A stretch of DNA of 64,000 nt from Histomonas meleagridis (taxonomy: Eukaryota; Parabasalia; Tritrichomonadida; Dientamoebidae): contig WSYJ01000001.1 of NCBI GenBank assembly GCA_020186115.1, positions 434,001-498,000 of the forward strand, in the 5' to 3' direction. Below are positions 1-64,000 of this stretch, in pieces. A program made the translations under genes and the position numbers. Within the stretch, counting starts at the first letter, position 1; each line of letters opens with the position of its first letter. Below the pieces are notes generated by a model. The model made no database searches and had not been told where the DNA came from. It worked only from the letters and a program-made list of their open reading frames with translations.

Positions 1-402
1 TTTGGGAATAGTTATCGATACTTCCATTATGAACAACAACAAATTCCATCCTTGGAGATGAATCTTGTGGGTGTGCATTTCCAACGTTAGGAGGTCCATG
101 TGTTGCCCATCTTGTATGACCAATTGCAACGTGTGGACCAAATGACTTATTATTATCTTCGTTTTCAAGATATTTATGGAGGCAAAGTTTGATTTCTTTG
201 ATAGATCCAACTGCTCGTGCGATTAAGATCCTTTTTTCTCCATTTATGATGTCATCAAAAGAAATACCGATACTATCATGACCTCTATAACGTAAGTTCC
301 TTAATCCGTTCAGGATTTTGATAATAATCTCTTTTTGGCTCTCTGTTAAAAAGTTAAGGTAACCAAAGATACCACTGGAGTTATAAAATAAGCATACCAC
401 AT
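1..402 (-). CDS. GFPT: Glutamine-fructose-6-phosphate aminotransferase, N-terminal part (runs off the left edge)
   Basis: Isomerising glucosamine-6-phosphate synthase makes glucosamine-6-phosphate from fructose-6-phosphate and glutamine, the first step of the hexosamine/UDP-GlcNAc pathway in the cytosol. The glutaminase half is visible: RYRGHDSIG, the glutamine-site motif TRWATHG, GNAHPQ and VVHNGSIDNY. Read straight through, the frame gives SSGIFGY and lacks the essential N-terminal cysteine. Removing a 23-nt intron (375-397) joins ATG TG to T GGT ATC and restores MCGIFGY, with catalytic Cys1 exposed after Met removal. The start ATG is at 400-402, so exon 1 holds only five coding bases. The rest of the gene lies outside the window. 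The family call is very secure. The intron is inferred from restoration of an invariant motif. Confidence 0.95.
375..397 (-). other. 23-nt intron in codon 2 of the aminotransferase gene
   Basis: On the minus strand the segment begins GTATGC and ends ATAACTCCAG. Its removal turns a frame lacking the catalytic cysteine into MCGIFGY. The donor fits the GYAYGY consensus known from Trichomonas vaginalis. A TAAC close to the AG could be a branch site fused to the acceptor, as in trichomonad introns. At 23 nt it is near the lower limit known for spliceosomal introns. Confidence 0.85.
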
Positions 403-1246
403 CCAATCAACAAATGATTATCATCGTTTATTATCAATTTTCTATGCCCTTTGAAATAAATTGTTCAACATTATATTGATATATCGTTTTCTTAAACCGT
501 TTAAATTAGGCAAATTTTGTTGTTCTAAAAAATTTCAAAGAAATACTTTTTTATTGGTTTATCATGCGCAATATATATTCTCTGTGATTATTTTAATAAG
601 TGCCACTACAAAAAAGGTTTCTCGCTTGAACATTTTTTGAAATTAGATTATTAAAAAATTTTTAGATTAAATAATATTCGTATCCCAGTACAACTTAAAT
701 TCACCGAGTAATTATATAACCAACTCGATCAGAAGCGCATTGTAATGATGCAGAACAAAATTAGTTGTAGAAATAAATAAACTATTGAAACTTCGCTCAA
801 AGTTGGGTAAAACATGTAAAGTATTTAATATCGAGGCAGTGGCCCAAGAAGATCTTCAATCACAAATCACAGATCTGTGTAGGATTTTTTCATAATTTTT
901 CTTGTGTAAGATAAACAAATGAATGGCTTTGAATAATCGCAGATATTTTTGATAAACTCTGATTCATTCCCGCGATATTTTTTGTTTAACTTTAATAACG
1001 GTTATCAATAATTCACTCAAAAAGTAATCTGATTTGTTTATGAGCATCGCATCGTCATTTTTCTGAGCTTTTCAGAGGAATTTTTATAATTTTTATTAAT
1101 CACAAATTTAACAGACATTTATGAGTGTTTAATACCCGAACCATACAAAATTTTTCAAAACTTATAGCCGATATGAAGCGGTTATTTCACCTTTCTCAAC
1201 CCAATTAAAACCGTTATTTTGGCGCTTCAGAACAACATTTTTTAGG
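403..1246. other. Divergent intergenic region
   Basis: This AT-rich 844-bp gap lies between the divergent aminotransferase and KDR-repeat genes. I see no coding potential. It contains two perfect palindromes, a 10-mer at 848-857 and a 12-mer at 868-879, both centred on AGATCT. An ACCGTTA element at 1210-1216 lies 31 nt before the next start, and a GCGGTTA lies further upstream. Confidence 0.6.
1210..1216 (+). promoter_or_regulatory. ACCGTTA upstream element
   Basis: This Myb-like CCGTT core ends 30 nt before the ATG at 1247. It belongs to the recurrent CGTT motif found before most genes in the window. The function is inferred from recurrence only. Confidence 0.4.
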
Positions 1247-2179
1247 ATGAGTTCTTTCAAGGATCGAATTAGCGCATTTCAAAACAGTGGGAATCAAGCG
1301 CCCGCTAACAACAACACACCTAAGCCTGCACAACCTGCGTCCAGCAATTTCATGAAAGATCGTCTTGCAGCATTTCAAAATAAAGGTAATGCAGCCCCAC
1401 CAGCACCGAAACCTGCTGCTGCACCAGCAGAACCACAGCATTCATCGGGAAACATGAAAGATAGACTTGCTGCATTCCAAAATAAAGATAATGCTCCAGC
1501 ACCATCTCCAGTTCAATCCAAACCAGCGCCACCACCAGCGCAACATTCATCAGGAAACATGAAAGATAGACTTGCTGCATTCCAAAACAAACAAGATGCA
1601 CCTGCACCTGCTCCGCATTCTTCAGAACCACAACATTCATCTGGAAATATGAAAGATAGACTTGCTGCATTTCAAAATAAAGGAAATGTTCCACCTCCTG
1701 AGCCTAAGGCTGAACCACAACATTCATCTGGAAATGTGAAAGATAGACTTTCCGCCTTCCAAAATAAGCCAGCTGAAGAAGAGCCTGCTCCAGCACCGCC
1801 AGCACCACGACCACGCCAACGTGTACCTATTCCTACTAATGAAGGAGGTGGCGGAGGAGCTCCACCACTTGCACCACGTGGTGGAGGTCTTAAAGATCGA
1901 CTTGCTATGTTCAAGAATACGCCAATGGGAGGACCTATGGTGGGAGCTCCTATGGATGGCAGTGGCTTTGTCAGAGCTCGTCCAAAGTCTATGGCGATCC
2001 AACAGCCAGTAGTTGTATCACCAGTAACCGAGGAGAAGAAAGACAATGCAGGAGAATCCCAACATGATGATGCCCCACTTTTGCCTGTAAGAAGAAGATC
2101 AAGCGTAATTAGGCCAAGAGTAAGGCCTCCATCTTTCCTCTCAAGAGATTCAGTTCTCAGTGGAGAATTTGCTCAGTAA
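1247..2179 (+). CDS. Proline-rich protein with seven KDRLAAFQ-type repeats
   Basis: This is a 310-residue, apparently soluble protein with no signal peptide or membrane span. It has seven copies of a short module: FKDRISAFQN near residue 4, then several (M/V)KDRLxAFQNK copies from about residue 36, and LKDRLAMFKN near residue 220. Pro/Ala-rich linkers with recurring PQHSSGN separate them. A PPAPPAPRPR run and a Gly-rich stretch precede the last module. The C-terminal 80 residues are basic and Ser-rich. Short amphipathic helices with prolines between them suggest a multivalent scaffold, perhaps actin- or SH3-linked, but I recognise no family. The DNA repeats are nearly identical, indicating recent expansion. 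The ATG lies 31 nt after an ACCGTTA element, and the stop is embedded in TAAAC, a possible UAAA poly(A) signal. Confidence 0.8.
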   Translation: MSSFKDRISAFQNSGNQAPANNNTPKPAQPASSNFMKDRLAAFQNKGNAAPPAPKPAAAPAEPQHSSGNMKDRLAAFQNKDNAPAPSPVQSKPAPPPAQHSSGNMKDRLAAFQNKQDAPAPAPHSSEPQHSSGNMKDRLAAFQNKGNVPPPEPKAEPQHSSGNVKDRLSAFQNKPAEEEPAPAPPAPRPRQRVPIPTNEGGGGGAPPLAPRGGGLKDRLAMFKNTPMGGPMVGAPMDGSGFVRARPKSMAIQQPVVVSPVTEEKKDNAGESQHDDAPLLPVRRRSSVIRPRVRPPSFLSRDSVLSGEFAQ

Positions 2180-2638
2180 ACATTTCTTTGTTATAGATAA
2201 CATATTTAACATGAAATTTTTTAATTAGTTTTTGATGCTATTACATCAAAATAACCGTTTCCACACATTTTTTCAGTTTTCGGTTAGTCGCTAGATTGTG
2301 AGCTTTACTCATACGATATACTTCTATGTAATTTGATCGGCATATAAATTGATCATGTTTTTGCATATTGTATAAATATGAAATTAATTTAATTTTTATA
2401 TTTTGTATATTTATTGAATACAATAAGTTATATAAAAATATTATAATATCATAATCATCGAATCATACAAATGTATTAAAAAAAATATATTTCATATAAA
2501 ATTTCATGAAAAAATTATCATTGTCTTCATTTTGCTTCATCTTTGAATTCAAAAACAACTTTAAGTACTGTTGTGCACCGGGAATACTTGTTGTATTTAA
2601 AACATAAAAAGTTAAAATAATATTTTTTATTTAGTCCA
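2180..2638. other. Convergent intergenic region, no gene seen
   Basis: This is AT-rich DNA between the 3' ends of two convergent genes. It contains only short frames with no recognisable protein and nothing that looks like an RNA gene. Confidence 0.5.
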
Positions 2639-5494
2639 TCACATATTTTCAATTTGAGCTAAGAGGCATTTAATTCTTTCTAATTTTGCTGGTGAATCAG
2701 CAAACTTTTGTATGATTAAATTTTGGAGATTTTGGTCCAACATGTAATTTCTAAATATCATTAATAAATTTGCGAAAATTTCGTCATTAATTCTTCTTCT
2801 TTCTGGTGGCATAGAAATGAATTGAGCTAAAGCGCAGCTAAACATTGCTTTAGCATTATCTGAGAATTGATTCCCGAACTTTTGGTACACTATTAACAAT
2901 TTTTGTGACATTGGTTCTATTTCAGCTTTATCATTTGGTGGATATTTAACCAAAGATTTCATGAAAATAATTTCATCATAATTATCTGATATAGCTAATA
3001 ACCGAATATACATTGAACAAATGTTATCTAAAATAAGATCTGAATAATCCATATTTTCATTTTTTTCATTTATTATCTCTTCGAACCAACTATCGAACAA
3101 AGGCCTAAAAGGCATAATATTTTGTACATTATTTGGGAATTTCTCGATATATGAATTAAATACATAAGTTGTATCTTGTCGATATTCTATAGGTATATTA
3201 TTATTATTCTTTTGCATATAAAATATGATGAAATTCATAATATCATTTGAAGTTTTTTCATCAGCTACATATACTATAAAATCACCAAGTAGCCCTATAA
3301 AGATTGCTTGAACATTTAAAGATAAATTACCGAAATTTTGTAAAAACTTTTGTATGTATTCATAGACATAATCACATATATATTTGTGTAAAATATAAGA
3401 AAATACATCAACGCAAGATGAATAATATTCTTTTTTATCTGATCCTAAAACTTCATCAATAAAATCAAATAATAATTTAATAAATGCATTTTTATCTTCA
3501 ACATATTTTAAATATTTCCTAAAACAAATGAATAATTTACCATAAACTTGAGTTTGATTAAAAGATTTATCAGTTTTCTTAAAATGTGAAAATATTTCGA
3601 CTTCTTTATGAAGTAAATGTATTAATTGTTCTTGTGTTAAGTACATCATCATCTTTGCTTTATTCCAAATCGAATTTTCGAAACTATCAATTTTCCCGCT
3701 ATTAATTACTAATAAATATCTTTCATATAATAATGGATATAAATTTATTACATTGAAATATTTTAACGTAAGAAATCCTAATGATAAAACATCGTCATTA
3801 AAATTTTCAGTATTAACTACAAGTGTACAAATATCTTCTTTTATAGGTTCAAATAATGGTTGTGCTGAATAATGTAAAATACTTATTATATGATTAAAAA
3901 ACTTAACAATATTCCCCTGTAAATCCGAGTTTTTCATTCCTGTACTTAAAAGAGGAATTATTTCTGGAACAAGTTTTTGCATATCATCGTGTGGAATTAA
4001 ATGACCTAAATAACTCAATTTAGCTCCAAATAAACCAGAATCATCTAATGAAATAGGGAAAATATATTTTTGAAGAATTTCAGGAATGACAGATAAATTA
4101 TATTTTGAGATTAACATGCTTAAAATCCAACAAAATATCGTAGGATTCTTTTCCCAAAAAGTATCTCGTTGACTCCACACAAAATTAAATATGTCTTCAT
4201 GTTCCCATATTGGATAATGTAAAGAAAATATTTGATATATATCAAGTGCGAGCCCCGAAATAATACAATTATTAGAAAACGCTAAAAATATTATTGGCTT
4301 TAAGAGTATTAAATAAGGATGTAATTCATCATCATTTGATATTATCAATTTTAATGTGTCAAGTAATGTCTTCATTACAAGATAATCATGTATTCTAAAT
4401 GCTTGTCGAAATATATCCAAAAATTTCTTTAATCCACTCTTATAAAATTTAGGCGTTGATATAGATGCGTAATATATAAAAATTATTCCAGTTGCTTTTT
4501 GAAGAATATCTTCATTCTTTAATAAATTATTTATCATGGTGGCCATTTTACGGCATACAATATTATCTTGATATGTTTTTCCAATATAATATAAACATGA
4601 ACCGTATTGGCCTGCATACTCAGTTTCTTCTTTTAAATGCGTATATGTAAAAAGAGCTGTATAATTAAAGAATTTATCAATAATCTCTTCATTATAAAGT
4701 TGAAGCCTTATGATACTAGTAAGTTGTATCATTGGAAATGATCGAAATATAACAGGTAAATTTGTATTGTCGCCACAGAGAAATGCTAATTCGGTAATGT
4801 TCATAATACATTGTGGATACTCAACATAAAGTTGGAGAATTTTTTCAATTATCGCCCATAAAATAATATAAATATCATTGTTCATATCTTTATGTGTAAT
4901 TATGGTTGAAATTTTTTCAAAAATGGGGAGACAATAGCTGGGGTCCTCAAAAAGAGTTGTTAAAACAGAAGAAATTATAGCGGCTTGTGCAAATATTTCG
5001 GGATTATTTATTTGATAACCATATAGCGTTATCTTTTGTAGAATATCAATTCTTTCCTGAACAAATTCTATGGGAAATTTCTTGATCACTTTGGAATATA
5101 GGTCTAATAAAAATGGATATTGACTTAAATCAAAATCATTACGTAAAAAATTAAAGAACTCGGGAAAACCACCCTCGCTACGCATGAAAAAGGAAATAAT
5201 TCTTTGAAATATTCGTAGGTATTGTGGATATTTTTGTAAAATTGGTATTATTAATTCTCTAATATCTGCTTTTGTTGGTTCATCAAAATTATCCCATTGC
5301 CTCCTCAAGGCAACGTTTAAATATAAAATTGATCCTTTTAGAACTGATTCATTTGTAGGTGAATTTAGAATTGATACAAAAATATTAATTATTTCTGGGG
5401 AATTCAAGCACGCTAATAATTCGCCTTCGACAGAAGCAACCAATTCTGGGATAAGTGATTGCAAAATTAGGCTTTCAACATATTCTCGGTTCAT
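2639..5494 (-). CDS. Importin-beta-like (karyopherin) HEAT-repeat protein
   Basis: The protein is 951 residues from the first ATG; the frame opens 13 codons earlier without an ATG. It is almost entirely alpha-helical solenoid. The N-terminus fits the importin-beta N-terminal domain: LxGSILYLNVALRRQW followed by an IRELIIPIL helix, which corresponds to the segment of importins 7, 8 and 11 where helices contact Ran. Length is typical for karyopherins (about 850-1100). The expected role is transport of cargo through nuclear pores under Ran-GTP control. Subfamily and cargo cannot be read from sequence. The gene is in tandem with the FANCD2-like gene on the same strand, 350 bp away. Another HEAT-repeat family is possible. 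Confidence 0.6.
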   Translation of the reverse strand: MNREYVESLILQSLIPELVASVEGELLACLNSPEIINIFVSILNSPTNESVLKGSILYLNVALRRQWDNFDEPTKADIRELIIPILQKYPQYLRIFQRIISFFMRSEGGFPEFFNFLRNDFDLSQYPFLLDLYSKVIKKFPIEFVQERIDILQKITLYGYQINNPEIFAQAAIISSVLTTLFEDPSYCLPIFEKISTIITHKDMNNDIYIILWAIIEKILQLYVEYPQCIMNITELAFLCGDNTNLPVIFRSFPMIQLTSIIRLQLYNEEIIDKFFNYTALFTYTHLKEETEYAGQYGSCLYYIGKTYQDNIVCRKMATMINNLLKNEDILQKATGIIFIYYASISTPKFYKSGLKKFLDIFRQAFRIHDYLVMKTLLDTLKLIISNDDELHPYLILLKPIIFLAFSNNCIISGLALDIYQIFSLHYPIWEHEDIFNFVWSQRDTFWEKNPTIFCWILSMLISKYNLSVIPEILQKYIFPISLDDSGLFGAKLSYLGHLIPHDDMQKLVPEIIPLLSTGMKNSDLQGNIVKFFNHIISILHYSAQPLFEPIKEDICTLVVNTENFNDDVLSLGFLTLKYFNVINLYPLLYERYLLVINSGKIDSFENSIWNKAKMMMYLTQEQLIHLLHKEVEIFSHFKKTDKSFNQTQVYGKLFICFRKYLKYVEDKNAFIKLLFDFIDEVLGSDKKEYYSSCVDVFSYILHKYICDYVYEYIQKFLQNFGNLSLNVQAIFIGLLGDFIVYVADEKTSNDIMNFIIFYMQKNNNNIPIEYRQDTTYVFNSYIEKFPNNVQNIMPFRPLFDSWFEEIINEKNENMDYSDLILDNICSMYIRLLAISDNYDEIIFMKSLVKYPPNDKAEIEPMSQKLLIVYQKFGNQFSDNAKAMFSCALAQFISMPPERRRINDEIFANLLMIFRNYMLDQNLQNLIIQKFADSPAKLERIKCLLAQIENM

Positions 5495-5844
5495 GATATT
5501 TTTGCCTGTTTCTAGAAATTCTAAGTAAACCACTTAAAGTGCAAAAGTATGAAATAGAAAAATGCCTCTGGCCATATAACCGCACGATATGACAAAATAA
5601 AGCATTGAATAATTTTTGACAAACGTTGAACATGTGATCACTTTTACCGTCTTAACGTTCGACATTCTTCCAAAAATTTTCAAAAAGCAATTCCACATAA
5701 TCCTAATATTTACTCAATCATAGAATTAAATTTATATTATTTTATTAATCTAAACAAAACATTTTTATTCCTCTTTTAAAAGTTAATTACATTTTCGACT
5801 AAAATTTTTCATTTTTAATAGAAGAATTTATTGGAGTTCTTCCA
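5495..5844. other. Tandem intergenic region with CGTT-type motifs
   Basis: This 350-bp AT-rich spacer contains several CGTT/ACGG elements upstream (on the minus strand) of the importin-like gene: GCGGTTA near 5575, AACGTTTG near 5623 and GACGGTA near 5647. No coding frame is evident. Confidence 0.4.
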
Positions 5845-8664
5845 TTAATATTGAGTTTGTATCATTTCACACTCTCCACAAATTGATACAATTAATTCTT
5901 TTATTTCCTTTGACTTTACTTTTCCAAAATTATTAAATTTTTCTTTTAGAAATTCACTTATTTCTGTTAATGTAAAATCATAAAATTCCAATTTTGCTTT
6001 TGTTTTATTTAATGTGTGTAAAAGCATTTGAATCATTTTTAATATTGTGGTATTACAAGCAAAATAAATTTTTATCAACTTTAAGCATAACTTCCCACAT
6101 TCACTTATGTTATCTAAATATATTCCTATTTTACTTGAAAGGATATCAAACAATATAATCCCTCTTTGTTTTTCCATTTTTTCTGATTTAATTTGTTTCA
6201 AAAATATACGAAACTGATTATTAAACATATCAAAGTCCAAATTTTGAAGTGATAAATATATAATTAATCTCCAATGAATTCCTGGTTGATTCGGTTTTAA
6301 TATTTTTGTTGCATCAGGAAAAGAAATTGGGAAAATAGGTGAACTTTCAATTATATCACATAAAAAATCGAAATTGACAATTTTAAAAACATTTTCAATG
6401 CTAATTCCAAAACGAATTCCAAAAAGAATAATTCTACAAGCAATTCCAACATCTTCAATTTTTTCGAAAATGTTTTGGAAATTATTAAAATCTATATCAA
6501 TTTCTTTAATAGAAACACAAAATGATAAAAAATCAAGTGCATTTCCAATTGCAGAAATGTATTTCTTCTTAACTTTTACACCAGTTCCGATACTTTTTTC
6601 ATTAGCTTGTGAACATAAATCAATAATTCTTATAATTAATGATTCATCAATTTGTTTCTGTAAAAAATCGATTTTATCACTAAAGAAAAATCGATGTTCG
6701 AAATTAGTTAAAAATATTTTACATAATGAATTAAAAATAAATTCAATAATGAATAAATCATTAGGAAAATCAAATTCATGTGTTTTGATTGTTTCAAATA
6801 TGAAATTTGGTGACAAAATAAGAGATTTATTAGGTACAAATTCATCAATATCTGCAATTTCAACATCTGAAAATAATTTATCAATAAATTGTATAATTGC
6901 AAATAATTTTTGAGTTTCTTGACTTACTTCATTCATTTTAGAAATGAATGATAAAATTAACGTTTGAAGAAACTCAATTGATCGAAGTCTTTCTGCATTT
7001 GGTTTCGTTTTAAATTCAGTTTCTTCAAGATAATCAACATAAAAAGAGGGAACTAAAAAACATAAATTATCAATATCTTCAATAAAATTATATAATATAT
7101 TTTTTCTATTTTTAATGTTTCTATTTAATTCAAAATCTCTATTTTTATTATCTATATCAATTATTTTTACATCATTGATGTTATCTGAGTTAACAATTAA
7201 ATTTAGATCAAAGTCTTTTATATTATTTATATCATTTTTAAAGATAGTTTGAAGTAAATAAATGATCTCACCAAAAAGTTCTGCATATTCTTGATTAGGA
7301 ATATCAAGTGTTGAAATCACAAATTCATTTCTATGAATTTCTCTAATCACAGAAAAACTCCTTAAAATTGAAAAAAAGAAATTTAATATTTCACTCATTA
7401 ATGAATTATTAGATCGAAGCCAAATTAAGTCAACAACTGATAGAATTGTTGAAGGATCCATTAATCTACAATTAAAAGATGCAGACTTTAAAACCCATTC
7501 AAGAATTTCATCACGATTTTCTATCCCGTTTAATGTTAAATGATGAGCCAATATGATTGCTGTCTTTATAAGATATTGTGAATGATGATTTAATCTTTTT
7601 GAGAGGGTAATCATTAATGTTGATTGCCTTGATTGAGGAGATGCAATTGAAATAATATCGCTTAAAAAATGAAGAGTTGAAGTAGTTAGTTTACTTGATT
7701 GTGAAATTGAATCATTTAAAGATGAAAATAATGGCTGAAAAAGTGCTGGATCAGTTGCCAACAATGTATGTATTGAAAAAGTGACTTGGAAATAACTGCC
7801 ATTAATTGAATAATTCAATAAGAAATCGATGAAGTGGGAAGAAAATTCTGAATAATTCTGAAGAATAATTTGTGCAATGTTTGAAATTTCTGATATGACT
7901 GAATTTGTATACAAAAAAGGTGTTTTGCTATTAATTAAGTCGAAAAGAAGAATAAGCGTATGATATTTTGAAGACAAAATCAAGGAGTTTGAAAAAAAAA
8001 TTGCTAGAATATCAAAATTTAATGATTTTGATAAAATTGATTTCCAAATTAGTTCTGTAATTTTTGGTCTTAGAGATGGTCGAGGCGCACATAGAACTAT
8101 AATAAAAAAATCAAAAAAAGTCCATTCAGTTTCACTTGAAATTAAATGAAAAAATTGAGAAATATATTGACGAGAATTTGTTTCAAACTTCTCATAAAGT
8201 TTTGGATCATTGTGAACAAAAAAAAGTTCTTTTAACTTTACATAAGCGGAAGCTATTGCGTCTATTGGAATTGTAAGTAATAAAAAAGAAATTAAATCAG
8301 GTAAAAAATCCGAACTGATTACATCTAAAATTTCTAAAGAAAGTGAATACGCTTCCTCTTTAATTTCTGTATCATAATCAAATGAAGGAAGAATTAATAG
8401 AAGTGGTCCTGCTGATAAAGGATTTCTATGAATTAAATTTTTAAAAGCAGGGCACAAGTTAATAAAATCTTCTGATGTGCAAAGAAGAATGTTTGGAATT
8501 TCTTCTAGAACATATTCTGGTTCTTGAACATAATTAAGCAAATTTATAAAAATTGGAATTGATTGCTGAATTGATGCATAATTTTGCTTGACTTTATTTA
8601 GCACTTCTTTGATACCTTCTTTATCCAGGAATGAATATTCATTTTCTATATCATTTTGTTCCAT
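5845..8664 (-). CDS. FANCD2-like helical-repeat protein (tentative)
   Basis: The protein is 939 residues, helical throughout, with no enzymatic motif. Two regions resemble Fanconi anaemia protein D2. Around residues 75-150, an LI..N-L-x-x-P-L-L-x-x-L segment leads into a DFLPDLISFLL helix, matching the part of D2 that reads LPVIIKFIL. Around residues 520-600, CFLVPSFYVDYLEE is followed by an ER-hydrophobic-helix segment like the D2 stretch before its FWREIVNAF-like helix. D2 with FANCI forms a DNA clamp at interstrand crosslinks. Animal D2 is about 1450 residues, so this protein would be shortened. The match comes from memory of the family and remains tentative; another HEAT-type protein is possible. 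A TAACGTC element lies 18 nt upstream of the ATG on the complementary reading. Confidence 0.45.
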   Translation of the reverse strand: MEQNDIENEYSFLDKEGIKEVLNKVKQNYASIQQSIPIFINLLNYVQEPEYVLEEIPNILLCTSEDFINLCPAFKNLIHRNPLSAGPLLLILPSFDYDTEIKEEAYSLSLEILDVISSDFLPDLISFLLLTIPIDAIASAYVKLKELFFVHNDPKLYEKFETNSRQYISQFFHLISSETEWTFFDFFIIVLCAPRPSLRPKITELIWKSILSKSLNFDILAIFFSNSLILSSKYHTLILLFDLINSKTPFLYTNSVISEISNIAQIILQNYSEFSSHFIDFLLNYSINGSYFQVTFSIHTLLATDPALFQPLFSSLNDSISQSSKLTTSTLHFLSDIISIASPQSRQSTLMITLSKRLNHHSQYLIKTAIILAHHLTLNGIENRDEILEWVLKSASFNCRLMDPSTILSVVDLIWLRSNNSLMSEILNFFFSILRSFSVIREIHRNEFVISTLDIPNQEYAELFGEIIYLLQTIFKNDINNIKDFDLNLIVNSDNINDVKIIDIDNKNRDFELNRNIKNRKNILYNFIEDIDNLCFLVPSFYVDYLEETEFKTKPNAERLRSIEFLQTLILSFISKMNEVSQETQKLFAIIQFIDKLFSDVEIADIDEFVPNKSLILSPNFIFETIKTHEFDFPNDLFIIEFIFNSLCKIFLTNFEHRFFFSDKIDFLQKQIDESLIIRIIDLCSQANEKSIGTGVKVKKKYISAIGNALDFLSFCVSIKEIDIDFNNFQNIFEKIEDVGIACRIILFGIRFGISIENVFKIVNFDFLCDIIESSPIFPISFPDATKILKPNQPGIHWRLIIYLSLQNLDFDMFNNQFRIFLKQIKSEKMEKQRGIILFDILSSKIGIYLDNISECGKLCLKLIKIYFACNTTILKMIQMLLHTLNKTKAKLEFYDFTLTEISEFLKEKFNNFGKVKSKEIKELIVSICGECEMIQTQY

Positions 8665-8681
8665 TCCTGGTGGAGATTTTT

Positions 8682-8688
8682 TAACGTC
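8682..8688 (-). promoter_or_regulatory. GACGTTA element upstream of the FANCD2-like gene
   Basis: On the minus strand GACGTTA sits 17 nt before the ATG at 8664. Further CCGTTT/AACGG copies lie between 8705 and 8785. It is part of the recurrent CGTT motif of the window. Confidence 0.4.
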
Positions 8689-8834
8689 TTTTTCAAGTTC
8701 AAAATAAACGGATTCTCTTTCGAATTAATTTGAAAAGAAAACAATCCGTTTTAACGGTCTCTTTTCACAACATTACAAAAAACGGAAATAGTTGTATACT
8801 TTACTTAAAAAGTCAGGAAACGATTCTATCATTA

Positions 8835-9780
8835 TCAATTTTTACGAAGTAAAGATGCGATTTTAGTAAAACCTTCTTCAGTTGCCCAATCAAATGCTGT
8901 TTTATAATCTATTAATAAATACCAAATATTATTTAGAAATATTAAATTATTAAAACAAATATTTTATGAAACAAATAAATATCTTTAGCATCAATATCAA
9001 TTCCATTTTGCTTAAGAAGAAATTCAACAACTTTAATGTAACCATTAAAGCTAGCCCAAATAAGTGCTGTTTTAAATTTTTTGAGTAATTTCCAAACATT
9101 ATTTTAAATCTTCAAATTATAAAAATAAATATCAAACATATATAACAAATATTCACATCATTGATATTGATTCCTTTATGTTGAAGAAGTAATTTGGCTA
9201 TTTCAATGTTACCATTTGCAGATGCAAACATTAGTGGTGTATTAAATATTTTGAATAATTTTCCAATATTATTAAAAAACATTAAAATATCAAAACAAAT
9301 ATTAAATAAATTTGATAAATATCTTTAGCATTTACATCAATTCCTTCTTGTTCAAGACGTATTTTTGTTATTTCCGCGCATCCATTAAATGAAGCTAGAA
9401 TAAGTGCTGTTTGAAATAACATAAATAATTTCCAAATATTTTTTATGAATATAAAATTACTTGAAATAATTTTAACCAAAGCAAATAAATATTTTTAGCA
9501 TTAATATCGATTCCTTTTTGTTGAAGAAGTAATTTAACTATTTCTATAAATTTATGAAAAGATGCCCACATGAGTGCTGTATAAAATAAACAAAACAATT
9601 TCCAAAAATTGTATAGAAATTTTATATTAGTAAAATAAAATCTGAATAAAGTAAATATATATCTTTTGCATTAATATCAATTCCTTGTTGATCAAGAAGC
9701 AATTTAACTTTTTCTATCTGACCTCTTTCAGACGCATATATAAGCGGTGTATTAAACAACTTCAATGATTTCCAAATATT
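8835..9780 (-). repeat. Interrupted ankyrin array: six ankyrin units separated by AT-rich spacers
   Basis: On the minus strand, downstream of the DUF3447 relic, six ankyrin units occur, for example TPLIYASERGQIEKV, TALILASFNGCAEIT and TPLMFASANGNIEIA. The last unit ends in a stop (KIASLLRKN). Each unit runs from T-A/P-L to a D-I-N-A-K-D-like end, about 30 codons with no internal stop. Between units lie spacers of about 75-85 nt. They start like GATATTTATTT, end like AATATTTGGAAATTATT, and differ in phase, so no single frame crosses the array. GT and AG are not consistently present at the junctions. The layout is the same as in the array at 60990-62885. Confidence 0.8.
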
Positions 9781-9800
9781 ATATTAAAATTTTAAATGTT

Positions 9801-11133
9801 TTAAATAGATATCAAATAAAGTAAATAGATATCTTTAACATTAATATCAATATCTTCTTGTTCTAAAATATATTTTATAAGTTCATCATTTTCAGAAGTT
9901 AAAGATTTAAAGTAAATATATTGTTTAGTAATATTACTATTTTGAAGAAAATGTTTGATAAGATATAAATTACCAATTTTTATGGCTTCTTTTATTATTT
10001 TTTCGTTAATTTCCAAACCTTTTTCTTCTAAAAATGAAAAAATTTCATAATTTCTATTTATAATACAAAAATACCCCAATTCATTATTTTCATAAATATT
10101 ATTTTTTTTCGCAATTGACGATATAATATTTGAATATTTTGTTCCCATCAAATGATCTATTCCCTTCAAATATTCTTGAAACGTATTTGTGTCTTGTTCA
10201 ATATCTTCTTTCGATTCTTCCAATTTATTTTCATAAATATAATGAAAAACATCATTTCGATGAAATTTAATAGCTGTTTTATATGCATCTATAAAAGGTG
10301 AATTATGTTGTTCGCATAAATGAATAATTTCAATGTTTCCAGATGCAATTGCTTATTTATCTGCATTTTTCACATTTGCACCGTTCATAAGTAAATATTT
10401 AAAACATTTAACTGCAGAAAAAAATGCTGCATAATCAATTGATTAATGTAACATTTTTCTGATTAATAAAAGAACATTTTTCATAAAGTGATGGTTCAAT
10501 TGTTTGATCAAAATCAAAATTTGTTTGTGATGCTATTTCTTGAAGTTTTTCAACTTCATCATTTCGAATTATTTTCGCAATTTCATTTGGATTATGTCCT
10601 TCGTTAACATATTTCTTATGAAGTTCCCAATCATTCTTGGAAAGTTCTTCGTAATTATCTAAAAAAAATTTTTCGAAAGGAATATAATTTCGCTTTTTGT
10701 TTTCTTCTTCTGTTTTATAATGTGCAAAATATTTGGATTCATTGTTTTTTACAACATTTTTATCGACTAATTTTAGTTCAATCATTTTCTCAATCAAATA
10801 ATATGCTTCTTGTGAATAAATTTTTTGTAGATAATCACTAAAAATATTAATAAACTTTGGATTCCTTTCTTCTTCTTTTGTTTGAATTTTTGCTATATAT
10901 TTGATATATATATCATTTACTTCTCTTTGTGTATAAAATGCATAATAAATAAAATTACTAATAATTAAATCATATGAATATGGATAATTATAATCATATA
11001 ATTCCATTATTTGTTCAATTGAAGCTTCAAGATTTTCTTCTGTTAAATTAAATATAATTTGATCAAGATTTAATAATAATTTTATGTCTGCCGATTTAGA
11101 ATCACCAAGATCAATTTTATTATTATTTTGCAT
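9801..11133 (-). pseudogene. DUF3447-type ankyrin protein, N-terminal region, disabled
   Basis: The frame starts at ATG 11131-11133 and runs 232 codons to YEKCSFINQKNVTLI. It then breaks relative to the paralogue at 59857. About four extra bases near 10434-10440, inside a palindromic ATCAATTGAT, shift the frame. The homologous sequence continues in the new frame (DYAAFFSAVKCFKYLLMNG) but meets TAA at 10353-10355, where the paralogue has TAT. After that the frame is open to 9801 and ends in DINVKD plus spacer. The protein would be a cytosolic DUF3447/ankyrin protein of the large trichomonad family, of unknown function. The motif SKNDWELHKK.NEGHNPNEIAKIIRND is nearly identical in both copies. 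Two independent lesions argue for a pseudogene, unless this locus is a sequencing artefact. Confidence 0.75.
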
Positions 11134-11526
11134 GATTCCTTGAATAAAATGAGATTTTATTATAATTTCTGAGCCATTAATCTTTTTTAGAAGTTTATAA
11201 AAACTGGAGGTCCGCCGTTAAATTCTTCCGAATGTCAAAAGTGAAATGCTGTAACAGCATGATCGACGTTAAGTTATTATTTTGATATTAAAGATAAAGA
11301 CACACTTTCCCCAGTCCTAGTTAAATATTTATTTTTTTTTGATCGATATTTCCAAAATATGTTCTTTTAAAAGACTTCAAAAATATATAATTATTTATTA
11401 ATTATTACATAGAAACAATTTCATTTTGATTCATAATCACTTATATATTTTCATATGTGATTTCTGTTGAATTCTTCAGCGAGGCAATTAATGATGGAGT
11501 AATAATAAAATATAATAATTGGTGAT
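11134..11526. other. Intergenic region with perfect inverted repeat
   Basis: This is AT-rich DNA upstream of the ankyrin pseudogene. A perfect inverted repeat ATGCTGT-A-ACAGCAT lies at 11246-11260. Minus-strand GACGTTAAG and TTAACGGCGG elements lie near 11265 and 11215. No gene is evident. Confidence 0.4.
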
Positions 11527-12045
11527 TCATAGTATTATTATTTGTTTCAAATAAAGTAAAGTATTGAGATTAATTTTTCTATGTATTACAGTGGATTCGC
11601 CATCATCATGTCCGACTTGAATAAAAGATGTATTATTATTTGTTGTCAGATAGAAGTTGTATTGAAGATCATACATATTCATTTGAGCATTAGGGCTACT
11701 TAATGAAAACCAAACATCACCAATTGCAGCATGTTGTATGTGTATGATTTCGTCAAAAAATTATCTTCAACGGTATGGATAGTCTGTAATTTGACTTTTT
11801 TAAAAAAATAAATGCGATCTGTTTCAAGTCTATTATAATTAGGTGCTACTAGTGTACCATTAGGAAGTGTATAATTATCAGATGTTTTTGATGCAATACC
11901 AAAATATTTTCTGTTGGAAAAAAAAAGACAACATTATCATTAATGATACAATTGAAAAGTTACCTTTAAAATAATTTATTGCCTTTGGTGACCTGCCTTT
12001 TGTACCTCCTTCAATCCAAACTTTTAATGAGGTTGATTTTGGTAA
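11527..12045 (-). pseudogene. Decayed coding remnant of unknown family
   Basis: Minus-strand translation gives clearly protein-like stretches in different frames. About 12040-11965 reads SLKVWIEGGTKGRSPKAINYF. About 11900-11770 reads KTSDNYTLPNGTLVAPNYNRLETD..FFKKV. After a frame change at a T6 run near 11765, AAIGDVWFSLSSPNAQMNMYDLQYNFY and VGHDDGESTVIHRKI lead to a stop at 11527-11529. An intron-like segment ending TTTCCAACAG lies near 11915-11960, but removing it does not restore one frame. I do not recognise the family. At least one frameshift suggests a dead gene. Confidence 0.4.
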
Positions 12046-12164
12046 ATGATAAACCTACCAGTGTTCAACTGGGGAATTTATGCTTTTCATTATCCTTCAT
12101 TTTTTTTATATCACCGAATGATTTACCCACATTAATTAAGTCATATGACATAATTTGTAAACAT

Positions 12165-12460
12165 CTCTAATTCATTGGTCAGCGCAAACAATGTTCAATT
12201 CAATGTCAACAATTAATAACTCATATAATGAAATTACAAATATCTCTAATTCATTGGTCAGCGCAAACAATGTTCAATTCAATGTCAACAATTAACAACA
12301 CATATAATGAAATTGCAAACATCTCTAATTCATTGGTCAGCGCAAACAATGTTCAATTCAATGTCAACAATTAACAACACATATAATGAAATTGCAAACA
12401 TCTCTAATTCATTGGTCAGCGCAAACAATGTTCAATTCAATGTCAACGATTAACAACACA
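12165..12460. repeat. Minisatellite, 79-bp unit, about 3.75 copies
   Basis: Units start at 12165, 12244, 12323 and 12402, each beginning CTCTAATTCATTGGTCAGCG, with only a few substitutions. The unit is not a multiple of three and no frame stays open, so it is unlikely to be coding. It lies just 3' of the large Lys/Glu repeat gene. Confidence 0.95.
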
Positions 12461-12529
12461 ACGAATCGAATCCTATTCCCATAAATACACAAATTCACAT
12501 TACGCTGCATTTTCATGTTACATTTTTTA

Positions 12530-15500
12530 TTAATTTATTACGTAATCAGCCAAAAATGGGAACACTTTCACTGCCGTATCAGTTGCAGCTGATCTTTTAT
12601 TCCACAATTTAATTCTATTCTGTGCGGTCGGTATCATATCATTACCCAACTTCACAGGTGTTATTTCTTCGTATTTATTTTGCTTCTTAATTTTATAATT
12701 CTTTACGAACTTTTCGTAATCGATTTTCTCCGCCACCAATTCGTCAGTTTGATAATTACCCAACAAATAACTAACCAAGTCCATACTCAAGTCCTTACAT
12801 ATACTATTTTCATAATTACCTATTAATTCATCGCTTGGCACTGAATCAATGATATTTGCAGCCATCACTAACACATTAACAATTTGCTTCAAGTAATTTA
12901 ATTGGATCTTTTCGACAACTTCGAAAACAGAGATAAATGAATTCCATACTATGGCCTTCGAGAACATAAATCGCGTTGGATTCGATAATATTTTGTTGCA
13001 TAACTTCGCATCTAATAAAGTGCCTAATTGTAAGAATAAGTAATTATTAATCGGATCTGTGAAACTTAAAGTTTTATGGATAACATTAATAACTTCAGTG
13101 AAATCTTCAATTAATTTATCAATATCAAAACGTGCTGACGCATAACGATTACATAATACTTCGAAGTTAATCAAACATGGAGAAATAAGTTCTTTCGATT
13201 GCTTATCAAATAAGTCATATAATTTGTTGACAAAGTTTCGATTCCGTTCTGTGTTATATTTGTCATGATTCGATATATACGAATTAATCAATAAATTGAT
13301 CATTAATATCGTAAGGAACTTCTCATTCTTTGTATCGGTAGGAATATTATTTAAATGTATGACATACGACGTACTAAGTTCTGCAAATTCTTTGTCACTA
13401 TATACATCTGGCTCAAGTATATTAGAGTTAAGTAATATAGCAAAGATCGGAAAGACACAGCTTGGAAGACGGCATAAGTGATTGGTGTCAATAAAAGTAG
13501 GAGGATCGCTCGGCGCAAACGGATACAGAAGAACGCGCTGGAAAAGGTCGCGGTACTTGATGAAGTCTGGGTTGGGAAGGCGAGGCTTGACCTGTGACGT
13601 GCGGAGGCTGTTCTTGCGTGGAGGAGGCTTCTTGCCAGATGTGGATGAGGATTCGGATGACTCCTTCTTTTGATTCTTGGGATTGGCGCTGCTCGAGTCA
13701 GACGATTCTGAGGACTTCTTCGATTTGGCCTTTTCGGAGTCAGATGAAATATCATTCTTTTTGGATTTGGATGACTTGGCGGCCTTCTTTTGCTTGTCAT
13801 CACTTGAGTCAGGTGATACTTCACTCTTTTTACCTTTGGATGATTTCTTTTCTTTCTTTGGCTTATCTTTGTCTGAATCAGAAGATACTTCACTCTTTTT
13901 GCCTTTGGATGATTTCTTTTCTTTCTTTGGCTTATCTTCACTTGAGTCAGGTGATACTTCACTCTTTTTACCTTTGGATGATTTCTTTTCTTTCTTTGGC
14001 TTATCTTTGTCTGAATCAGAAGATACTTCACTCTTTTTGCCTTTGGATGATTTCTTTTCTTTCTTTGGCTTATCTTCACTTGAGTCAGATGATACTTCAC
14101 TCTTCTTAGCTTTGGCTGATGACTTGGATTCTTCTTTTCCTTTCTTTGGCTTCGATTTACCTGAATCGGAAGCAGATTTGGCTGATGACTTGGATTCTTC
14201 CTTTTCTTTCCCTTTCTTCTTCGATAGTTTCTTTTCGATCTTTTCGCTTTGTATTGGCGCTTCGATATTTACTTTTTTAGTTGGCTTTTCTTCTACATTT
14301 GCTTCTGCAATGTTTTCGTCTTTTTGCTTCTTTTCTTTCTTTGATTTCTTCTTATCTTTGGATGGAGATTCAATTGCAACATCTCTTTCTTCTATAATTT
14401 CTTCATCAATGTTTTCATCCTTTTGTTTCTTATCTTTCTTTGATTTCTTCTTATCTTTGGATGGTGATTCTTCTATTTCATCTTTTTGCTTCTTATCTTT
14501 CTTTGATTTCTTCTTATCTTTGGATGGTGATTCTTCTATTTCATCCTTTTGCTTCTTATCTTTCTTTCCTTTCTTCTTATCTTTGGATGGTGATTCAATA
14601 GCGACATCTCTTTCTTCTACAGCTGCTTCATCGATATTTTCATCTTTTTGCTTCTTATCCTTCTTTCCTTTCTTCTTGTCTTTGGATGGTGATTCAATAG
14701 CGACATCTCTTTCTTCTACAGCTGCTTCATCGATTTTTTCTTCTTTTTGTTTCTTATCCTTCTTCTTATCTTTCTTCTTGTCTTTAGATGGCGATTCTAC
14801 TATTTCTTCCTTTTGCTTCTTGTCCTTCTTCTTCTTCTTACCCTTTTCTTCTACCAAATTGAAATCTTCAGTTGGCGCATTTTCTTCAACAGTCGGTGCT
14901 TCAGCATTTTCATCGCCTTTCTTTCCCTTCTTATCTTTCTTCTTCTTCTTTCCTTTTTCTCCTTCTGCTAAATTAAAATCTTCGACTGGTATACTTTCTT
15001 TGTCTTTCTTTCCTTTCTTCTTATCCTTCTTCTTCTTACCCTTATCTTCCACTAAATTGAAATCTTCAGTTGGCGCATTTTCTTCTTCCATTGGAGCTTC
15101 CTTGTCTTTCTTTCCTTTCTTCTTCTTCTTACCCTTATCTTCCACTAAATTGAAATCTTCAGTTGGCGCATTTTCTTCAACAGTCGGTGCTTCAGCATTT
15201 TCATCGCCTTTCTTTCCTTTCTTTTGTTTCTTGTCTTTCTTCTTCTTTCCTTTTTCTTCTTCTGCTATATTAAAATCTTCGACTGGTATACTTTCTTTGT
15301 TTTCTTCTTCAATTGGAGCTTCTTTGTCTTTCTTTCCTTTCTTCTTATCCTTCTTCTTCTTACCCTTATCTTCCACTAAATTGAAATCTTCAGTTGGCGC
15401 ATTTTCTTCAACAGTCGGTGCTTCAGCATTTTCATCGCCTTTCTTTCCCTTCTTATCTTTCTTCTTCTTCTTTCCTTTTTCTTCTTCTGCTAAATTAAAA

Positions 15501-17773
15501 TCTTCAATTGGTACATTTTGTTCATCGTCTTTCTTTCCTTTCTTGTTCTTCTTCTTGCCCTTATCTTCCAGCAGATTAAAATCTTCAGTTGGAACATTTT
15601 CTTCGTTATCGCCTTTTTTATCTTTCTTTCCCTTCTTTCCTTTCTTGTCTTTCTTCTTCTTTCCTTTTTCTTCTTCTGCAGTATTAATATTTTCTGGCGC
15701 TTCAATTGGTATATTTTCTTTGTTTTCTTCAATATTTGGCGTATCAAGATTTTCTTCTTCATTTGGAACTTCGTTATCGCCTTTCTTATCTTTCTTTCCC
15801 TTCTTTTGCTTCTTGTCTTTCTTCTTCTTTCCTTTTTCTTCTTCTGCAGTATTAATATTTTCTGGCGCTTCAATTGGTATATTTTCTTTGTTTTCTTCAA
15901 TATTTGGCGTATCAAGATTTTCTTCTTCATTTGGAACTTCGTTATCGCCTTTCTTATCTTTCTTTCCCTTCTTTCCTTTCTTGTGTTTCCTGTCTTTCTT
16001 CTTCTTTCCTTTGTCTTCTTCTACAGCATTAACATTTTCTTTGTTTTCTTCTTCAATTGGAACTTCATTATCACCTTTCTTATCTTTCTTTCCCTTCTTT
16101 TGCTTCTTGTCTTTCTTCTTCTTTCCTTTGTCTTCTTCTACAGCATTAATATTTTCTGGCGCTTCAATTGGTATATTTTCTTTGTTTTCTTCAATATTTG
16201 GCGTATCAAGATTTTCTTTTTCATTTGGAACTTCGTTATCGCCTTTCTTATCTTTCTTTCCCTTCTTTCCTTTCTTTTGCTTCCTGTCTTTCTTCTTCTT
16301 CCCTTTATCTTCTTCTGCAACACTGACATTTTCTTCATTTGGTACATTTTCTTTGTTTTCTCCATCAACATTCGGAGTTTCAGCGTTCTCTTCAACAACA
16401 TTTGGTGTTTCTGTATTTCCGTCAATATTTGGAGTTTCAGCATTTTCATCATCTTTCTTTCCTTTCTTGTGTTTCCTGCCTTTCTTCTTCTTTCCTTTAT
16501 CTTCTTCTACGACACTGGCATTTTCTTTACTTTCCTCATTTGGTACATTTTCTTTGTTTTCTTCATCAACATTGGGTGTTTCTGTGTTTACGTCAACATT
16601 TGGTGTTTCAGCATTTTCATCATCTTTCTTTCCCTTCTTGTGTTTCCTGCCTTTCTTCTTCTTTCCTTTGTTTTCTTCTGCAACACTTGTATTTTCTTCA
16701 TTTGGTACATTTTCTTTATTTTCTCCATCAACATTCGGAGTTTCAGCGTTCTCTTCAACAACATTTGGTGTTTCAGCATTTCCATCAACATTTGGTGTTT
16801 CAGCATTTTCGTCGCCTTTCTTTCCCTTCTTGTGTTTCCTGCCTTTCTTCTTCTTCCCTTTATCTTCTTCTGCAACACTGACATTTTCTTCATTCGGTAC
16901 ATTTTCTTTATTTTCTCCATCAACATTCGGAGTTTCAGCGTTCTCTTCAACAACATTTGGTGTTTCTGTATTTCCGTCAATATTTGGAGTTTCAGCATTT
17001 TCATCATCTTTCTTTCCTTTCTTGTGTTTCCTGCCTTTCTTCTTCTTCCCTTTATCTTCTTCTACGACACTGGCATTTTCTTTACTTTCCTTATTTGGTA
17101 CATTTTCTTTATTTTCCTCATTTGAGACATTTTCTTTATTCTCTTCATTAGTGCCATTTGTTGTTTCTGTGTTTCCTTCGATATTTGGTTGTTCATTGTT
17201 TTCGACTTTCTTTCCTTTTCTATGTTTCCTGCCTTTCTTCTTCTTTCCTTTTTCTCCTTCAGCAACGCTAGTATTTTCTTCATTTGGTATATTTTCTTCT
17301 TCTTGTACAACATTGGTGTTTTCTTGTTCCAATTTATCTGTACTATCATTTGGCATGTTTTCGTTTTGTTTTACTTCCTCTGTATTAGGTGTTTCAGCAT
17401 TTTGCTCTAAAAGTGCATTATCATTTTTTCCTTTCTTTTGTTTTTTAGATTTCTTTCTTCTTTTTCCTTCTTTCCCCTTTTGTTCGTTTGGGTTATTACT
17501 TTCATTTTCTTGAATATTTTGTTGGTCATTATTTACATTTGAATTATCAATAGATATATTTTCATTCTTTTCTTCGTTGTCTTGCTTTTCTTGTTCATTT
17601 ATTGGGAAAGTTTCTTTTTTTTCATCGTTAATTGGTTCCTTCTGATTTTTTTTATTTGATTTTTTTTTCCCAGAGAGTGACCTTCCTTTCTTTCCGAATT
17701 TTTTGGATTTCTTCTGGTCGAGTTTGTTCTCTTCGTCCTTTGGAACGACATCCCTTTCGCCGCTGGATGACAT
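12530..17773 (-). CDS. Giant Lys/Glu repeat protein with C-terminal helical domain
   Basis: The protein is 1747 residues. Residues 1 to about 1390 are highly charged repeats. The first part cycles KGKKKKGRKHKKGKK with acidic ENKENVPNEEN and AETPNVDG linkers. The middle has APTEDFNLVEDKGKKKK and SPSKDKKKSKKDKKQK units. About residues 1230-1380 carry 23-residue SEVSSDSxxDKPKKEKKSSK repeats, rich in potential Ser/Thr phosphosites. The last 350 residues, from about FIKYRDLFQRVLLYPF, look like a folded helical domain ending FPFLADYVIN, of unknown family. There is no signal peptide or membrane span. Such composition suits nucleolar, chromatin- or RNA-linked scaffolds, but this is inference. The DNA repeats leave a 1278-codon open frame on the other strand (13677-17513), which I treat as a shadow. 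A GACGGTT element lies about 65 nt upstream. Confidence 0.85.
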   Translation of the reverse strand: MSSSGERDVVPKDEENKLDQKKSKKFGKKGRSLSGKKKSNKKNQKEPINDEKKETFPINEQEKQDNEEKNENISIDNSNVNNDQQNIQENESNNPNEQKGKEGKRRKKSKKQKKGKNDNALLEQNAETPNTEEVKQNENMPNDSTDKLEQENTNVVQEEENIPNEENTSVAEGEKGKKKKGRKHRKGKKVENNEQPNIEGNTETTNGTNEENKENVSNEENKENVPNKESKENASVVEEDKGKKKKGRKHKKGKKDDENAETPNIDGNTETPNVVEENAETPNVDGENKENVPNEENVSVAEEDKGKKKKGRKHKKGKKGDENAETPNVDGNAETPNVVEENAETPNVDGENKENVPNEENTSVAEENKGKKKKGRKHKKGKKDDENAETPNVDVNTETPNVDEENKENVPNEESKENASVVEEDKGKKKKGRKHKKGKKDDENAETPNIDGNTETPNVVEENAETPNVDGENKENVPNEENVSVAEEDKGKKKKDRKQKKGKKGKKDKKGDNEVPNEKENLDTPNIEENKENIPIEAPENINAVEEDKGKKKKDKKQKKGKKDKKGDNEVPIEEENKENVNAVEEDKGKKKKDRKHKKGKKGKKDKKGDNEVPNEEENLDTPNIEENKENIPIEAPENINTAEEEKGKKKKDKKQKKGKKDKKGDNEVPNEEENLDTPNIEENKENIPIEAPENINTAEEEKGKKKKDKKGKKGKKDKKGDNEENVPTEDFNLLEDKGKKKNKKGKKDDEQNVPIEDFNLAEEEKGKKKKKDKKGKKGDENAEAPTVEENAPTEDFNLVEDKGKKKKDKKKGKKDKEAPIEEENKESIPVEDFNIAEEEKGKKKKDKKQKKGKKGDENAEAPTVEENAPTEDFNLVEDKGKKKKKGKKDKEAPMEEENAPTEDFNLVEDKGKKKKDKKKGKKDKESIPVEDFNLAEGEKGKKKKKDKKGKKGDENAEAPTVEENAPTEDFNLVEEKGKKKKKDKKQKEEIVESPSKDKKKDKKKDKKQKEEKIDEAAVEERDVAIESPSKDKKKGKKDKKQKDENIDEAAVEERDVAIESPSKDKKKGKKDKKQKDEIEESPSKDKKKSKKDKKQKDEIEESPSKDKKKSKKDKKQKDENIDEEIIEERDVAIESPSKDKKKSKKEKKQKDENIAEANVEEKPTKKVNIEAPIQSEKIEKKLSKKKGKEKEESKSSAKSASDSGKSKPKKGKEESKSSAKAKKSEVSSDSSEDKPKKEKKSSKGKKSEVSSDSDKDKPKKEKKSSKGKKSEVSPDSSEDKPKKEKKSSKGKKSEVSSDSDKDKPKKEKKSSKGKKSEVSPDSSDDKQKKAAKSSKSKKNDISSDSEKAKSKKSSESSDSSSANPKNQKKESSESSSTSGKKPPPRKNSLRTSQVKPRLPNPDFIKYRDLFQRVLLYPFAPSDPPTFIDTNHLCRLPSCVFPIFAILLNSNILEPDVYSDKEFAELSTSYVIHLNNIPTDTKNEKFLTILMINLLINSYISNHDKYNTERNRNFVNKLYDLFDKQSKELISPCLINFEVLCNRYASARFDIDKLIEDFTEVINVIHKTLSFTDPINNYLFLQLGTLLDAKLCNKILSNPTRFMFSKAIVWNSFISVFEVVEKIQLNYLKQIVNVLVMAANIIDSVPSDELIGNYENSICKDLSMDLVSYLLGNYQTDELVAEKIDYEKFVKNYKIKKQNKYEEITPVKLGNDMIPTAQNRIKLWNKRSAATDTAVKVFPFLADYVIN

Positions 17774-18235
17774 TTCAGATCAAAGATGAGGTATTCAAAA
17801 AATGATCTCTCACAAAACTATTGATTAAAAAGTTCTAAAACCGTCATCGCACAGTCAAAAGCAAATTGACGGTAATTCAATTCCTTCACTAATTTTAAGG
17901 GGGTACCTAAAATGATAAATGGTATTTCATATTCATGATTTTCATTTGTGCTTTTGCTTACTTTCAAGTTAACATTCATTTCATGTTATATTCTTCATTA
18001 AACATTTGATATATGATTATGAATAATCGTGTAATTCTGTTTTAGGCAAAGTCTATAACGGTTTTCTATCGTAATTTCAATATATGTAAACTAAAGAATC
18101 TTTCTTTTTCAAAAAGGAAATTATGCCACCGCAGATGAAGCAACAAAATTTCACTTTATGTAATATGGATTCTCCAAATAAACTTCTTTAAAAATACAAA
18201 AGTAAAACATTTTTTTTACAATTTATTTAATATTA
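17774..18235. other. Intergenic region, no gene seen
   Basis: AT-rich tandem spacer between two minus-strand genes. It carries the upstream motif of the Lys/Glu gene (AAACCGTC near 17838). I see no RNA gene or coding frame. Confidence 0.4.
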
Positions 18236-19597
18236 TCAAGGTTCTTCTGATTTTTCTTGGTCGGTTTCCTCGCTTAATAAAGTTAATAGCATATTTGCAT
18301 TTTCTGAAACACTATTCTCAGGATCCAATGCGTCCTCATTAATTTGTTTATTTACGAGTTCACTATATAAAACTTCATCTAAGCATTTAATATATTCTTG
18401 TCCTTTATATCTATTATATAGTGAACCGAAAAATTTATAAAATGATATTCTAGCAAGTATATCTTCGCAAAAAGCAAATTCACAAACATCAAACAAAAAT
18501 TCTTGTGGAAAAACTTTAGCTGGATAATCATCTGGGAAATATGGAAGAACTTGTTGTATAAGTCCAATAAGATTTTTCTTTAATTCAAAGAAACCGTTAG
18601 CAAACATTCCAACAAAATTAACTTCTAAAAAAAGGTTTATCTCTATCTCATTTAATCCACAATATGCTACATAACGAGTTAAAACAAGAGCAGCCTGGGC
18701 AAGAATTTGCTCATCTGCAATTGTTTTCATTAAATTAATAAATGATTGACAAAATTCGTTGTTTGTCATGGCATATGTGTCATTTGATGCATCAAAAATA
18801 GTAACTATTAGTTCCATTGTTTCAATCATTACCGTTTTAACCTCGGTTTGAAGATAAGGAAGTAAAAAAAAGAAAAAATCGGTTTGCAAAAGTATGCTTA
18901 CAACTTGTGATCCATAATCAATAATTGAATTTTTAATCCCGAACAAGCACCAACGAATCGTTTTTACCCTTTGTTCCTGCTTTTTGATTGGATTAAAAAG
19001 AATATTGATTAATGAAATAAAATTCTGATTTGACACAATGTGGTTTAGCAAAATAGTACTTACAAGTCGATAGTAGTTGTTATTTGTTTCCATTTCTGAT
19101 ACCTGAAAAATTAGAGGCAAAAGATTGATCTTTTCAATTTCTATTTTAGATTCGTCACGTAGAACATTACCCATTATTAAATAAAAGTTGGATCGACTTT
19201 TTTGATCAAATTGAAGAAAACAGGATGAAACAATATCAACAAAATTACTTTCAATAAGATATTGACTAAAATCACTTGTGTAATACGATATCATTCCAAG
19301 AAGCTCCATACTCTTTTGAAGTGTAATTTCGTTTGGTATAGCGTTTATTATTGAATTTATTAATTCTAATGTCAAAAAAGAAGCATTTGATTGAACAGCT
19401 GTTTTGAGTGTTTCCATTGCTATCAGTTTTACTTCAGGAATATCAGATTCAATGTTTACAATTGAAGAAATAATCTGATTTTCATCGAAAACAAAATCAC
19501 TTTCTTCCGAATCAATCCTCTTTTTTCCATTGAAGTAATCTGATCTTATATCCATAAATTTACTTTTGCGTATATTTTCTTTTTTTTTATAGTTCAT
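18236..19597 (-). CDS. Armadillo-like helical-repeat protein (importin-alpha-like?)
   Basis: The protein is 453 residues. It opens with a basic stretch (MNYKKKENIRKSKFMDIRSDYF) followed by an acidic patch, then helical repeats in ARM style: IPEVKLIAMETLKTAV, SINIINAIP and later ALVLTRYVAYCGLNEIEINLFLE. It ends with an acidic tail. A basic N-terminus before ARM repeats recalls importin-alpha with its importin-beta-binding segment, but the diagnostic Trp/Asn arrays are not obvious, so it is at best a divergent relative. The protein at 22487-23857 has the same size and style and may be a paralogue. The ATG is at 19595-19597, with AAACGTAC about 13 nt upstream. Confidence 0.6.
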   Translation of the reverse strand: MNYKKKENIRKSKFMDIRSDYFNGKKRIDSEESDFVFDENQIISSIVNIESDIPEVKLIAMETLKTAVQSNASFLTLELINSIINAIPNEITLQKSMELLGMISYYTSDFSQYLIESNFVDIVSSCFLQFDQKSRSNFYLIMGNVLRDESKIEIEKINLLPLIFQVSEMETNNNYYRLVSTILLNHIVSNQNFISLINILFNPIKKQEQRVKTIRWCLFGIKNSIIDYGSQVVSILLQTDFFFFLLPYLQTEVKTVMIETMELIVTIFDASNDTYAMTNNEFCQSFINLMKTIADEQILAQAALVLTRYVAYCGLNEIEINLFLEVNFVGMFANGFFELKKNLIGLIQQVLPYFPDDYPAKVFPQEFLFDVCEFAFCEDILARISFYKFFGSLYNRYKGQEYIKCLDEVLYSELVNKQINEDALDPENSVSENANMLLTLLSEETDQEKSEEP

Positions 19598-19791
19598 TAA
19601 AGAGTGTACGTTTATTATTACAGCAATGAGTTTTCACATAATATTTCTTCTACAAGCACTCAAAAAATCAGGTTTTCGAAGACTTAAAACAATTCTCAAA
19701 TATGTTCATTAAATTGAGATAACTTTTTCTAACATTTTTGATCTTTTTATTTTAGAGAAATATATCTTAAATTTTTTTTGATAAATTTGAT

Positions 19792-20722
19792 TTACTGATC
19801 GATTTCAAAATCATCTCCAAAATCATCAAAGTCATCTCCAAAATCGTCAACTTGGTTTTCTTTGACATTATCATTTTTTTTCTTCATCATCATCAAGGTT
19901 GATTTCAATATCCAAATCGCTATCTTTGTTTACATCTTCATCAAGATTAAAATCTATATCTTCAATATCTTTATCTTCCACTTTCTTTGGTGGATTGGCA
20001 GCATGTTCATCATCGTCTTTGAAGCGATCAGAAGAAAAGTCATCAAACATATCTTCTTTTTCTTGAGAAGATGAAGATGAACTTTTCTTTTTATTGTTTG
20101 TAGCTTCAGGCAATTTTTTATCGGGTTTTTCGTTTTGAATAAGTGGAGCTATTTTTAAAGGTATTTTATTTTGGGGTTTGCTTTCAGGTATATCTCGTTT
20201 TGGATTTTCAATTGTTTTCTTTGGAGGTTTGATCGCATCTTTTTCTACAGGTTTACTTATTTTTTGTGGAGCTTGTTCATCAAGCCCTTCTTCCTTGACA
20301 AACTTTGCAACTCTTTGTGAAAAAGACTCTGTGGATTGAAGTTGTTTTGTTATTTTTTCTTCAAGATATTGGGTTGCATTAACTCCATCAAAAGCAGAAC
20401 TAAGAAGGAGCTTAGTTTTTTGGGTTTCTGTGTTTATTGTATCAAGTGTAATTTGCATTTTTTGTTCTTCTAAAAATTTGAAAACAAGTGCATATGCTCG
20501 AGACCATGCTTCATCATCACGGCACTTTATGTTTGGCTGAAGTGTTTCATATATTGGTTTTTTTGAACCAATTACTTTTTTTGAAATTTCACATGTGAAT
20601 TTTGCTTGGGAAACATTATCAACTCCACACTCAGCAAGCTTCTTTTCTGTTCTTTCATTGAGTTCTTCCTGTGGTATCCTTGGTGGAAACTTTCTCCCAT
20701 TTCTTATGTGCAATTTGCTCAT
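19792..20722 (-). CDS. LisH-like acidic-tail protein, with apparent frameshift near the C-terminus
   Basis: The uninterrupted frame (19871-20722) gives 283 residues. Residues 70-105 (AWSRAYALVFKFLEEQKMQITLDTINTET) resemble a LisH dimerisation motif of the FOP/TOF type found in centrosomal and ciliary proteins. Then come a Pro/Lys-rich linker, a Ser tract and an acidic tail. The frame stops with TGA directly after a run of eight A (complement of 19874-19881). One base fewer would extend the protein by about 26 residues, NDNVKENQVDDFGDDFDDF and onward. These have the same acidic style and end at TAA 19792-19794, within TAAAT, the possible poly(A) signal seen at other stops here. So the annotated stop is probably a homopolymer indel, a sequencing error or slippage. 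A TCCGTTA element lies 20 nt upstream of the ATG. Confidence 0.6.
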
Positions 20723-20939
20723 TTTGATTCTTGTAAATCTTTAACGGACATATCGTTATTAATCAAAAAGTGGTAACTAACCTCATTCAAAAAATCTCCA
20801 AAGAGAAAAATGTTTTCCAGCCAACAATTTGTTACGAAACTGTAGTTACAGCACAGAGTATTCTTGAATAAAAAAAATTCAATAAATTTTTTGAGAAATG
20901 GAATAACAGATCATAATTTATTAATCATATTGAAGTGAT

Positions 20940-21554
20940 TTAGCAACACTTACTGCTCTGTTCTTTTACTTCTTTTGTCTCAGTTTCTTTTGGCGCTTGA
21001 GTATAAATTTTTTCGATTACAGATTGGAATAAACGTTCGACATTATGTCCTTCTAAAGCAGAAGTTTGGAAAAAAAAGAAGCCATTATCTGTAGCAAAAG
21101 ATGATGCAGATGCTTCATCAATGGCTATTTCGTCTTGCAAATCGATCTTATTTCCAACTAGAAAAAGAATCGGATTAAACTTTCCTCCAACTGAATCCAT
21201 AAAAATTTTGTGCCATTGAGGAATATGATTGAATGTTTGAATTTTGGTAACATCATAAACAAAAATTGCAGCACACGCATTTCGATAATAAATTGGTCCT
21301 AAAGATTGATACTGTTCTTGTCCAGCTGTGTCCCATATTTGTATTTTTAGGTTTTTGCCTTTAACATTTCTTGAGTAAATAAAATTCGAAGCGCCAATGG
21401 TTGGTTCATAATTTTGCAATTTTTGTCCCATTAATTTCATTAGTAGTGCTGTTTTTCCACAAAATGAATCTCCAATCAAAATTACGCGTGGCAAAGGTTG
21501 ATCTTCATACATACGAAAAATTCCGAAAGAAATACTCTCAATTTTTTTTGTCAT
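20940..21554 (-). CDS. Rab-type small GTPase
   Basis: The protein is 204 residues from ATG 21552-21554; the frame extends 18 codons further upstream but without an ATG. All G-motifs are present: P-loop GDSFCGKT, switch-I YEPTIGASNF with the Mg-binding Thr, WDTAGQEQY, GNKIDL and TSALEG. It ends KCC, the usual double-cysteine site for geranylgeranylation. It should act as a vesicle-traffic switch on an endomembrane. Subfamily is unclear; IGASNF resembles the Rab5/Rab21 group IGA-F, but the rest is trichomonad-specific. Upstream AACGGCGTTT lies about 20 nt before the ATG. The stop TAA is followed by A, giving TAAAT. Confidence 0.93.
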   Translation of the reverse strand: MTKKIESISFGIFRMYEDQPLPRVILIGDSFCGKTALLMKLMGQKLQNYEPTIGASNFIYSRNVKGKNLKIQIWDTAGQEQYQSLGPIYYRNACAAIFVYDVTKIQTFNHIPQWHKIFMDSVGGKFNPILFLVGNKIDLQDEIAIDEASASSFATDNGFFFFQTSALEGHNVERLFQSVIEKIYTQAPKETETKEVKEQSSKCC

Positions 21555-21910
21555 TTCTTTTCCCTCAAAAAACGCCGTTGTTTTTTTACGGGAATTTTCG
21601 ATATTCAAAAGAATGAACTCAAGTCAATGATATTGTTAAAATAACTAAAATACAAATAATCCCAATGCCACAAACAAATAAATGCCAGATCATATTATTT
21701 TTTGAATTTGGAATTCCAAAATTTGTCGAATATATTCATAGATGAACTTTGAAGTTCATGCTGCTTCCAAACATTGAAACAAAATTTATGATGACTGGTT
21801 ATGTTTTTGGAAAAAATTAATAATTCATTTTTTTTTTTTTTTTTTTTTCGTTTTGCAAATCTTGTGATGCGATTTATCAAGAGAGAGCCTTAAAATGTTT
21901 TTAACAATTT

Positions 21911-22447
21911 TTATTGGAAAATGAAACGAACAAGTAAAAATACAACAACAATATAAATCAGCCAGAGATAGGCCCGCCATCCTACCCTCTCACTTTTAAC
22001 TTCTGTCATTTGTACGTTTGTTTTTTCGGATTTGTTAGTTACATTCTCAAGATTATCACGTACATTATCTAGAACTTCTGCATCTATTCCTGTGTAAAGT
22101 CCAACTTTGATAACATTTTGCTTAATTTTTTCTGTTTCTCTTAATAGCTCATCAGTCAAAATCGATTGCTTATGCTTTTCTTGTGCTAGAGCAATTTCAT
22201 TTGGTGTTATACATACAGTACTTGATTTTGGCTTTGGAGCCACAACCTTTGGTGCGATTTTGCTTTGCATGTTTTTGATTCGTGTTAAGTATTCTTTTGA
22301 TTCTTGAGAAGAAATGATATTTGAGTTACGTAGTTCATTAAAAAGTTTATCAATAACAATCATGTTCTCCTTAATGCAATCTGGGTCAGTTAGTTCTTCT
22401 GTTCTTGCTAAAAGCCTTTGGAATGTTTTAAATTTTCGTTGACTCAT
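21911..22447 (-). CDS. USE1: USE1-family SNARE, C-terminally membrane-anchored
   Basis: The protein is 178 residues from ATG 22445-22447 (MSQRKFK); the frame opens five codons earlier at a GTG. The N-terminal half begins RKFKTFQRLLARTEEL and has ESKEYLTRIKNM, like the N-terminal helices of USE1/p31. A coiled-coil SNARE region (residues 95-155, from EKHKQSILTDELLRETEKIK to VTNKSEKTNVQMTEVKSE) leads directly into a single C-terminal transmembrane span, AYLWLIYIVVVFLLVRFIF. USE1 is a Qc-type SNARE acting in Golgi-to-ER retrograde fusion. The gene starts 39 bp from the divergent start of the armadillo-like gene at 22487. Its TAA stop is inside TAAAA. Another tail-anchored SNARE is the alternative. 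Confidence 0.72.
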   Translation of the reverse strand: MSQRKFKTFQRLLARTEELTDPDCIKENMIVIDKLFNELRNSNIISSQESKEYLTRIKNMQSKIAPKVVAPKPKSSTVCITPNEIALAQEKHKQSILTDELLRETEKIKQNVIKVGLYTGIDAEVLDNVRDNLENVTNKSEKTNVQMTEVKSERVGWRAYLWLIYIVVVFLLVRFIFQ

Positions 22448-22486
22448 TTTGCAAAATGGCACTTTTTATGCAGGGCAAGATTTTAA
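22448..22486. promoter_or_regulatory. 39-bp divergent promoter region
   Basis: Only 39 bp separate the start codons of USE1 (-) and the armadillo-like gene (+). All 5' untranslated and core promoter sequence of both genes must fit here or overlap the partner's coding region. No CGTT motif is present within it, unlike most other promoters in the window. Confidence 0.6.
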
Positions 22487-23857
22487 ATGATTTCATATAA
22501 AAATCAGGAAAATTCTCATCAATCGCATTTAAGACTCAATGGTGAAATGAAAGAACTCATAGAATTACCTTCAGTTTTCGAAAATCAGCTATTATATGAA
22601 AATTTTATTAATAGCTTAAATCAAATTCGGGAAGCTGTTGCAAATGGTAATGGAATTGAATTAACATCAGGATTAAGAGATCTGGTAAGCTCAATCAAAT
22701 ATGAAAAAACAATCCCTTTTCCAAATCAACAAATAGATGATTCTTTACTAATTCAAAACCTGATTGTTTCAATCAGAGAAATGCCACGTGAAGAAGTCCT
22801 TGTTAATTCTTTTTTCATATTCAAAATATTAACACAAGAAAAAGGATATTGCCAACAATTACTTGCAATGAATTTTTTTAATGAAATTCCATTTATTGAC
22901 TTTTTACAACAACCAATGTTAAAATTTCATTCAAACATTCTTCTTATGCTCACTAATTTTTGTCAACACGTTGAATTTTTTGATCTATTTACAATCGAAA
23001 TTATAAATATAATCTTAAAAGTTTTTTTAATTGAAGTTGAGCCGCAACAATACTATTATCAATTAAATTTTTTAGTGCAATATACACTTTATCCAAATAT
23101 TTCCAATGAAATTTCATCACTAATTCTTGAAAGTATTGGAACCTCAATAAATTATAAAACATTTCAAGCAAGCGAAGGAAATCATTTTAATCAAATTGAC
23201 ACAATACTTTTAAATCTTGTTAAATCAAGAAATATTGACATAGGAAAGTTCAAAATTTTCGGGTTTAAAAATTACATCAAAAATCGATTTAAAACTAAAC
23301 AATTAAATAAAGACTTAATTTTATTTTCTGGATATTTTATAATCAATTACAGAGCTAAATCAAATCTAATTGCATTTGATTCTAAAGATATTATATTACA
23401 TTTGCACGCAAATAATGAAAACTTACCGTCAATTCTTTGGTTATTATATCAAATTGTCGAAATCAAAAACAAATTTCTTCAAGAAAATTTTTCAAAAATT
23501 CTTAAAAAATTATTAACAATATATGACGAAGCTAATTATAATATAAAAAGATATTCAACACTTCTCGTGGCATTGATATATATAAGAGCTTCGTCATCTA
23601 AAAAATATTTTAAAAATTTAAATTTCGTTTTGTCAATCTTCAACCAAATGTTGTTAAATGAAGACATTGAATTAACTCACCAAATATCTCTTGCACTTGT
23701 AGTAATTAGAAATTACGCACAAAATGAAAATATGGATATGATGGAGAATCAAGACTTCGTCGAATGTGTTCAAGCTATTCACTCGTTGACAATGTGTTTG
23801 GAAAATTTGGATGTGGGCATTTTTTTAGATGAGTTTCCGATAATAAATGATGAATGA
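22487..23857 (+). CDS. Armadillo-like helical-repeat protein, second copy
   Basis: The protein is 456 residues. After a polar N-terminus it is helical throughout, in ARM/HEAT style: NFINSLNQIREAV, LIVSIREMPREEVLVNSFFIFKIL and LLTIYDEANYNIKRYSTLLVALIYIRA. There is no catalytic or membrane motif. Size and organisation match the protein at 18236-19597, suggesting two divergent members of one family, perhaps importin-alpha-related; function is not determined. The ATG at 22487 is the first in frame and lies 39 bp from the divergent USE1 start. Confidence 0.55.
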   Translation: MISYKNQENSHQSHLRLNGEMKELIELPSVFENQLLYENFINSLNQIREAVANGNGIELTSGLRDLVSSIKYEKTIPFPNQQIDDSLLIQNLIVSIREMPREEVLVNSFFIFKILTQEKGYCQQLLAMNFFNEIPFIDFLQQPMLKFHSNILLMLTNFCQHVEFFDLFTIEIINIILKVFLIEVEPQQYYYQLNFLVQYTLYPNISNEISSLILESIGTSINYKTFQASEGNHFNQIDTILLNLVKSRNIDIGKFKIFGFKNYIKNRFKTKQLNKDLILFSGYFIINYRAKSNLIAFDSKDIILHLHANNENLPSILWLLYQIVEIKNKFLQENFSKILKKLLTIYDEANYNIKRYSTLLVALIYIRASSSKKYFKNLNFVLSIFNQMLLNEDIELTHQISLALVVIRNYAQNENMDMMENQDFVECVQAIHSLTMCLENLDVGIFLDEFPIINDE

Positions 23858-23933
23858 TGCATGATCCAAATTATCCGTGGAATTTGTTATCTTCTTTGTA
23901 TTTGTGAAAATCTTTTCTTTTGTTTATTTTGTC

Positions 23934-24659
23934 TTATAGAATTTTGTTCAGTATTTTCGTAATTAGTTCGGAATGTATAATCTTTTGTATAAAAGGAAAT
24001 ATTGATGCTTCGGTGTCCTTGTGACAAAATGCATATTCTTCTATACTTTCAATGTTATCAAAATTCGTAATCTCTTCCAAATTCGAATAATAAAATGAAT
24101 CAGTAACTGTGATGGGTTTTCATATGTATTTCCTTCAATTGCTGCTGGATAATAATAAATAGTTTGAACATTTTTATCATAAAGAACATCATCATCATCA
24201 TTTAAATTACAAAAATATGGATTGTTTTCAGATACTTTAAAAAACTTAACATTAGGACATAATATAAAAATAGCATAACCAAATGAACTTACTGATGCTG
24301 GAAAAGTGATGTTCTGTAATTGAGTATATTGCTCAAATACACGATCTCCAAATGATTGAACATTTTCCCCAATTATAACTGATTCTAAGCTTGAACAATA
24401 ATAAAATGCATAAGATCCAATTGATGTAACAGAATCACCAATGATAACTGAAAGTAAAGAAGACCAAGTAGAAAAAGCAGAACCTGATATTGTTGTAACA
24501 CCACTTTCAATTATAAGATGTAAAGTTGTGCTTTGGTAATTAGATCTTTCATCAAATTCACTTGAACTAGGATGGTAAGTGTTGATGTTTCAGTAGAAAA
24601 TGTTTCAGTTGTATGAATGAAAAAAATAAGAAAATTAGAGGAAGAAATTTGTTTTTCAT
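23934..24659 (-). pseudogene. BspA-like leucine-rich-repeat surface protein relic
   Basis: From ATG 24657-24659 the minus strand encodes MKNKFLPLIFLFFSFI, a signal-peptide-like hydrophobic start. After frame changes it continues with typical BspA/LRR_5 repeats: VTTISGSAFSTWSSLLSV, SVTSIGSYAFYYCSSLESV, VQSFGDRVFEQYTQLQNI and VSSFGYAIFILCPNVKFF. Another frame change near 24105 leads to ITVTDSFYYSNLEEITNFDNIESIEEYAFC and a stop at 23934-23936. At least two frameshifts make it a pseudogene. BspA-like proteins are a very large family in trichomonads, often proposed to act in adhesion. The copy is short, with about five repeats. Confidence 0.8.
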
Positions 24660-25193
24660 AGTTTTATTAGGTTTTATTAATTTATTAAATAAATTTATTG
24701 AAATGTGTTTCATTTTGTTGAAAAATAATTCAGTAACAATAAAAGTGAGGAAAATTATCACAAAATTATGTAATAACATACAATGATTTCGATAGTATGT
24801 AGTTGAAAACCATAATGCTTTTTTGAATTTGTATAGTTTACATATAACCATAAGTATACATCCTTATTATGATTTTCATAATTAATTTCATAAAGTCACA
24901 TGAAAAAATTGGGGTTTGCATGATGGATCATTCTTTCAATCCATTGCTATGTATTATTAATACAATATGTTTAGAAAGCACATATTCAAAATGAATACCC
25001 AATGAGCATCATTGATAAATACGTTAAATCACTTCACACCTGAAAATTAACCACATCACTTGGACGAACGTTTTTTACACAGGGGCTCCCTACACACCTG
25101 TAGTTTAAAATTGTGTTGGTCGGCTTTTTTTGTCATTATAAACTTATCAAAAAGCTTTTTTCAATTTGTCATCATTTTCAATAAGGCCATTCG
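24660..25193. other. Divergent intergenic region
   Basis: AT-rich DNA between the BspA relic and the dehydratase gene. A GAACGTTTTTTAC element lies near 25065-25078. An upstream-frame ORF on the minus strand (24567-24851) overlaps the signal-peptide region, but its added N-terminal part does not look protein-like. Confidence 0.4.
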
Positions 25194-26228
25194 ATGGAAG
25201 AAGAGTATCAACCAAACTCAGTCCTTTTAACAGGTGGAGCAGGATTCATCCCATCTCACGTATTAAACTACCTCGTCGCAAAGTATCCTGATGTCAAGTT
25301 TGTCTGTCTCGATATTCTTGATTATTGCTCCAACATCAAAAACATTGAACAATCATTAAAATGCCCTAACTGCTTTTTTGTCAAAGGCAGCATTCTTAAT
25401 TCTGAATTAGTTTCATACTTAATGGAAGTTCATAAAATTGATACTGTCCTTCATTTTGCTGCTCAATCCCACGTTGATCGTTCCTTTGGTAACTCTCTTG
25501 AGTTCACCAAGACTAATGTTTTGGGAACTCATACTCTTCTCGAATGTGCAAAACGATATAAGATTAAGAGATTTATCCATGTTTCTACTGATGAAGTCTA
25601 TGGTGAAGTATTAAATGGCAATGCTGATGAGCTTGCTATTCTTTCTCCAACCAATCCATATGCATGCAGCAAAGCTGGTGCTGAATTTGTTTGCCAAGCT
25701 TATATCCGCTCATTCCATATGCCCATTATTATCACACGTGGTAACAACGTCTTTGGACCAATGCAATTCCCTGAAAAAGTTATTCCCAAATTCATTTATC
25801 GTCTTCGTGAAGGCAAGAAATGCTGCATCCATGGCAAGGGCGAAATTTTGAGGAACTTCCTTCATACATCTGATGTTGTCAAAGCATTTGATCTAATTCT
25901 TCGTCGTGGAAAGGATCAAGAAATCTACAACATTGGTACCGAGTATGAAATTAGCATCAATGACTTATGCAGGAAGATAATCCGCATAATGAAGATGCCA
26001 GGAAATGAAGATGATTGGATCGAACATGTCGAAGATAGAGCATTTAATGATTCCAGATACATGGTTAACTCTTCCAAACTCAACAAACTCGGCTGGAAAG
26101 CAAACACTGACTTCGATACTTTACTCGAGGAGACCGTTAAGTGGTATTTAGATCATCCCGATTATTGGGATATTAACTACTTACAACAATACCTTGAACC
26201 ACATCCCAGCAAGATCAATGATTTTTAA
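25194..26228 (+). CDS. Nucleotide-sugar 4,6-dehydratase (RmlB/TGDS-like)
   Basis: This is a 344-residue extended short-chain dehydrogenase. Visible motifs are the NAD-binding TGGAGFIPSH near residue 13, HFAAQSHVDRSF, the TDEVYGEV motif (Thr and the Asp-Glu pair typical of dTDP- or UDP-glucose 4,6-dehydratases), and the catalytic Tyr/Lys in NPYACSKA, followed by RGNNVFGP. The reaction converts NDP-glucose to NDP-4-keto-6-deoxyglucose, en route to rhamnose or related deoxysugars. TDP versus UDP preference cannot be read. The third glycine of the GxxGxxG loop is replaced by proline; related eukaryotic enzymes have alanine there. No epimerase/reductase partner lies nearby. It converges on the 14-3-3 gene with a 191-bp gap. 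Confidence 0.9.
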   Translation: MEEEYQPNSVLLTGGAGFIPSHVLNYLVAKYPDVKFVCLDILDYCSNIKNIEQSLKCPNCFFVKGSILNSELVSYLMEVHKIDTVLHFAAQSHVDRSFGNSLEFTKTNVLGTHTLLECAKRYKIKRFIHVSTDEVYGEVLNGNADELAILSPTNPYACSKAGAEFVCQAYIRSFHMPIIITRGNNVFGPMQFPEKVIPKFIYRLREGKKCCIHGKGEILRNFLHTSDVVKAFDLILRRGKDQEIYNIGTEYEISINDLCRKIIRIMKMPGNEDDWIEHVEDRAFNDSRYMVNSSKLNKLGWKANTDFDTLLEETVKWYLDHPDYWDINYLQQYLEPHPSKINDF

Positions 26229-26419
26229 GTAAAATTAAAAATGATTGACAATTTTTTTTGTCAACTGACAAACGATATGACATATTTTGAATGCAACGAT
26301 AAGTAATTTCAATATGGAAACGATGTTGTAACCATTGAATTTTTTATCGTTTGTGTTGTTGTTCACTCTCATACAGATCAAAGAAGAATTATGAATGAAA
26401 ATTAGGAAATTCGTTTTAT

Positions 26420-27097
26420 TTACATTTGCCAATTGTTGAGGTTGGAAGAAATCAAATTAATGACTTCCATCGCATCTTCTTTTTCATCAGGCGGTAGCGA
26501 TTTTGCAGCGACAAGGGCTTCTTCATAAGCCGTTGTTGCTAACTCTCTTGCAAGAGTTTTGTTTCCGGAAATTTCATAGTGGAATACAGAAAAGTTTAAT
26601 GCTATTCCCGTTCTCAAAGGATGGGCAGGAGGGAGAGCAGCCCTTGCAGCATCGTAGGCTTGGGTGTAAGCATTACGAACTTGTTGGACTTGCATTCTAT
26701 GTATTTCTGCCAAATATCTACAATAATCAGCTTTCATTTTCAAAAATAAAATACGAGATGGTTCGCTTGTTGGATGTACTAGGAAGGAGTTATCAATTAA
26801 TGTTATATATTGGTTAAGAAGGCCAGCAAGTTCTTCCTCGATTTTGGATTTAAATCCTCGTAAGGCAATAACTCTATTAACTTTACCTTTGTTTTCTTCT
26901 CTTTCTTCAACAACACAAATTATACGACTTGCGCGACGAAGTTGATCAATCCTTCCTTTTGTAACAACGCTTACTGTAGCTTCATCTTCTGGTGTAAGTT
27001 GCCCATGAACAACTGCAAGTTTTGAAACTTCATCTGAGGCTTTTGCTGTAAGTCCAGCTGTATGGTAAACCCTTGCAAGGAACGAATGCTTGTTCAT
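26420..27097 (-). CDS. 14-3-3 protein
   Basis: The protein is 225 residues, slightly shorter than the usual 245. It has the nine-helix pattern: an N-terminal dimer segment (HSFLARVYHTAGLTAKASDEV), RRASRIICVVEEREENKG, FLKMKADYCRYLAEI (matching the family's YLKMKGDYYRYLAE), then AYDAARAALPPAHPLRTGIALNFSVFHYEI, the signature close to NSPELACRLAKTAFDEAIAEL-type helices. It binds phosphoserine/threonine motifs on client proteins, such as substrates of the kinases in this window. The C-terminal acidic tail is very short. On the minus strand AACGTTA lies only four bases before the ATG. The stop is ATG TAA within TAAAT. Confidence 0.95.
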   Translation of the reverse strand: MNKHSFLARVYHTAGLTAKASDEVSKLAVVHGQLTPEDEATVSVVTKGRIDQLRRASRIICVVEEREENKGKVNRVIALRGFKSKIEEELAGLLNQYITLIDNSFLVHPTSEPSRILFLKMKADYCRYLAEIHRMQVQQVRNAYTQAYDAARAALPPAHPLRTGIALNFSVFHYEISGNKTLARELATTAYEEALVAAKSLPPDEKEDAMEVINLISSNLNNWQM

Positions 27098-27100
27098 TTT

Positions 27101-27106
27101 AACGTT
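27101..27106 (-). promoter_or_regulatory. AACGTT element at the 14-3-3 start
   Basis: AACGTTAAA directly precedes the ATG at 27097 on the minus strand. CCGATAG and AACGGCC follow further upstream. Member of the recurrent CGTT group; position this close to ATG implies a very short 5' UTR if the element is promoter DNA. Confidence 0.4.
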
Positions 27107-27769
27107 GTTTGATAAGGCCGTTTCTATCGGTTAATTTTGACCACTTGGCAAGACATTTTTGTATTGAATTTGATCATCCTACCAGAAAAATTGGATCATT
27201 TCTGACAAATTAAGCACCACAAAAAATAAAATTTATTAATTAGCTTCTCAGAAAAAGGGATCACGGCCAAATAAGCATATAAAAAGTTGGTGTAAATATG
27301 TGAAAAAATTGACTGCTTTATTCATTTTATAGGTTGAGTGAGTTTATTTTGGCACTTTTTTCTCAGAGATGGATCCATAAAGACTGTATGAAAGGCTGAA
27401 GGAATAAAAGAAAAGATTCAAAAATTATGTATTAATTTTTCACAACCAAAATACTATGCTCATAATGAAAATCAAAGGTATTCATTGCTTTTTATATAAT
27501 ATTTTTTGAAATTGCAATTGGATATAATTAAATTCTTAAGAAGATTCCAAAAAAAAAAAAAGGTTTATCAAAATCATACTTAATGTTTTATAATAACGAA
27601 TTAATATATGTGATCGATCACATGAAATCAATACTGAATGAAGTGACGAATTGTTTTTTATCGTGTTATTATTCATTTCGGCACAATAATTTTAACCACA
27701 CAAAAATGAATAAATAAATCGGTTATCCATACAAAATTTTATTCAATTTTTGAACAATACCCACCTTCT

Positions 27770-27802
27770 AACCGTTACTTATAAATTGAATGCGGACGGT
27801 TA
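27770..27802 (+). promoter_or_regulatory. Paired AACCGTTA / ACGGTTA elements
   Basis: AACCGTTA at 27770-27777 and ACGGTTA at 27796-27802 lie 25-57 nt before the GHL10 ATG. The sites have opposite CGTT/ACGG orientation, as expected for two Myb-like sites. Confidence 0.4.
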
Positions 27803-27826
27803 TGTAAGCAAAGAAACAAAATTGGA

Positions 27827-29305
27827 ATGTTTTTTGCATTGCTTTCGCTAGCTTTCTCGGCCAGTGATCCATTGCTTCATCCAAAACGCGAGTTCCGTGG
27901 TGCATGGATCCAATGTGTTAATGGTAACTTAATGGGTATGACAACTGAACAAACACAAGCAAAATTAATCTCACAATTAGATAGTCTTCAAGAAGCTGGA
28001 ATCAATGCCATCATTTTCCAAGTGCGTGCAGAATGCGATGCATTATACAATTCTGAATATGAACCATGGAGTCGTTTTCTTACTGGAAAGCAAGGCGTAG
28101 CTCCAAACCCACTATGGGACCCACTTCAGTTCATGGTTGATGAATGCCACAAGCGTTGCATGGAACTTCATGCCTGGATTAATCCATATCGTGCACAAAC
28201 CGCCGGTACAAAAGAACTTGCAGAAAACCACCCAATCAATGTCAAACCAGAGCTTTTCCTTACTTATGCTGGTCAAGTTTATTTCGATCCTGGATATCCT
28301 GAATCTCGCCAACACATTCTTCAGATAGTTGAAGATATTGTTACTCGTTATGATATCGATGCCATCCATATGGATGATTACTTTTATCCATATCCAAGCA
28401 GTGGTGAAGAATTTGGCGATACAGCAAGTTTTGCTGCATACAGCCGTGGCTTTACCAACAAAGGAGATTGGCGTCGTGACAATGTCAATCTTCTTATCAA
28501 GGAGATGCATGAATTAGTACGTTCCCTTAAACCATGGGTCAAATTTGGCGTATCACCATTCGGTATATATCGTAACAAAGCCTCAGATCCAAACGGTAGT
28601 GACACCAGAGGACTTCAAAACTATGATGACTTATATGCCGATATCCTTTTATGGGTTAATGAAGGATGGGTTGATTATAACATTCCACAAGTTTATTGGC
28701 AAATCGGATATTCAGCCGCTGATTATGATGTTCTTGTTCGTTGGTGGGCTAAGTATTCATCAGAGCGTCCACTTTACATTGGCCAAGATGTTGTTCGCAC
28801 CATCCAATATAAAGATCCAGCCAAACCAGACCAAAACCAAATCGAAGCCAAGTACACACTCCAAAGGCAATTCGCCACGATTCAAGGCAGCTGCCAATGG
28901 TATGCTCAAGCTGTTGTCGAGAATCAAGGCGGCTATCGTGATGCGCTCATCAACACGTACCACAAGTACCCCGCACTGGTTCCAACTATGCCATTTATCT
29001 ATGACAAGGAACCAGGAAAAGTGACATCGTTAGCAACCGCCGTTGATGGTGACAACCACATCTTAGTTTGGAATGCTCCAGAAGCAGAAACAGAGATGGA
29101 TAAGGCTATAATGTATGTCATTTATAGGTTTGATAGCGAAGATAGTGTCGATTTGAATGATCCTGCTAACATTGTCGGAATTACAAGAGATACATATTAT
29201 ATTTTGCCTTACGTCGATGGCACAAGTAACTACATTTATGCTGTAACTGCTCTTAACCATTTACAAGCTGAATCAAAGGAAAAGACTATCAAAATTAGCT
29301 TATAA
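27827..29305 (+). CDS. Secreted glycosyl-hydrolase-like protein, GHL10 (DUF187) family
   Basis: The protein is 492 residues with a cleavable-looking signal peptide (MFFALLSLAFSA). The (beta/alpha)8 fold of GHL10 is recognisable: REFRGAWIQCV, a GINAIIFQVRAECDALY segment, HAWINPYRA, DIDAIHMDDYFYPYP (acidic residues at the strand end, likely catalytic), KFGVSPFGIYRN and DYNIPQVYWQIG. A fibronectin-III-like C-terminal domain follows (about residues 405-490). In bacteria these proteins are associated with envelope or glycan degradation. In this phagotrophic or mucosal protist it may digest bacterial or host glycans, which is inference. The family is mainly bacterial, so lateral transfer is plausible. 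Codon use is richer in C-ending codons than neighbouring HEAT genes, suggesting good expression. Confidence 0.88.
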   Translation: MFFALLSLAFSASDPLLHPKREFRGAWIQCVNGNLMGMTTEQTQAKLISQLDSLQEAGINAIIFQVRAECDALYNSEYEPWSRFLTGKQGVAPNPLWDPLQFMVDECHKRCMELHAWINPYRAQTAGTKELAENHPINVKPELFLTYAGQVYFDPGYPESRQHILQIVEDIVTRYDIDAIHMDDYFYPYPSSGEEFGDTASFAAYSRGFTNKGDWRRDNVNLLIKEMHELVRSLKPWVKFGVSPFGIYRNKASDPNGSDTRGLQNYDDLYADILLWVNEGWVDYNIPQVYWQIGYSAADYDVLVRWWAKYSSERPLYIGQDVVRTIQYKDPAKPDQNQIEAKYTLQRQFATIQGSCQWYAQAVVENQGGYRDALINTYHKYPALVPTMPFIYDKEPGKVTSLATAVDGDNHILVWNAPEAETEMDKAIMYVIYRFDSEDSVDLNDPANIVGITRDTYYILPYVDGTSNYIYAVTALNHLQAESKEKTIKISL

Positions 29306-29665
29306 TCATTGGGTAATTCGCTAGTAAACACTTCTTAGGTCCAAATTTTTTATTATTTTGTGTGTTTGTATATAAAAACATTTTTTATACAGTGATTTAG
29401 ATTTGATGTTTGAATCAGATTATAAAAAAATTAACAAATTTTGAATGTTTTTATACAAAATTATATGGGAATGAAAATAACTTGAAAGGCACGGGATTTG
29501 TCTTTTAAATATTTGAAATAATGGGTTTTAAAGCCCGTTGAGGAAAAAAAGGGCTTTTGCTCAGTAATTGGCAAATTTCACTGCATTGAAAAGGTTGGAT
29601 TAGCTACACAAAATTTAATTGAATTCATTGGATGTGAAGTTAAAAGTGCTCGTTTAAAGGAGGAA
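29306..29665 (+). other. Spacer with hairpin upstream of the DYRK-like kinase
   Basis: AT-rich spacer. An inverted repeat AAAGCCC (29530-29536) and GGGCTTT (29551-29557) could fold a 7-bp stem with a 14-nt loop. A short upstream reading frame, ATGGGTTTTAAAGCCCGTTGA, starts at 29521. The latter could act as a uORF if transcribed. Confidence 0.35.
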
Positions 29666-30814
29666 ATGATTGGATCGCTTAATGTTGTTTTAACACAACC
29701 TAGCACTCCAGCTTTCCCGCTTAGTCATGACAATTCAAATGGAGATCTTATAATAAAGCAAAACGATATACTTGATAGTCCAAAAGGCACTAAATACAAA
29801 GTAATTTCATTACTTGGTCGTGGTCAATTTGGTCAAGTTTTAAAAGTTCAAGAAATAGTTCCTCATTCAAGTGGAACACAACCTCCTGCAAATTATGCCG
29901 TAAAAATATCTAAATCACATCATCGATACCGGCAACAAGCTCAACGCGAAGTCCATATCATGATGCAAATACAATCACAGATTACAGAAGCCGAGAAAGA
30001 ATGTATTGTTCAATTATATGATTGGTTTATTTATCATGATCATGTTTGCATGGTAATTGAGCTTTTATCATTTGATCTTTACGAGGTCATCAAACGCCGC
30101 GATTACAATGGTCTTCCACTACAACTCGTCCAGGTTGTAGCTAAGAAGATGCTTGTAGCCTTAATTGCATTACAACGTATTGGTCTTATTCATTGTGACC
30201 TAAAACCCGAAAACATATTACTTGGCGACATATACTCTTTCTCTGTCAAGATGATTGATTTTGGAAGCACCATGCCATCAAATCAAAAATCTCAATTTTA
30301 CATACAATCGCGTTACTATAGAGCGCCTGAAGTTCTTCTCGGAATGGACTATTCATTTCCCATTGATATGTGGTCGCTTGGTTGTGTATTATTTGAACTT
30401 TTTACTGCGCTGCCACTTTTTCCAGGTCAAAACGAGTTTCAAATGATCGAATTGATCACTACAATGTTAGGTAATGTTCCCGAACGAGTTTTACAGCACT
30501 CCACCAAACGGAACATGTTTTTCAATGAAAACGGAACACTAAAAACAGAGCAACAATACTTTAATGACAATGGCCTCGGATCGATGCCGCAAACTGAATT
30601 TAACTATAAGTACTTCATCATACCAAACTTGAAGAATGTGATTCTCGAATATGGCAAGAAAACAACAGAAGAAGTCAAAAGACGCGAAAGGCCGAAGCGA
30701 TTAATGTTTTACGACTTCTTGGAGAAGATATTAAGAATTGACCCCGACGAAAGATTGAAGCCGAACGAAGCACTACAGCATCCATTCATAAATGTGGACC
30801 TATCGAGTGGATGA
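29666..30814 (+). CDS. DYRK-family (YAK1-like) protein kinase
   Basis: The protein is 382 residues. The kinase domain starts near residue 47: glycine loop LGRGQFGQV, AVKISKSHHRYRQQAQREV, catalytic HCDLKPENIL (the HCD and KPENIL of DYRK/CLK types), DFGST instead of DFGS plus acidic residues, and activation loop FYIQSRYYRAPEVLLG. Here the Tyr before IQSR corresponds to the autophosphorylated tyrosine of DYRKs. The C-lobe has DMWSLGCVLFELFTALPLFPGQNE and ends shortly after HPFINV. It phosphorylates Ser/Thr substrates, typically in growth and stress control. The N-terminal extension is short (about 45 residues). YAK1-like placement rests on the motifs alone. Confidence 0.92.
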   Translation: MIGSLNVVLTQPSTPAFPLSHDNSNGDLIIKQNDILDSPKGTKYKVISLLGRGQFGQVLKVQEIVPHSSGTQPPANYAVKISKSHHRYRQQAQREVHIMMQIQSQITEAEKECIVQLYDWFIYHDHVCMVIELLSFDLYEVIKRRDYNGLPLQLVQVVAKKMLVALIALQRIGLIHCDLKPENILLGDIYSFSVKMIDFGSTMPSNQKSQFYIQSRYYRAPEVLLGMDYSFPIDMWSLGCVLFELFTALPLFPGQNEFQMIELITTMLGNVPERVLQHSTKRNMFFNENGTLKTEQQYFNDNGLGSMPQTEFNYKYFIIPNLKNVILEYGKKTTEEVKRRERPKRLMFYDFLEKILRIDPDERLKPNEALQHPFINVDLSSG

Positions 30815-31356
30815 ATGAATTGTGTAGTGATTGGAATAGATGAACTTTGTTGTGATGTAATTTGGAAGTGTGATAATTGACTTCCAAGTGAAAAAACATT
30901 TACAGAAACTTTTTCCATAATTTGAAGTGCGAAAAGAGTCATTTCCCAAACTCTTTCCTATCGATAGAATTGTTTGGATTGGAAAAAATTCAAATTTAGA
31001 TTTTGCTAAAATAAAAATGCGAATTATAAATTTTTGGTTTTGTAAATTGATTACCAAAGTTCTGATTGCTTATAATTACATATATGATTCTTCTTCTCTC
31101 TTATCGATGTTTGTTACTTCATATTTGAATATGCATCAATAAAAGGATTACACAATAATTACATCGTATCTATTTTTAAAATGCTTTCAAGCTGGTTCCT
31201 CTAAAAAATACATAATGATGATGTCTAACGAAAAATTTAATTTCAAAGAACTATAAAAGTTAAGCTTTCATTTTAGTATTGACATGCGCACATGAAACAG
31301 CCTTCTTGATTTTTGGAGCAAACGGAATGTGAAGTCAGTTTTCGAACGTTTAAAAA
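30815..31356. other. Intergenic region, no gene seen
   Basis: AT-rich tandem spacer. Short frames near 30927-31142 have no recognisable protein features. The CGTT element of the EB1 gene is near its right end. Confidence 0.4.
31345..31350 (+). promoter_or_regulatory. AACGTT element upstream of EB1
   Basis: GAACGTTTA ends six bases before the EB1 ATG at 31357. It belongs to the recurrent CGTT group. Confidence 0.4.
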
Positions 31357-31911
31357 ATGGAAGAAGAAAAATTGGTTGAATGGCTTAATAACAAAGTCAA
31401 TGGAAACCTACGAACAATAGAAGAAGCTTCTTCAGGTCGTGAGATTTGTTATTATTTGATATTGATTACTGGAAAAGCAGCAGAAGCAGCAAATGTAACA
31501 AGAGGTCGAGTACCATTTGAAAAGTCTACTAATTTCCAGCTGGCAAAACAGATTTATGGGAGTGAACTTAATCTTCCATTTGATTTTAATATGGGAAAAT
31601 TAGTATCTGGTGATAAAGGAGAACTTTCAAGAATAATTTCTTCTTTAATTTCTCTTGATCCCGAAAAGTGTGAAGATCAAGAAATGTCTATTGATGATCT
31701 TTTAGATAATCTCGAAAAAATCTTAAATTATAAATTAAAGGAATTAAAGCAGTTTAGAAGTGAATTAGACTCGGTGTCTGAGGAAAGAAACTTTTACTTT
31801 GATAAATTAACACGGATAGAAGCATTAACAAAACAATATCCTCCAAATGATGTACACTCAGTAACACAACTTTTAGAACTTCCTCCTGAAGATTTCAAGC
31901 CCTGTAAATAA
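31357..31911 (+). CDS. EB1: EB1/MAPRE microtubule plus-end-binding protein, compact form
   Basis: The protein is 184 residues against about 250-300 in other eukaryotes. Residues 4-100 form a calponin-homology domain like EB1: LVEWLNNKVNGNLRTIEEASSGREICYYL, then VPFEKSTNFQLAKQIYG. A short coiled coil (about 118-145) leads into the EB-homology motif ERNFYFDKLTRIEALTK, matching the ERDFYFxKLRxIE signature. EB1 tracks growing microtubule plus ends and recruits SxIP-motif partners. No EEY/F tail is present, so CAP-Gly recruitment is not expected. The linker is almost absent. The stop is within TAAAT. Confidence 0.88.
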   Translation: MEEEKLVEWLNNKVNGNLRTIEEASSGREICYYLILITGKAAEAANVTRGRVPFEKSTNFQLAKQIYGSELNLPFDFNMGKLVSGDKGELSRIISSLISLDPEKCEDQEMSIDDLLDNLEKILNYKLKELKQFRSELDSVSEERNFYFDKLTRIEALTKQYPPNDVHSVTQLLELPPEDFKPCK

Positions 31912-32477
31912 TTTTTGTATTAAAATGTAAGTATTTATTCAGTTATATTTTAATGTTGTGAAACAAAATCACTTTTATAAATTTTAATTTTTTAATATTT
32001 AATTTACTTCACATTGTTAATTAATTTGCTTCATATTCATTATTGGAATTTATCATTTTTAATAAGATATTTAAATTTTGAACATATTAATATTCATAAC
32101 ATTACATATAATTTGAATACTTTATATATTTATAGTGTCTTGTGCTCATGCTTTTCCTTAAGATTCTTTAATGGCTTTTCAATAAATTCATTTCAATAAA
32201 TATATTTTTTTGTGTTAAGGAAAGGTTTATATTTTTAAATTATTTTATTTACTGGATTTCGAAATCTTAATCTGATCTATCTTTTCCTTTTTGATTTTTT
32301 CTACCATAAGAGCTCACAGTTGGTTGGTAGCAACTTGCCCCCTAAATAATTAACATTTTATCTGTCTCCATTCCTATGGAAATTCATTAAGCAACGTAAG
32401 GATTTAGGGTGCCCTGAAGAGAACCGTCAGTTTTTTGTCAAACTGTTTTTAATTCAATTATACTATCGTCTTATATT
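31912..32477. other. Intergenic region with a less AT-rich island
   Basis: Mostly AT-rich. About 32310-32430 is richer in GC than its flanks and contains TTGCCCCCTAAAT and GGGTGCCCTGAAGAG. No tRNA cloverleaf or known ncRNA motif was found. AACCGTC at 32422-32428 lies about 50 nt before the next start. Confidence 0.4.
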
Positions 32478-33803
32478 ATGGAATCAAAAGAGCAAAAGCG
32501 TCTTTATGATGCAGGAATGCACATAATCCAACTTGCCATAAAAGCAAGAATTGAGGGAAATCAAAAACTTGCAGAGCAGTATGCCACAAATTTTCTTGTT
32601 TTATGTCAATCTATTGAATCAAACATGAAAGAAGCATCAAAGCTTCCGCAAGACCATGTAATGGAAAGCCTTGAAAAGTTAAATGAAGGTAGAGTAGCAC
32701 TTAGCAAACAACTTTCTATTGCAAAAGAGCAAAAAAATGCCAAATCCACTAAAGAAATTCAAGCAGCTCTAAACACAGTTACAGCCCACTGCAAAGTCAT
32801 GAACCTTTGTCTTACACAAGGATTTATGCCTCCAAAGATTGTACAATCTCAATTTAAATATCTTTCTCCAGTTGTTCAAAATATTCCAGAAGAAGATATT
32901 GTTGTAACCATCAAAAACCTCGAGACGACAGATCCAAATGAAAACAATTCTTATTCGTTTATTGCATATTCCCCAACTGACACAGATAAACAATGCCCAA
33001 CCACTACTGAACGATTTACGCCAGGAAAAGTTTCGTTTCCCATTTCGTTCAACTGTATCAGACGCAATCATCCAAATTTTGTTGAACGTTTTCTACGTAA
33101 ATCAGTTAAACTCGAGCTTATTTGCTTTACTAAACATCTCTTCAAGATTAGCGAAGCCAAAGTAGCCACGTTAGATATACCCGTTGCTCTTCTCGAGTCT
33201 CAATCAAAAGTTCAAAAAGATTTCATAATGGATCCAGTAGCAAACTCCAAGCACAATACCCAATATTCCATAACCATTGAAATTAAAGCCAACACTTCTC
33301 TCAAGACCCCAGAGTACAAAGTTTGCGAAATTGATTATTACACAATTGCCAAAGATGCACAAATCCAAAAGCCTACTCTTAAGGTAACGCCACGAGAAGT
33401 GAGCCAGCTTACTCCAGAAGAGAAGAAGCAACTTTCTTCGAAACTTGTTCCATGTCGATTACTAGAGCCATGGGAACTTGAGAGGTTCATTTGCTTACAA
33501 GCGCTCCGTCATATCAAGGAGTCCACGTCCAAGAACATCGAAGCGTTCAAGTCGTTTAATGTTGTTTATCCACCGAAAATGGAAGAGCAGCTAAAAACCG
33601 TCGAAAAACGGTTAATTGAATTGGAGAATAGCATCAAAACCTCGAAGATATCTGTTCAAGATTACATTAACATGGTCAAGAAACAGATATTAAGTGATGC
33701 GCAAGAGATCAAACGAAGAGGAAAAGACACTCTTGAAGGGAAAGCATTATTTGAAAGGCTCCAACTCATGATGAAAGAAAGGGACAGTTTAATCAAAAAG
33801 TGA
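32478..33803 (+). CDS. CC2D1/Lgd-like C2-domain protein
   Basis: The protein is 441 residues. The N-terminus has a helical hairpin, LYDAGMHIIQLAIKARIEGNQKLAEQYATNFLVL, then EALNTVTAHCKV-type helices, resembling the DM14 segments of CC2D1/Lgd. The middle (about 180-280) is a C2-like beta-domain: FNCIRRNHPNFVERFLRKSVKLELI is the counterpart of the segment where Lgd reads N-R-H-F-R, followed by AKVATLDIPVALLESQ. The C-terminus is helical. CC2D1 proteins regulate ESCRT-III (Shrub/CHMP4) in endosomal sorting. Whether this one binds CHMP4 is inferred. It converges with OST48 with 53 bp between stops. Confidence 0.6.
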   Translation: MESKEQKRLYDAGMHIIQLAIKARIEGNQKLAEQYATNFLVLCQSIESNMKEASKLPQDHVMESLEKLNEGRVALSKQLSIAKEQKNAKSTKEIQAALNTVTAHCKVMNLCLTQGFMPPKIVQSQFKYLSPVVQNIPEEDIVVTIKNLETTDPNENNSYSFIAYSPTDTDKQCPTTTERFTPGKVSFPISFNCIRRNHPNFVERFLRKSVKLELICFTKHLFKISEAKVATLDIPVALLESQSKVQKDFIMDPVANSKHNTQYSITIEIKANTSLKTPEYKVCEIDYYTIAKDAQIQKPTLKVTPREVSQLTPEEKKQLSSKLVPCRLLEPWELERFICLQALRHIKESTSKNIEAFKSFNVVYPPKMEEQLKTVEKRLIELENSIKTSKISVQDYINMVKKQILSDAQEIKRRGKDTLEGKALFERLQLMMKERDSLIKK

Positions 33804-33856
33804 AATTTTTTTCATGTTCAATAAACAAAAAAATAAAAAGATAAATGTGATTTTGT

Positions 33857-35089
33857 TTAATTCATTTGTTGTGGCTTGTGATAAAGGAAGTGAACTGCGG
33901 CGAGAAAAGCGGCGGCCATTATTAACATCATCGAAACTTGGTATGGCTGCGCGCAATATAAGAACTTCTCCTTCTCGCGTATTGCAAGTGGCCTTATTGC
34001 GATTGCCATTTCTTCTCTCGCATTCATCCATCCTTCTTTATCTGTGAATACTTTGATCTTGAAGTTACCTGCACGATCTGGGAGCATAAGCGTTTCTTGA
34101 TAATGGCCAGGTTCAATCATCTTCATATGTCTCCTTACAAAAACACCGAGCATAAATACTTCAACTTGAACATCGCTTTCGGTGTAATTCTTCCATTCGC
34201 CCCTATCGGTGTAGACAACATGGGCGTTAACGGTCACGTTTTGCTTGATGTGGTACTGAACGGGAGTTTCTCCAGTGGCAGCATCGCAGTGGCTTGCCTC
34301 GACGATTTTAACATGGTTCTTGTAATGGATAAGCCATTCGCTAAGTTGTTTAAGAAGATCGCGATTTCCATTTGGAATTGGTGCACTAAGTTTGCCCATG
34401 CTTTCGGAAAGAGTGACATCTTTCTGCATGGTGATGTCAAGAGCAAAGGTTGATGAATGGATAATTACGATACGTCCACCATTTCGTGCTTGAAATGCTG
34501 ATATCGGAATTAAATCATTGGCAACATGTGGTGAATATGATACAAGATCTGGTGTAGATGGAGTATGCTCAAGACCACCAACAACAATTGGAAAACGGAA
34601 ATCATTAGGGCGATCAATTGTTGAATAACCACCTTCATAAACAAGTGGATTAACTGGTTTGGAAATAATTTGTGGTGGGGCTACAATTTTACGAAGAACA
34701 ATTTCCTTGTTTCCATAAATGTCTGTCATTTTATTGGAACTAATAACGCGAAGGTTGAGATGTCTATAAATTTTGTCTTGAAGTTCGCTACCTTGTTCTG
34801 ATGAAAAAACGTATGCATTGCCACCATTATCAACAAATTCGAAAAGATCTTCTGCATTGTTACCTAAACAACCTGATTTACCGCACATTATAACAACTGT
34901 GTCATATATTTTTTGTCCAAAGCGTTCGAGATAAACTTGTTTCTTTTCGCATGTCGAAAATGTGATTTCGCAATTGAGTGATTTTAAGTCATCAAAGAAT
35001 GTAGCGTATTTATCTTCATCGCCTTTTGAAGAAAGTAATGCTAAAATTCTATGTGATACCGATAATGACAAGAAAGTTAGAAAAAACAT
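33857..35089 (-). CDS. WBP1: Oligosaccharyltransferase 48-kDa subunit (OST48/WBP1)
   Basis: The protein is 410 residues from ATG 35087-35089; the frame opens 14 codons earlier without an ATG. A signal peptide (MFFLTFLSLSVS) precedes a lumenal domain with VVIMCGKSGCLG, LFEFVDNGGNAYVF, LVYEGGYSTID, NDLIPISAFQARNGGRIVIIHS and LKQLSEWLIHYKN. The matching family signature is the GG-x-h-hh-x-x-S region of DDOST. One C-terminal membrane span (VSMMLIMAAAFLAAVHFLY) with a short cytosolic tail ends the protein. The subunit is part of the complex that transfers N-glycans in the ER lumen. It fits a lineage with N-glycosylation but few OST subunits. The stop is within TAAAC. Confidence 0.92.
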   Translation of the reverse strand: MFFLTFLSLSVSHRILALLSSKGDEDKYATFFDDLKSLNCEITFSTCEKKQVYLERFGQKIYDTVVIMCGKSGCLGNNAEDLFEFVDNGGNAYVFSSEQGSELQDKIYRHLNLRVISSNKMTDIYGNKEIVLRKIVAPPQIISKPVNPLVYEGGYSTIDRPNDFRFPIVVGGLEHTPSTPDLVSYSPHVANDLIPISAFQARNGGRIVIIHSSTFALDITMQKDVTLSESMGKLSAPIPNGNRDLLKQLSEWLIHYKNHVKIVEASHCDAATGETPVQYHIKQNVTVNAHVVYTDRGEWKNYTESDVQVEVFMLGVFVRRHMKMIEPGHYQETLMLPDRAGNFKIKVFTDKEGWMNAREEMAIAIRPLAIREKEKFLYCAQPYQVSMMLIMAAAFLAAVHFLYHKPQQMN

Positions 35090-36038
35090 TTTGACCAGAT
35101 ACAAAAGTGACAGTTTACTTAAATCAGCCAAAAATAAAGAAAAATCATTACGAAGCGAAGTTTAATTTCATAAATAAATCTCATATCTTTACGATATACA
35201 TTGTTGTGATGTATTGTACTTTATCTTGTCATCAATTCTTTATTTGGTATTCTGCACATATTTAGTTGAGTTAAATATGTCTTTTTGTAATTTCACCAGT
35301 ATCATTTCTAGCTGTTTGTTTTTATTTTAATTGTGATAAGAAGTATTCGATTTTGCCAACAGAAATAGAATTCAGTTTTTGTAATTTGTTTCTCCTGTTC
35401 AAATTATAATTCTTTCCTTTTTGTTCATAGTTTTAATCTACTATTCATTTTGTTTTCTAACATGTGTACACAGATTTTGAATTGTTTTATTAATACTTAA
35501 AGATAAGTAATTCTTTTCGAATTTGTCTTTACTTGATCACATGTTTATTGATTAAAAAAGAAAACTACTTAGCGTGTTAAGTGTTTTCTCAATCTTTTTT
35601 CCTATGTATAAAGTTCATACGTGTTCTTAATACGTTCCTCATTTATTATCTGAAGTTCTTTGATCAGAAATTAAAAGATTTGTAAATATTGTGGATTATA
35701 AGTTAAATGAGTGAAGTTTTGTAATAAATCAATGGCCTTAAGTTTAGTGATATTGAGTACAGCCTTAATAAAATAGTTATTAATCTATTACAATTTACAG
35801 ATAATATTGAAATAACTACTCATTCTTATCACAGGTTTTACAATTTTTAAAATTCTTTTAATAACTTGAAGTTCTATATATAAAACTTTTTATGTGTTCC
35901 TATTTCTTGCTCTTCATTTGAAGAGATTCTTTTTGATAAAATTTAAACATGAATGAGTTTCATCAGGAAATAATTACTCACAACATTATATTAAATGAAA
36001 TTCGAATGCATATTAAAAATACTTTATTAATCACTTTA
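35090..36038. other. Long intergenic region, no gene seen
   Basis: A 949-bp AT-rich, T-rich stretch lies between two minus-strand genes. It has no open frame of note, tRNA-like fold or repeat. It is the longest stretch without a recognisable element in the window. Confidence 0.5.
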
Positions 36039-39000
36039 TTATCTTATATTCATAGTAATTGCTACTCCTTGTAAAATCCAAAAACTTTTATGTTCTGTTG
36101 TTTCCAAATAAGCTGTCTGCACTAAGCCCACTCCCATTGCATCTCTTCTCATTTGTGTCAAGTAAATTGGTGTTTTCAGCATATTTTGAGTTCTGACCTT
36201 ATTAATTTCCATTGGCGTAACTTTTAACAAAGGTAATTCCGTAACAATTTCTTTTGGTTTTTGTTGGACTAAACATCTTTTTTCGATATCCCAACTTGCA
36301 CCTTCCAAATACATTCCACTTAAATAGCATCCAAGTGTAGGTTTTGTCAATACTTGTGATGAATTTTTATAAGATGAAACAGTTATCATTAAAGTCGCCT
36401 TATCTAGTGGCCAACCCTTAGCTCTGCAAGCAGTTTGTAATAATGCTGTTAAGTAAGCTTCAGGTACATGTAATCCAGATAGCCACATAACCTTAGGTTC
36501 ACCATTTAAATACCAATCTTCATATTGTTCTCTACGACGTTGGAAATGTATTAACCAATCAGACAAAGACTTTTCTGTTATCGGGGCGAGTTTTCTCCAC
36601 GACTCGGGTAACCGCCCCAAGTGTATTGAATTCATCAGCTCCTCCAAGTCATTTGACATTGAAACTTCACCCAAAAGTGCTCGTTGTAATTCAAAAAGTG
36701 AATTTGTGATACAATTGACTAGTTTATTCCAATGTTCCAATTCTTGAATTAAAACGATTTGTATTGGAGTAATATCATTACCAAAGGAAGAGCGAACTTC
36801 GTTTAAATTGAATGGAGGCTTTAGTTTAAGTTGAATTTCAGATACTATTGAAGATACCTGAGATTCTTTGCTAATTCTGTTTAATGTATTTATTGTATTA
36901 CTATTAATATTTAATATATTATTACACATTTCACGAGAAGTATCTTGGTAATAATTAATTTCAGCGTTTAAGTTCAATCCGAATACATCAGGAGAAGTAA
37001 TTATTGGTAAGTTATCAATATAATTAATATATTCATTTAATCCTTTAACTTTTGGTAAGTCATAAGACTTTTCATTATCCTTAAAGAAGTTAAACACTTG
37101 AAAATCATCGAATAAGAAGTCTCCCATATATTCATCCAAATAAGTCATTAAAATTCTTCTATCGAAATCATCAGTAACACGACCTCCATACATAGCCTCT
37201 CCAATTAAATAACGTAATGATCCCCAAGGGATTAAATTATCTTTATTATCATATGCCTTTGTTAAATATGTTGATAACAATTTAAATGAAATAGTAAAAT
37301 CAGACATATTAAAATCATATGAAATGTTCCAACCTAATTTTCCATATTTACGTCTTTCTTGGATAACTGCATGGAAGAAAGTTAATACATAAACTAAAGG
37401 TTGGAAAGCGAAATGTGGACATTCATTAAATTGTTCTTCAGTAATTGTTGAGAATAATTGTTTCATGTTTAATTGTAATCCGGATGGAGGCTCGATAACA
37501 ATTTTATGTGATCTTTGTAATAAGCCAACAGGGAATTTGTTTGTTGGATCAGATGTTAACCATAATCGAAAATCAGGATTAGGTCGAACAGTACATTTTT
37601 CGATTAATTTCTCTAATTCTTTAAGCCATGAAGTTAATAAATGACAATTTTGTAATATAACCCAATGCCCTCTATTCGCCCCTGTTTGTATTAAGTTCTT
37701 AGCTGGTTCTTCTTGATCTTGACCTAAAGCTATTGATTTAACTCTATTCGTTCGACCTTGAATACCTTGTACACCATTCTCATCACCTAAAAATCCAAGT
37801 TTATCAGCTAATTTATATACTTCATTAGCCGGATCTGAACCAGGTGAAAGTATAAATAGAATTGGCGTTTGTGGTGAAGATTGATCGAATAATGCTTGAT
37901 AATTAATTATCGGGAATTTAGAATAACTTTCACCCATATTTTCAATGATATAATTTCGTGCTGATAAAAATAATCGATCAGGTCGAAAACATCGCAAAAT
38001 ACACATCTTTGATAAGTCATCTAATGTTGTTTCATAATTTAATGGTAATTTTGTAGTTTCTGGTGTAGCTTCATTAAAGTATTCATGCCAAATTTCTTCA
38101 TTTTCAATTAAATCTTCTTTTAAGTTTTTGAAGTTTTCATCAATTGTTATTAACTTATTAATGTTTTCCCAACTTTGTTCTGGTAACCATTTCGGAAATG
38201 GATTTTGTTCATTACTTTTTTCTAATGATATATTCCCTTTAAGTATGAAATCTAATATTGTTGAATTAATTTTTCCTTCTTCTCTTTTGATACATAAAGT
38301 CATATGAAATGCATACATTAATTTATGACGTTCGAATAATCCCTTCAAAACATATTCAAAGACATCGTGCGTCAATACTGAAATAATGTTTTGAATTCGC
38401 TTTGATATTACAGGTGTAGGTGCAGCACGTTTTAATGAACTAATAAATACTTCACTAAATGAAGATAATGAATATTCATACATTGAGTTGATTAAATTTA
38501 AGTTATTCATACTAAAGAATAATATTGAACCACGTTTAGCAACAGGTAAAAATTCATTACATAAATTATCTAATTCAATTGTAGTCTTTTGTGCTGTATC
38601 AAGTTTAGATGTAATTGTTGTAGCTTCATTTTTAGTTTCTTCTAACGTTGCTAATAATTGATCATTATCAGTAATATAACCAGTAGATTCTGATAATAAT
38701 TTTAATAAAGTCTTTTGTAATGTTTGAAGTCTTCTTTTCATATCAGAAGTTTCTTTAACTAATGAATTCTTTTGTTCATGTAATTCTTTATGTTCATTAG
38801 AAATTGTTATATCTAATAATTGTTCTTGTAAACCTTTCTCTGTTACACAACAATTAATTAATGTAACTTTCGATGATATTTCAGGTGAATAATTCGGTGA
38901 TGAAAGTTTTGTAGTTAAAAATATTTTGAAGTTTTCATCATAATCTAATTCTTTATCATTAAATTTAATGAATTTTCTCGATCCTTGTGATATAATATTC

Positions 39001-42000
39001 TTTTCTAATAATGGTGTTAATATAGGATCTATAAATTCATCAATTCCTTCAAATAAGACTATTAATCCATATTGTATTGCATTTTCTAATATTCGTGAAA
39101 ATTCAGGATCTTGGAAATTAGTAATTTTTAATTGTTTCTCACCAATATGTTGTTTAATCCAATGTACAACTTGTAATTGAGGATCGATACATAATGGGAA
39201 TTTATTCGATCGTGTAATTAATAAACCATTTTGTATACTTAATTCATCCGCAGGTAAACCTTCACCTTTCCAACCAAAAATTTCAGCTTCATCTGATAAG
39301 AATAAACCTAAATTAAAGTTATTATTAATTGGGATATTTCTATCAATTAAATCTTTCTTTAAGATATCAAATAAAATCTTATTACGATATTCATGATTTA
39401 AAGGTCCTAAATAACTTAAAAAGATTGATGATAATAAACAATCACCAATTAAATAATTCAAAAGTTTTTGTAAATTCTCTTTATCTTCAGTCCAACGAAT
39501 TTTCTCAGAAGAAAATCCAGAAATTAATTTTTGTGCTGCTAATAAACGTTGTTCTAATTGATCTTTTTGACGTTTTAATTCTTCTTGTTCTTGTTGACCT
39601 TGTTTTAATTTAAGAGTAACTTTATTTTGTTCTTCTTGTAATTCTTGTAATTCCTTTTTAATTCGTATGAAATCATTTTGTGATTTCTTTTGTTCATTTT
39701 CCATTTTATCTACTAATTGTTCTTTAGGTTTAACATTTTTATCAATTTCATAATATGCATATATGTTTTGACACCATTCGAATATAATTCGAGCAGAATT
39801 TCCTGCTCTTTGGATTTCATTTGATCTAGATTCTAATGATTTAATATATTGTTGAATTCTTTTCATTTTACGATCATTAGTACATTTCTCTCGTACATTA
39901 AATTCTTTCATATCATTTAAAAATGATGGCTTCGCCATATATTTACGTGCATTTGACCAACTTTCTTCTCCTTCCGTTTCATTAAAGAATGCACATATTA
40001 ATTTACCAATTTCAGTACTAATCTCTGGTGGTGAAGCCATTGATTTAAACTTAGCATATTCCCCTAAATCGATTTTAGAAACTGCTTGTTTAGCTTTCTC
40101 ATGTATAGGTTTAGCTTCTTCTAATGCATTTTCTGCTGCTATTTTTGCAACTTTAATATGTTCTAAGTTTTCTTTAATTTCTTGTTCTTTAATTGAAGCT
40201 TCTTGCATTTTTTGTTCTGTTAATACTTTTCTTTCAGTTTGTTCTCTCATTAATTTATTATTTTCGAATTCTTTATATGTTAAATTCTTTTGTTGTATCT
40301 TAAATCTGGCATCTAATTCTTCAACTTCTTTTGAAGCTGATACAAGTCTCTTTAAACCATCAGATAATATTTGAAGTTGTTGTTCTATATATTGTTTTTT
40401 ATCTTTTAATAATTTAATAAAAGTAGAAATATAATCCAAAAAATTCGTAGGTGTAATATGTACATATCTTCTATAAATAGTCGAGAATTCAATTGAATAT
40501 TTAACACATTGTTGATGTGCAAATACCATATGATTAATTACTTGTTCGAAAATATCTTTTGGAATGATTTGATTTGAATTAACATTTGTCGTGTCGTTTT
40601 CTAATTGTTCTAAGAAATATTTTGATACTTCAAATAATGCTTCATTAGGCCATGGATCAAACCAATCAATGACAGTATTATTAACTAATCCTGGGAAATC
40701 TCGACATCTTCTTCGAAGATTATCACCAGAAGGAGAGAAACATAAAACAATATGTAAATTATCTCTACATCTATCTATGAATACTTTCCAACAATTTTCA
40801 GGTGTTTCTATTAAACCTTTTCGAATTACATCTTCTGATACATGTGGCATGATATCATTTTTATCTTCTTGTGTAAATAATCCTGGAATAATTCCATTAG
40901 TTAACATGTTATTAATTAATTCTAAAAATGTTTCAGAGATAATATGGTTATCTGAGAATAAAAACACAACTTGTTTACGTTCAATACCTACTAAATGATA
41001 AAGTTTCTTTAAATCATCTTTAAAATCATTTATATTATAAGTTCTAGTTAAAGTAATTTCAAATATTTCATATCCTACTGTATAAGCAGCTAATTTTGTT
41101 AATGATTTTTTACCACTACCTCCAATTCCTATTAATAAAGCATTACCACGTGGAGTTTTAATAATACGCAATATACGTGTTAAATGTTCAATAACATAAT
41201 CAAATAATACTATATTCGATTTCACTTTCTTAGATATTGAATAATCTTCAATTATTTCTACAAAATGTTGTTTCAGATTTTCATAACTAATTAAATCTTG
41301 ATATAAATATGGTCCATCACTACCACTTTCTACAATAAAATCACCAAATAAACTTGGGTTTTGTATAGCTTCATCTTTAACATTATTAAAATTATCATTA
41401 ATTAATGTTTCGATTTTATCGATTACAAATTTCCGATCATTTTCATTAATTAATCGATCATGAAATACTCTTAAACATTCATTTCTCCATAATTTTATAA
41501 ATTTACCTAAAGTATTAAATTTAGAAGGTGTAGATTTACATATACCTTCGAAAACTCTTGATAAATCTCTTAAGTTAAATAAATAATGGAACTTTGAAGG
41601 TGTTGGTGGTAATTTAGTAACAATATCATTAAAGAATATTAAAGTTGAATCAGTAATTTTTGGATAAATTTGTTGAATTTCATCCGAGAAATTCTTAATA
41701 TGATTCTTTAAAATAGTATTAAATATATGATGTAAAGATTCATCTGATGGTGGTACAATATGAAATACATTAAATAATGAAACAAATCGTGGATCTAATA
41801 AAGCTCGAGAACCTCCTGGTGGTGCCATTGCAGAAATATACGAAATTTTTTGTACTTGTTTCCAAGTTAAATCTCCTTTTCGATCATACATTCCATTTCG
41901 TTCGATTAAAAGCTTTAATAAAGCTATAGGTTGTTGTGTACCATATTTATCTACTGTTGGCATATTAATATCATCAATAAATAATATCATGTTTTTACCT

Positions 42001-45000
42001 CCTTGAGGTACTGATGTATCTTTTGTAGGATTATCTAATGATTCTTCAATAGAAGTTTGGACATCCATTGAAGTAGTACAATTAGAAAAGTTTAATGTTT
42101 TAGTTAAATAATCATTCGGATCAAAAGAACTTAAAAAGTTTTGTATTGTAGAAGTTTTTGCTGTACCACTTTTACCTATGAATAAAATTGGTTGATTTGA
42201 TTTATTAACAATTTTTTCTAATATATATTGATTACGTATAGTATCAATTGTTGGGATAATAATTTGATTAAATTGTATATTTAATGGGATTTCATAATCA
42301 TTAATTTTAATATTCCAAGGTATCCATTGTTGTTTTTGTATATTAAATTCATATTCATATAATGTAGTATTATCAATACCTGGTAATTGTCCAGCTTTAG
42401 CAAATTTTCCAGGTGTATCTATAATTACCCAATTTGATAATTTTTTAATAAATTGATCAAATTTTATCATAGATTCAGTAGTTAAAGTACCACCAAAAGA
42501 CCAAATAATACTAAATATAAATAATGATTCTAATATTTCTGTATCTTTAATTTCTTCTTCAGGCAATAAAGCATCTAAGAATGAACATAATTGTTTAACC
42601 ATTGATATAGAAGTTATAGGTATAATCGTTTCTAAAGGAGTTGAAGTTAAATTATCATTAACTTTACCATTAATAAAATTAACACAAGAATTAACATATC
42701 GTTCGAATAAACCTTTCAATATTGTGTTTTCAGGTCGATTCTTTTGTATTAACCATCTTTCATAATAAGGAACACAACCTAAATTTCGAGGATCCATATA
42801 AACCATACCACAACGTGATATAGTTGCAGGAGACGCATATTGTAAATCTCCGACTTCAAATAATAAAGCACAATGAGGTAATAATCTAATTCTTTCTGAA
42901 TTAGCTAATGTTAATAACTTATTATCATCCATAACAGAGTTCATATTTTCGACCCAAACAGCATCTACATCACCATCAAATACTATATAACGAGCTTCTT
43001 TCTTTTCAGTTTGTTGATTAATATCTTTAAATATTTTAGAGAATAAGCCCCATTTCCAATCTCTTGTAGTCGGATCTAATACACCATATAATTCGGATAC
43101 TGTATAAGCTTTAGGATTTAATGTGAATAATCGTGTTAAGATACCAATTCTTGTTTGTGCTTTAGCTAATACATCGATAATTACTGATTTACCACCACCT
43201 GTACCACCTACAACCATAGTTGTATGACGTGCATTCATAGTTTCATGTAATTGAAGTATTTTTTCCATTTGCGTAGGTACTTTTGAATAACCCATTTCAT
43301 TATAAATTTCTTCTATTTTTTCTGACAAAACATTTTTATGGATATTTTCTAATTCAATATCAGGGAATAAATCATTTAATAAGCCTAAAAATAATGGAGT
43401 ATCTTCATAAGTAAATTTGGGCATATTCATATCTCGAATAGCTGTCATCAAAACAACTTCTTCGGATAAATTAGGATTTAATCGTTTAAGTTCTCCTGCT
43501 CTAGCTAGAACAGATTTAATTGCACGTAAACCCCAATCATAATGATGTTGTTTCGATAATTGACCAGAAGCCATAGAATAAATAGTGATCATTTTCTTAG
43601 ATAATATATGTGTATTAGTTTCAAAACCTTCCGAAAATAACATAACTTCACATATCAAATCGGTATTAGGTACAACCATAACGACAGGTCGAAACATAGC
43701 CTTTAAGTTATCCGGCAATTCAGAACGTCCTGCATAACCAGGATTCATAGTAACAAAGATACCGAATCCAGGATTTAATGGGATTTTTCGACCATCAAAT
43801 ACAAATTGTCGTGCACCAGCTTTAAAAGCTGATTGAATAATACGTATATGACCAGAAATTACAGATAAAACTTCGGGTTCAATACGATTAAATTCATCAA
43901 AACATCCCCAACCACCAGTTTGAACTAAACCGGAAAAGATTCTAGCCATAGCTTTATGATCTAAACCTTCGCCACAATTAAAGACATTACATAATCGACA
44001 CATAGCTTTAGCTAAATCTTTTACAGTTTCAGTTTTACCTGTTCCTGCAGGTCCAGCAGGTGAACCACCAAAACCCATTGATAAAGCTTGAGTCAAAGTC
44101 ATAATACATCTATCAGTTAATGGAGTAATGACAAGTCTACCATTTAACCCCATATATTCATAACCACATTGAAATGAACCAGTACATTGACGTATTAATA
44201 CGTCATCTTGTGAATGATCCCAATAATATCTTAATTGACTTTCCCATTGGAATTCATGTGAATCTAAAATAGAATCACGAACAAAACCATCAACTAAATC
44301 ACGTTCATGTACATCGATAATGATTAAAGTATTAATTTTCTTCCGTGTTAATTTATCAAGATTTGATCTAATTAATTTTACAATATCATTAATTTGATTT
44401 ATCATTTTTGTTCTCATTTCTTTCATCGCTAATTTATTACCTGATCGAACTTGTCTAAATGATTCTTCTACTTCATAAGTCCACCAAATTTGTGATACCA
44501 TTAATACTACCATACCTATATATTGTTGAATCCATTCTGTTCGAGGCATTTTTACATATGATATTACTGCTTCTTTCATAATTTGATATAAAGTTTTTTG
44601 CATTTCATGTTCAACATTTAACATCCATTCTTCAACTGCACCTTCAGCTAATATATTATTCTTAAAATTAAATGATTCTTTTTCACATGATGTCATTCCA
44701 ATTACATTATAAGTATTACGTTGATTCTTAAAGATTAATGATTCACAATTTTCAAATAATTTTATCATATGTTGTTGAACTGATGAAGGATCTCCTGATC
44801 CTAAAATAGATAATAATTCATCATCTGATATAAAGAAGAATCTTGGGAATGCAATTCTTTTTGTTTCTAAATATTCGGATAAAGATCTTTGACATTTATC
44901 TAATCTAATTGCAAAATTTTGTAATGTATTTAACTTATCTGGCGTTTTAACAGCAGAAATAATTAAAGTGTTTTTACGTGTATCTTGCATTAATCTATTC

Positions 45001-48000
45001 CATATTAAATCAATATTAGCAAATTCATTAGCTTCTTCAGGTAATTGTTGTTTAATATCTTCTGATCCTATGAAAATGGATTCTAAATACATCCATTTTA
45101 ATTGTACTTGTAACCAAATATTTATTAAGTCACCAATTTTCGATAAAATAATTTCCCATTCATGTACAGATTTTTGGAAATATGTAACAAATCGTGATGA
45201 ACTTAATGATTGTAATTTCATTTTATTATCATCTAATGTCGTCAAAATATCTTCAATACCTGATAATATATAACCTCTTTCTTCATTAGAATAAGGATTT
45301 CGTTTATAAGGTATTACTGTAAATCTCATTTTATTCCATACATCTGATATTTCTTGAATACCTTTTTCAATAATTAATTCTTTTGTAGCAGTATTAGTAA
45401 CTTCATTAATGACATCAGCATATTGTAATAAATTCATCTTAAAGATATTAGCTAATGTAACTGCATTAGGTTGGAAATCAATTCCTGCGCCTGCTTTTAC
45501 CATCATTTCATTCCAATGTCGTTCACGTAATGCTTCATTCTTAAGATCTTGAAACAAAGGTAAACTTTCTTTAAAAGTCGAAATCTTTTTCTTAAGATAT
45601 TCATATGGAGGCAAACCTCTTAATTCATGTGGAAGTTTTCGTAAAGACATTTCAAATCCATCGATTCCATTAATTAACATATTAACATCTACTTCAGACC
45701 ATAACATTGAAGCCCATTCATTCATAGTCTTTTCTTGATTATCATATAATTGATAAATTTGTTGATAAGAATTTAATGATGTCTCAATAATTTGTAATTG
45801 AGGAAATGAAGTTAAAGGAATTCCAAATAATTTTTCTGCTATATGAAAATCATCTCTACGTTGACAATATTCTTTTAATTCTTTCCGATATTTTAATACT
45901 AAATCCAAACCTTTCTCCATTGGTGTATTAGGATTTCCTGGTCCTTCTTTTTCGAATTTCTCCAAAAATTGTTGAACTTCTTTTTTAAATTCTTGAACTT
46001 CATTAATTGTATATTCTTTAAATTGTTCTTTAGTATGTTGTAATGAGATATCAAGTTTAGAACTTTCATCCATAATATTATTCCATCTTTCTTTAAATGT
46101 AGGAATTAATTTTGCAGTTCCTTCAGGTTGTGTTAAACCAAAAATTTTTAATGTACGTGAACTTTCATTAATTTCATACATATCTCTTTCCATTTGTACT
46201 GATGAATCTTTAGCAGTATTAATAACTTGTAATACAAATTCAATATCTTCTCTTTCTTTAATTTCATGTTTCATATTTGTTTGATATTTATTTAATTCAT
46301 TGTCCATATTTTTAACATTTTCAAGTAATTGTTCTGATAATGCATTACCATAAGTTACTAAATATTGATTACATTCTGATTTTAATGAATCAATTATAGG
46401 TTTATAATCAATTTTAGTAAACATTATATTAATATTTGTTGGTAATTCTGATATTTCTTCATATAAATTCTTATAATATGAAAATTTAGAATCATATTCA
46501 GCAATTGAAGGATTTTGTTGCTTAAAGTTTTCAACTATAGCTTTCTTATCATCTAACCAAATATTTTTATAAAAGTCGAAAATTTTTGATTTCTCTTCAA
46601 TTTCTTTGATTAAATTTTCGATTTTATTTTGTAAATCATTTGATAAAGATTTAACTTTTTCACATTCAATTACATCATTACCAAAGTTTAATAATTCTTC
46701 TTCATTTTCTTCATTATTGTTATTATTTTGTTGTAAAGGTATAATACATGTACCTTTTTTCCATTTAATACAATTATTCGAAGTTGTTAAAATTAATTTT
46801 ATTAATTTATTAAATATTTTATATATTATTTCAAATGTTGGATTATAAGATATATTCGGTGGAGTTAATCTTGCAACGATTTGAAATTGAGGAATTTCCA
46901 TAAGTAATTGTAATTGTATTAATGATAATAAAGTAGAACGAGTCATAGCATTTAATAATCTTTTTTCCCATAATAAATAATATTCGGATAAATTCTTTTG
47001 TATTAAATTTTGTTGCTTTGTTGGTATACTTAAACAATTCCCTTCAATAATACGTAATTGTGGTGGTATATCTAAATATTGTGAAAGGATTTCTTTTTGT
47101 TTTTGTTTATGATAATTTATTATATAATCCGAAAAATCAAATATCGAATCGATGTTTGAAGGTATTTTTGATGGTATTGTAATACAATCACCTATAAACT
47201 TTATCGATTTATTAATTTTTTGGACATTTGATAAAACAGAATTAGCAGCACTCTTAAATTGATGAATTGCATGTTGACATCTTGTTAAGAAATCATTTAC
47301 ACCTAATGAATTCCAATTTAAATATGTAGTACCATCCGAAAATACTTCTTCGACACTTCTCATACAACCAATTAAAATTGGAATTTCATCGGAATTTAAT
47401 GAGTTTAATGTATTATTCCAATCATTTAATAAAGATTCAAGTGATCTTTGAAGTTTCATATAATGCGGATATTGTAATAATACATTAATAACATCTGATG
47501 ATAATGTATAACCCATTCGTTCAAGATGTTTACCTTCATTAATTAATTGTTGTAAATCAGGATCAAAATTTACGGAATGTTGATTAATCGTTACGCCATA
47601 TAATGTAATTTTAATTGATTTTAAAATAGGTTTCTCTAATGCATTATTCGATATTGATTCTGTTTTAGAACTCCATTCTTGAAATAATTGCATATTTTGT
47701 TTATCAATTAATTTCGCAACTTCTGCATAATGTTGTTTAACACTTTCGAAATTTGGGTTTTCTGTAATTTGTGGATGTGTTCTTAATCGAAGCATTGGCT
47801 TTTTCATCCTAATAAATAATGATCGAGCCCAAGAGATACGTCCAGTAACTGGTGGATGATGTGATAATATTGGTGGGTTTAATCTTTGTTCTTTATAAAT
47901 TTTTTCTATCTCAGTAACTTCTTCGGAATATTTAGCTAATACATCGGAATATTTCCCATCCATTTGATCTTTCATTTCACCGGCAAGTTGAATCTTCTTA

Positions 48001-49838
48001 AATCTATCTAATAAATCTAATCCTGCTTCACTACTTCTTAAATCTTTAAATGAAGTATTAATTAATCCACTTAATTGTTCTTGTATCTTTAATGCAGCAC
48101 CTAAAAATCGATTAAACACTGTTTCCCAAGGAGCTCTAAATCGTTTATCAAAGATATCAAATGGTAATGGTGATAATGGTGTAATTAAATCATCAACTTG
48201 TGCTCTAATTTCATCAATTACATGCGGATTATTTGTAACTGATTTAAGTTCAGGTCCTAATATTAAATAAAGTTCATTCAGTTTCTCTGCAATTTGTTTA
48301 AGTTCTCGACATCGATCTGCTATATATAATGGCCGCTCAAATAAACGCGACTGCTCAAAATCCCATCGTGGAATATGTGTACTTTTCTCAATTAATAATC
48401 GAACTTCATTAAATCGATCGTGCCAACGAGTTAATACATTATAAGCTGTTTCAGTTTGTTGAATAGCTTCTTCTAAATTACCACGTAATATTTCAGTGGA
48501 TATTTCTTGTTGAACTCGATCACTTAATTGATGTGATATCCTTTCAATTAATGGCGCCATTAAACTTTCGGTGTTATAATAATTTGATGTTATCCATATT
48601 AATCGTAAATTATCCATAATAGATGATAAAGAATTATAAATTGTTTGTAATGGACATGTTTGAAGATTTCGAAAATGTCGTTCAAGTAATGACAAAAAGT
48701 CAACATTACTTTTAGCTTCTTTAACATATCGATCTAAATCTTCAAATTGAGCATTAAAATTAGTTAAACTTTGTGAATTAATTAGATCAAGAACTTTCAC
48801 ATATTCGGGTAATTTCGGTGATTTAAGTTGTTCTAATAAAGATGATGAAACAATATATCGTGAACGCCATAATTCAACTTCAGCTAATGGACCAGATGAT
48901 TCATGTCCTTGTTTAGTTAACTTATCAATGGTCCTTGAAATTAATGATGTGAATTGATCTAAGCCTTGTTCAAGTTTTGATACATATTCTTCATTCTTGG
49001 CAAGTTCTTCTGGATCCCCTGGAATTGTTTCCGGAAATGTAATGTCATGAACAGTGCGAATTTTTCGGACTGAATGATTAATTTCATCGACAAATTTTTG
49101 AAATACTGATAAAAAATCATCATCAATTCCAGACGATAATGGATCTGAATCAGGGCGCTCTGGAGGTGAATCACAATGCTCTGAAAAAATCGGTGTATAA
49201 ACATTGTTCAAACAATCTGATAATCCTTCAAGACAATTACCTGGTATAACTTGAAATGAAAAACAACCACCGATTTTGTTGCGATCACGCGGAATAGGTT
49301 TGCGTGGTCCAAGTAAAGAATAAAAAGCCATTACACGTGAATTTTGTGGAATAGATGGAATATTGTCAAAATAAAAAGCTAGATCAATAACATGTGTAAT
49401 AACTTCTTTCTTCTCTTCCTCTTCAGTTTTTTCCTCATTTTTTTGTTCTTCTTCCTCATTTATTTGTGAAGCTTGATCATTGTTTTCATTTTTTTCTGGA
49501 GTTTCTTCTGTGGTTTCTTCAGTTGTTTCTTCTTTTGCATTGTTTTGTTCTGTTGAATATTCTTGAGGATCTTCTTGTATAATTGATTGCACATCTTCTT
49601 CCTCCTCTTCTTCTTCTTGTTGATCTTCTTCAACTTCCATTTCTTTGATTTTATCTATTGCAACAAAAACAACTGCAGTGTTATTTGTCTTACCATTGAG
49701 GAAATCAGCAAGTTCATATTTTGTTAGCACTTCAACAAGTTGTTCATTAGGAACGCCATTAAGGTCAAGACCAAGAACCAGTTGATTCTTTATCCATTCT
49801 AATCTTTCATCATTGAAAAGTGCTTCCTGTTTCATCAT
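36039..49838 (-). CDS. Axonemal dynein heavy chain
   Basis: The protein is 4599 residues in one uninterrupted 13.8-kb frame. After an N-terminal ALFNDERLEWI segment and an acidic insertion (about 72-145) come the tail domains, the linker, and six AAA modules. P-loops: AAA1 GPAGTGKTE near 1930 (followed by FNCGEGLDHKAM), AAA2 GGTGGGKS near 2215, AAA3 GKSGTAKT near 2555 and AAA4 GIGGSGKK near 2905. The stalk coiled coil and microtubule-binding domain are around 3150-3450. The C-terminal domain ends WILQGVAITMNIR. The protein powers flagellar beating. The length and the phrase IRDMNMPKFTYEDTPLFLGLLNDLFP recall the axonemal class near DNAH10, but outer- or inner-arm assignment needs a tree. It is divergent from CFAP45, with AACGTT 18 nt upstream of the ATG. 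Confidence 0.97.
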   Translation of the reverse strand: MMKQEALFNDERLEWIKNQLVLGLDLNGVPNEQLVEVLTKYELADFLNGKTNNTAVVFVAIDKIKEMEVEEDQQEEEEEEEDVQSIIQEDPQEYSTEQNNAKEETTEETTEETPEKNENNDQASQINEEEEQKNEEKTEEEEKKEVITHVIDLAFYFDNIPSIPQNSRVMAFYSLLGPRKPIPRDRNKIGGCFSFQVIPGNCLEGLSDCLNNVYTPIFSEHCDSPPERPDSDPLSSGIDDDFLSVFQKFVDEINHSVRKIRTVHDITFPETIPGDPEELAKNEEYVSKLEQGLDQFTSLISRTIDKLTKQGHESSGPLAEVELWRSRYIVSSSLLEQLKSPKLPEYVKVLDLINSQSLTNFNAQFEDLDRYVKEAKSNVDFLSLLERHFRNLQTCPLQTIYNSLSSIMDNLRLIWITSNYYNTESLMAPLIERISHQLSDRVQQEISTEILRGNLEEAIQQTETAYNVLTRWHDRFNEVRLLIEKSTHIPRWDFEQSRLFERPLYIADRCRELKQIAEKLNELYLILGPELKSVTNNPHVIDEIRAQVDDLITPLSPLPFDIFDKRFRAPWETVFNRFLGAALKIQEQLSGLINTSFKDLRSSEAGLDLLDRFKKIQLAGEMKDQMDGKYSDVLAKYSEEVTEIEKIYKEQRLNPPILSHHPPVTGRISWARSLFIRMKKPMLRLRTHPQITENPNFESVKQHYAEVAKLIDKQNMQLFQEWSSKTESISNNALEKPILKSIKITLYGVTINQHSVNFDPDLQQLINEGKHLERMGYTLSSDVINVLLQYPHYMKLQRSLESLLNDWNNTLNSLNSDEIPILIGCMRSVEEVFSDGTTYLNWNSLGVNDFLTRCQHAIHQFKSAANSVLSNVQKINKSIKFIGDCITIPSKIPSNIDSIFDFSDYIINYHKQKQKEILSQYLDIPPQLRIIEGNCLSIPTKQQNLIQKNLSEYYLLWEKRLLNAMTRSTLLSLIQLQLLMEIPQFQIVARLTPPNISYNPTFEIIYKIFNKLIKLILTTSNNCIKWKKGTCIIPLQQNNNNNEENEEELLNFGNDVIECEKVKSLSNDLQNKIENLIKEIEEKSKIFDFYKNIWLDDKKAIVENFKQQNPSIAEYDSKFSYYKNLYEEISELPTNINIMFTKIDYKPIIDSLKSECNQYLVTYGNALSEQLLENVKNMDNELNKYQTNMKHEIKEREDIEFVLQVINTAKDSSVQMERDMYEINESSRTLKIFGLTQPEGTAKLIPTFKERWNNIMDESSKLDISLQHTKEQFKEYTINEVQEFKKEVQQFLEKFEKEGPGNPNTPMEKGLDLVLKYRKELKEYCQRRDDFHIAEKLFGIPLTSFPQLQIIETSLNSYQQIYQLYDNQEKTMNEWASMLWSEVDVNMLINGIDGFEMSLRKLPHELRGLPPYEYLKKKISTFKESLPLFQDLKNEALRERHWNEMMVKAGAGIDFQPNAVTLANIFKMNLLQYADVINEVTNTATKELIIEKGIQEISDVWNKMRFTVIPYKRNPYSNEERGYILSGIEDILTTLDDNKMKLQSLSSSRFVTYFQKSVHEWEIILSKIGDLINIWLQVQLKWMYLESIFIGSEDIKQQLPEEANEFANIDLIWNRLMQDTRKNTLIISAVKTPDKLNTLQNFAIRLDKCQRSLSEYLETKRIAFPRFFFISDDELLSILGSGDPSSVQQHMIKLFENCESLIFKNQRNTYNVIGMTSCEKESFNFKNNILAEGAVEEWMLNVEHEMQKTLYQIMKEAVISYVKMPRTEWIQQYIGMVVLMVSQIWWTYEVEESFRQVRSGNKLAMKEMRTKMINQINDIVKLIRSNLDKLTRKKINTLIIIDVHERDLVDGFVRDSILDSHEFQWESQLRYYWDHSQDDVLIRQCTGSFQCGYEYMGLNGRLVITPLTDRCIMTLTQALSMGFGGSPAGPAGTGKTETVKDLAKAMCRLCNVFNCGEGLDHKAMARIFSGLVQTGGWGCFDEFNRIEPEVLSVISGHIRIIQSAFKAGARQFVFDGRKIPLNPGFGIFVTMNPGYAGRSELPDNLKAMFRPVVMVVPNTDLICEVMLFSEGFETNTHILSKKMITIYSMASGQLSKQHHYDWGLRAIKSVLARAGELKRLNPNLSEEVVLMTAIRDMNMPKFTYEDTPLFLGLLNDLFPDIELENIHKNVLSEKIEEIYNEMGYSKVPTQMEKILQLHETMNARHTTMVVGGTGGGKSVIIDVLAKAQTRIGILTRLFTLNPKAYTVSELYGVLDPTTRDWKWGLFSKIFKDINQQTEKKEARYIVFDGDVDAVWVENMNSVMDDNKLLTLANSERIRLLPHCALLFEVGDLQYASPATISRCGMVYMDPRNLGCVPYYERWLIQKNRPENTILKGLFERYVNSCVNFINGKVNDNLTSTPLETIIPITSISMVKQLCSFLDALLPEEEIKDTEILESLFIFSIIWSFGGTLTTESMIKFDQFIKKLSNWVIIDTPGKFAKAGQLPGIDNTTLYEYEFNIQKQQWIPWNIKINDYEIPLNIQFNQIIIPTIDTIRNQYILEKIVNKSNQPILFIGKSGTAKTSTIQNFLSSFDPNDYLTKTLNFSNCTTSMDVQTSIEESLDNPTKDTSVPQGGKNMILFIDDINMPTVDKYGTQQPIALLKLLIERNGMYDRKGDLTWKQVQKISYISAMAPPGGSRALLDPRFVSLFNVFHIVPPSDESLHHIFNTILKNHIKNFSDEIQQIYPKITDSTLIFFNDIVTKLPPTPSKFHYLFNLRDLSRVFEGICKSTPSKFNTLGKFIKLWRNECLRVFHDRLINENDRKFVIDKIETLINDNFNNVKDEAIQNPSLFGDFIVESGSDGPYLYQDLISYENLKQHFVEIIEDYSISKKVKSNIVLFDYVIEHLTRILRIIKTPRGNALLIGIGGSGKKSLTKLAAYTVGYEIFEITLTRTYNINDFKDDLKKLYHLVGIERKQVVFLFSDNHIISETFLELINNMLTNGIIPGLFTQEDKNDIMPHVSEDVIRKGLIETPENCWKVFIDRCRDNLHIVLCFSPSGDNLRRRCRDFPGLVNNTVIDWFDPWPNEALFEVSKYFLEQLENDTTNVNSNQIIPKDIFEQVINHMVFAHQQCVKYSIEFSTIYRRYVHITPTNFLDYISTFIKLLKDKKQYIEQQLQILSDGLKRLVSASKEVEELDARFKIQQKNLTYKEFENNKLMREQTERKVLTEQKMQEASIKEQEIKENLEHIKVAKIAAENALEEAKPIHEKAKQAVSKIDLGEYAKFKSMASPPEISTEIGKLICAFFNETEGEESWSNARKYMAKPSFLNDMKEFNVREKCTNDRKMKRIQQYIKSLESRSNEIQRAGNSARIIFEWCQNIYAYYEIDKNVKPKEQLVDKMENEQKKSQNDFIRIKKELQELQEEQNKVTLKLKQGQQEQEELKRQKDQLEQRLLAAQKLISGFSSEKIRWTEDKENLQKLLNYLIGDCLLSSIFLSYLGPLNHEYRNKILFDILKKDLIDRNIPINNNFNLGLFLSDEAEIFGWKGEGLPADELSIQNGLLITRSNKFPLCIDPQLQVVHWIKQHIGEKQLKITNFQDPEFSRILENAIQYGLIVLFEGIDEFIDPILTPLLEKNIISQGSRKFIKFNDKELDYDENFKIFLTTKLSSPNYSPEISSKVTLINCCVTEKGLQEQLLDITISNEHKELHEQKNSLVKETSDMKRRLQTLQKTLLKLLSESTGYITDNDQLLATLEETKNEATTITSKLDTAQKTTIELDNLCNEFLPVAKRGSILFFSMNNLNLINSMYEYSLSSFSEVFISSLKRAAPTPVISKRIQNIISVLTHDVFEYVLKGLFERHKLMYAFHMTLCIKREEGKINSTILDFILKGNISLEKSNEQNPFPKWLPEQSWENINKLITIDENFKNLKEDLIENEEIWHEYFNEATPETTKLPLNYETTLDDLSKMCILRCFRPDRLFLSARNYIIENMGESYSKFPIINYQALFDQSSPQTPILFILSPGSDPANEVYKLADKLGFLGDENGVQGIQGRTNRVKSIALGQDQEEPAKNLIQTGANRGHWVILQNCHLLTSWLKELEKLIEKCTVRPNPDFRLWLTSDPTNKFPVGLLQRSHKIVIEPPSGLQLNMKQLFSTITEEQFNECPHFAFQPLVYVLTFFHAVIQERRKYGKLGWNISYDFNMSDFTISFKLLSTYLTKAYDNKDNLIPWGSLRYLIGEAMYGGRVTDDFDRRILMTYLDEYMGDFLFDDFQVFNFFKDNEKSYDLPKVKGLNEYINYIDNLPIITSPDVFGLNLNAEINYYQDTSREMCNNILNINSNTINTLNRISKESQVSSIVSEIQLKLKPPFNLNEVRSSFGNDITPIQIVLIQELEHWNKLVNCITNSLFELQRALLGEVSMSNDLEELMNSIHLGRLPESWRKLAPITEKSLSDWLIHFQRRREQYEDWYLNGEPKVMWLSGLHVPEAYLTALLQTACRAKGWPLDKATLMITVSSYKNSSQVLTKPTLGCYLSGMYLEGASWDIEKRCLVQQKPKEIVTELPLLKVTPMEINKVRTQNMLKTPIYLTQMRRDAMGVGLVQTAYLETTEHKSFWILQGVAITMNIR

Positions 49839-50206
49839 TTTTTTTAGTTTGGAATAACGTTTTTTGGCACAATTGAATATAGTATTGAAAAAGTTTCAAA
49901 CAAAAAACTCTTTGATCTCTAAAACACATGATTACAAGAACAACAACATTATAAATCTCGCACACTTTGGTAGTCATATCAATTTATTGTTGGTTTATTG
50001 AGTGAATTAGCAAATTATTATAATATTAATTAAATGTAATTCCATCCATTTAAACCTCAGTTAAAAAATACCAAGCATTTTAACTAATATCAATGGGATC
50101 ATTGCTAACAATAGGCTCTTTTTTTGATCAATATAATATTTGGTTTTTCCAATCACCAATTTCGTTTTTAAACGGTCAACGATTGAAAAAAATACGTTAG
50201 GAGCAA
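49839..50206. promoter_or_regulatory. Shared divergent promoter region of dynein heavy chain and CFAP45
   Basis: These 368 bp separate the head-to-head start codons of two flagellar genes. Motifs: AACGTT at 49856-49861 (dynein side), AAACGGTC at 50170-50177 followed by CAACGATTG, and TACGTTAG at 50193-50200 (CFAP45 side). CGTT cores close to each start are the common element. Coordinate expression of the two axonemal genes is inferred. Confidence 0.55.
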
Positions 50207-51604
50207 ATGAGAACCACAACACATAACCCAAAATACAATACCAAAATATCAAATGTAAATACAAATGCTGCTGTCATAAACAAAAACCAATTCCGAAGAA
50301 TAAAAAAATATTCAAAACATCAAACTGCATTAGAACAAATTGCATCAGCTGAAAAGCAGGAAGAAACCAAACGCAACCAATTCCAGCAGACACAAAACAA
50401 AAGGGAATCTCTTATTCAAGCAGAAACTCTTCGTACTATGAAAGCTCAAACAATGAAAACAAATAAAAAAATGGAAGAACATGAAAATACTTTAGCCCTT
50501 GCAAATGCAAAAGCAAATGAGGAACTTGATGAAGTGAAAGCCATGAATGAAGATATGATGAATGCACGAATTCAAGCAATGCAAGAAAGGCAAATCGAAT
50601 ATAGAAAACAACAACTTCAAAAACAAAAAGAGGAACAAGAACAAGAAAACAAAGCACTTCAAGCCGCGCGTCTTCGAACACAAAAAATTTATGAAGAACG
50701 TGAGAGAATGCTTCAAGAACAACGTAAAAAAGGAAGTGAGATGATTCTTGCTCAAATTGAAGAAAAGAAACGAATTGCAAAAGAAGAAGAAAAGATTAAG
50801 CAACAAGAAAAAGAAGAAATGCAAAGAATGTCAGCACTTGCGATTGAAGAAGATCGTCGATTAGCAGAAGAACAACGAAAACGAAATCAAGAATTTCTTA
50901 ATGAATGTATTACAGCAAATCGTCTTGCAATCGAAAGAAAACATCGCGAGAAACAAGAAGAAGTTGAAGAGATGGAAATGATTGCAGAATATCAACGCCA
51001 AAAAGCACAACGCGAAGAAGAATATGAGAAGAAAGTTGCTGAACAAAAAGCGGCAAAAGAAAGAGAAATATATTTAATTCAAAAGAATCAACAAAGATTA
51101 ATAGATACAACAGCTCAAGAAGATGAATTAAGAGCTCGAAGAGTAATGGAAGAAAGAGAAAGAAAAAGAAGACAACAAGAACTTGAAGAAAGAAAAAAGA
51201 AAGCAGAACAAATGCAACAAATACAAAAAGATCGAGAAAATGCAATTTCACAAAAACAGAAAAGACTTGTAGAAATGGCAAAGATAGAAAAAGCTGAAGC
51301 AGAAAGAATTAAGAAAGAACAAGAAGAAGAAAGAAAGAAGTTACAAAAGCAAGAAGAAGAAAGAAGAGCTCGAAATGCTCAATATAGAAAAGAATTACTT
51401 GACCAAATGAACAAAAAGAAATTAGAAAAAGAAATACAACCAATTATGTATTTAGATGAACAAAAGCATTTACAAGAACAAAATGAAGACTATATGCAAC
51501 GATTAGAAGAGATTAGACAACAAAAAATAGAACAGTTAAGAGAAGAAGGTATACCTGAGAAATTTATTGCTCCTTTGAAAAACAGAAGATTTATTCTAAA
51601 GTAG
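50207..51604 (+). CDS. CFAP45: CFAP45-like axonemal coiled-coil protein (TPH domain)
   Basis: The protein is 465 residues, nearly all charged coiled coil, with the trichohyalin-plectin-homology composition. Specific features: VINKNQFRRIKKYSK near residue 25, corresponding to the family's M-S-x-x-E-F-x-R-I-K start; the MNARIQAMQERQIEYRKQQLQKQK segment; and the C-terminal LEEIRQQKIEQLREEGIPEKFI, which matches the CFAP45 ending K-K-L-E-E-L-R-x-x-G-L-P-E-K-Y. CFAP45 is a microtubule inner protein of axonemal doublets. The neighbouring divergent dynein heavy chain supports a flagellar role. Other TPH proteins such as MNS1 or CFAP53 are less likely because of the C-terminus. Confidence 0.78.
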   Translation: MRTTTHNPKYNTKISNVNTNAAVINKNQFRRIKKYSKHQTALEQIASAEKQEETKRNQFQQTQNKRESLIQAETLRTMKAQTMKTNKKMEEHENTLALANAKANEELDEVKAMNEDMMNARIQAMQERQIEYRKQQLQKQKEEQEQENKALQAARLRTQKIYEERERMLQEQRKKGSEMILAQIEEKKRIAKEEEKIKQQEKEEMQRMSALAIEEDRRLAEEQRKRNQEFLNECITANRLAIERKHREKQEEVEEMEMIAEYQRQKAQREEEYEKKVAEQKAAKEREIYLIQKNQQRLIDTTAQEDELRARRVMEERERKRRQQELEERKKKAEQMQQIQKDRENAISQKQKRLVEMAKIEKAEAERIKKEQEEERKKLQKQEEERRARNAQYRKELLDQMNKKKLEKEIQPIMYLDEQKHLQEQNEDYMQRLEEIRQQKIEQLREEGIPEKFIAPLKNRRFILK

Positions 51605-51745
51605 TCGACAGTGATTCGTTATTAAATTTATAATTTTTTTTTTTTTTTGATTTTTTATAAAATTCAAACTTTTGACTTCACATAACATCGACTTTTTATA
51701 AAGTTTATTATAAATTTGACTGCAAACAATCGTCATAATTTTGGG

Positions 51746-51751
51746 ACGTTA
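51746..51751 (+). promoter_or_regulatory. ACGTTA element upstream of the USP7-like gene
   Basis: GGGACGTTAAGCGTTTTTTAG ends just before the ATG at 51767. The element is 15 nt upstream of it and is followed by a second CGTT. Recurrent motif of the window. Confidence 0.4.
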
Positions 51752-51766
51752 AGCGTTTTTTAGTAT

Positions 51767-54700
51767 ATGGGTGAACCTTTTCTAAGTTTTGAAGAGGAAG
51801 ATGATGATTTTATCTATAAAAAAAATTCGTTCCAATGGGAAATTTGTAATTGGTCAAAAATCACAGATGCAAAAGAAGATTTTGAATATAATTTCTCGAT
51901 AATCAATTGCTTTTTTAAGAAACAATCCAATGATATAATATTTTCTTTTTCCTATTCAGGTGGTTACACAATGGATATTACAATTCAAATACAATCTACT
52001 TTAAATTCTGTATTACCAATATCCTGTCATGGTAAATTCACATTTACAGAAAAAGATTATACCCATAAAATAAAATTTCCTTTAGGCTGTAATGATGTTA
52101 CCCATGAGAGTGGATATCTAACACAAAAAGATTCTGTCATATTTTGCATAATCATAAAACAATGCGAAAACGAATCTATTGATTCAAGCAGTGAAGCTGA
52201 ATACCTTGATACGGATTTTCTTCATTCTGAAAAATCATATTTACCATTTAAACCAATCACAACAGAAATAGAGAGCTCTACACCCATATTTTGCGGGCTT
52301 TTAAATCAAGGTGCCACATGTTATATTAATTCCATTCTTCAAGCATTATATCATCTTCCATCATTTCGTAAACTTATTTTTATTATGGATGAAGATACAA
52401 ACAAGCCACCTGAGAAAAACATTATATTAAATCTTAAACTTTTATTTGCACAAATGCAACTTCATAAGAAATCTGCATGTTCCACCAAAGAACTAACCAA
52501 ATCATTTGGTTGGGATGATAGTGATACATTTATACAACATGATGTTCAAGAATTTTGTCGAGTATTACTTGATAATATCGAAACAAAACTTAAAGGCACT
52601 CAATATGAAGATTACATACGAAATTTATTTTGTGGTAAAATGCGAAAATTTGTTCGAGGTCTTAATGTTGAATATGAAAGTTTTAATTATGATTATTTTT
52701 ATGATATATCATTAGACGTAAAGAATTGTCAATCACTTTGTGATTCATTTGATTATTATTTACAAACGGAAAAACTTGAAGGCGATAATCAATATCAAAC
52801 AGATGAATATGGGAAAATAGATGTTGAATTAGGAACTGAATTTTTAGAATTTCCGAAAGTTTTATATTTACATTTAAGAAGATTTGAATATGATCCATTT
52901 ACTGGTTCAGACGAAAAAATTAATTCATTATTTATGTATCCTGATTGTGTTGATTTATCGCAATATGTATTAGAAAAGAATCGGAATCCAGATCTTTCAT
53001 ATGAATATGAATTATATGGAGTTTTAGTACATTCAGGCACAACAATTTCAGGACATTATTATATATTTTTAAGAACTTCTACATCAAAAAAATGGTATAA
53101 ATTTAATGATTCTTATGTAACTTCTGCATCTATAAGAGAAGTATTTGATGCTAATTATGGCGGCCCAAGTAATTTATTTGGGTTTGAACAAACTGATCAA
53201 GTATTTAGTGCTTATATGTTAATATATGTAGCAAAAGATTTTGCAGATGAACTTTATGAAAATGTTCCAAATGATTTAATTTCTCCAAGGATAATTGAAT
53301 TAATAGAAAGAAAAGAAAATAAAGAAAAAATCGATATAACAATATATAATAAAACAGCATTAGAATTAAATGCATTAAATGGAAGTTTTTCTTTTGTGTC
53401 AAGAATTTCGAATCCATTAAAAATATCGGTGAAAAAAGGAGAATTAAATTCCAATATTTATGATTTAATTTCTGATATTTTAATGATTCCAACAAATTGT
53501 TTTGATTTATTTTCATGTACATCCGACAAATTAACCTCAAAAGTCGTAAATTCACCATCATATAAAACATCACAAAACTCAAACTTTTTTATGATAAGAA
53601 AAGAAATTGAAGATGACAAATATGATACCCCAGTATTAATATATTTTTATTTTAGTAATTTAAAAGGTCCAATACGATTTCTATTTACGAAATATGTTGA
53701 TTCAATAGTTTATTCGAATGATTTTCCTAAAATTGTTTCAAGCGTTAGAACATTTTTAAAAATTCCGGATTCAATTAACTTAAACATATATCAAAATTTT
53801 GGTATCACTAAAACATTTTCTCAAGTAAAAGAATCTGATGTTGAACCATTTATATCATTTTCCAGAGGTACAATTTTAGTATTTGAGACAGAAAATGGAG
53901 AAATAATTGAACAAAATACTTATGTTGATTTAGAAACTGATGAAAAAAATTATCTTTATATGATTAATGATCAAACAAAATCATTTTTGGATTATTATAA
54001 CTTATTTAAAGATACAACAGAAATAAAAATTATAAAAGAAGATAATAATTATTATATAAAATACCCTCCAACAATTACTTTGGAACAGTTCATAAAATTC
54101 ATTAAAATTATTTTTAATGAAAACAGAGATTTTTTAATGTTTAAAAATCATGATGTTAATCCTATTGTTGAAGATGTAAATGCAAAAATTTCCGATGTTA
54201 TATCTGAGAAAGTCGAAATATTTTTTATAGATAATGATTACCTTAATTGTGTAAATAATTTTTCTTTAATAAATTTAATGATTTCATATGATTCAATAAC
54301 AATAGCGAAAAAATCACAATTTTTATTTAGTTCTCGTGCAAGTGTATCAGACTTAATTGAGCATATTAGACAAACTGAAGTGGAGAATATAAATAGTAAT
54401 ACAAATTTAAGATTAATGGAAATCAAAAAGAAAAAAATCCTAAAAATTTTGGATTTGGGTGTCGAAATAAACGAACTACAAAACCCGTTAAGAATTGAAG
54501 TAGTTCCAGATGACCAAATAGGCTCAGAATTAATAACGGTTTCATACAACTCGCAATATATGAGAAAAAAAAATCAACCATTTTTATTAAAAATAGTACA
54601 AGATGAAGTGTTCCATGATACAAAACAAAGAATTTTCAATGCATTAAAATGGGAAGATAAAGATATGGAATATTTTGGTTTCAAATTAGTTGGAAATTAT

Positions 54701-54835
54701 GGAAAAAATTATACTTTAAAAAATGAAGACAAACTTTCTTCTTTAAGTAAGGACTTCGAAGCACTGGAAATAACTGAAAACGAATATGAGCTACTTTGCC
54801 ATAGTTCGCAACCTGCTGTTCATTTTTATAATTAG
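51767..54835 (+). CDS. USP7-like ubiquitin carboxyl-terminal hydrolase with MATH domain
   Basis: The protein is 1022 residues. Residues about 18-135 form a MATH/TRAF-like domain (FQWEICNWSKI). The USP domain starts near 170 with the Cys box GLLNQGATCYINSILQALYHLP (nucleophile Cys about 186), then WDDSDTFIQHDVQEFCRVLLDNIE, and the His box SGTTISGHYYIFLRTS with WYKFNDSYV near 420-450. The remainder holds ubiquitin-like folds as in the USP7 C-terminus, ending without motifs. MATH plus USP plus tandem Ubl order is characteristic of USP7/HAUSP, which removes ubiquitin from nuclear substrates. C-terminal regulatory tail residues cannot be judged. The zinc-finger cysteines are absent or degenerate, as in USP7. 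Confidence 0.85.
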   Translation: MGEPFLSFEEEDDDFIYKKNSFQWEICNWSKITDAKEDFEYNFSIINCFFKKQSNDIIFSFSYSGGYTMDITIQIQSTLNSVLPISCHGKFTFTEKDYTHKIKFPLGCNDVTHESGYLTQKDSVIFCIIIKQCENESIDSSSEAEYLDTDFLHSEKSYLPFKPITTEIESSTPIFCGLLNQGATCYINSILQALYHLPSFRKLIFIMDEDTNKPPEKNIILNLKLLFAQMQLHKKSACSTKELTKSFGWDDSDTFIQHDVQEFCRVLLDNIETKLKGTQYEDYIRNLFCGKMRKFVRGLNVEYESFNYDYFYDISLDVKNCQSLCDSFDYYLQTEKLEGDNQYQTDEYGKIDVELGTEFLEFPKVLYLHLRRFEYDPFTGSDEKINSLFMYPDCVDLSQYVLEKNRNPDLSYEYELYGVLVHSGTTISGHYYIFLRTSTSKKWYKFNDSYVTSASIREVFDANYGGPSNLFGFEQTDQVFSAYMLIYVAKDFADELYENVPNDLISPRIIELIERKENKEKIDITIYNKTALELNALNGSFSFVSRISNPLKISVKKGELNSNIYDLISDILMIPTNCFDLFSCTSDKLTSKVVNSPSYKTSQNSNFFMIRKEIEDDKYDTPVLIYFYFSNLKGPIRFLFTKYVDSIVYSNDFPKIVSSVRTFLKIPDSINLNIYQNFGITKTFSQVKESDVEPFISFSRGTILVFETENGEIIEQNTYVDLETDEKNYLYMINDQTKSFLDYYNLFKDTTEIKIIKEDNNYYIKYPPTITLEQFIKFIKIIFNENRDFLMFKNHDVNPIVEDVNAKISDVISEKVEIFFIDNDYLNCVNNFSLINLMISYDSITIAKKSQFLFSSRASVSDLIEHIRQTEVENINSNTNLRLMEIKKKKILKILDLGVEINELQNPLRIEVVPDDQIGSELITVSYNSQYMRKKNQPFLLKIVQDEVFHDTKQRIFNALKWEDKDMEYFGFKLVGNYGKNYTLKNEDKLSSLSKDFEALEITENEYELLCHSSQPAVHFYN

Positions 54836-55680
54836 GCCATTATTATAGAATAAATGTAAATTCATCATTTTTTGGAATGTAAAATATTTTGATTTACGAA
54901 TTCGTAAATTCATCAAATGTTGAGTTAAATAAATTTTTTTAGTGACAGCTGAAAATGTTGATGGTTCGACTTAAAATGTGGTCTCTGCAATATCAAAGAA
55001 TTAATATAAAGCTAAAAACATTTAAAAAATTACTGAATTGAAAAATGAATGAATAATAAAAACGAAAAATCAAGAAATTAATTGTTTCTAAAATCACACG
55101 ATTCGTCATAATCAATGTGATATGTTACAAGTCAATATGTTGTTATATCCTCATTAAGCAAGGGAGGTCCATTCCATCACGATAAGCCATTTGAAAAAGT
55201 GGTATATTCTATCAATTATTCTATTAAACCGATGAAATATCTTTACAACGTTGAATGGGGACTTTTGAAAATATGAATAGTTTACATTATTTTGGAGGAC
55301 TGTACATTCAAATTTGAAACAAAATTATGGTTTGATCAAACGACCATGAAATTGACCTGTTGATTTAACAATTCAAATTTTGATTAAATTATCAAGAATA
55401 TATTCACTTTTTGAACATATAAGAACTGTTATTTTCTGAAATCCCCACGCACAAAAAAAAAACGCTGAAAAAAACTTGCAAGTTATCGACCTCTAACAGC
55501 GGATTTTGATATTTTTCGAATTATACAACATATATTATTAAATAAAAGTTAATTTTACATGCTATTTGATGAAAAAATTTGCAAATCTCAGGATATAATT
55601 GTTTTGGATATTTTGTGCAAAAACGACACTTTTATACGAAAGCCAACAAAAAAAATTTTTAAAGCGATCAATTAAGTAAA
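54836..55680. other. Intergenic region upstream of the CAMK-like kinase
   Basis: An 845-bp AT-rich region. The kinase frame downstream has no ATG, so an upstream exon may lie here. A 38-codon frame with an ATG (55559-55675, MLFDEKICKSQDII and onward) is the best candidate for such an exon but no convincing donor was found. No other gene is evident. Confidence 0.4.
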
Positions 55681-56946
55681 CTTATCAATAATTGTGTGCT
55701 TTTCCAGTATCATCATCATTTGAACATTCAAACTAATCCCTCAAGCGATCAACAAAACACAGCAAAACCATGGCCAAGTGAAGTAAAATTCTATGAAATT
55801 GGTGAAGAGCTTGGTCATGGTGCTTTTTCTCATGTTTGCAAAGCAAGAAATACAAAAAACAATCAAGAATATGCAATAAAAATATTTCCCAAAAGTAATT
55901 TATTAGACAAAGGCGATTTAAATCGATTCCAAAGAGAAATTAATACAATGGCGTATCTCAGACATGATAATATAGTTGCTCTTTATGATTTTTTCTGGGA
56001 TGATACAAATTTTTATTTAGTGATTGATTACTGTCCCGGTGGTGAGCTTTTTGATTACATTGTTGAACATGACAAGTTAACAGAACCAGAATCAGCCTAT
56101 GTTTTTCAGCAAATTGTATCTGCAATTGCCTACTGTCATAAATCCGGTGTTGCTCATCGTGATCTTAAGCCCGAGAACATTCTTATTACCAAATTTCCAC
56201 ATATTAAAGTTTCTGATTTTGGATTATGTGGATTTATCTCAGAGCAACAAATGATGAAAACATTTTGTGGTTCGCCATGTTATTGTTCACCCGAATGTTT
56301 ATGTCGTGTCCAATACGATGGGCGTAAAAGTGACATTTGGAGTCTCGGCGTGATATTATATGCAATGGTAACAGGCGAACATCCATGGAATGTATCAAAT
56401 ACGTCGATTATGTTACGCCAAATTCTAAAAGGCTTATATACCATTCCGTCCTATGTATCATCCGATTGTCGCGAGTTAATTGGACAAATGATGCGTGTTA
56501 ATCCGCAAGAAAGAGCATCAATTGAAGACGTGCTAAAGCATCCATGGCTCAAAATCGCGGATAAATTACCAATTGCGCGAAAAAGTTCACAAGTTTGCAT
56601 CATTATGCCGCCTGAACAAAACTTGTCACTTATCGAAATATCAGAAGCGAATGCACAAACATCAAAACTATCAAATCATGGAATTGTTTCTCCTTTCGAA
56701 GATAACGTAAAGAAAAAAGACCCCGAAACAGAACTTAGTGGTTTGCCGAAGTTATGCATAAGAAGTTCTTCAGTCGAATCTTTGAAGGAAAAAAGAAATA
56801 GTAATAAAACTGCAAGAAAGAATTTGGGGTTAACAGGATTACCGACCTTAAGAAGAAGACAGAAATCCGCAGTGAACCTGTTGGCTCACACACTGATTTC
56901 CCCGAAACTCCCAAAGTCAATGGCAGAAATTATGGAGGAACCATAA
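55681..56946 (+). CDS. CAMK-like serine/threonine kinase, start unresolved
   Basis: The frame is open from the TAA at 55678-55680, but the first in-frame ATG is at 55948, inside the kinase N-lobe. Without the upstream part the glycine loop would be lost. Domain order: loop LGHGAFSHV, AIKIFPKSN, YLVIDYCPGGELFDYI, catalytic HRDLKPENILI, DFGLCG, activation segment KTFCGSPCYCSPE (SPE in place of APE), and DIWSLGVILYAMVTGEHPW. The tail is about 150 residues, Ser/Lys-rich, ending SMAEIMEEP, with no recognised KA1 or UBA domain. Family: CAMK-like (AMPK/MARK/Nim1 group), which is hugely expanded in trichomonads. The missing ATG means an unseen short intron, a non-AUG start, or a damaged 5' end. The stop is in TAAAA. 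Confidence 0.85.
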   Translation, partial: LINNCVLFQYHHHLNIQTNPSSDQQNTAKPWPSEVKFYEIGEELGHGAFSHVCKARNTKNNQEYAIKIFPKSNLLDKGDLNRFQREINTMAYLRHDNIVALYDFFWDDTNFYLVIDYCPGGELFDYIVEHDKLTEPESAYVFQQIVSAIAYCHKSGVAHRDLKPENILITKFPHIKVSDFGLCGFISEQQMMKTFCGSPCYCSPECLCRVQYDGRKSDIWSLGVILYAMVTGEHPWNVSNTSIMLRQILKGLYTIPSYVSSDCRELIGQMMRVNPQERASIEDVLKHPWLKIADKLPIARKSSQVCIIMPPEQNLSLIEISEANAQTSKLSNHGIVSPFEDNVKKKDPETELSGLPKLCIRSSSVESLKEKRNSNKTARKNLGLTGLPTLRRRQKSAVNLLAHTLISPKLPKSMAEIMEEP

Positions 56947-57593
56947 AATTTATTATCTATTTGCGTAATAAAAACTGTTTATTTGATAATTTGTAATTAA
57001 TTAAATATTTATGTGTAAACTCACAGCAATTCAACTTATGTATTTGCATTAAAAAAGGAATATTTTGATGGTGCAAAGTGATTTCAGTTGAAAAGTACTT
57101 TACTCAATTTTTTTTGTGGCAACGGAGTGTTACTTAGTTATAACGGGCTTGAAACATCGGATAGATCTTCAATATAATATGTTTTACTCAGAAGGGAAAG
57201 CAATTGCAAAAAGAAGAGCGCTTTATTCATTGAGTCTTCTGCAATAAATAACATTAGTGTCCTTAAAGCGTTCATATAGCTTGCAAAGGAGATGATAAAA
57301 AATAAATGCTATACAATCAAAGAAAATGAATGATTCCAAATTAAAGGTGAAAAAATATGTCTAATATTTTAATGTTATAAATTTTCATGTAATATCAATG
57401 ATTAAATTGTTTCCAACTCTATTTGCTTCGTTAAGTTATCATCAACATCATTCAAAACAAAAAAATTAACTTTGTAAATATTTTGTTATAATATACATAA
57501 ATTTAAAATATTATTAATCCAATGTGCACATTGCTAAACAACATTTTTACATAATAAATGGAAGACACCCCCAGAAAACGTTAATTACTTTGA
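56947..57593. other. Tandem intergenic region, no gene seen
   Basis: AT-rich 647-bp spacer between the kinase and enolase genes. It contains the enolase promoter element near its end. No repeat, tRNA or coding frame is evident. Confidence 0.45.
57577..57583 (+). promoter_or_regulatory. AACGTTA element upstream of enolase
   Basis: AACGTTA lies 10 nt before the ATG at 57594, in a gene whose codon use suggests high expression. It is a clear example of the recurrent CGTT group. Confidence 0.45.
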
Positions 57594-59096
57594 ATGGTTT
57601 ATGTTGATCTGACAGCTTTGTCAGGTAATCGTTCACCACTTTTTATGACCGACAACAAAGCCGCTGCTGCTGAATACCTTCAAAATCACAAGGTCACTGA
57701 GATTCTTCAGGAAGCAGTTACCGAACTTGTCAGCAAAAAACCCGAAGATGCCTTCGGTTTTCTTTATCACATATTCAAGAGCCAAGCTGCTGCACCTGTT
57801 ATTGATCACCTTGTAGGTCGTGAAGTTCTTGATTCACGTGGTAATCCAACAGTCGAAACTGATGTCTATGTTAAGTATCTTGGTCAAGTTCAATTTGCAG
57901 GCCGATCATCTGCTCCTTCTGGTGCCTCCACTGGTTCCAATGAAGCACGTGAGCTTCGTGACAAAGACTCACCACGTTATGGCGGCAAAGGAACATTAAC
58001 AGCCTCATCAAATGTATCAACAATTCTTTCTCCAGCACTCCAAGGCAAACCACTCAATGACCTCAAAGTACTCGACAAGATCATTTGTGAAACAGATGGC
58101 ACAGAACTCAAAGAGAAAGTTGGTGGAAATGCATGCACAGCCACATCATTTGCACTTGCAGAAGCAGGAGCCTCCCTTGAAGGGCTCCAACTCTTTGAGT
58201 ACCTTGCACGTCAATATCACGGCGAGAATCTTCCAAAGAAGTACAAATTACCAACACCATTTTTCAATATATTAAATGGTGGTAAACACGCAGGTGGAAA
58301 TCTTAAATTACAAGAATTTATGGCATCACCAGCACCAGGCATACCATATCCAGACCAACTTCGCATGGTTGCTGAGACATATCAAAAACTTGGTGCATTA
58401 CTTGTCAAGAAATACGGCATCTCCGCTAAGAATCTTGGCGATGAAGGAGGCTATGCGCCACTTCTTAACACTCCAGAAGAAGCAATTTCGATCATCGAAG
58501 ATGCGATACGCGATGCCGGCTATGAACCTGGAAAAGACATCCGCATTGGCCTTGATGCAGCCGCCTCCGAATTTTATGATGAAGAAAGTAAATTATATGA
58601 AGTCGAAGTTGGCGTCAAGAAGACTGGTGATGAAATGATTCAATATTGGAAAGATTTAATCGAAAAACATCCATCGATTGTCTCAATCGAAGATGGGTTA
58701 CATGAAAAAGACTATGAACATTGGGTCAAATTAAATGAAGCGATTGGCGATAAGTGTCAACTTGTTGGCGATGATTTATACACAACAAATCCAAACACTA
58801 TTCGCAAAGGACTTGAAGGAAGATGGTGCAACGCATTGTTACTAAAGGTAAATCAAATCGGTACAATAAGCGAAGCTATGGAAGCAGCAAAACTTATTCT
58901 CGACGCGGGTCAAAATGTTATGGTAAGTCATCGATCCGGCGAAACATGCAACTCAGTGATCGCAGACTTGGCGGTGGCAATTGGAGCACAGGCAATAAAG
59001 ACTGGGTCAACAGCAAGAGGAGAAAGAATCGAAAAGTACACGAGATTACTCCAAATTTACGAATACTTAAAGGAGAAGGATATGCTCGATGAGTAA
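57594..59096 (+). CDS. Enolase with N-terminal Dpy-30/RII-like docking domain
   Basis: The protein is 500 residues, about 65 longer than ordinary enolase. Residues 22-62 (AAAAEYLQNHKVTEILQEAV and PEDAFGFLYHIFKSQ) look like a Dpy-30/RIIa-type dimerisation-docking helix pair. The enolase proper starts near residue 70 (VGREVLDSRGNPTVE). Active-site motifs are intact: PSGASTG lid, QEFM, DEGGYAP, metal ligands in GLDAAASEF, SIEDGL and VGDDLYTTN, the catalytic Lys in LLLKVNQIG, and SHRSGET. It should interconvert 2-phosphoglycerate and phosphoenolpyruvate. The layout matches ENO4, the sperm-flagellar enolase of animals, but here the catalytic residues are all kept. Docking to an AKAP-like or radial-spoke-like partner is inferred. 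The C-ending codon bias indicates strong expression. Confidence 0.9.
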   Translation: MVYVDLTALSGNRSPLFMTDNKAAAAEYLQNHKVTEILQEAVTELVSKKPEDAFGFLYHIFKSQAAAPVIDHLVGREVLDSRGNPTVETDVYVKYLGQVQFAGRSSAPSGASTGSNEARELRDKDSPRYGGKGTLTASSNVSTILSPALQGKPLNDLKVLDKIICETDGTELKEKVGGNACTATSFALAEAGASLEGLQLFEYLARQYHGENLPKKYKLPTPFFNILNGGKHAGGNLKLQEFMASPAPGIPYPDQLRMVAETYQKLGALLVKKYGISAKNLGDEGGYAPLLNTPEEAISIIEDAIRDAGYEPGKDIRIGLDAAASEFYDEESKLYEVEVGVKKTGDEMIQYWKDLIEKHPSIVSIEDGLHEKDYEHWVKLNEAIGDKCQLVGDDLYTTNPNTIRKGLEGRWCNALLLKVNQIGTISEAMEAAKLILDAGQNVMVSHRSGETCNSVIADLAVAIGAQAIKTGSTARGERIEKYTRLLQIYEYLKEKDMLDE

Positions 59097-59099
59097 ACA

Positions 59100-59363
59100 A
59101 TGAGCAAATTAAATAACTTTTTGAAAGTAAACAAAACATATGTAAAGTTACAAATGGAGAAATTCGTTCTGTTGGACAATTTGGAAATTATTCTTCGTAT
59201 ATTTTATGGTTCATTTTTATCACATTTAAAAGCAAACAAAACATATGTAAAGTTACAAATGGAGAAATTCGTTCTGTTGTACAATTTGGAAATTATTCTT
59301 CGTACATTTTATGGTTCATTTTTATCACATTTAAAAACAAACAAAACAAATGTAAAGTTATAA
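59100..59363 (+). CDS. 87-residue repeat ORF directly after enolase (doubtful gene)
   Basis: An ATG four bases after the enolase stop opens an 87-codon frame. It is made of a 35-residue unit repeated about 2.3 times: VNKTYVKLQMEKFVLL followed by NLEIILRIFYGSFLSHLK, then nearly identical copies, ending in TAA. The 105-bp DNA unit is a multiple of three, and differences between copies include conservative changes. It resembles no family I know. It may simply be an expanded 3' UTR that happens to be open, or a small hydrophobic/basic repeat peptide. Confidence 0.3.
   Translation: MSKLNNFLKVNKTYVKLQMEKFVLLDNLEIILRIFYGSFLSHLKANKTYVKLQMEKFVLLYNLEIILRTFYGSFLSHLKTNKTNVKL
59129..59362. repeat. 105-bp tandem repeat in the enolase 3' flank
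   Basis: Units begin at 59129, 59234 and 59339 (AAACAAAACATATG, last copy AAACAAAACAAATG). Copies 1 and 2 differ at only a few bases, so the duplication is recent. The unit length of 105 keeps the reading frame. Confidence 0.95.
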
Positions 59364-59856
59364 TTTTTGGTGGCAAAGAGGTCAATTATAATCAAATTCA
59401 GTGAATAAATTTCCATTTAGTAATAATAAAATTGTTCTAATATTTTTTAAGTTCGAAGATATATTTCATATAAATTGTTAACAATAAGATACTGAAATAT
59501 GAATTAATTATTTTTCGGTTGATATATAGGTAGAAAAAAAACAGTCTTATGAAATTTTTTGATTTTGATATTATTTATAGAAATAAAATGGAATGATCAT
59601 TCATATAATCCGGAGCCATTTTACATTGGCAATAAAAATTAGTAAACAAATTGTTCGTAGAATCATATTATATTTAATTCACATATAAAATTATATTGAA
59701 TAATAAGATGTTAATATAGCTCTATATTGTTTATACATCTAAGCATATTATAAAAAAATCGAAAATATTGCCTTTGAAGAGGCTCTTTGGTGAGCGTTTA
59801 TTAATTTACAGTGTACTTTTTAAATATTGTATGCAACATTTCAGAAAATAAATTGG
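59364..59856. other. Intergenic region upstream of the DUF3447 gene
   Basis: AT-rich 493-bp spacer. An AGCGTTTATTAATTT element lies near 59795 and a GTATGC...TTTCAG segment of 16 nt (59829-59844) is close to the start codon. No gene is evident. Confidence 0.4.
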
Positions 59857-60924
59857 ATGGGAAATTCTAGTAGCCAAGAAAATACTATTAACAAAACCAA
59901 AGAAGAATTATCACGTTGTGAATACATGGAAACAATACAGAAACTAGAAGAAATCATTTTCAATTTAAATAAAGATAATTTTACTCAAACAATTACATCA
60001 ATTACATATCTTATTCATGATAATTTTTCAATTTACACTAAACTAACTCTTTGCCGACTCATATATTTTGCGTTTCTATCGAAATTACAAGATTATCAAC
60101 TTTATTTAAGATTTATAAAAGAATTTGATGAAGCAACAAACTACAAAATATTTAAAAGATTTTTACATTATCTTCTTCAATTAAATTCACAAGAATCAAA
60201 TTTTCTTCTAGAAAAAATGATCAAATTAAATATAATTTCATCAAATTATGTTATAAACATTGAAACTTTTTATTTCGCACATTACATGTCTAATAAAATG
60301 ATAAATTACCTCAAAGGAGCATATCGTATTCCATTTAAGAAATATTTTATTGAAAACTATGAAGAACTTTCAAAAAATGATTGGGAACTTCATAAGAAAT
60401 TAATTAAAGAAGGACATAATCCGAATGAAATCGCGAAAATAATTCGAAATGATGAAATAGAAAAACTCCAAGAAATATCATCACAAACAAATTTTGATTT
60501 TAATCAAACAATTGAACCATCACTTTATGAAAGATGTTCTTTTATTAATCAATATAATGTATCATTAATTGATTATACAGCCTTTTTTTCATCAGCAAAA
60601 TGTTTTAAATATTTACTTATGAATAATACAAAAGTAACAAATACAGGAAAATATGCAATTGCAGGTGGAAATGAAGAAATTATTCATCTATGTGAACAAA
60701 ATCATTCATCTTTTGAAGATGCATATGAAACAGCAATTCAATTTCATCGAAATGATATCTTTCATTATTTATATGAGAATAAAATTATTGAATTTTCTTC
60801 TAAAAGAATAAGTGATTTTATATTTTTTTCTGATACAGAACCTATAAATTTTGAATTATTTAACTTTTTATATGAACAAAATGAAATAGATATAAATATA
60901 AAAAATGATTATATATTTCATTAA
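59857..60924 (+). CDS. DUF3447/ankyrin protein, N-terminal exon, possible myristoylation
   Basis: The frame starts at ATG 59857 (the only in-frame ATG near the start; the open frame reaches ten codons further but from a TTG). It gives 355 residues: MGNSSSQ is a classic N-myristoylation context (Gly2, Ser6). Helical DUF3447-type repeats follow: YRIPFKKYFIENYEELSKNDWELHKKLIKEGHNPNEIAKIIRNDE, then FINQYNVSLIDYTAFFSSAKCFKYLL. It ends NEIDINIKN plus an AT-rich read-through of five codons into a spacer. It is the intact counterpart of the pseudogene at 9801-11133, on the opposite strand about 50 kb away. The gene probably continues into the ankyrin array at 60990-62885. No function is known for the family. 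Confidence 0.75.
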   Translation: MGNSSSQENTINKTKEELSRCEYMETIQKLEEIIFNLNKDNFTQTITSITYLIHDNFSIYTKLTLCRLIYFAFLSKLQDYQLYLRFIKEFDEATNYKIFKRFLHYLLQLNSQESNFLLEKMIKLNIISSNYVINIETFYFAHYMSNKMINYLKGAYRIPFKKYFIENYEELSKNDWELHKKLIKEGHNPNEIAKIIRNDEIEKLQEISSQTNFDFNQTIEPSLYERCSFINQYNVSLIDYTAFFSSAKCFKYLLMNNTKVTNTGKYAIAGGNEEIIHLCEQNHSSFEDAYETAIQFHRNDIFHYLYENKIIEFSSKRISDFIFFSDTEPINFELFNFLYEQNEIDINIKNDYIFH

Positions 60925-60989
60925 AAGTTTAATATATTTTTTCGATATTTTAAAATAATATTTGAAAATTATTAAAAACATTTAAAACT

Positions 60990-62885
60990 CCATTAATTTC
61001 AGCAGCTGAAAAAGGGCGTATAGAAATTGTCAAATTTCTTCTTGAAAAAAATGGTATTGATATTGCATATCAAAGAATATTTTAATCTTATTTCGGGTTT
61101 CTTTGGATAATTTCAAATTTATTAATAAAATATAATAATTATATAAAATTCAAACAGCACTTGTTTATGCTTCTAAAATAGGACACACCGAAATAGTTAA
61201 ATTACTTCTTGAACAAGAAAATGTTGATATTAAAAAAATTTCTTTATGTTATTTCTAATTTATTAAAATAATTTGATATTTTATTATAATATTTGGAAAT
61301 TGTTAAAGTTATTTGGAGGAGCACTGACATGCGCATCACGCAAAAATTATATAAAAATAGTTAAATTACTTCTTAAACAAAAAGGAATTGATATTAATGC
61401 TAAAGGTGTTTATTTTTTTTCATATGATATATATTTTATTTATTTAATGTTTCGAAATAATATTTGGAATTTTTTTAAATTATTTGAAACTGCACTTATT
61501 TTAGCATCTCAAAATGGTCATACAGAAATAGTTAAATTACTTCTTAAACAAAAAGGTATTGATATTAATGCTTATGGTCTTTATTTGTGTTATTTTGGGT
61601 TTATTTTAATAATTTTATATTTCAAAATAATATTTGGTAATTATTTAAATTATTTTGGACAGCACTCTTAGCTTCTAGTTATTATAATAGAATAGAAATA
61701 GTTAAATTACTTCTTGAACAAAATGGAATCAATATTAATGCTAAAAATTTAAATATATTATAAATAATAATTTTGGATTTCAATATAATATTTGGAAATT
61801 ATTTAAATTTTCTAAAACAGCACTTATGTATGCATCTGAAAATGGTAATATGGAAATAGTTAAATTACTTCTTGAACAAGAAGAAATTGATATCAATGCT
61901 AAAGATATTTATATATTTTATTTAAAATTTTTTGGAAATTTTTGATGAATTAATATAATTTTTGGAAATCATTCGAATAATTTGCAACAGTACTTATGAT
62001 AGCAACACATGTAAAAAGGTCTACAGAAATTGTAAAATTACTTCTTAAACAAAAAGGAATTGATATCAATGCTAAAAATATTTGTTCAATTTTTTAAATA
62101 TTTATATAATTTATTTAATTTTTTTATATTTTATTTGGAAACTAATTAAATTATTTGAAACAGCACTTATTTGTGCTTCTTCATATGAAAATTTGGAAAT
62201 ACTTCAATTACTTCTTGAACAAGAAGGAATTGATATTAATGCGAAAGATATTTATTTGCTTTATTTAATGGCATATTAATACAATTTTTGGAAATTATTC
62301 ATAATATTTAGAAATGCTCTTATGAAAGCATCTTGGAGTGAAAACACAGAAATAGTTCAATTGCTTCTTAAACAAAAAGGTATTGATATCAATGCCAAAG
62401 ATATTCATATGATTTATTTAAAATTGTTTTCAATAATTTTATGTTTAAATATAATATTTGGAAATTATAAAAACTATTTTTTACAGCAATAATACTTTCA
62501 GTATTTGAGAAAAATATAAATACTCTTAAGGTGCTGCTTGAACAAGAAGGAATTGATATAAATGCTAAAGATATTCATTCATATTATTGAAGATTAGTTT
62601 TGATAGTATTATATTACAAAATAAAATTTGGAATCTTTCATTATTAATTAGAACAGCGCTTATGATTGCATCTGAGTATAATCAAATAGATATAATAAAA
62701 TTACTTCTTGGACAAGAAAGAATTGAGATTAATGCAAAAAATATTTATATGTTTTATTTATAGTTTATATTAATAATTTTGGATTTCAAAATAATATTTG
62801 ATAATTATTTGAATTATTTGAAACAGCACTTATGATTGCAAATGGAAAAGGTTATGATAAAATTGTTGATTTACTTTCGAAATAA
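60990..62885 (+). repeat. Interrupted ankyrin array: twelve ankyrin units separated by about 80-nt AT-rich spacers
   Basis: Twelve units follow, for example TPLISAAEKGRIEIVKFLLEK, TALVYASKIGHTEIVKLLLEQ, TALILASQNGHTEIVKLLLKQ and TALICASSYENLEILQLLLEQ. The last is TALMIANGKGYDKIVDLLSK followed by a stop. Unit period is 153-173 nt, usually about 170. All twelve are open from T-A-L to D-I-N-A-K-D in the same internal phase. The spacers contain stops or change phase, so no single frame runs through. Spacers start GATATTTATTT (or AATATTTAT) and end with a block like ATATTTGGAAATTATTTAAA. Canonical donors are nearly absent, and the 3' AG is seen in most but not all. Joining adjacent units at the same point keeps the frame because every unit is equal in length and phase. 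Confidence 0.85.
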
Positions 62886-63630
62886 GAACGAATTGACCAT
62901 TACTCCATCATTCTTTTTTATGAAATGGTGATTTTCAGATGGATAAATATTAAATTAATGACTTTATTTGTTTAATTTTTTTGATAAATTATATATCACA
63001 TGTGATGACAACATAAAATCAATTTAGGGGCGGTTATAAAACCGCTTTTACCGGAAATTAACTAAGTTTGTCTGATGATGAAAGAATCAGAAAAAAATTT
63101 ATTTTCAAATAATTATATAACCGTAATTGCCAATAAAATATAAACAATTTATATAAATAAACTATTCAAAATTCTATTTTGAAATTGACAATATTTGACG
63201 GTGTTCTTCACAATTTTTCTTGACGTGTTTAAGTCAAGAAATAATGCACCAAAGTTTTCCGATGTTAATCCAACTTTCCTACATAGAATTATAAATGTTA
63301 GTCGATTAATCTTAATCAATCTTAATTATTATATAATCAATTCATAATTCGAAAAATTATATAATAATTCTGAATCATATGCATGAACATATAATCCTAC
63401 TGTTAGATGGAAGAGATTGGAAATGATTGCGTGAGTATTCTTTGAAATCCATGATTTATATGGCTCTCTGTTAAGTGGTTGTGCTTTTTCCAGCTTTTTG
63501 TAAGCATCCTTTGATTGAAAATAAATCGTCGTCCAATTACGTGTTCAAAATTTTCAACTTTTGGGTATGCAAACAAATTGAATCGATTCAAAATGCAAAT
63601 ACAAAATACGTTATTTATATTGAACAGATA
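62886..63630. other. Intergenic region with a CGG-type hairpin
   Basis: AT-rich DNA. A perfect inverted repeat GCGGTT-ATAA-AACCGC lies at 63030-63045 with ACCGG just after it and ATAACCGTAA near 63118. TACGTTA at 63608-63614 lies 16 nt before the next ATG. No coding frame is evident. Confidence 0.45.
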
Positions 63631-64000
63631 TGAGCACAAAAGAAGCTTCCTCGTCATCAATCAATTCGTCAACTATTCAATCAACACATTTAACAACAAT
63701 TGATGACCAGATCATAGCAGCTCAGAAACGCGAATCCTTATTATATCCGTTATATTCCGAAATATCTCAGTTTGTTCATGTCCCCCTTCCGTTTTATCTA
63801 TTGGAAATACTTATTTTAGTGATACAGGTCATAATATGTTGTTTTTGGCCCTTAAACTCCAAAGTATTTCCAACAGAAGAAAACAAATACCCTTTTATTC
63901 GAATCATACAGTACGGTCTCGATCTTGGAATTACTAAACAAGAATGGGGAAACACAATTCTGTATTATGTTTTCATGTTCATCATATGTTTATTTATATT
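63631..64000 (+). CDS. Membrane protein, N-terminal part (possible trichomonad receptor-type cyclase; runs off the right edge)
   Basis: From ATG 63631 the frame is open to the window end, 123 codons. A Ser/Thr-rich start (MSTKEASSSSINSSTIQST) is followed by a segment LYSEISQFVHVPLPFYLLEILILVIQVIICCFWPLNSKVFP, then a second hydrophobic span near the end (NTILYYVFMFIICLFI). This arrangement, with a ...QFxxxPxxx...-TM-...CFWPxN motif, resembles the N-termini of the large multi-pass PAS/adenylate-guanylate cyclase proteins of trichomonads. This comes from memory of that family and is not provable from the fragment, since the cyclase domain is beyond the window. Confidence 0.6.

Follow-up and report, generated by a model that had tools for sequence, protein, structure and literature searches.

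The window, a 64,000-nucleotide stretch of DNA from Histomonas meleagridis, a parasite of poultry, contains a gene at positions 59857 to 62885 (+) that consists of a DUF3447 part followed by 12 ankyrin units, each of which has an AT-rich spacer of 66 to 84 nt upstream. Pfam matched the first part to DUF3447 (PF11929, E = 1.4e-8) and found Ank families in a related array (L045), as expected of an ankyrin repeat protein with DUF3447. The DUF3447 stretch covers 59827 to 60924, and its reading frame passes into spacer 1, where it ends at a stop at 60922 to 60924. Rfam gave no matches in the window. The parts of this gene, and a second array of the same kind, are as follows.

59857 to 60903, +, putative first exon, DUF3447 protein to the last ankyrin-like motif (…DINIK); ORF of 365 aa, Pfam PF11929
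60904 to 60986, +, spacer 1, 83 nt, putative intron (from sequence) between the DUF3447 exon and unit 1
60987 to 61073, +, ankyrin unit 1 (core; the codon directly upstream is also coding)
61074 to 61153, +, spacer 2, 80 nt, stops in three frames
61154 to 61240, +, ankyrin unit 2
61241 to 61317, +, spacer 3, 77 nt, stops in three frames
61318 to 61404, +, ankyrin unit 3
61405 to 61488, +, spacer 4, 84 nt
61489 to 61575, +, ankyrin unit 4
61576 to 61658, +, spacer 5, 83 nt
61659 to 61745, +, ankyrin unit 5
61746 to 61816, +, spacer 6, 71 nt
61817 to 61903, +, ankyrin unit 6
61904 to 61986, +, spacer 7, 83 nt, stops in three frames
61987 to 62076, +, ankyrin unit 7, 30 codons (an additional codon that keeps the frame)
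62077 to 62159, +, spacer 8, 83 nt
62160 to 62246, +, ankyrin unit 8
62247 to 62312, +, spacer 9, 66 nt, stops in three frames
62313 to 62399, +, ankyrin unit 9
62400 to 62482, +, spacer 10, 83 nt with unit 10 counted from its T-A codons (80 nt per the unit model)
62483 to 62569, +, ankyrin unit 10
62570 to 62652, +, spacer 11, 83 nt
62653 to 62739, +, ankyrin unit 11
62740 to 62822, +, spacer 12, 83 nt, stops in three frames
62823 to 62885, +, terminal unit 12, short, with TAA (62883 to 62885) in the ankyrin frame
8984 to 9920, -, second array of the same kind, 6 units and 5 spacers of 83 nt

The 12 units span 60987 to 62885, and none of them has an internal stop. Between the 29-codon cores, the inter-unit spacers measure 80, 77, 84, 83, 71, 83, 83, 66, 80, 83, and 83 nt, with the second value of 80 becoming 83 if the start of unit 10 is set at T-A (62483). 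Of these 11 spacers, nine have a length of 2 mod 3 and five contain stops in every frame. The initial annotation had described intact units in one phase, AT-rich spacers of variable phase, several with stops, and a lack of canonical splice sites, and each of these observations held. None of the 16 window spacers (11 here and 5 on the minus strand) permits a frame-restoring GT-AG removal that keeps the last spacer codon. The array that it outlined is likewise real, with the gene start refined to 59857 and the last codon of each "spacer" moved to the coding side. The stretch of the second array (8984 to 11133, minus strand) has its DUF3447 part in two frames (10435 to 11133 and 9801 to 10223), so this copy looks broken.

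Elsewhere in the window, there is a low-complexity ORF of 1,747 aa with many short tandem repeats of period 63 to 294 nt (12530 to 17773, -), one uninterrupted open frame of 4,599 aa (36039 to 49838, -), and two near-perfect tandem repeats (12155 to 12460, 79 nt, 3.9 copies; 59120 to 59360, 105 nt, 2.3 copies). A GHL10 family protein at 27827 to 29305 (+), near Clostridioides Cwp19 (PDB 5oq2, E = 1.5e-90), is unusual for a eukaryote and possibly reflects acquisition of a bacterial gene.

The spacers form a genome-wide family

We searched 43,276,120 bases in 121 contigs and found DNA matches to the window array in at least 173 places. Allowing up to 3 mismatches, the 30-nt spacer core AATAATATTTGGAAATTATTTAAATTATTT is present at 2,247 + 2,266 = 4,513 sites, compared to 0 for the reversed pattern, and the array period of 170 or 153 nt recurs across the genome, so that the array is beyond chance. 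We read 19 cores that had no near exact neighbor among the listed places; all 19 have an ankyrin unit directly 3', and in 16 an ankyrin end was seen upstream at the expected distance.

We then assembled 372 junctions of 40 to 120 nt between units, deduplicated by position, from 61 sources; loci and sources were picked by similarity, not at random, and a few of the junctions belong to conventional arrays. Their lengths are 83 nt (258), 66 nt (62), 86 nt (9), 69 nt (7), 63 nt (6), and rarer values, almost always 2 or 0 mod 3. The length of 83 nt is retained even in strongly diverged spacers (15 of 21 at 20 to 24 edits and 7 of 15 at 25 to 29). Such a fixed length is unusual for introns and counts against reading the spacers in this way.

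The strongest motif in 42 diverged 83-nt spacers is TTTGG, with its two G's kept in 36 and 32 of them, followed in conservation by a 5' RAT-RTTTAT and a 3' ATTATTT. Among 340 distinct spacers, 287, from most length classes, have TTTGG or a variant (TTTGA, TTTAG, or TTCGG) 26 nt from the spacer end, and 31 lack a TTTGG-type motif near the end. The boundary consensus that the initial annotation proposed to derive by aligning spacers does exist at the family level, as a 5' RAT-RTTTAT and a 3' TTTGGAA...ATTATTT. A conserved RNA structure was considered and rejected: none of the top 30 column pairs in 235 spacers showed complementary covariation, leaving no covarying stem of the euglenid or introner type at the ends, and the folds of two consensus spacers were weak and AT-only (-5 to -6 kcal/mol, computed with no control fold).

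AT richness, many copies, and set lengths would also suit spacers that are excised from DNA in an expressed copy of the genome, as in ciliates. We regard this explanation as extremely unlikely, given that the assembly, made from cultured cells, retains the spacers; we know of no DNA excision of this type in parabasalids.

A loose first look gave 2,131 candidate DUF3447 copies in the genome, and 10 of the 114 that were scored have stops. Only one of the protein matches to the DUF3447 part is a named H. meleagridis protein. One DUF3447 match seems to lie in an open frame of 23,029 aa; the sequence read nearby consists of N, so this frame is probably an artifact. Our literature search of open-licence PMC papers found none on these spacers.

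Units are kept as protein code and spacers are not

To guard against a circular test, we located units by means of a DNA model that works without an open reading frame; the model was trained on open units. The non-overlapping sources gave 450 unit matches, comprising 337 without length change, 6 with indels, and 107 partial matches that were left out. The expected number of stops was derived from the units' own substitution spectrum and scored on their actual codons. A frame-0 stop was found in only 1 of 328 distinct ungapped units, and single changes that make a stop in frame 0 numbered 1, compared to 44.1 expected. In the two other frames, the observed and expected counts were 129 and 110 and 168 and 158, respectively. 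When overlapping sources were included, stops were present in 1 of 344 units, with 1 stop-making change compared to 63.2 expected. Units remain equally clean along the array, with stops in 0 of 110 (units 1 to 3), 0 of 124 (units 4 to 6), and 1 of 123 (unit 7 and later), and 5 of the 6 unit indels are multiples of three.

In contrast, the 83-nt spacers had 119, 93, and 82 stops in the three frames, compared to 98, 114, and 89 expected, and the 66-nt spacers had 18, 29, and 8, compared to 20, 15, and 15. The only spacer figure clearly below expectation is the last of these (8 compared to 15, offset 2), which is not the unit frame. Since units are almost free of stops and spacers are not, the units, up to the last of the array, appear to be translated, and the spacers do not. 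These counts show that the units are kept as protein code and that the spacers lack such selection in any frame, which is the arrangement of coding exons flanking a noncoding insert that an intron of any kind would give. The 66-nt spacers are in frame, and 43 of 62 are open in frame 0, so this class might be partly translated; yet in Histomonas stops are not avoided in that frame.

The same counts bear on whether these are decaying arrays of a formerly continuous or intron-bearing family that has lost expression. Spacers do gather changes, and some N-terminal parts are broken (the 10 of 114 scored copies and the second window array). Decay is nonetheless contradicted, and we consider it very unlikely, by the deficit of stops in units, late ones included, by indels that are mostly multiples of three, and by the restriction of fast change to surface codons, as described below.

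Hypervariable codons place the spacer borders

Hypervariability within the unit is seen at codons 5 and 8, which we take to be surface positions of the ankyrin repeat. Counted once per array and codon, they contain stops in 0 of 209 (34.2 expected) and 0 of 208 (42.8 expected) cases, respectively. The last codon of the spacer (codon -1) behaves similarly. It encodes K (67), E (52), N (39), R (38), Q (34), Y (30), W (29), and other residues, with stops in 0 of 340, or 0 of 206 when counted once per array and codon, compared to 30.4 expected with independent bases. In pairs with spacers less than 5% diverged (57 pairs, which are not independent), the difference per nucleotide was 0.36 for the hypervariable codons and 0.46 for codon -1, compared to 0.028 for the spacer core and 0.043 for structural nonsynonymous sites. 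Because codon -1 is hypervariable and never a stop, like the ankyrin surface codons, it is exonic. The exon therefore begins no later than codon -1, and the constant ACAG, which holds the only constant AG, sits inside the exon. The junction of DINAKD directly to TALI that the initial annotation had offered for a peptide search is thus off, as the exon includes one or more hypervariable codons ahead of TAL.

Farther out, stops appear upstream of the unit at codons -3 (9 of 129) and -4 (13 of 120) and downstream at codon +3 (8 of 93), which puts the borders within a few nucleotides, after GAT(ATT) and before (TTT)NNN, and makes the exon about 33 codons long. We infer the exact borders with an uncertainty of a few nucleotides on each side, and no known acceptor fits the 3' border placed in this way. 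The spacerless NVMFE linker in a protein of a relative (P0011) is suggestive of a junction at D-I-L-F-x, but the stops at codon -3 in Histomonas count against an exonic TTA.

In translational skipping, the ribosome would bypass, or shift frame at, each spacer. One -1 shift per spacer is possible in 202 of 249 spacers of the 83-nt class, and spacer lengths that are nearly always 2 or 0 mod 3 would suit such a route. Only 12 of the 26 83-nt spacers with at least 20 mismatches allow the shift, however, and stop-making changes occur in spacers at the expected frequency in all frames, on which ground we rejected translation of the spacers by frameshifting or read-through. Translational bypassing features a matching take-off and landing codon, and inspection by eye found none at the inferred borders. 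Twelve events in a row would also be costly for each protein. We therefore consider skipping quite unlikely.

Ordinary splice signals are absent from the spacers

The genome contains spliceosome components, namely, Prp8 (PF10596, encoded by an open frame of 2,333 aa) and U2, which has two genes that carry GTAGTA. Searches for U1 and U12 gave no matches, and neither did their controls. Sites of the form GTATGT…CTAACACAG number 4 in the genome, compared to 0 for the control, while GTATGT…CTAACNNAG has 8 sites compared to 28, and the Trichomonas vaginalis 3' motif ACTAACACACAG has 3 compared to 2. Machinery for ordinary introns is thus present, and its signals are absent from the spacers: 4 of 338 spacers, compared to 14 after shuffling, permit a GT-AG removal that restores the frame and retains codon -1, in-frame AT-AC removal is possible in 18 of 338, compared to 27 after shuffling, and the parabasalid branch site CTAAC occurs in 0 of 338.

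Ordinary GT-AG introns at shifted positions might still be proposed, on the strength of this machinery, the four GTATGT…CTAACACAG sites, a GT close to the 5' end in most spacers of the 83-nt class, and the ACAG that follows 292 of 338 spacers. However, removal from GT to the AG of ACAG would keep the frame in only 43 of those 292 and would delete the hypervariable codon and the ankyrin T. Together with the frame and branch site counts, this contradicts ordinary GT-AG introns, which we hold to be highly improbable.

Gene ends, joined units, and a relative

In five arrays (L004, L007, L025, L028, and L056), the terminal unit continues in frame into the tail KIQHHKCDDIIKLKDSQG. A GIEYD-type cap is found at the terminal units of four spacer arrays (L019, L036, L037, and L045) and one spacerless gene (L032), and in L045 it leads on into a UBR zinc finger (E = 7e-9). 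Several other terminal units stop soon past the core or enter spacer sequence, so not every array is complete.

These ends help in weighing the second of the two explanations between which the initial annotation had chosen none, silent cassettes, in which the units would serve as gene-conversion donors for an expressed ankyrin gene and the spacers as homology or boundaries. Such a store of diversity would fit the hypervariable codons of the binding surface and the great number of near-identical units, and recombinant arrays do exist, as in L065, where a DUF3447 coding sequence breaks off midway and is joined to the 3' half of a spacer with an ankyrin unit. Yet every array lies behind its own DUF3447 exon, which is mostly open, and arrays end in frame with their own C-terminal tail or cap. 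In addition, the matches scored (150 of 9,095 candidates) included no spacerless array of the same units; those over two joined units were 43 to 58% identical, compared to up to 94% for spaced units. We consider cassettes unlikely. Two protein searches for joined-unit proteins of the window family found none among the best 120 of 5,499 and 2,561 matches, a point against intron removal.

The DUF3447 part had 25 protein matches, mostly from short metagenomic contigs, and 9 of the 20 that we read end directly at the second codon beyond the motif (…DI, DV, GI, or ND followed by a stop). By eye, P0009 and P0014 extend into sequence matching the 83- and 86-nt spacers, and in P0139, P0146, P0196, and P0209, metagenomic proteins of a relative, spacers of the 66-nt type are read through in frame. 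Spacer position, lengths, and core are thus present in a second species, with the reservation that these ORFs were chosen by gene finders and so are biased to open copies. Searches of genome-contig and viral-contig collections found no relatives.

Discussion

The repeats are kept as code, the inserts are not, and the usual signals are absent, so the spacers look like thousands of unannotated, unusual introns. The best reading of the data is that introns with borders other than GT-AG are removed at the RNA level from multi-exon genes, and we give this a probability of roughly 0.7. We infer splicing here from sequence rather than from observed junctions. Of the two options in the initial annotation, noncanonical introns are the better supported, by selection on the units and not on the spacers, by terminal units that continue in frame into shared C-terminal tails, and by the misfit to GT-AG; cassettes, like translational skipping, are less likely than RNA-level intron removal.

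Under RNA-level removal, the window array would be the 3' part of one multi-exon gene, in which ankyrin exons of about 99 nt come after a DUF3447 exon, each made up of the 29 codons of the core, two codons ahead of or around it, and two behind it. Between them would lie AT-rich introns, about 71 nt long in the 83-nt spacer class and about 54 nt long in the 66-nt class, that have neither GT-AG borders nor a CTAAC branch site. What is conserved in them is the 5' RAT-RTTTAT, the TTTGG-type motif at a fixed distance from the 3' end, and ATTATTT directly before the hypervariable exonic codon, and they could be removed by a relaxed spliceosome or another enzyme.

Several known systems share parts of this pattern. 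According to excerpts of PMC12316389, T. vaginalis, a parabasalid with Prp8 and U2, has short, AT-rich spliceosomal introns, of which type A exceeds 50 nt, and a conserved motif lies at a fixed distance from the 3' end, as here. The same excerpts describe GT/AG borders, a branch site fused to the 3' end, and mostly one intron per gene; unlike these introns, the Histomonas spacers lack GT-AG and CTAAC and occur many to a gene. The noncanonical introns and introners of Amoebophrya, as presented in part of PMC7789003, are also numerous, without GT-AG, and repeated within one genome, but they have inverted repeats and direct repeats at their borders and are spread over many genes, whereas the Histomonas spacers have no covarying stem and all 19 cores read precede ankyrin units. 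Nonconventional introns of euglenids, in the portion of PMC4770533 consulted, share noncanonical borders, an unexplained removal mechanism, and a 5' purine (here R, the putative first base); their pairing of positions +4 to +6 with -8 to -6 (CAG/CTG) is not seen in the Histomonas spacers. The window gene resembles the parabasalid DUF3447/ankyrin family in combining DUF3447 with ankyrin repeats, and it differs from spacerless arrays of the same genome, which have 34 codons per repeat and only 15-nt linkers of 5 codons (D-x-x-G-x).

More tentatively, and at somewhat less than even odds, Histomonas and its relative may possess a distinct class of AT-only introns of nearly fixed length (about 54 or 71 nt) that are neither GT-AG nor AT-AC, have no U2 branch site, and are recognized by a TTTGG motif set at a constant distance from the 3' border. 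If so, this class would separate the exons of a hypervariable ankyrin repertoire, would exceed the annotated introns about eightfold (4,513 cores compared to 573), and would allow single repeats to be shuffled as phase-matched exons, with removal requiring either an enzyme of its own or a second mode of recognition by the spliceosome.

The published annotation, as given in excerpts of PMC8529796, used AUGUSTUS trained on a transcriptome and reports 573 introns in the virulent strain, with at most one per gene. If the spacers are removed as introns, the real number would be many times above 573, and an entire gene family would be misannotated as truncated proteins. A parabasalid would then remove introns that lack GT-AG and its own branch site, offering a natural test of drift in spliceosomal recognition or of a second removal route. 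The family would also be a present-day example of phase-matched repeat exons, each with fast-changing surface residues.
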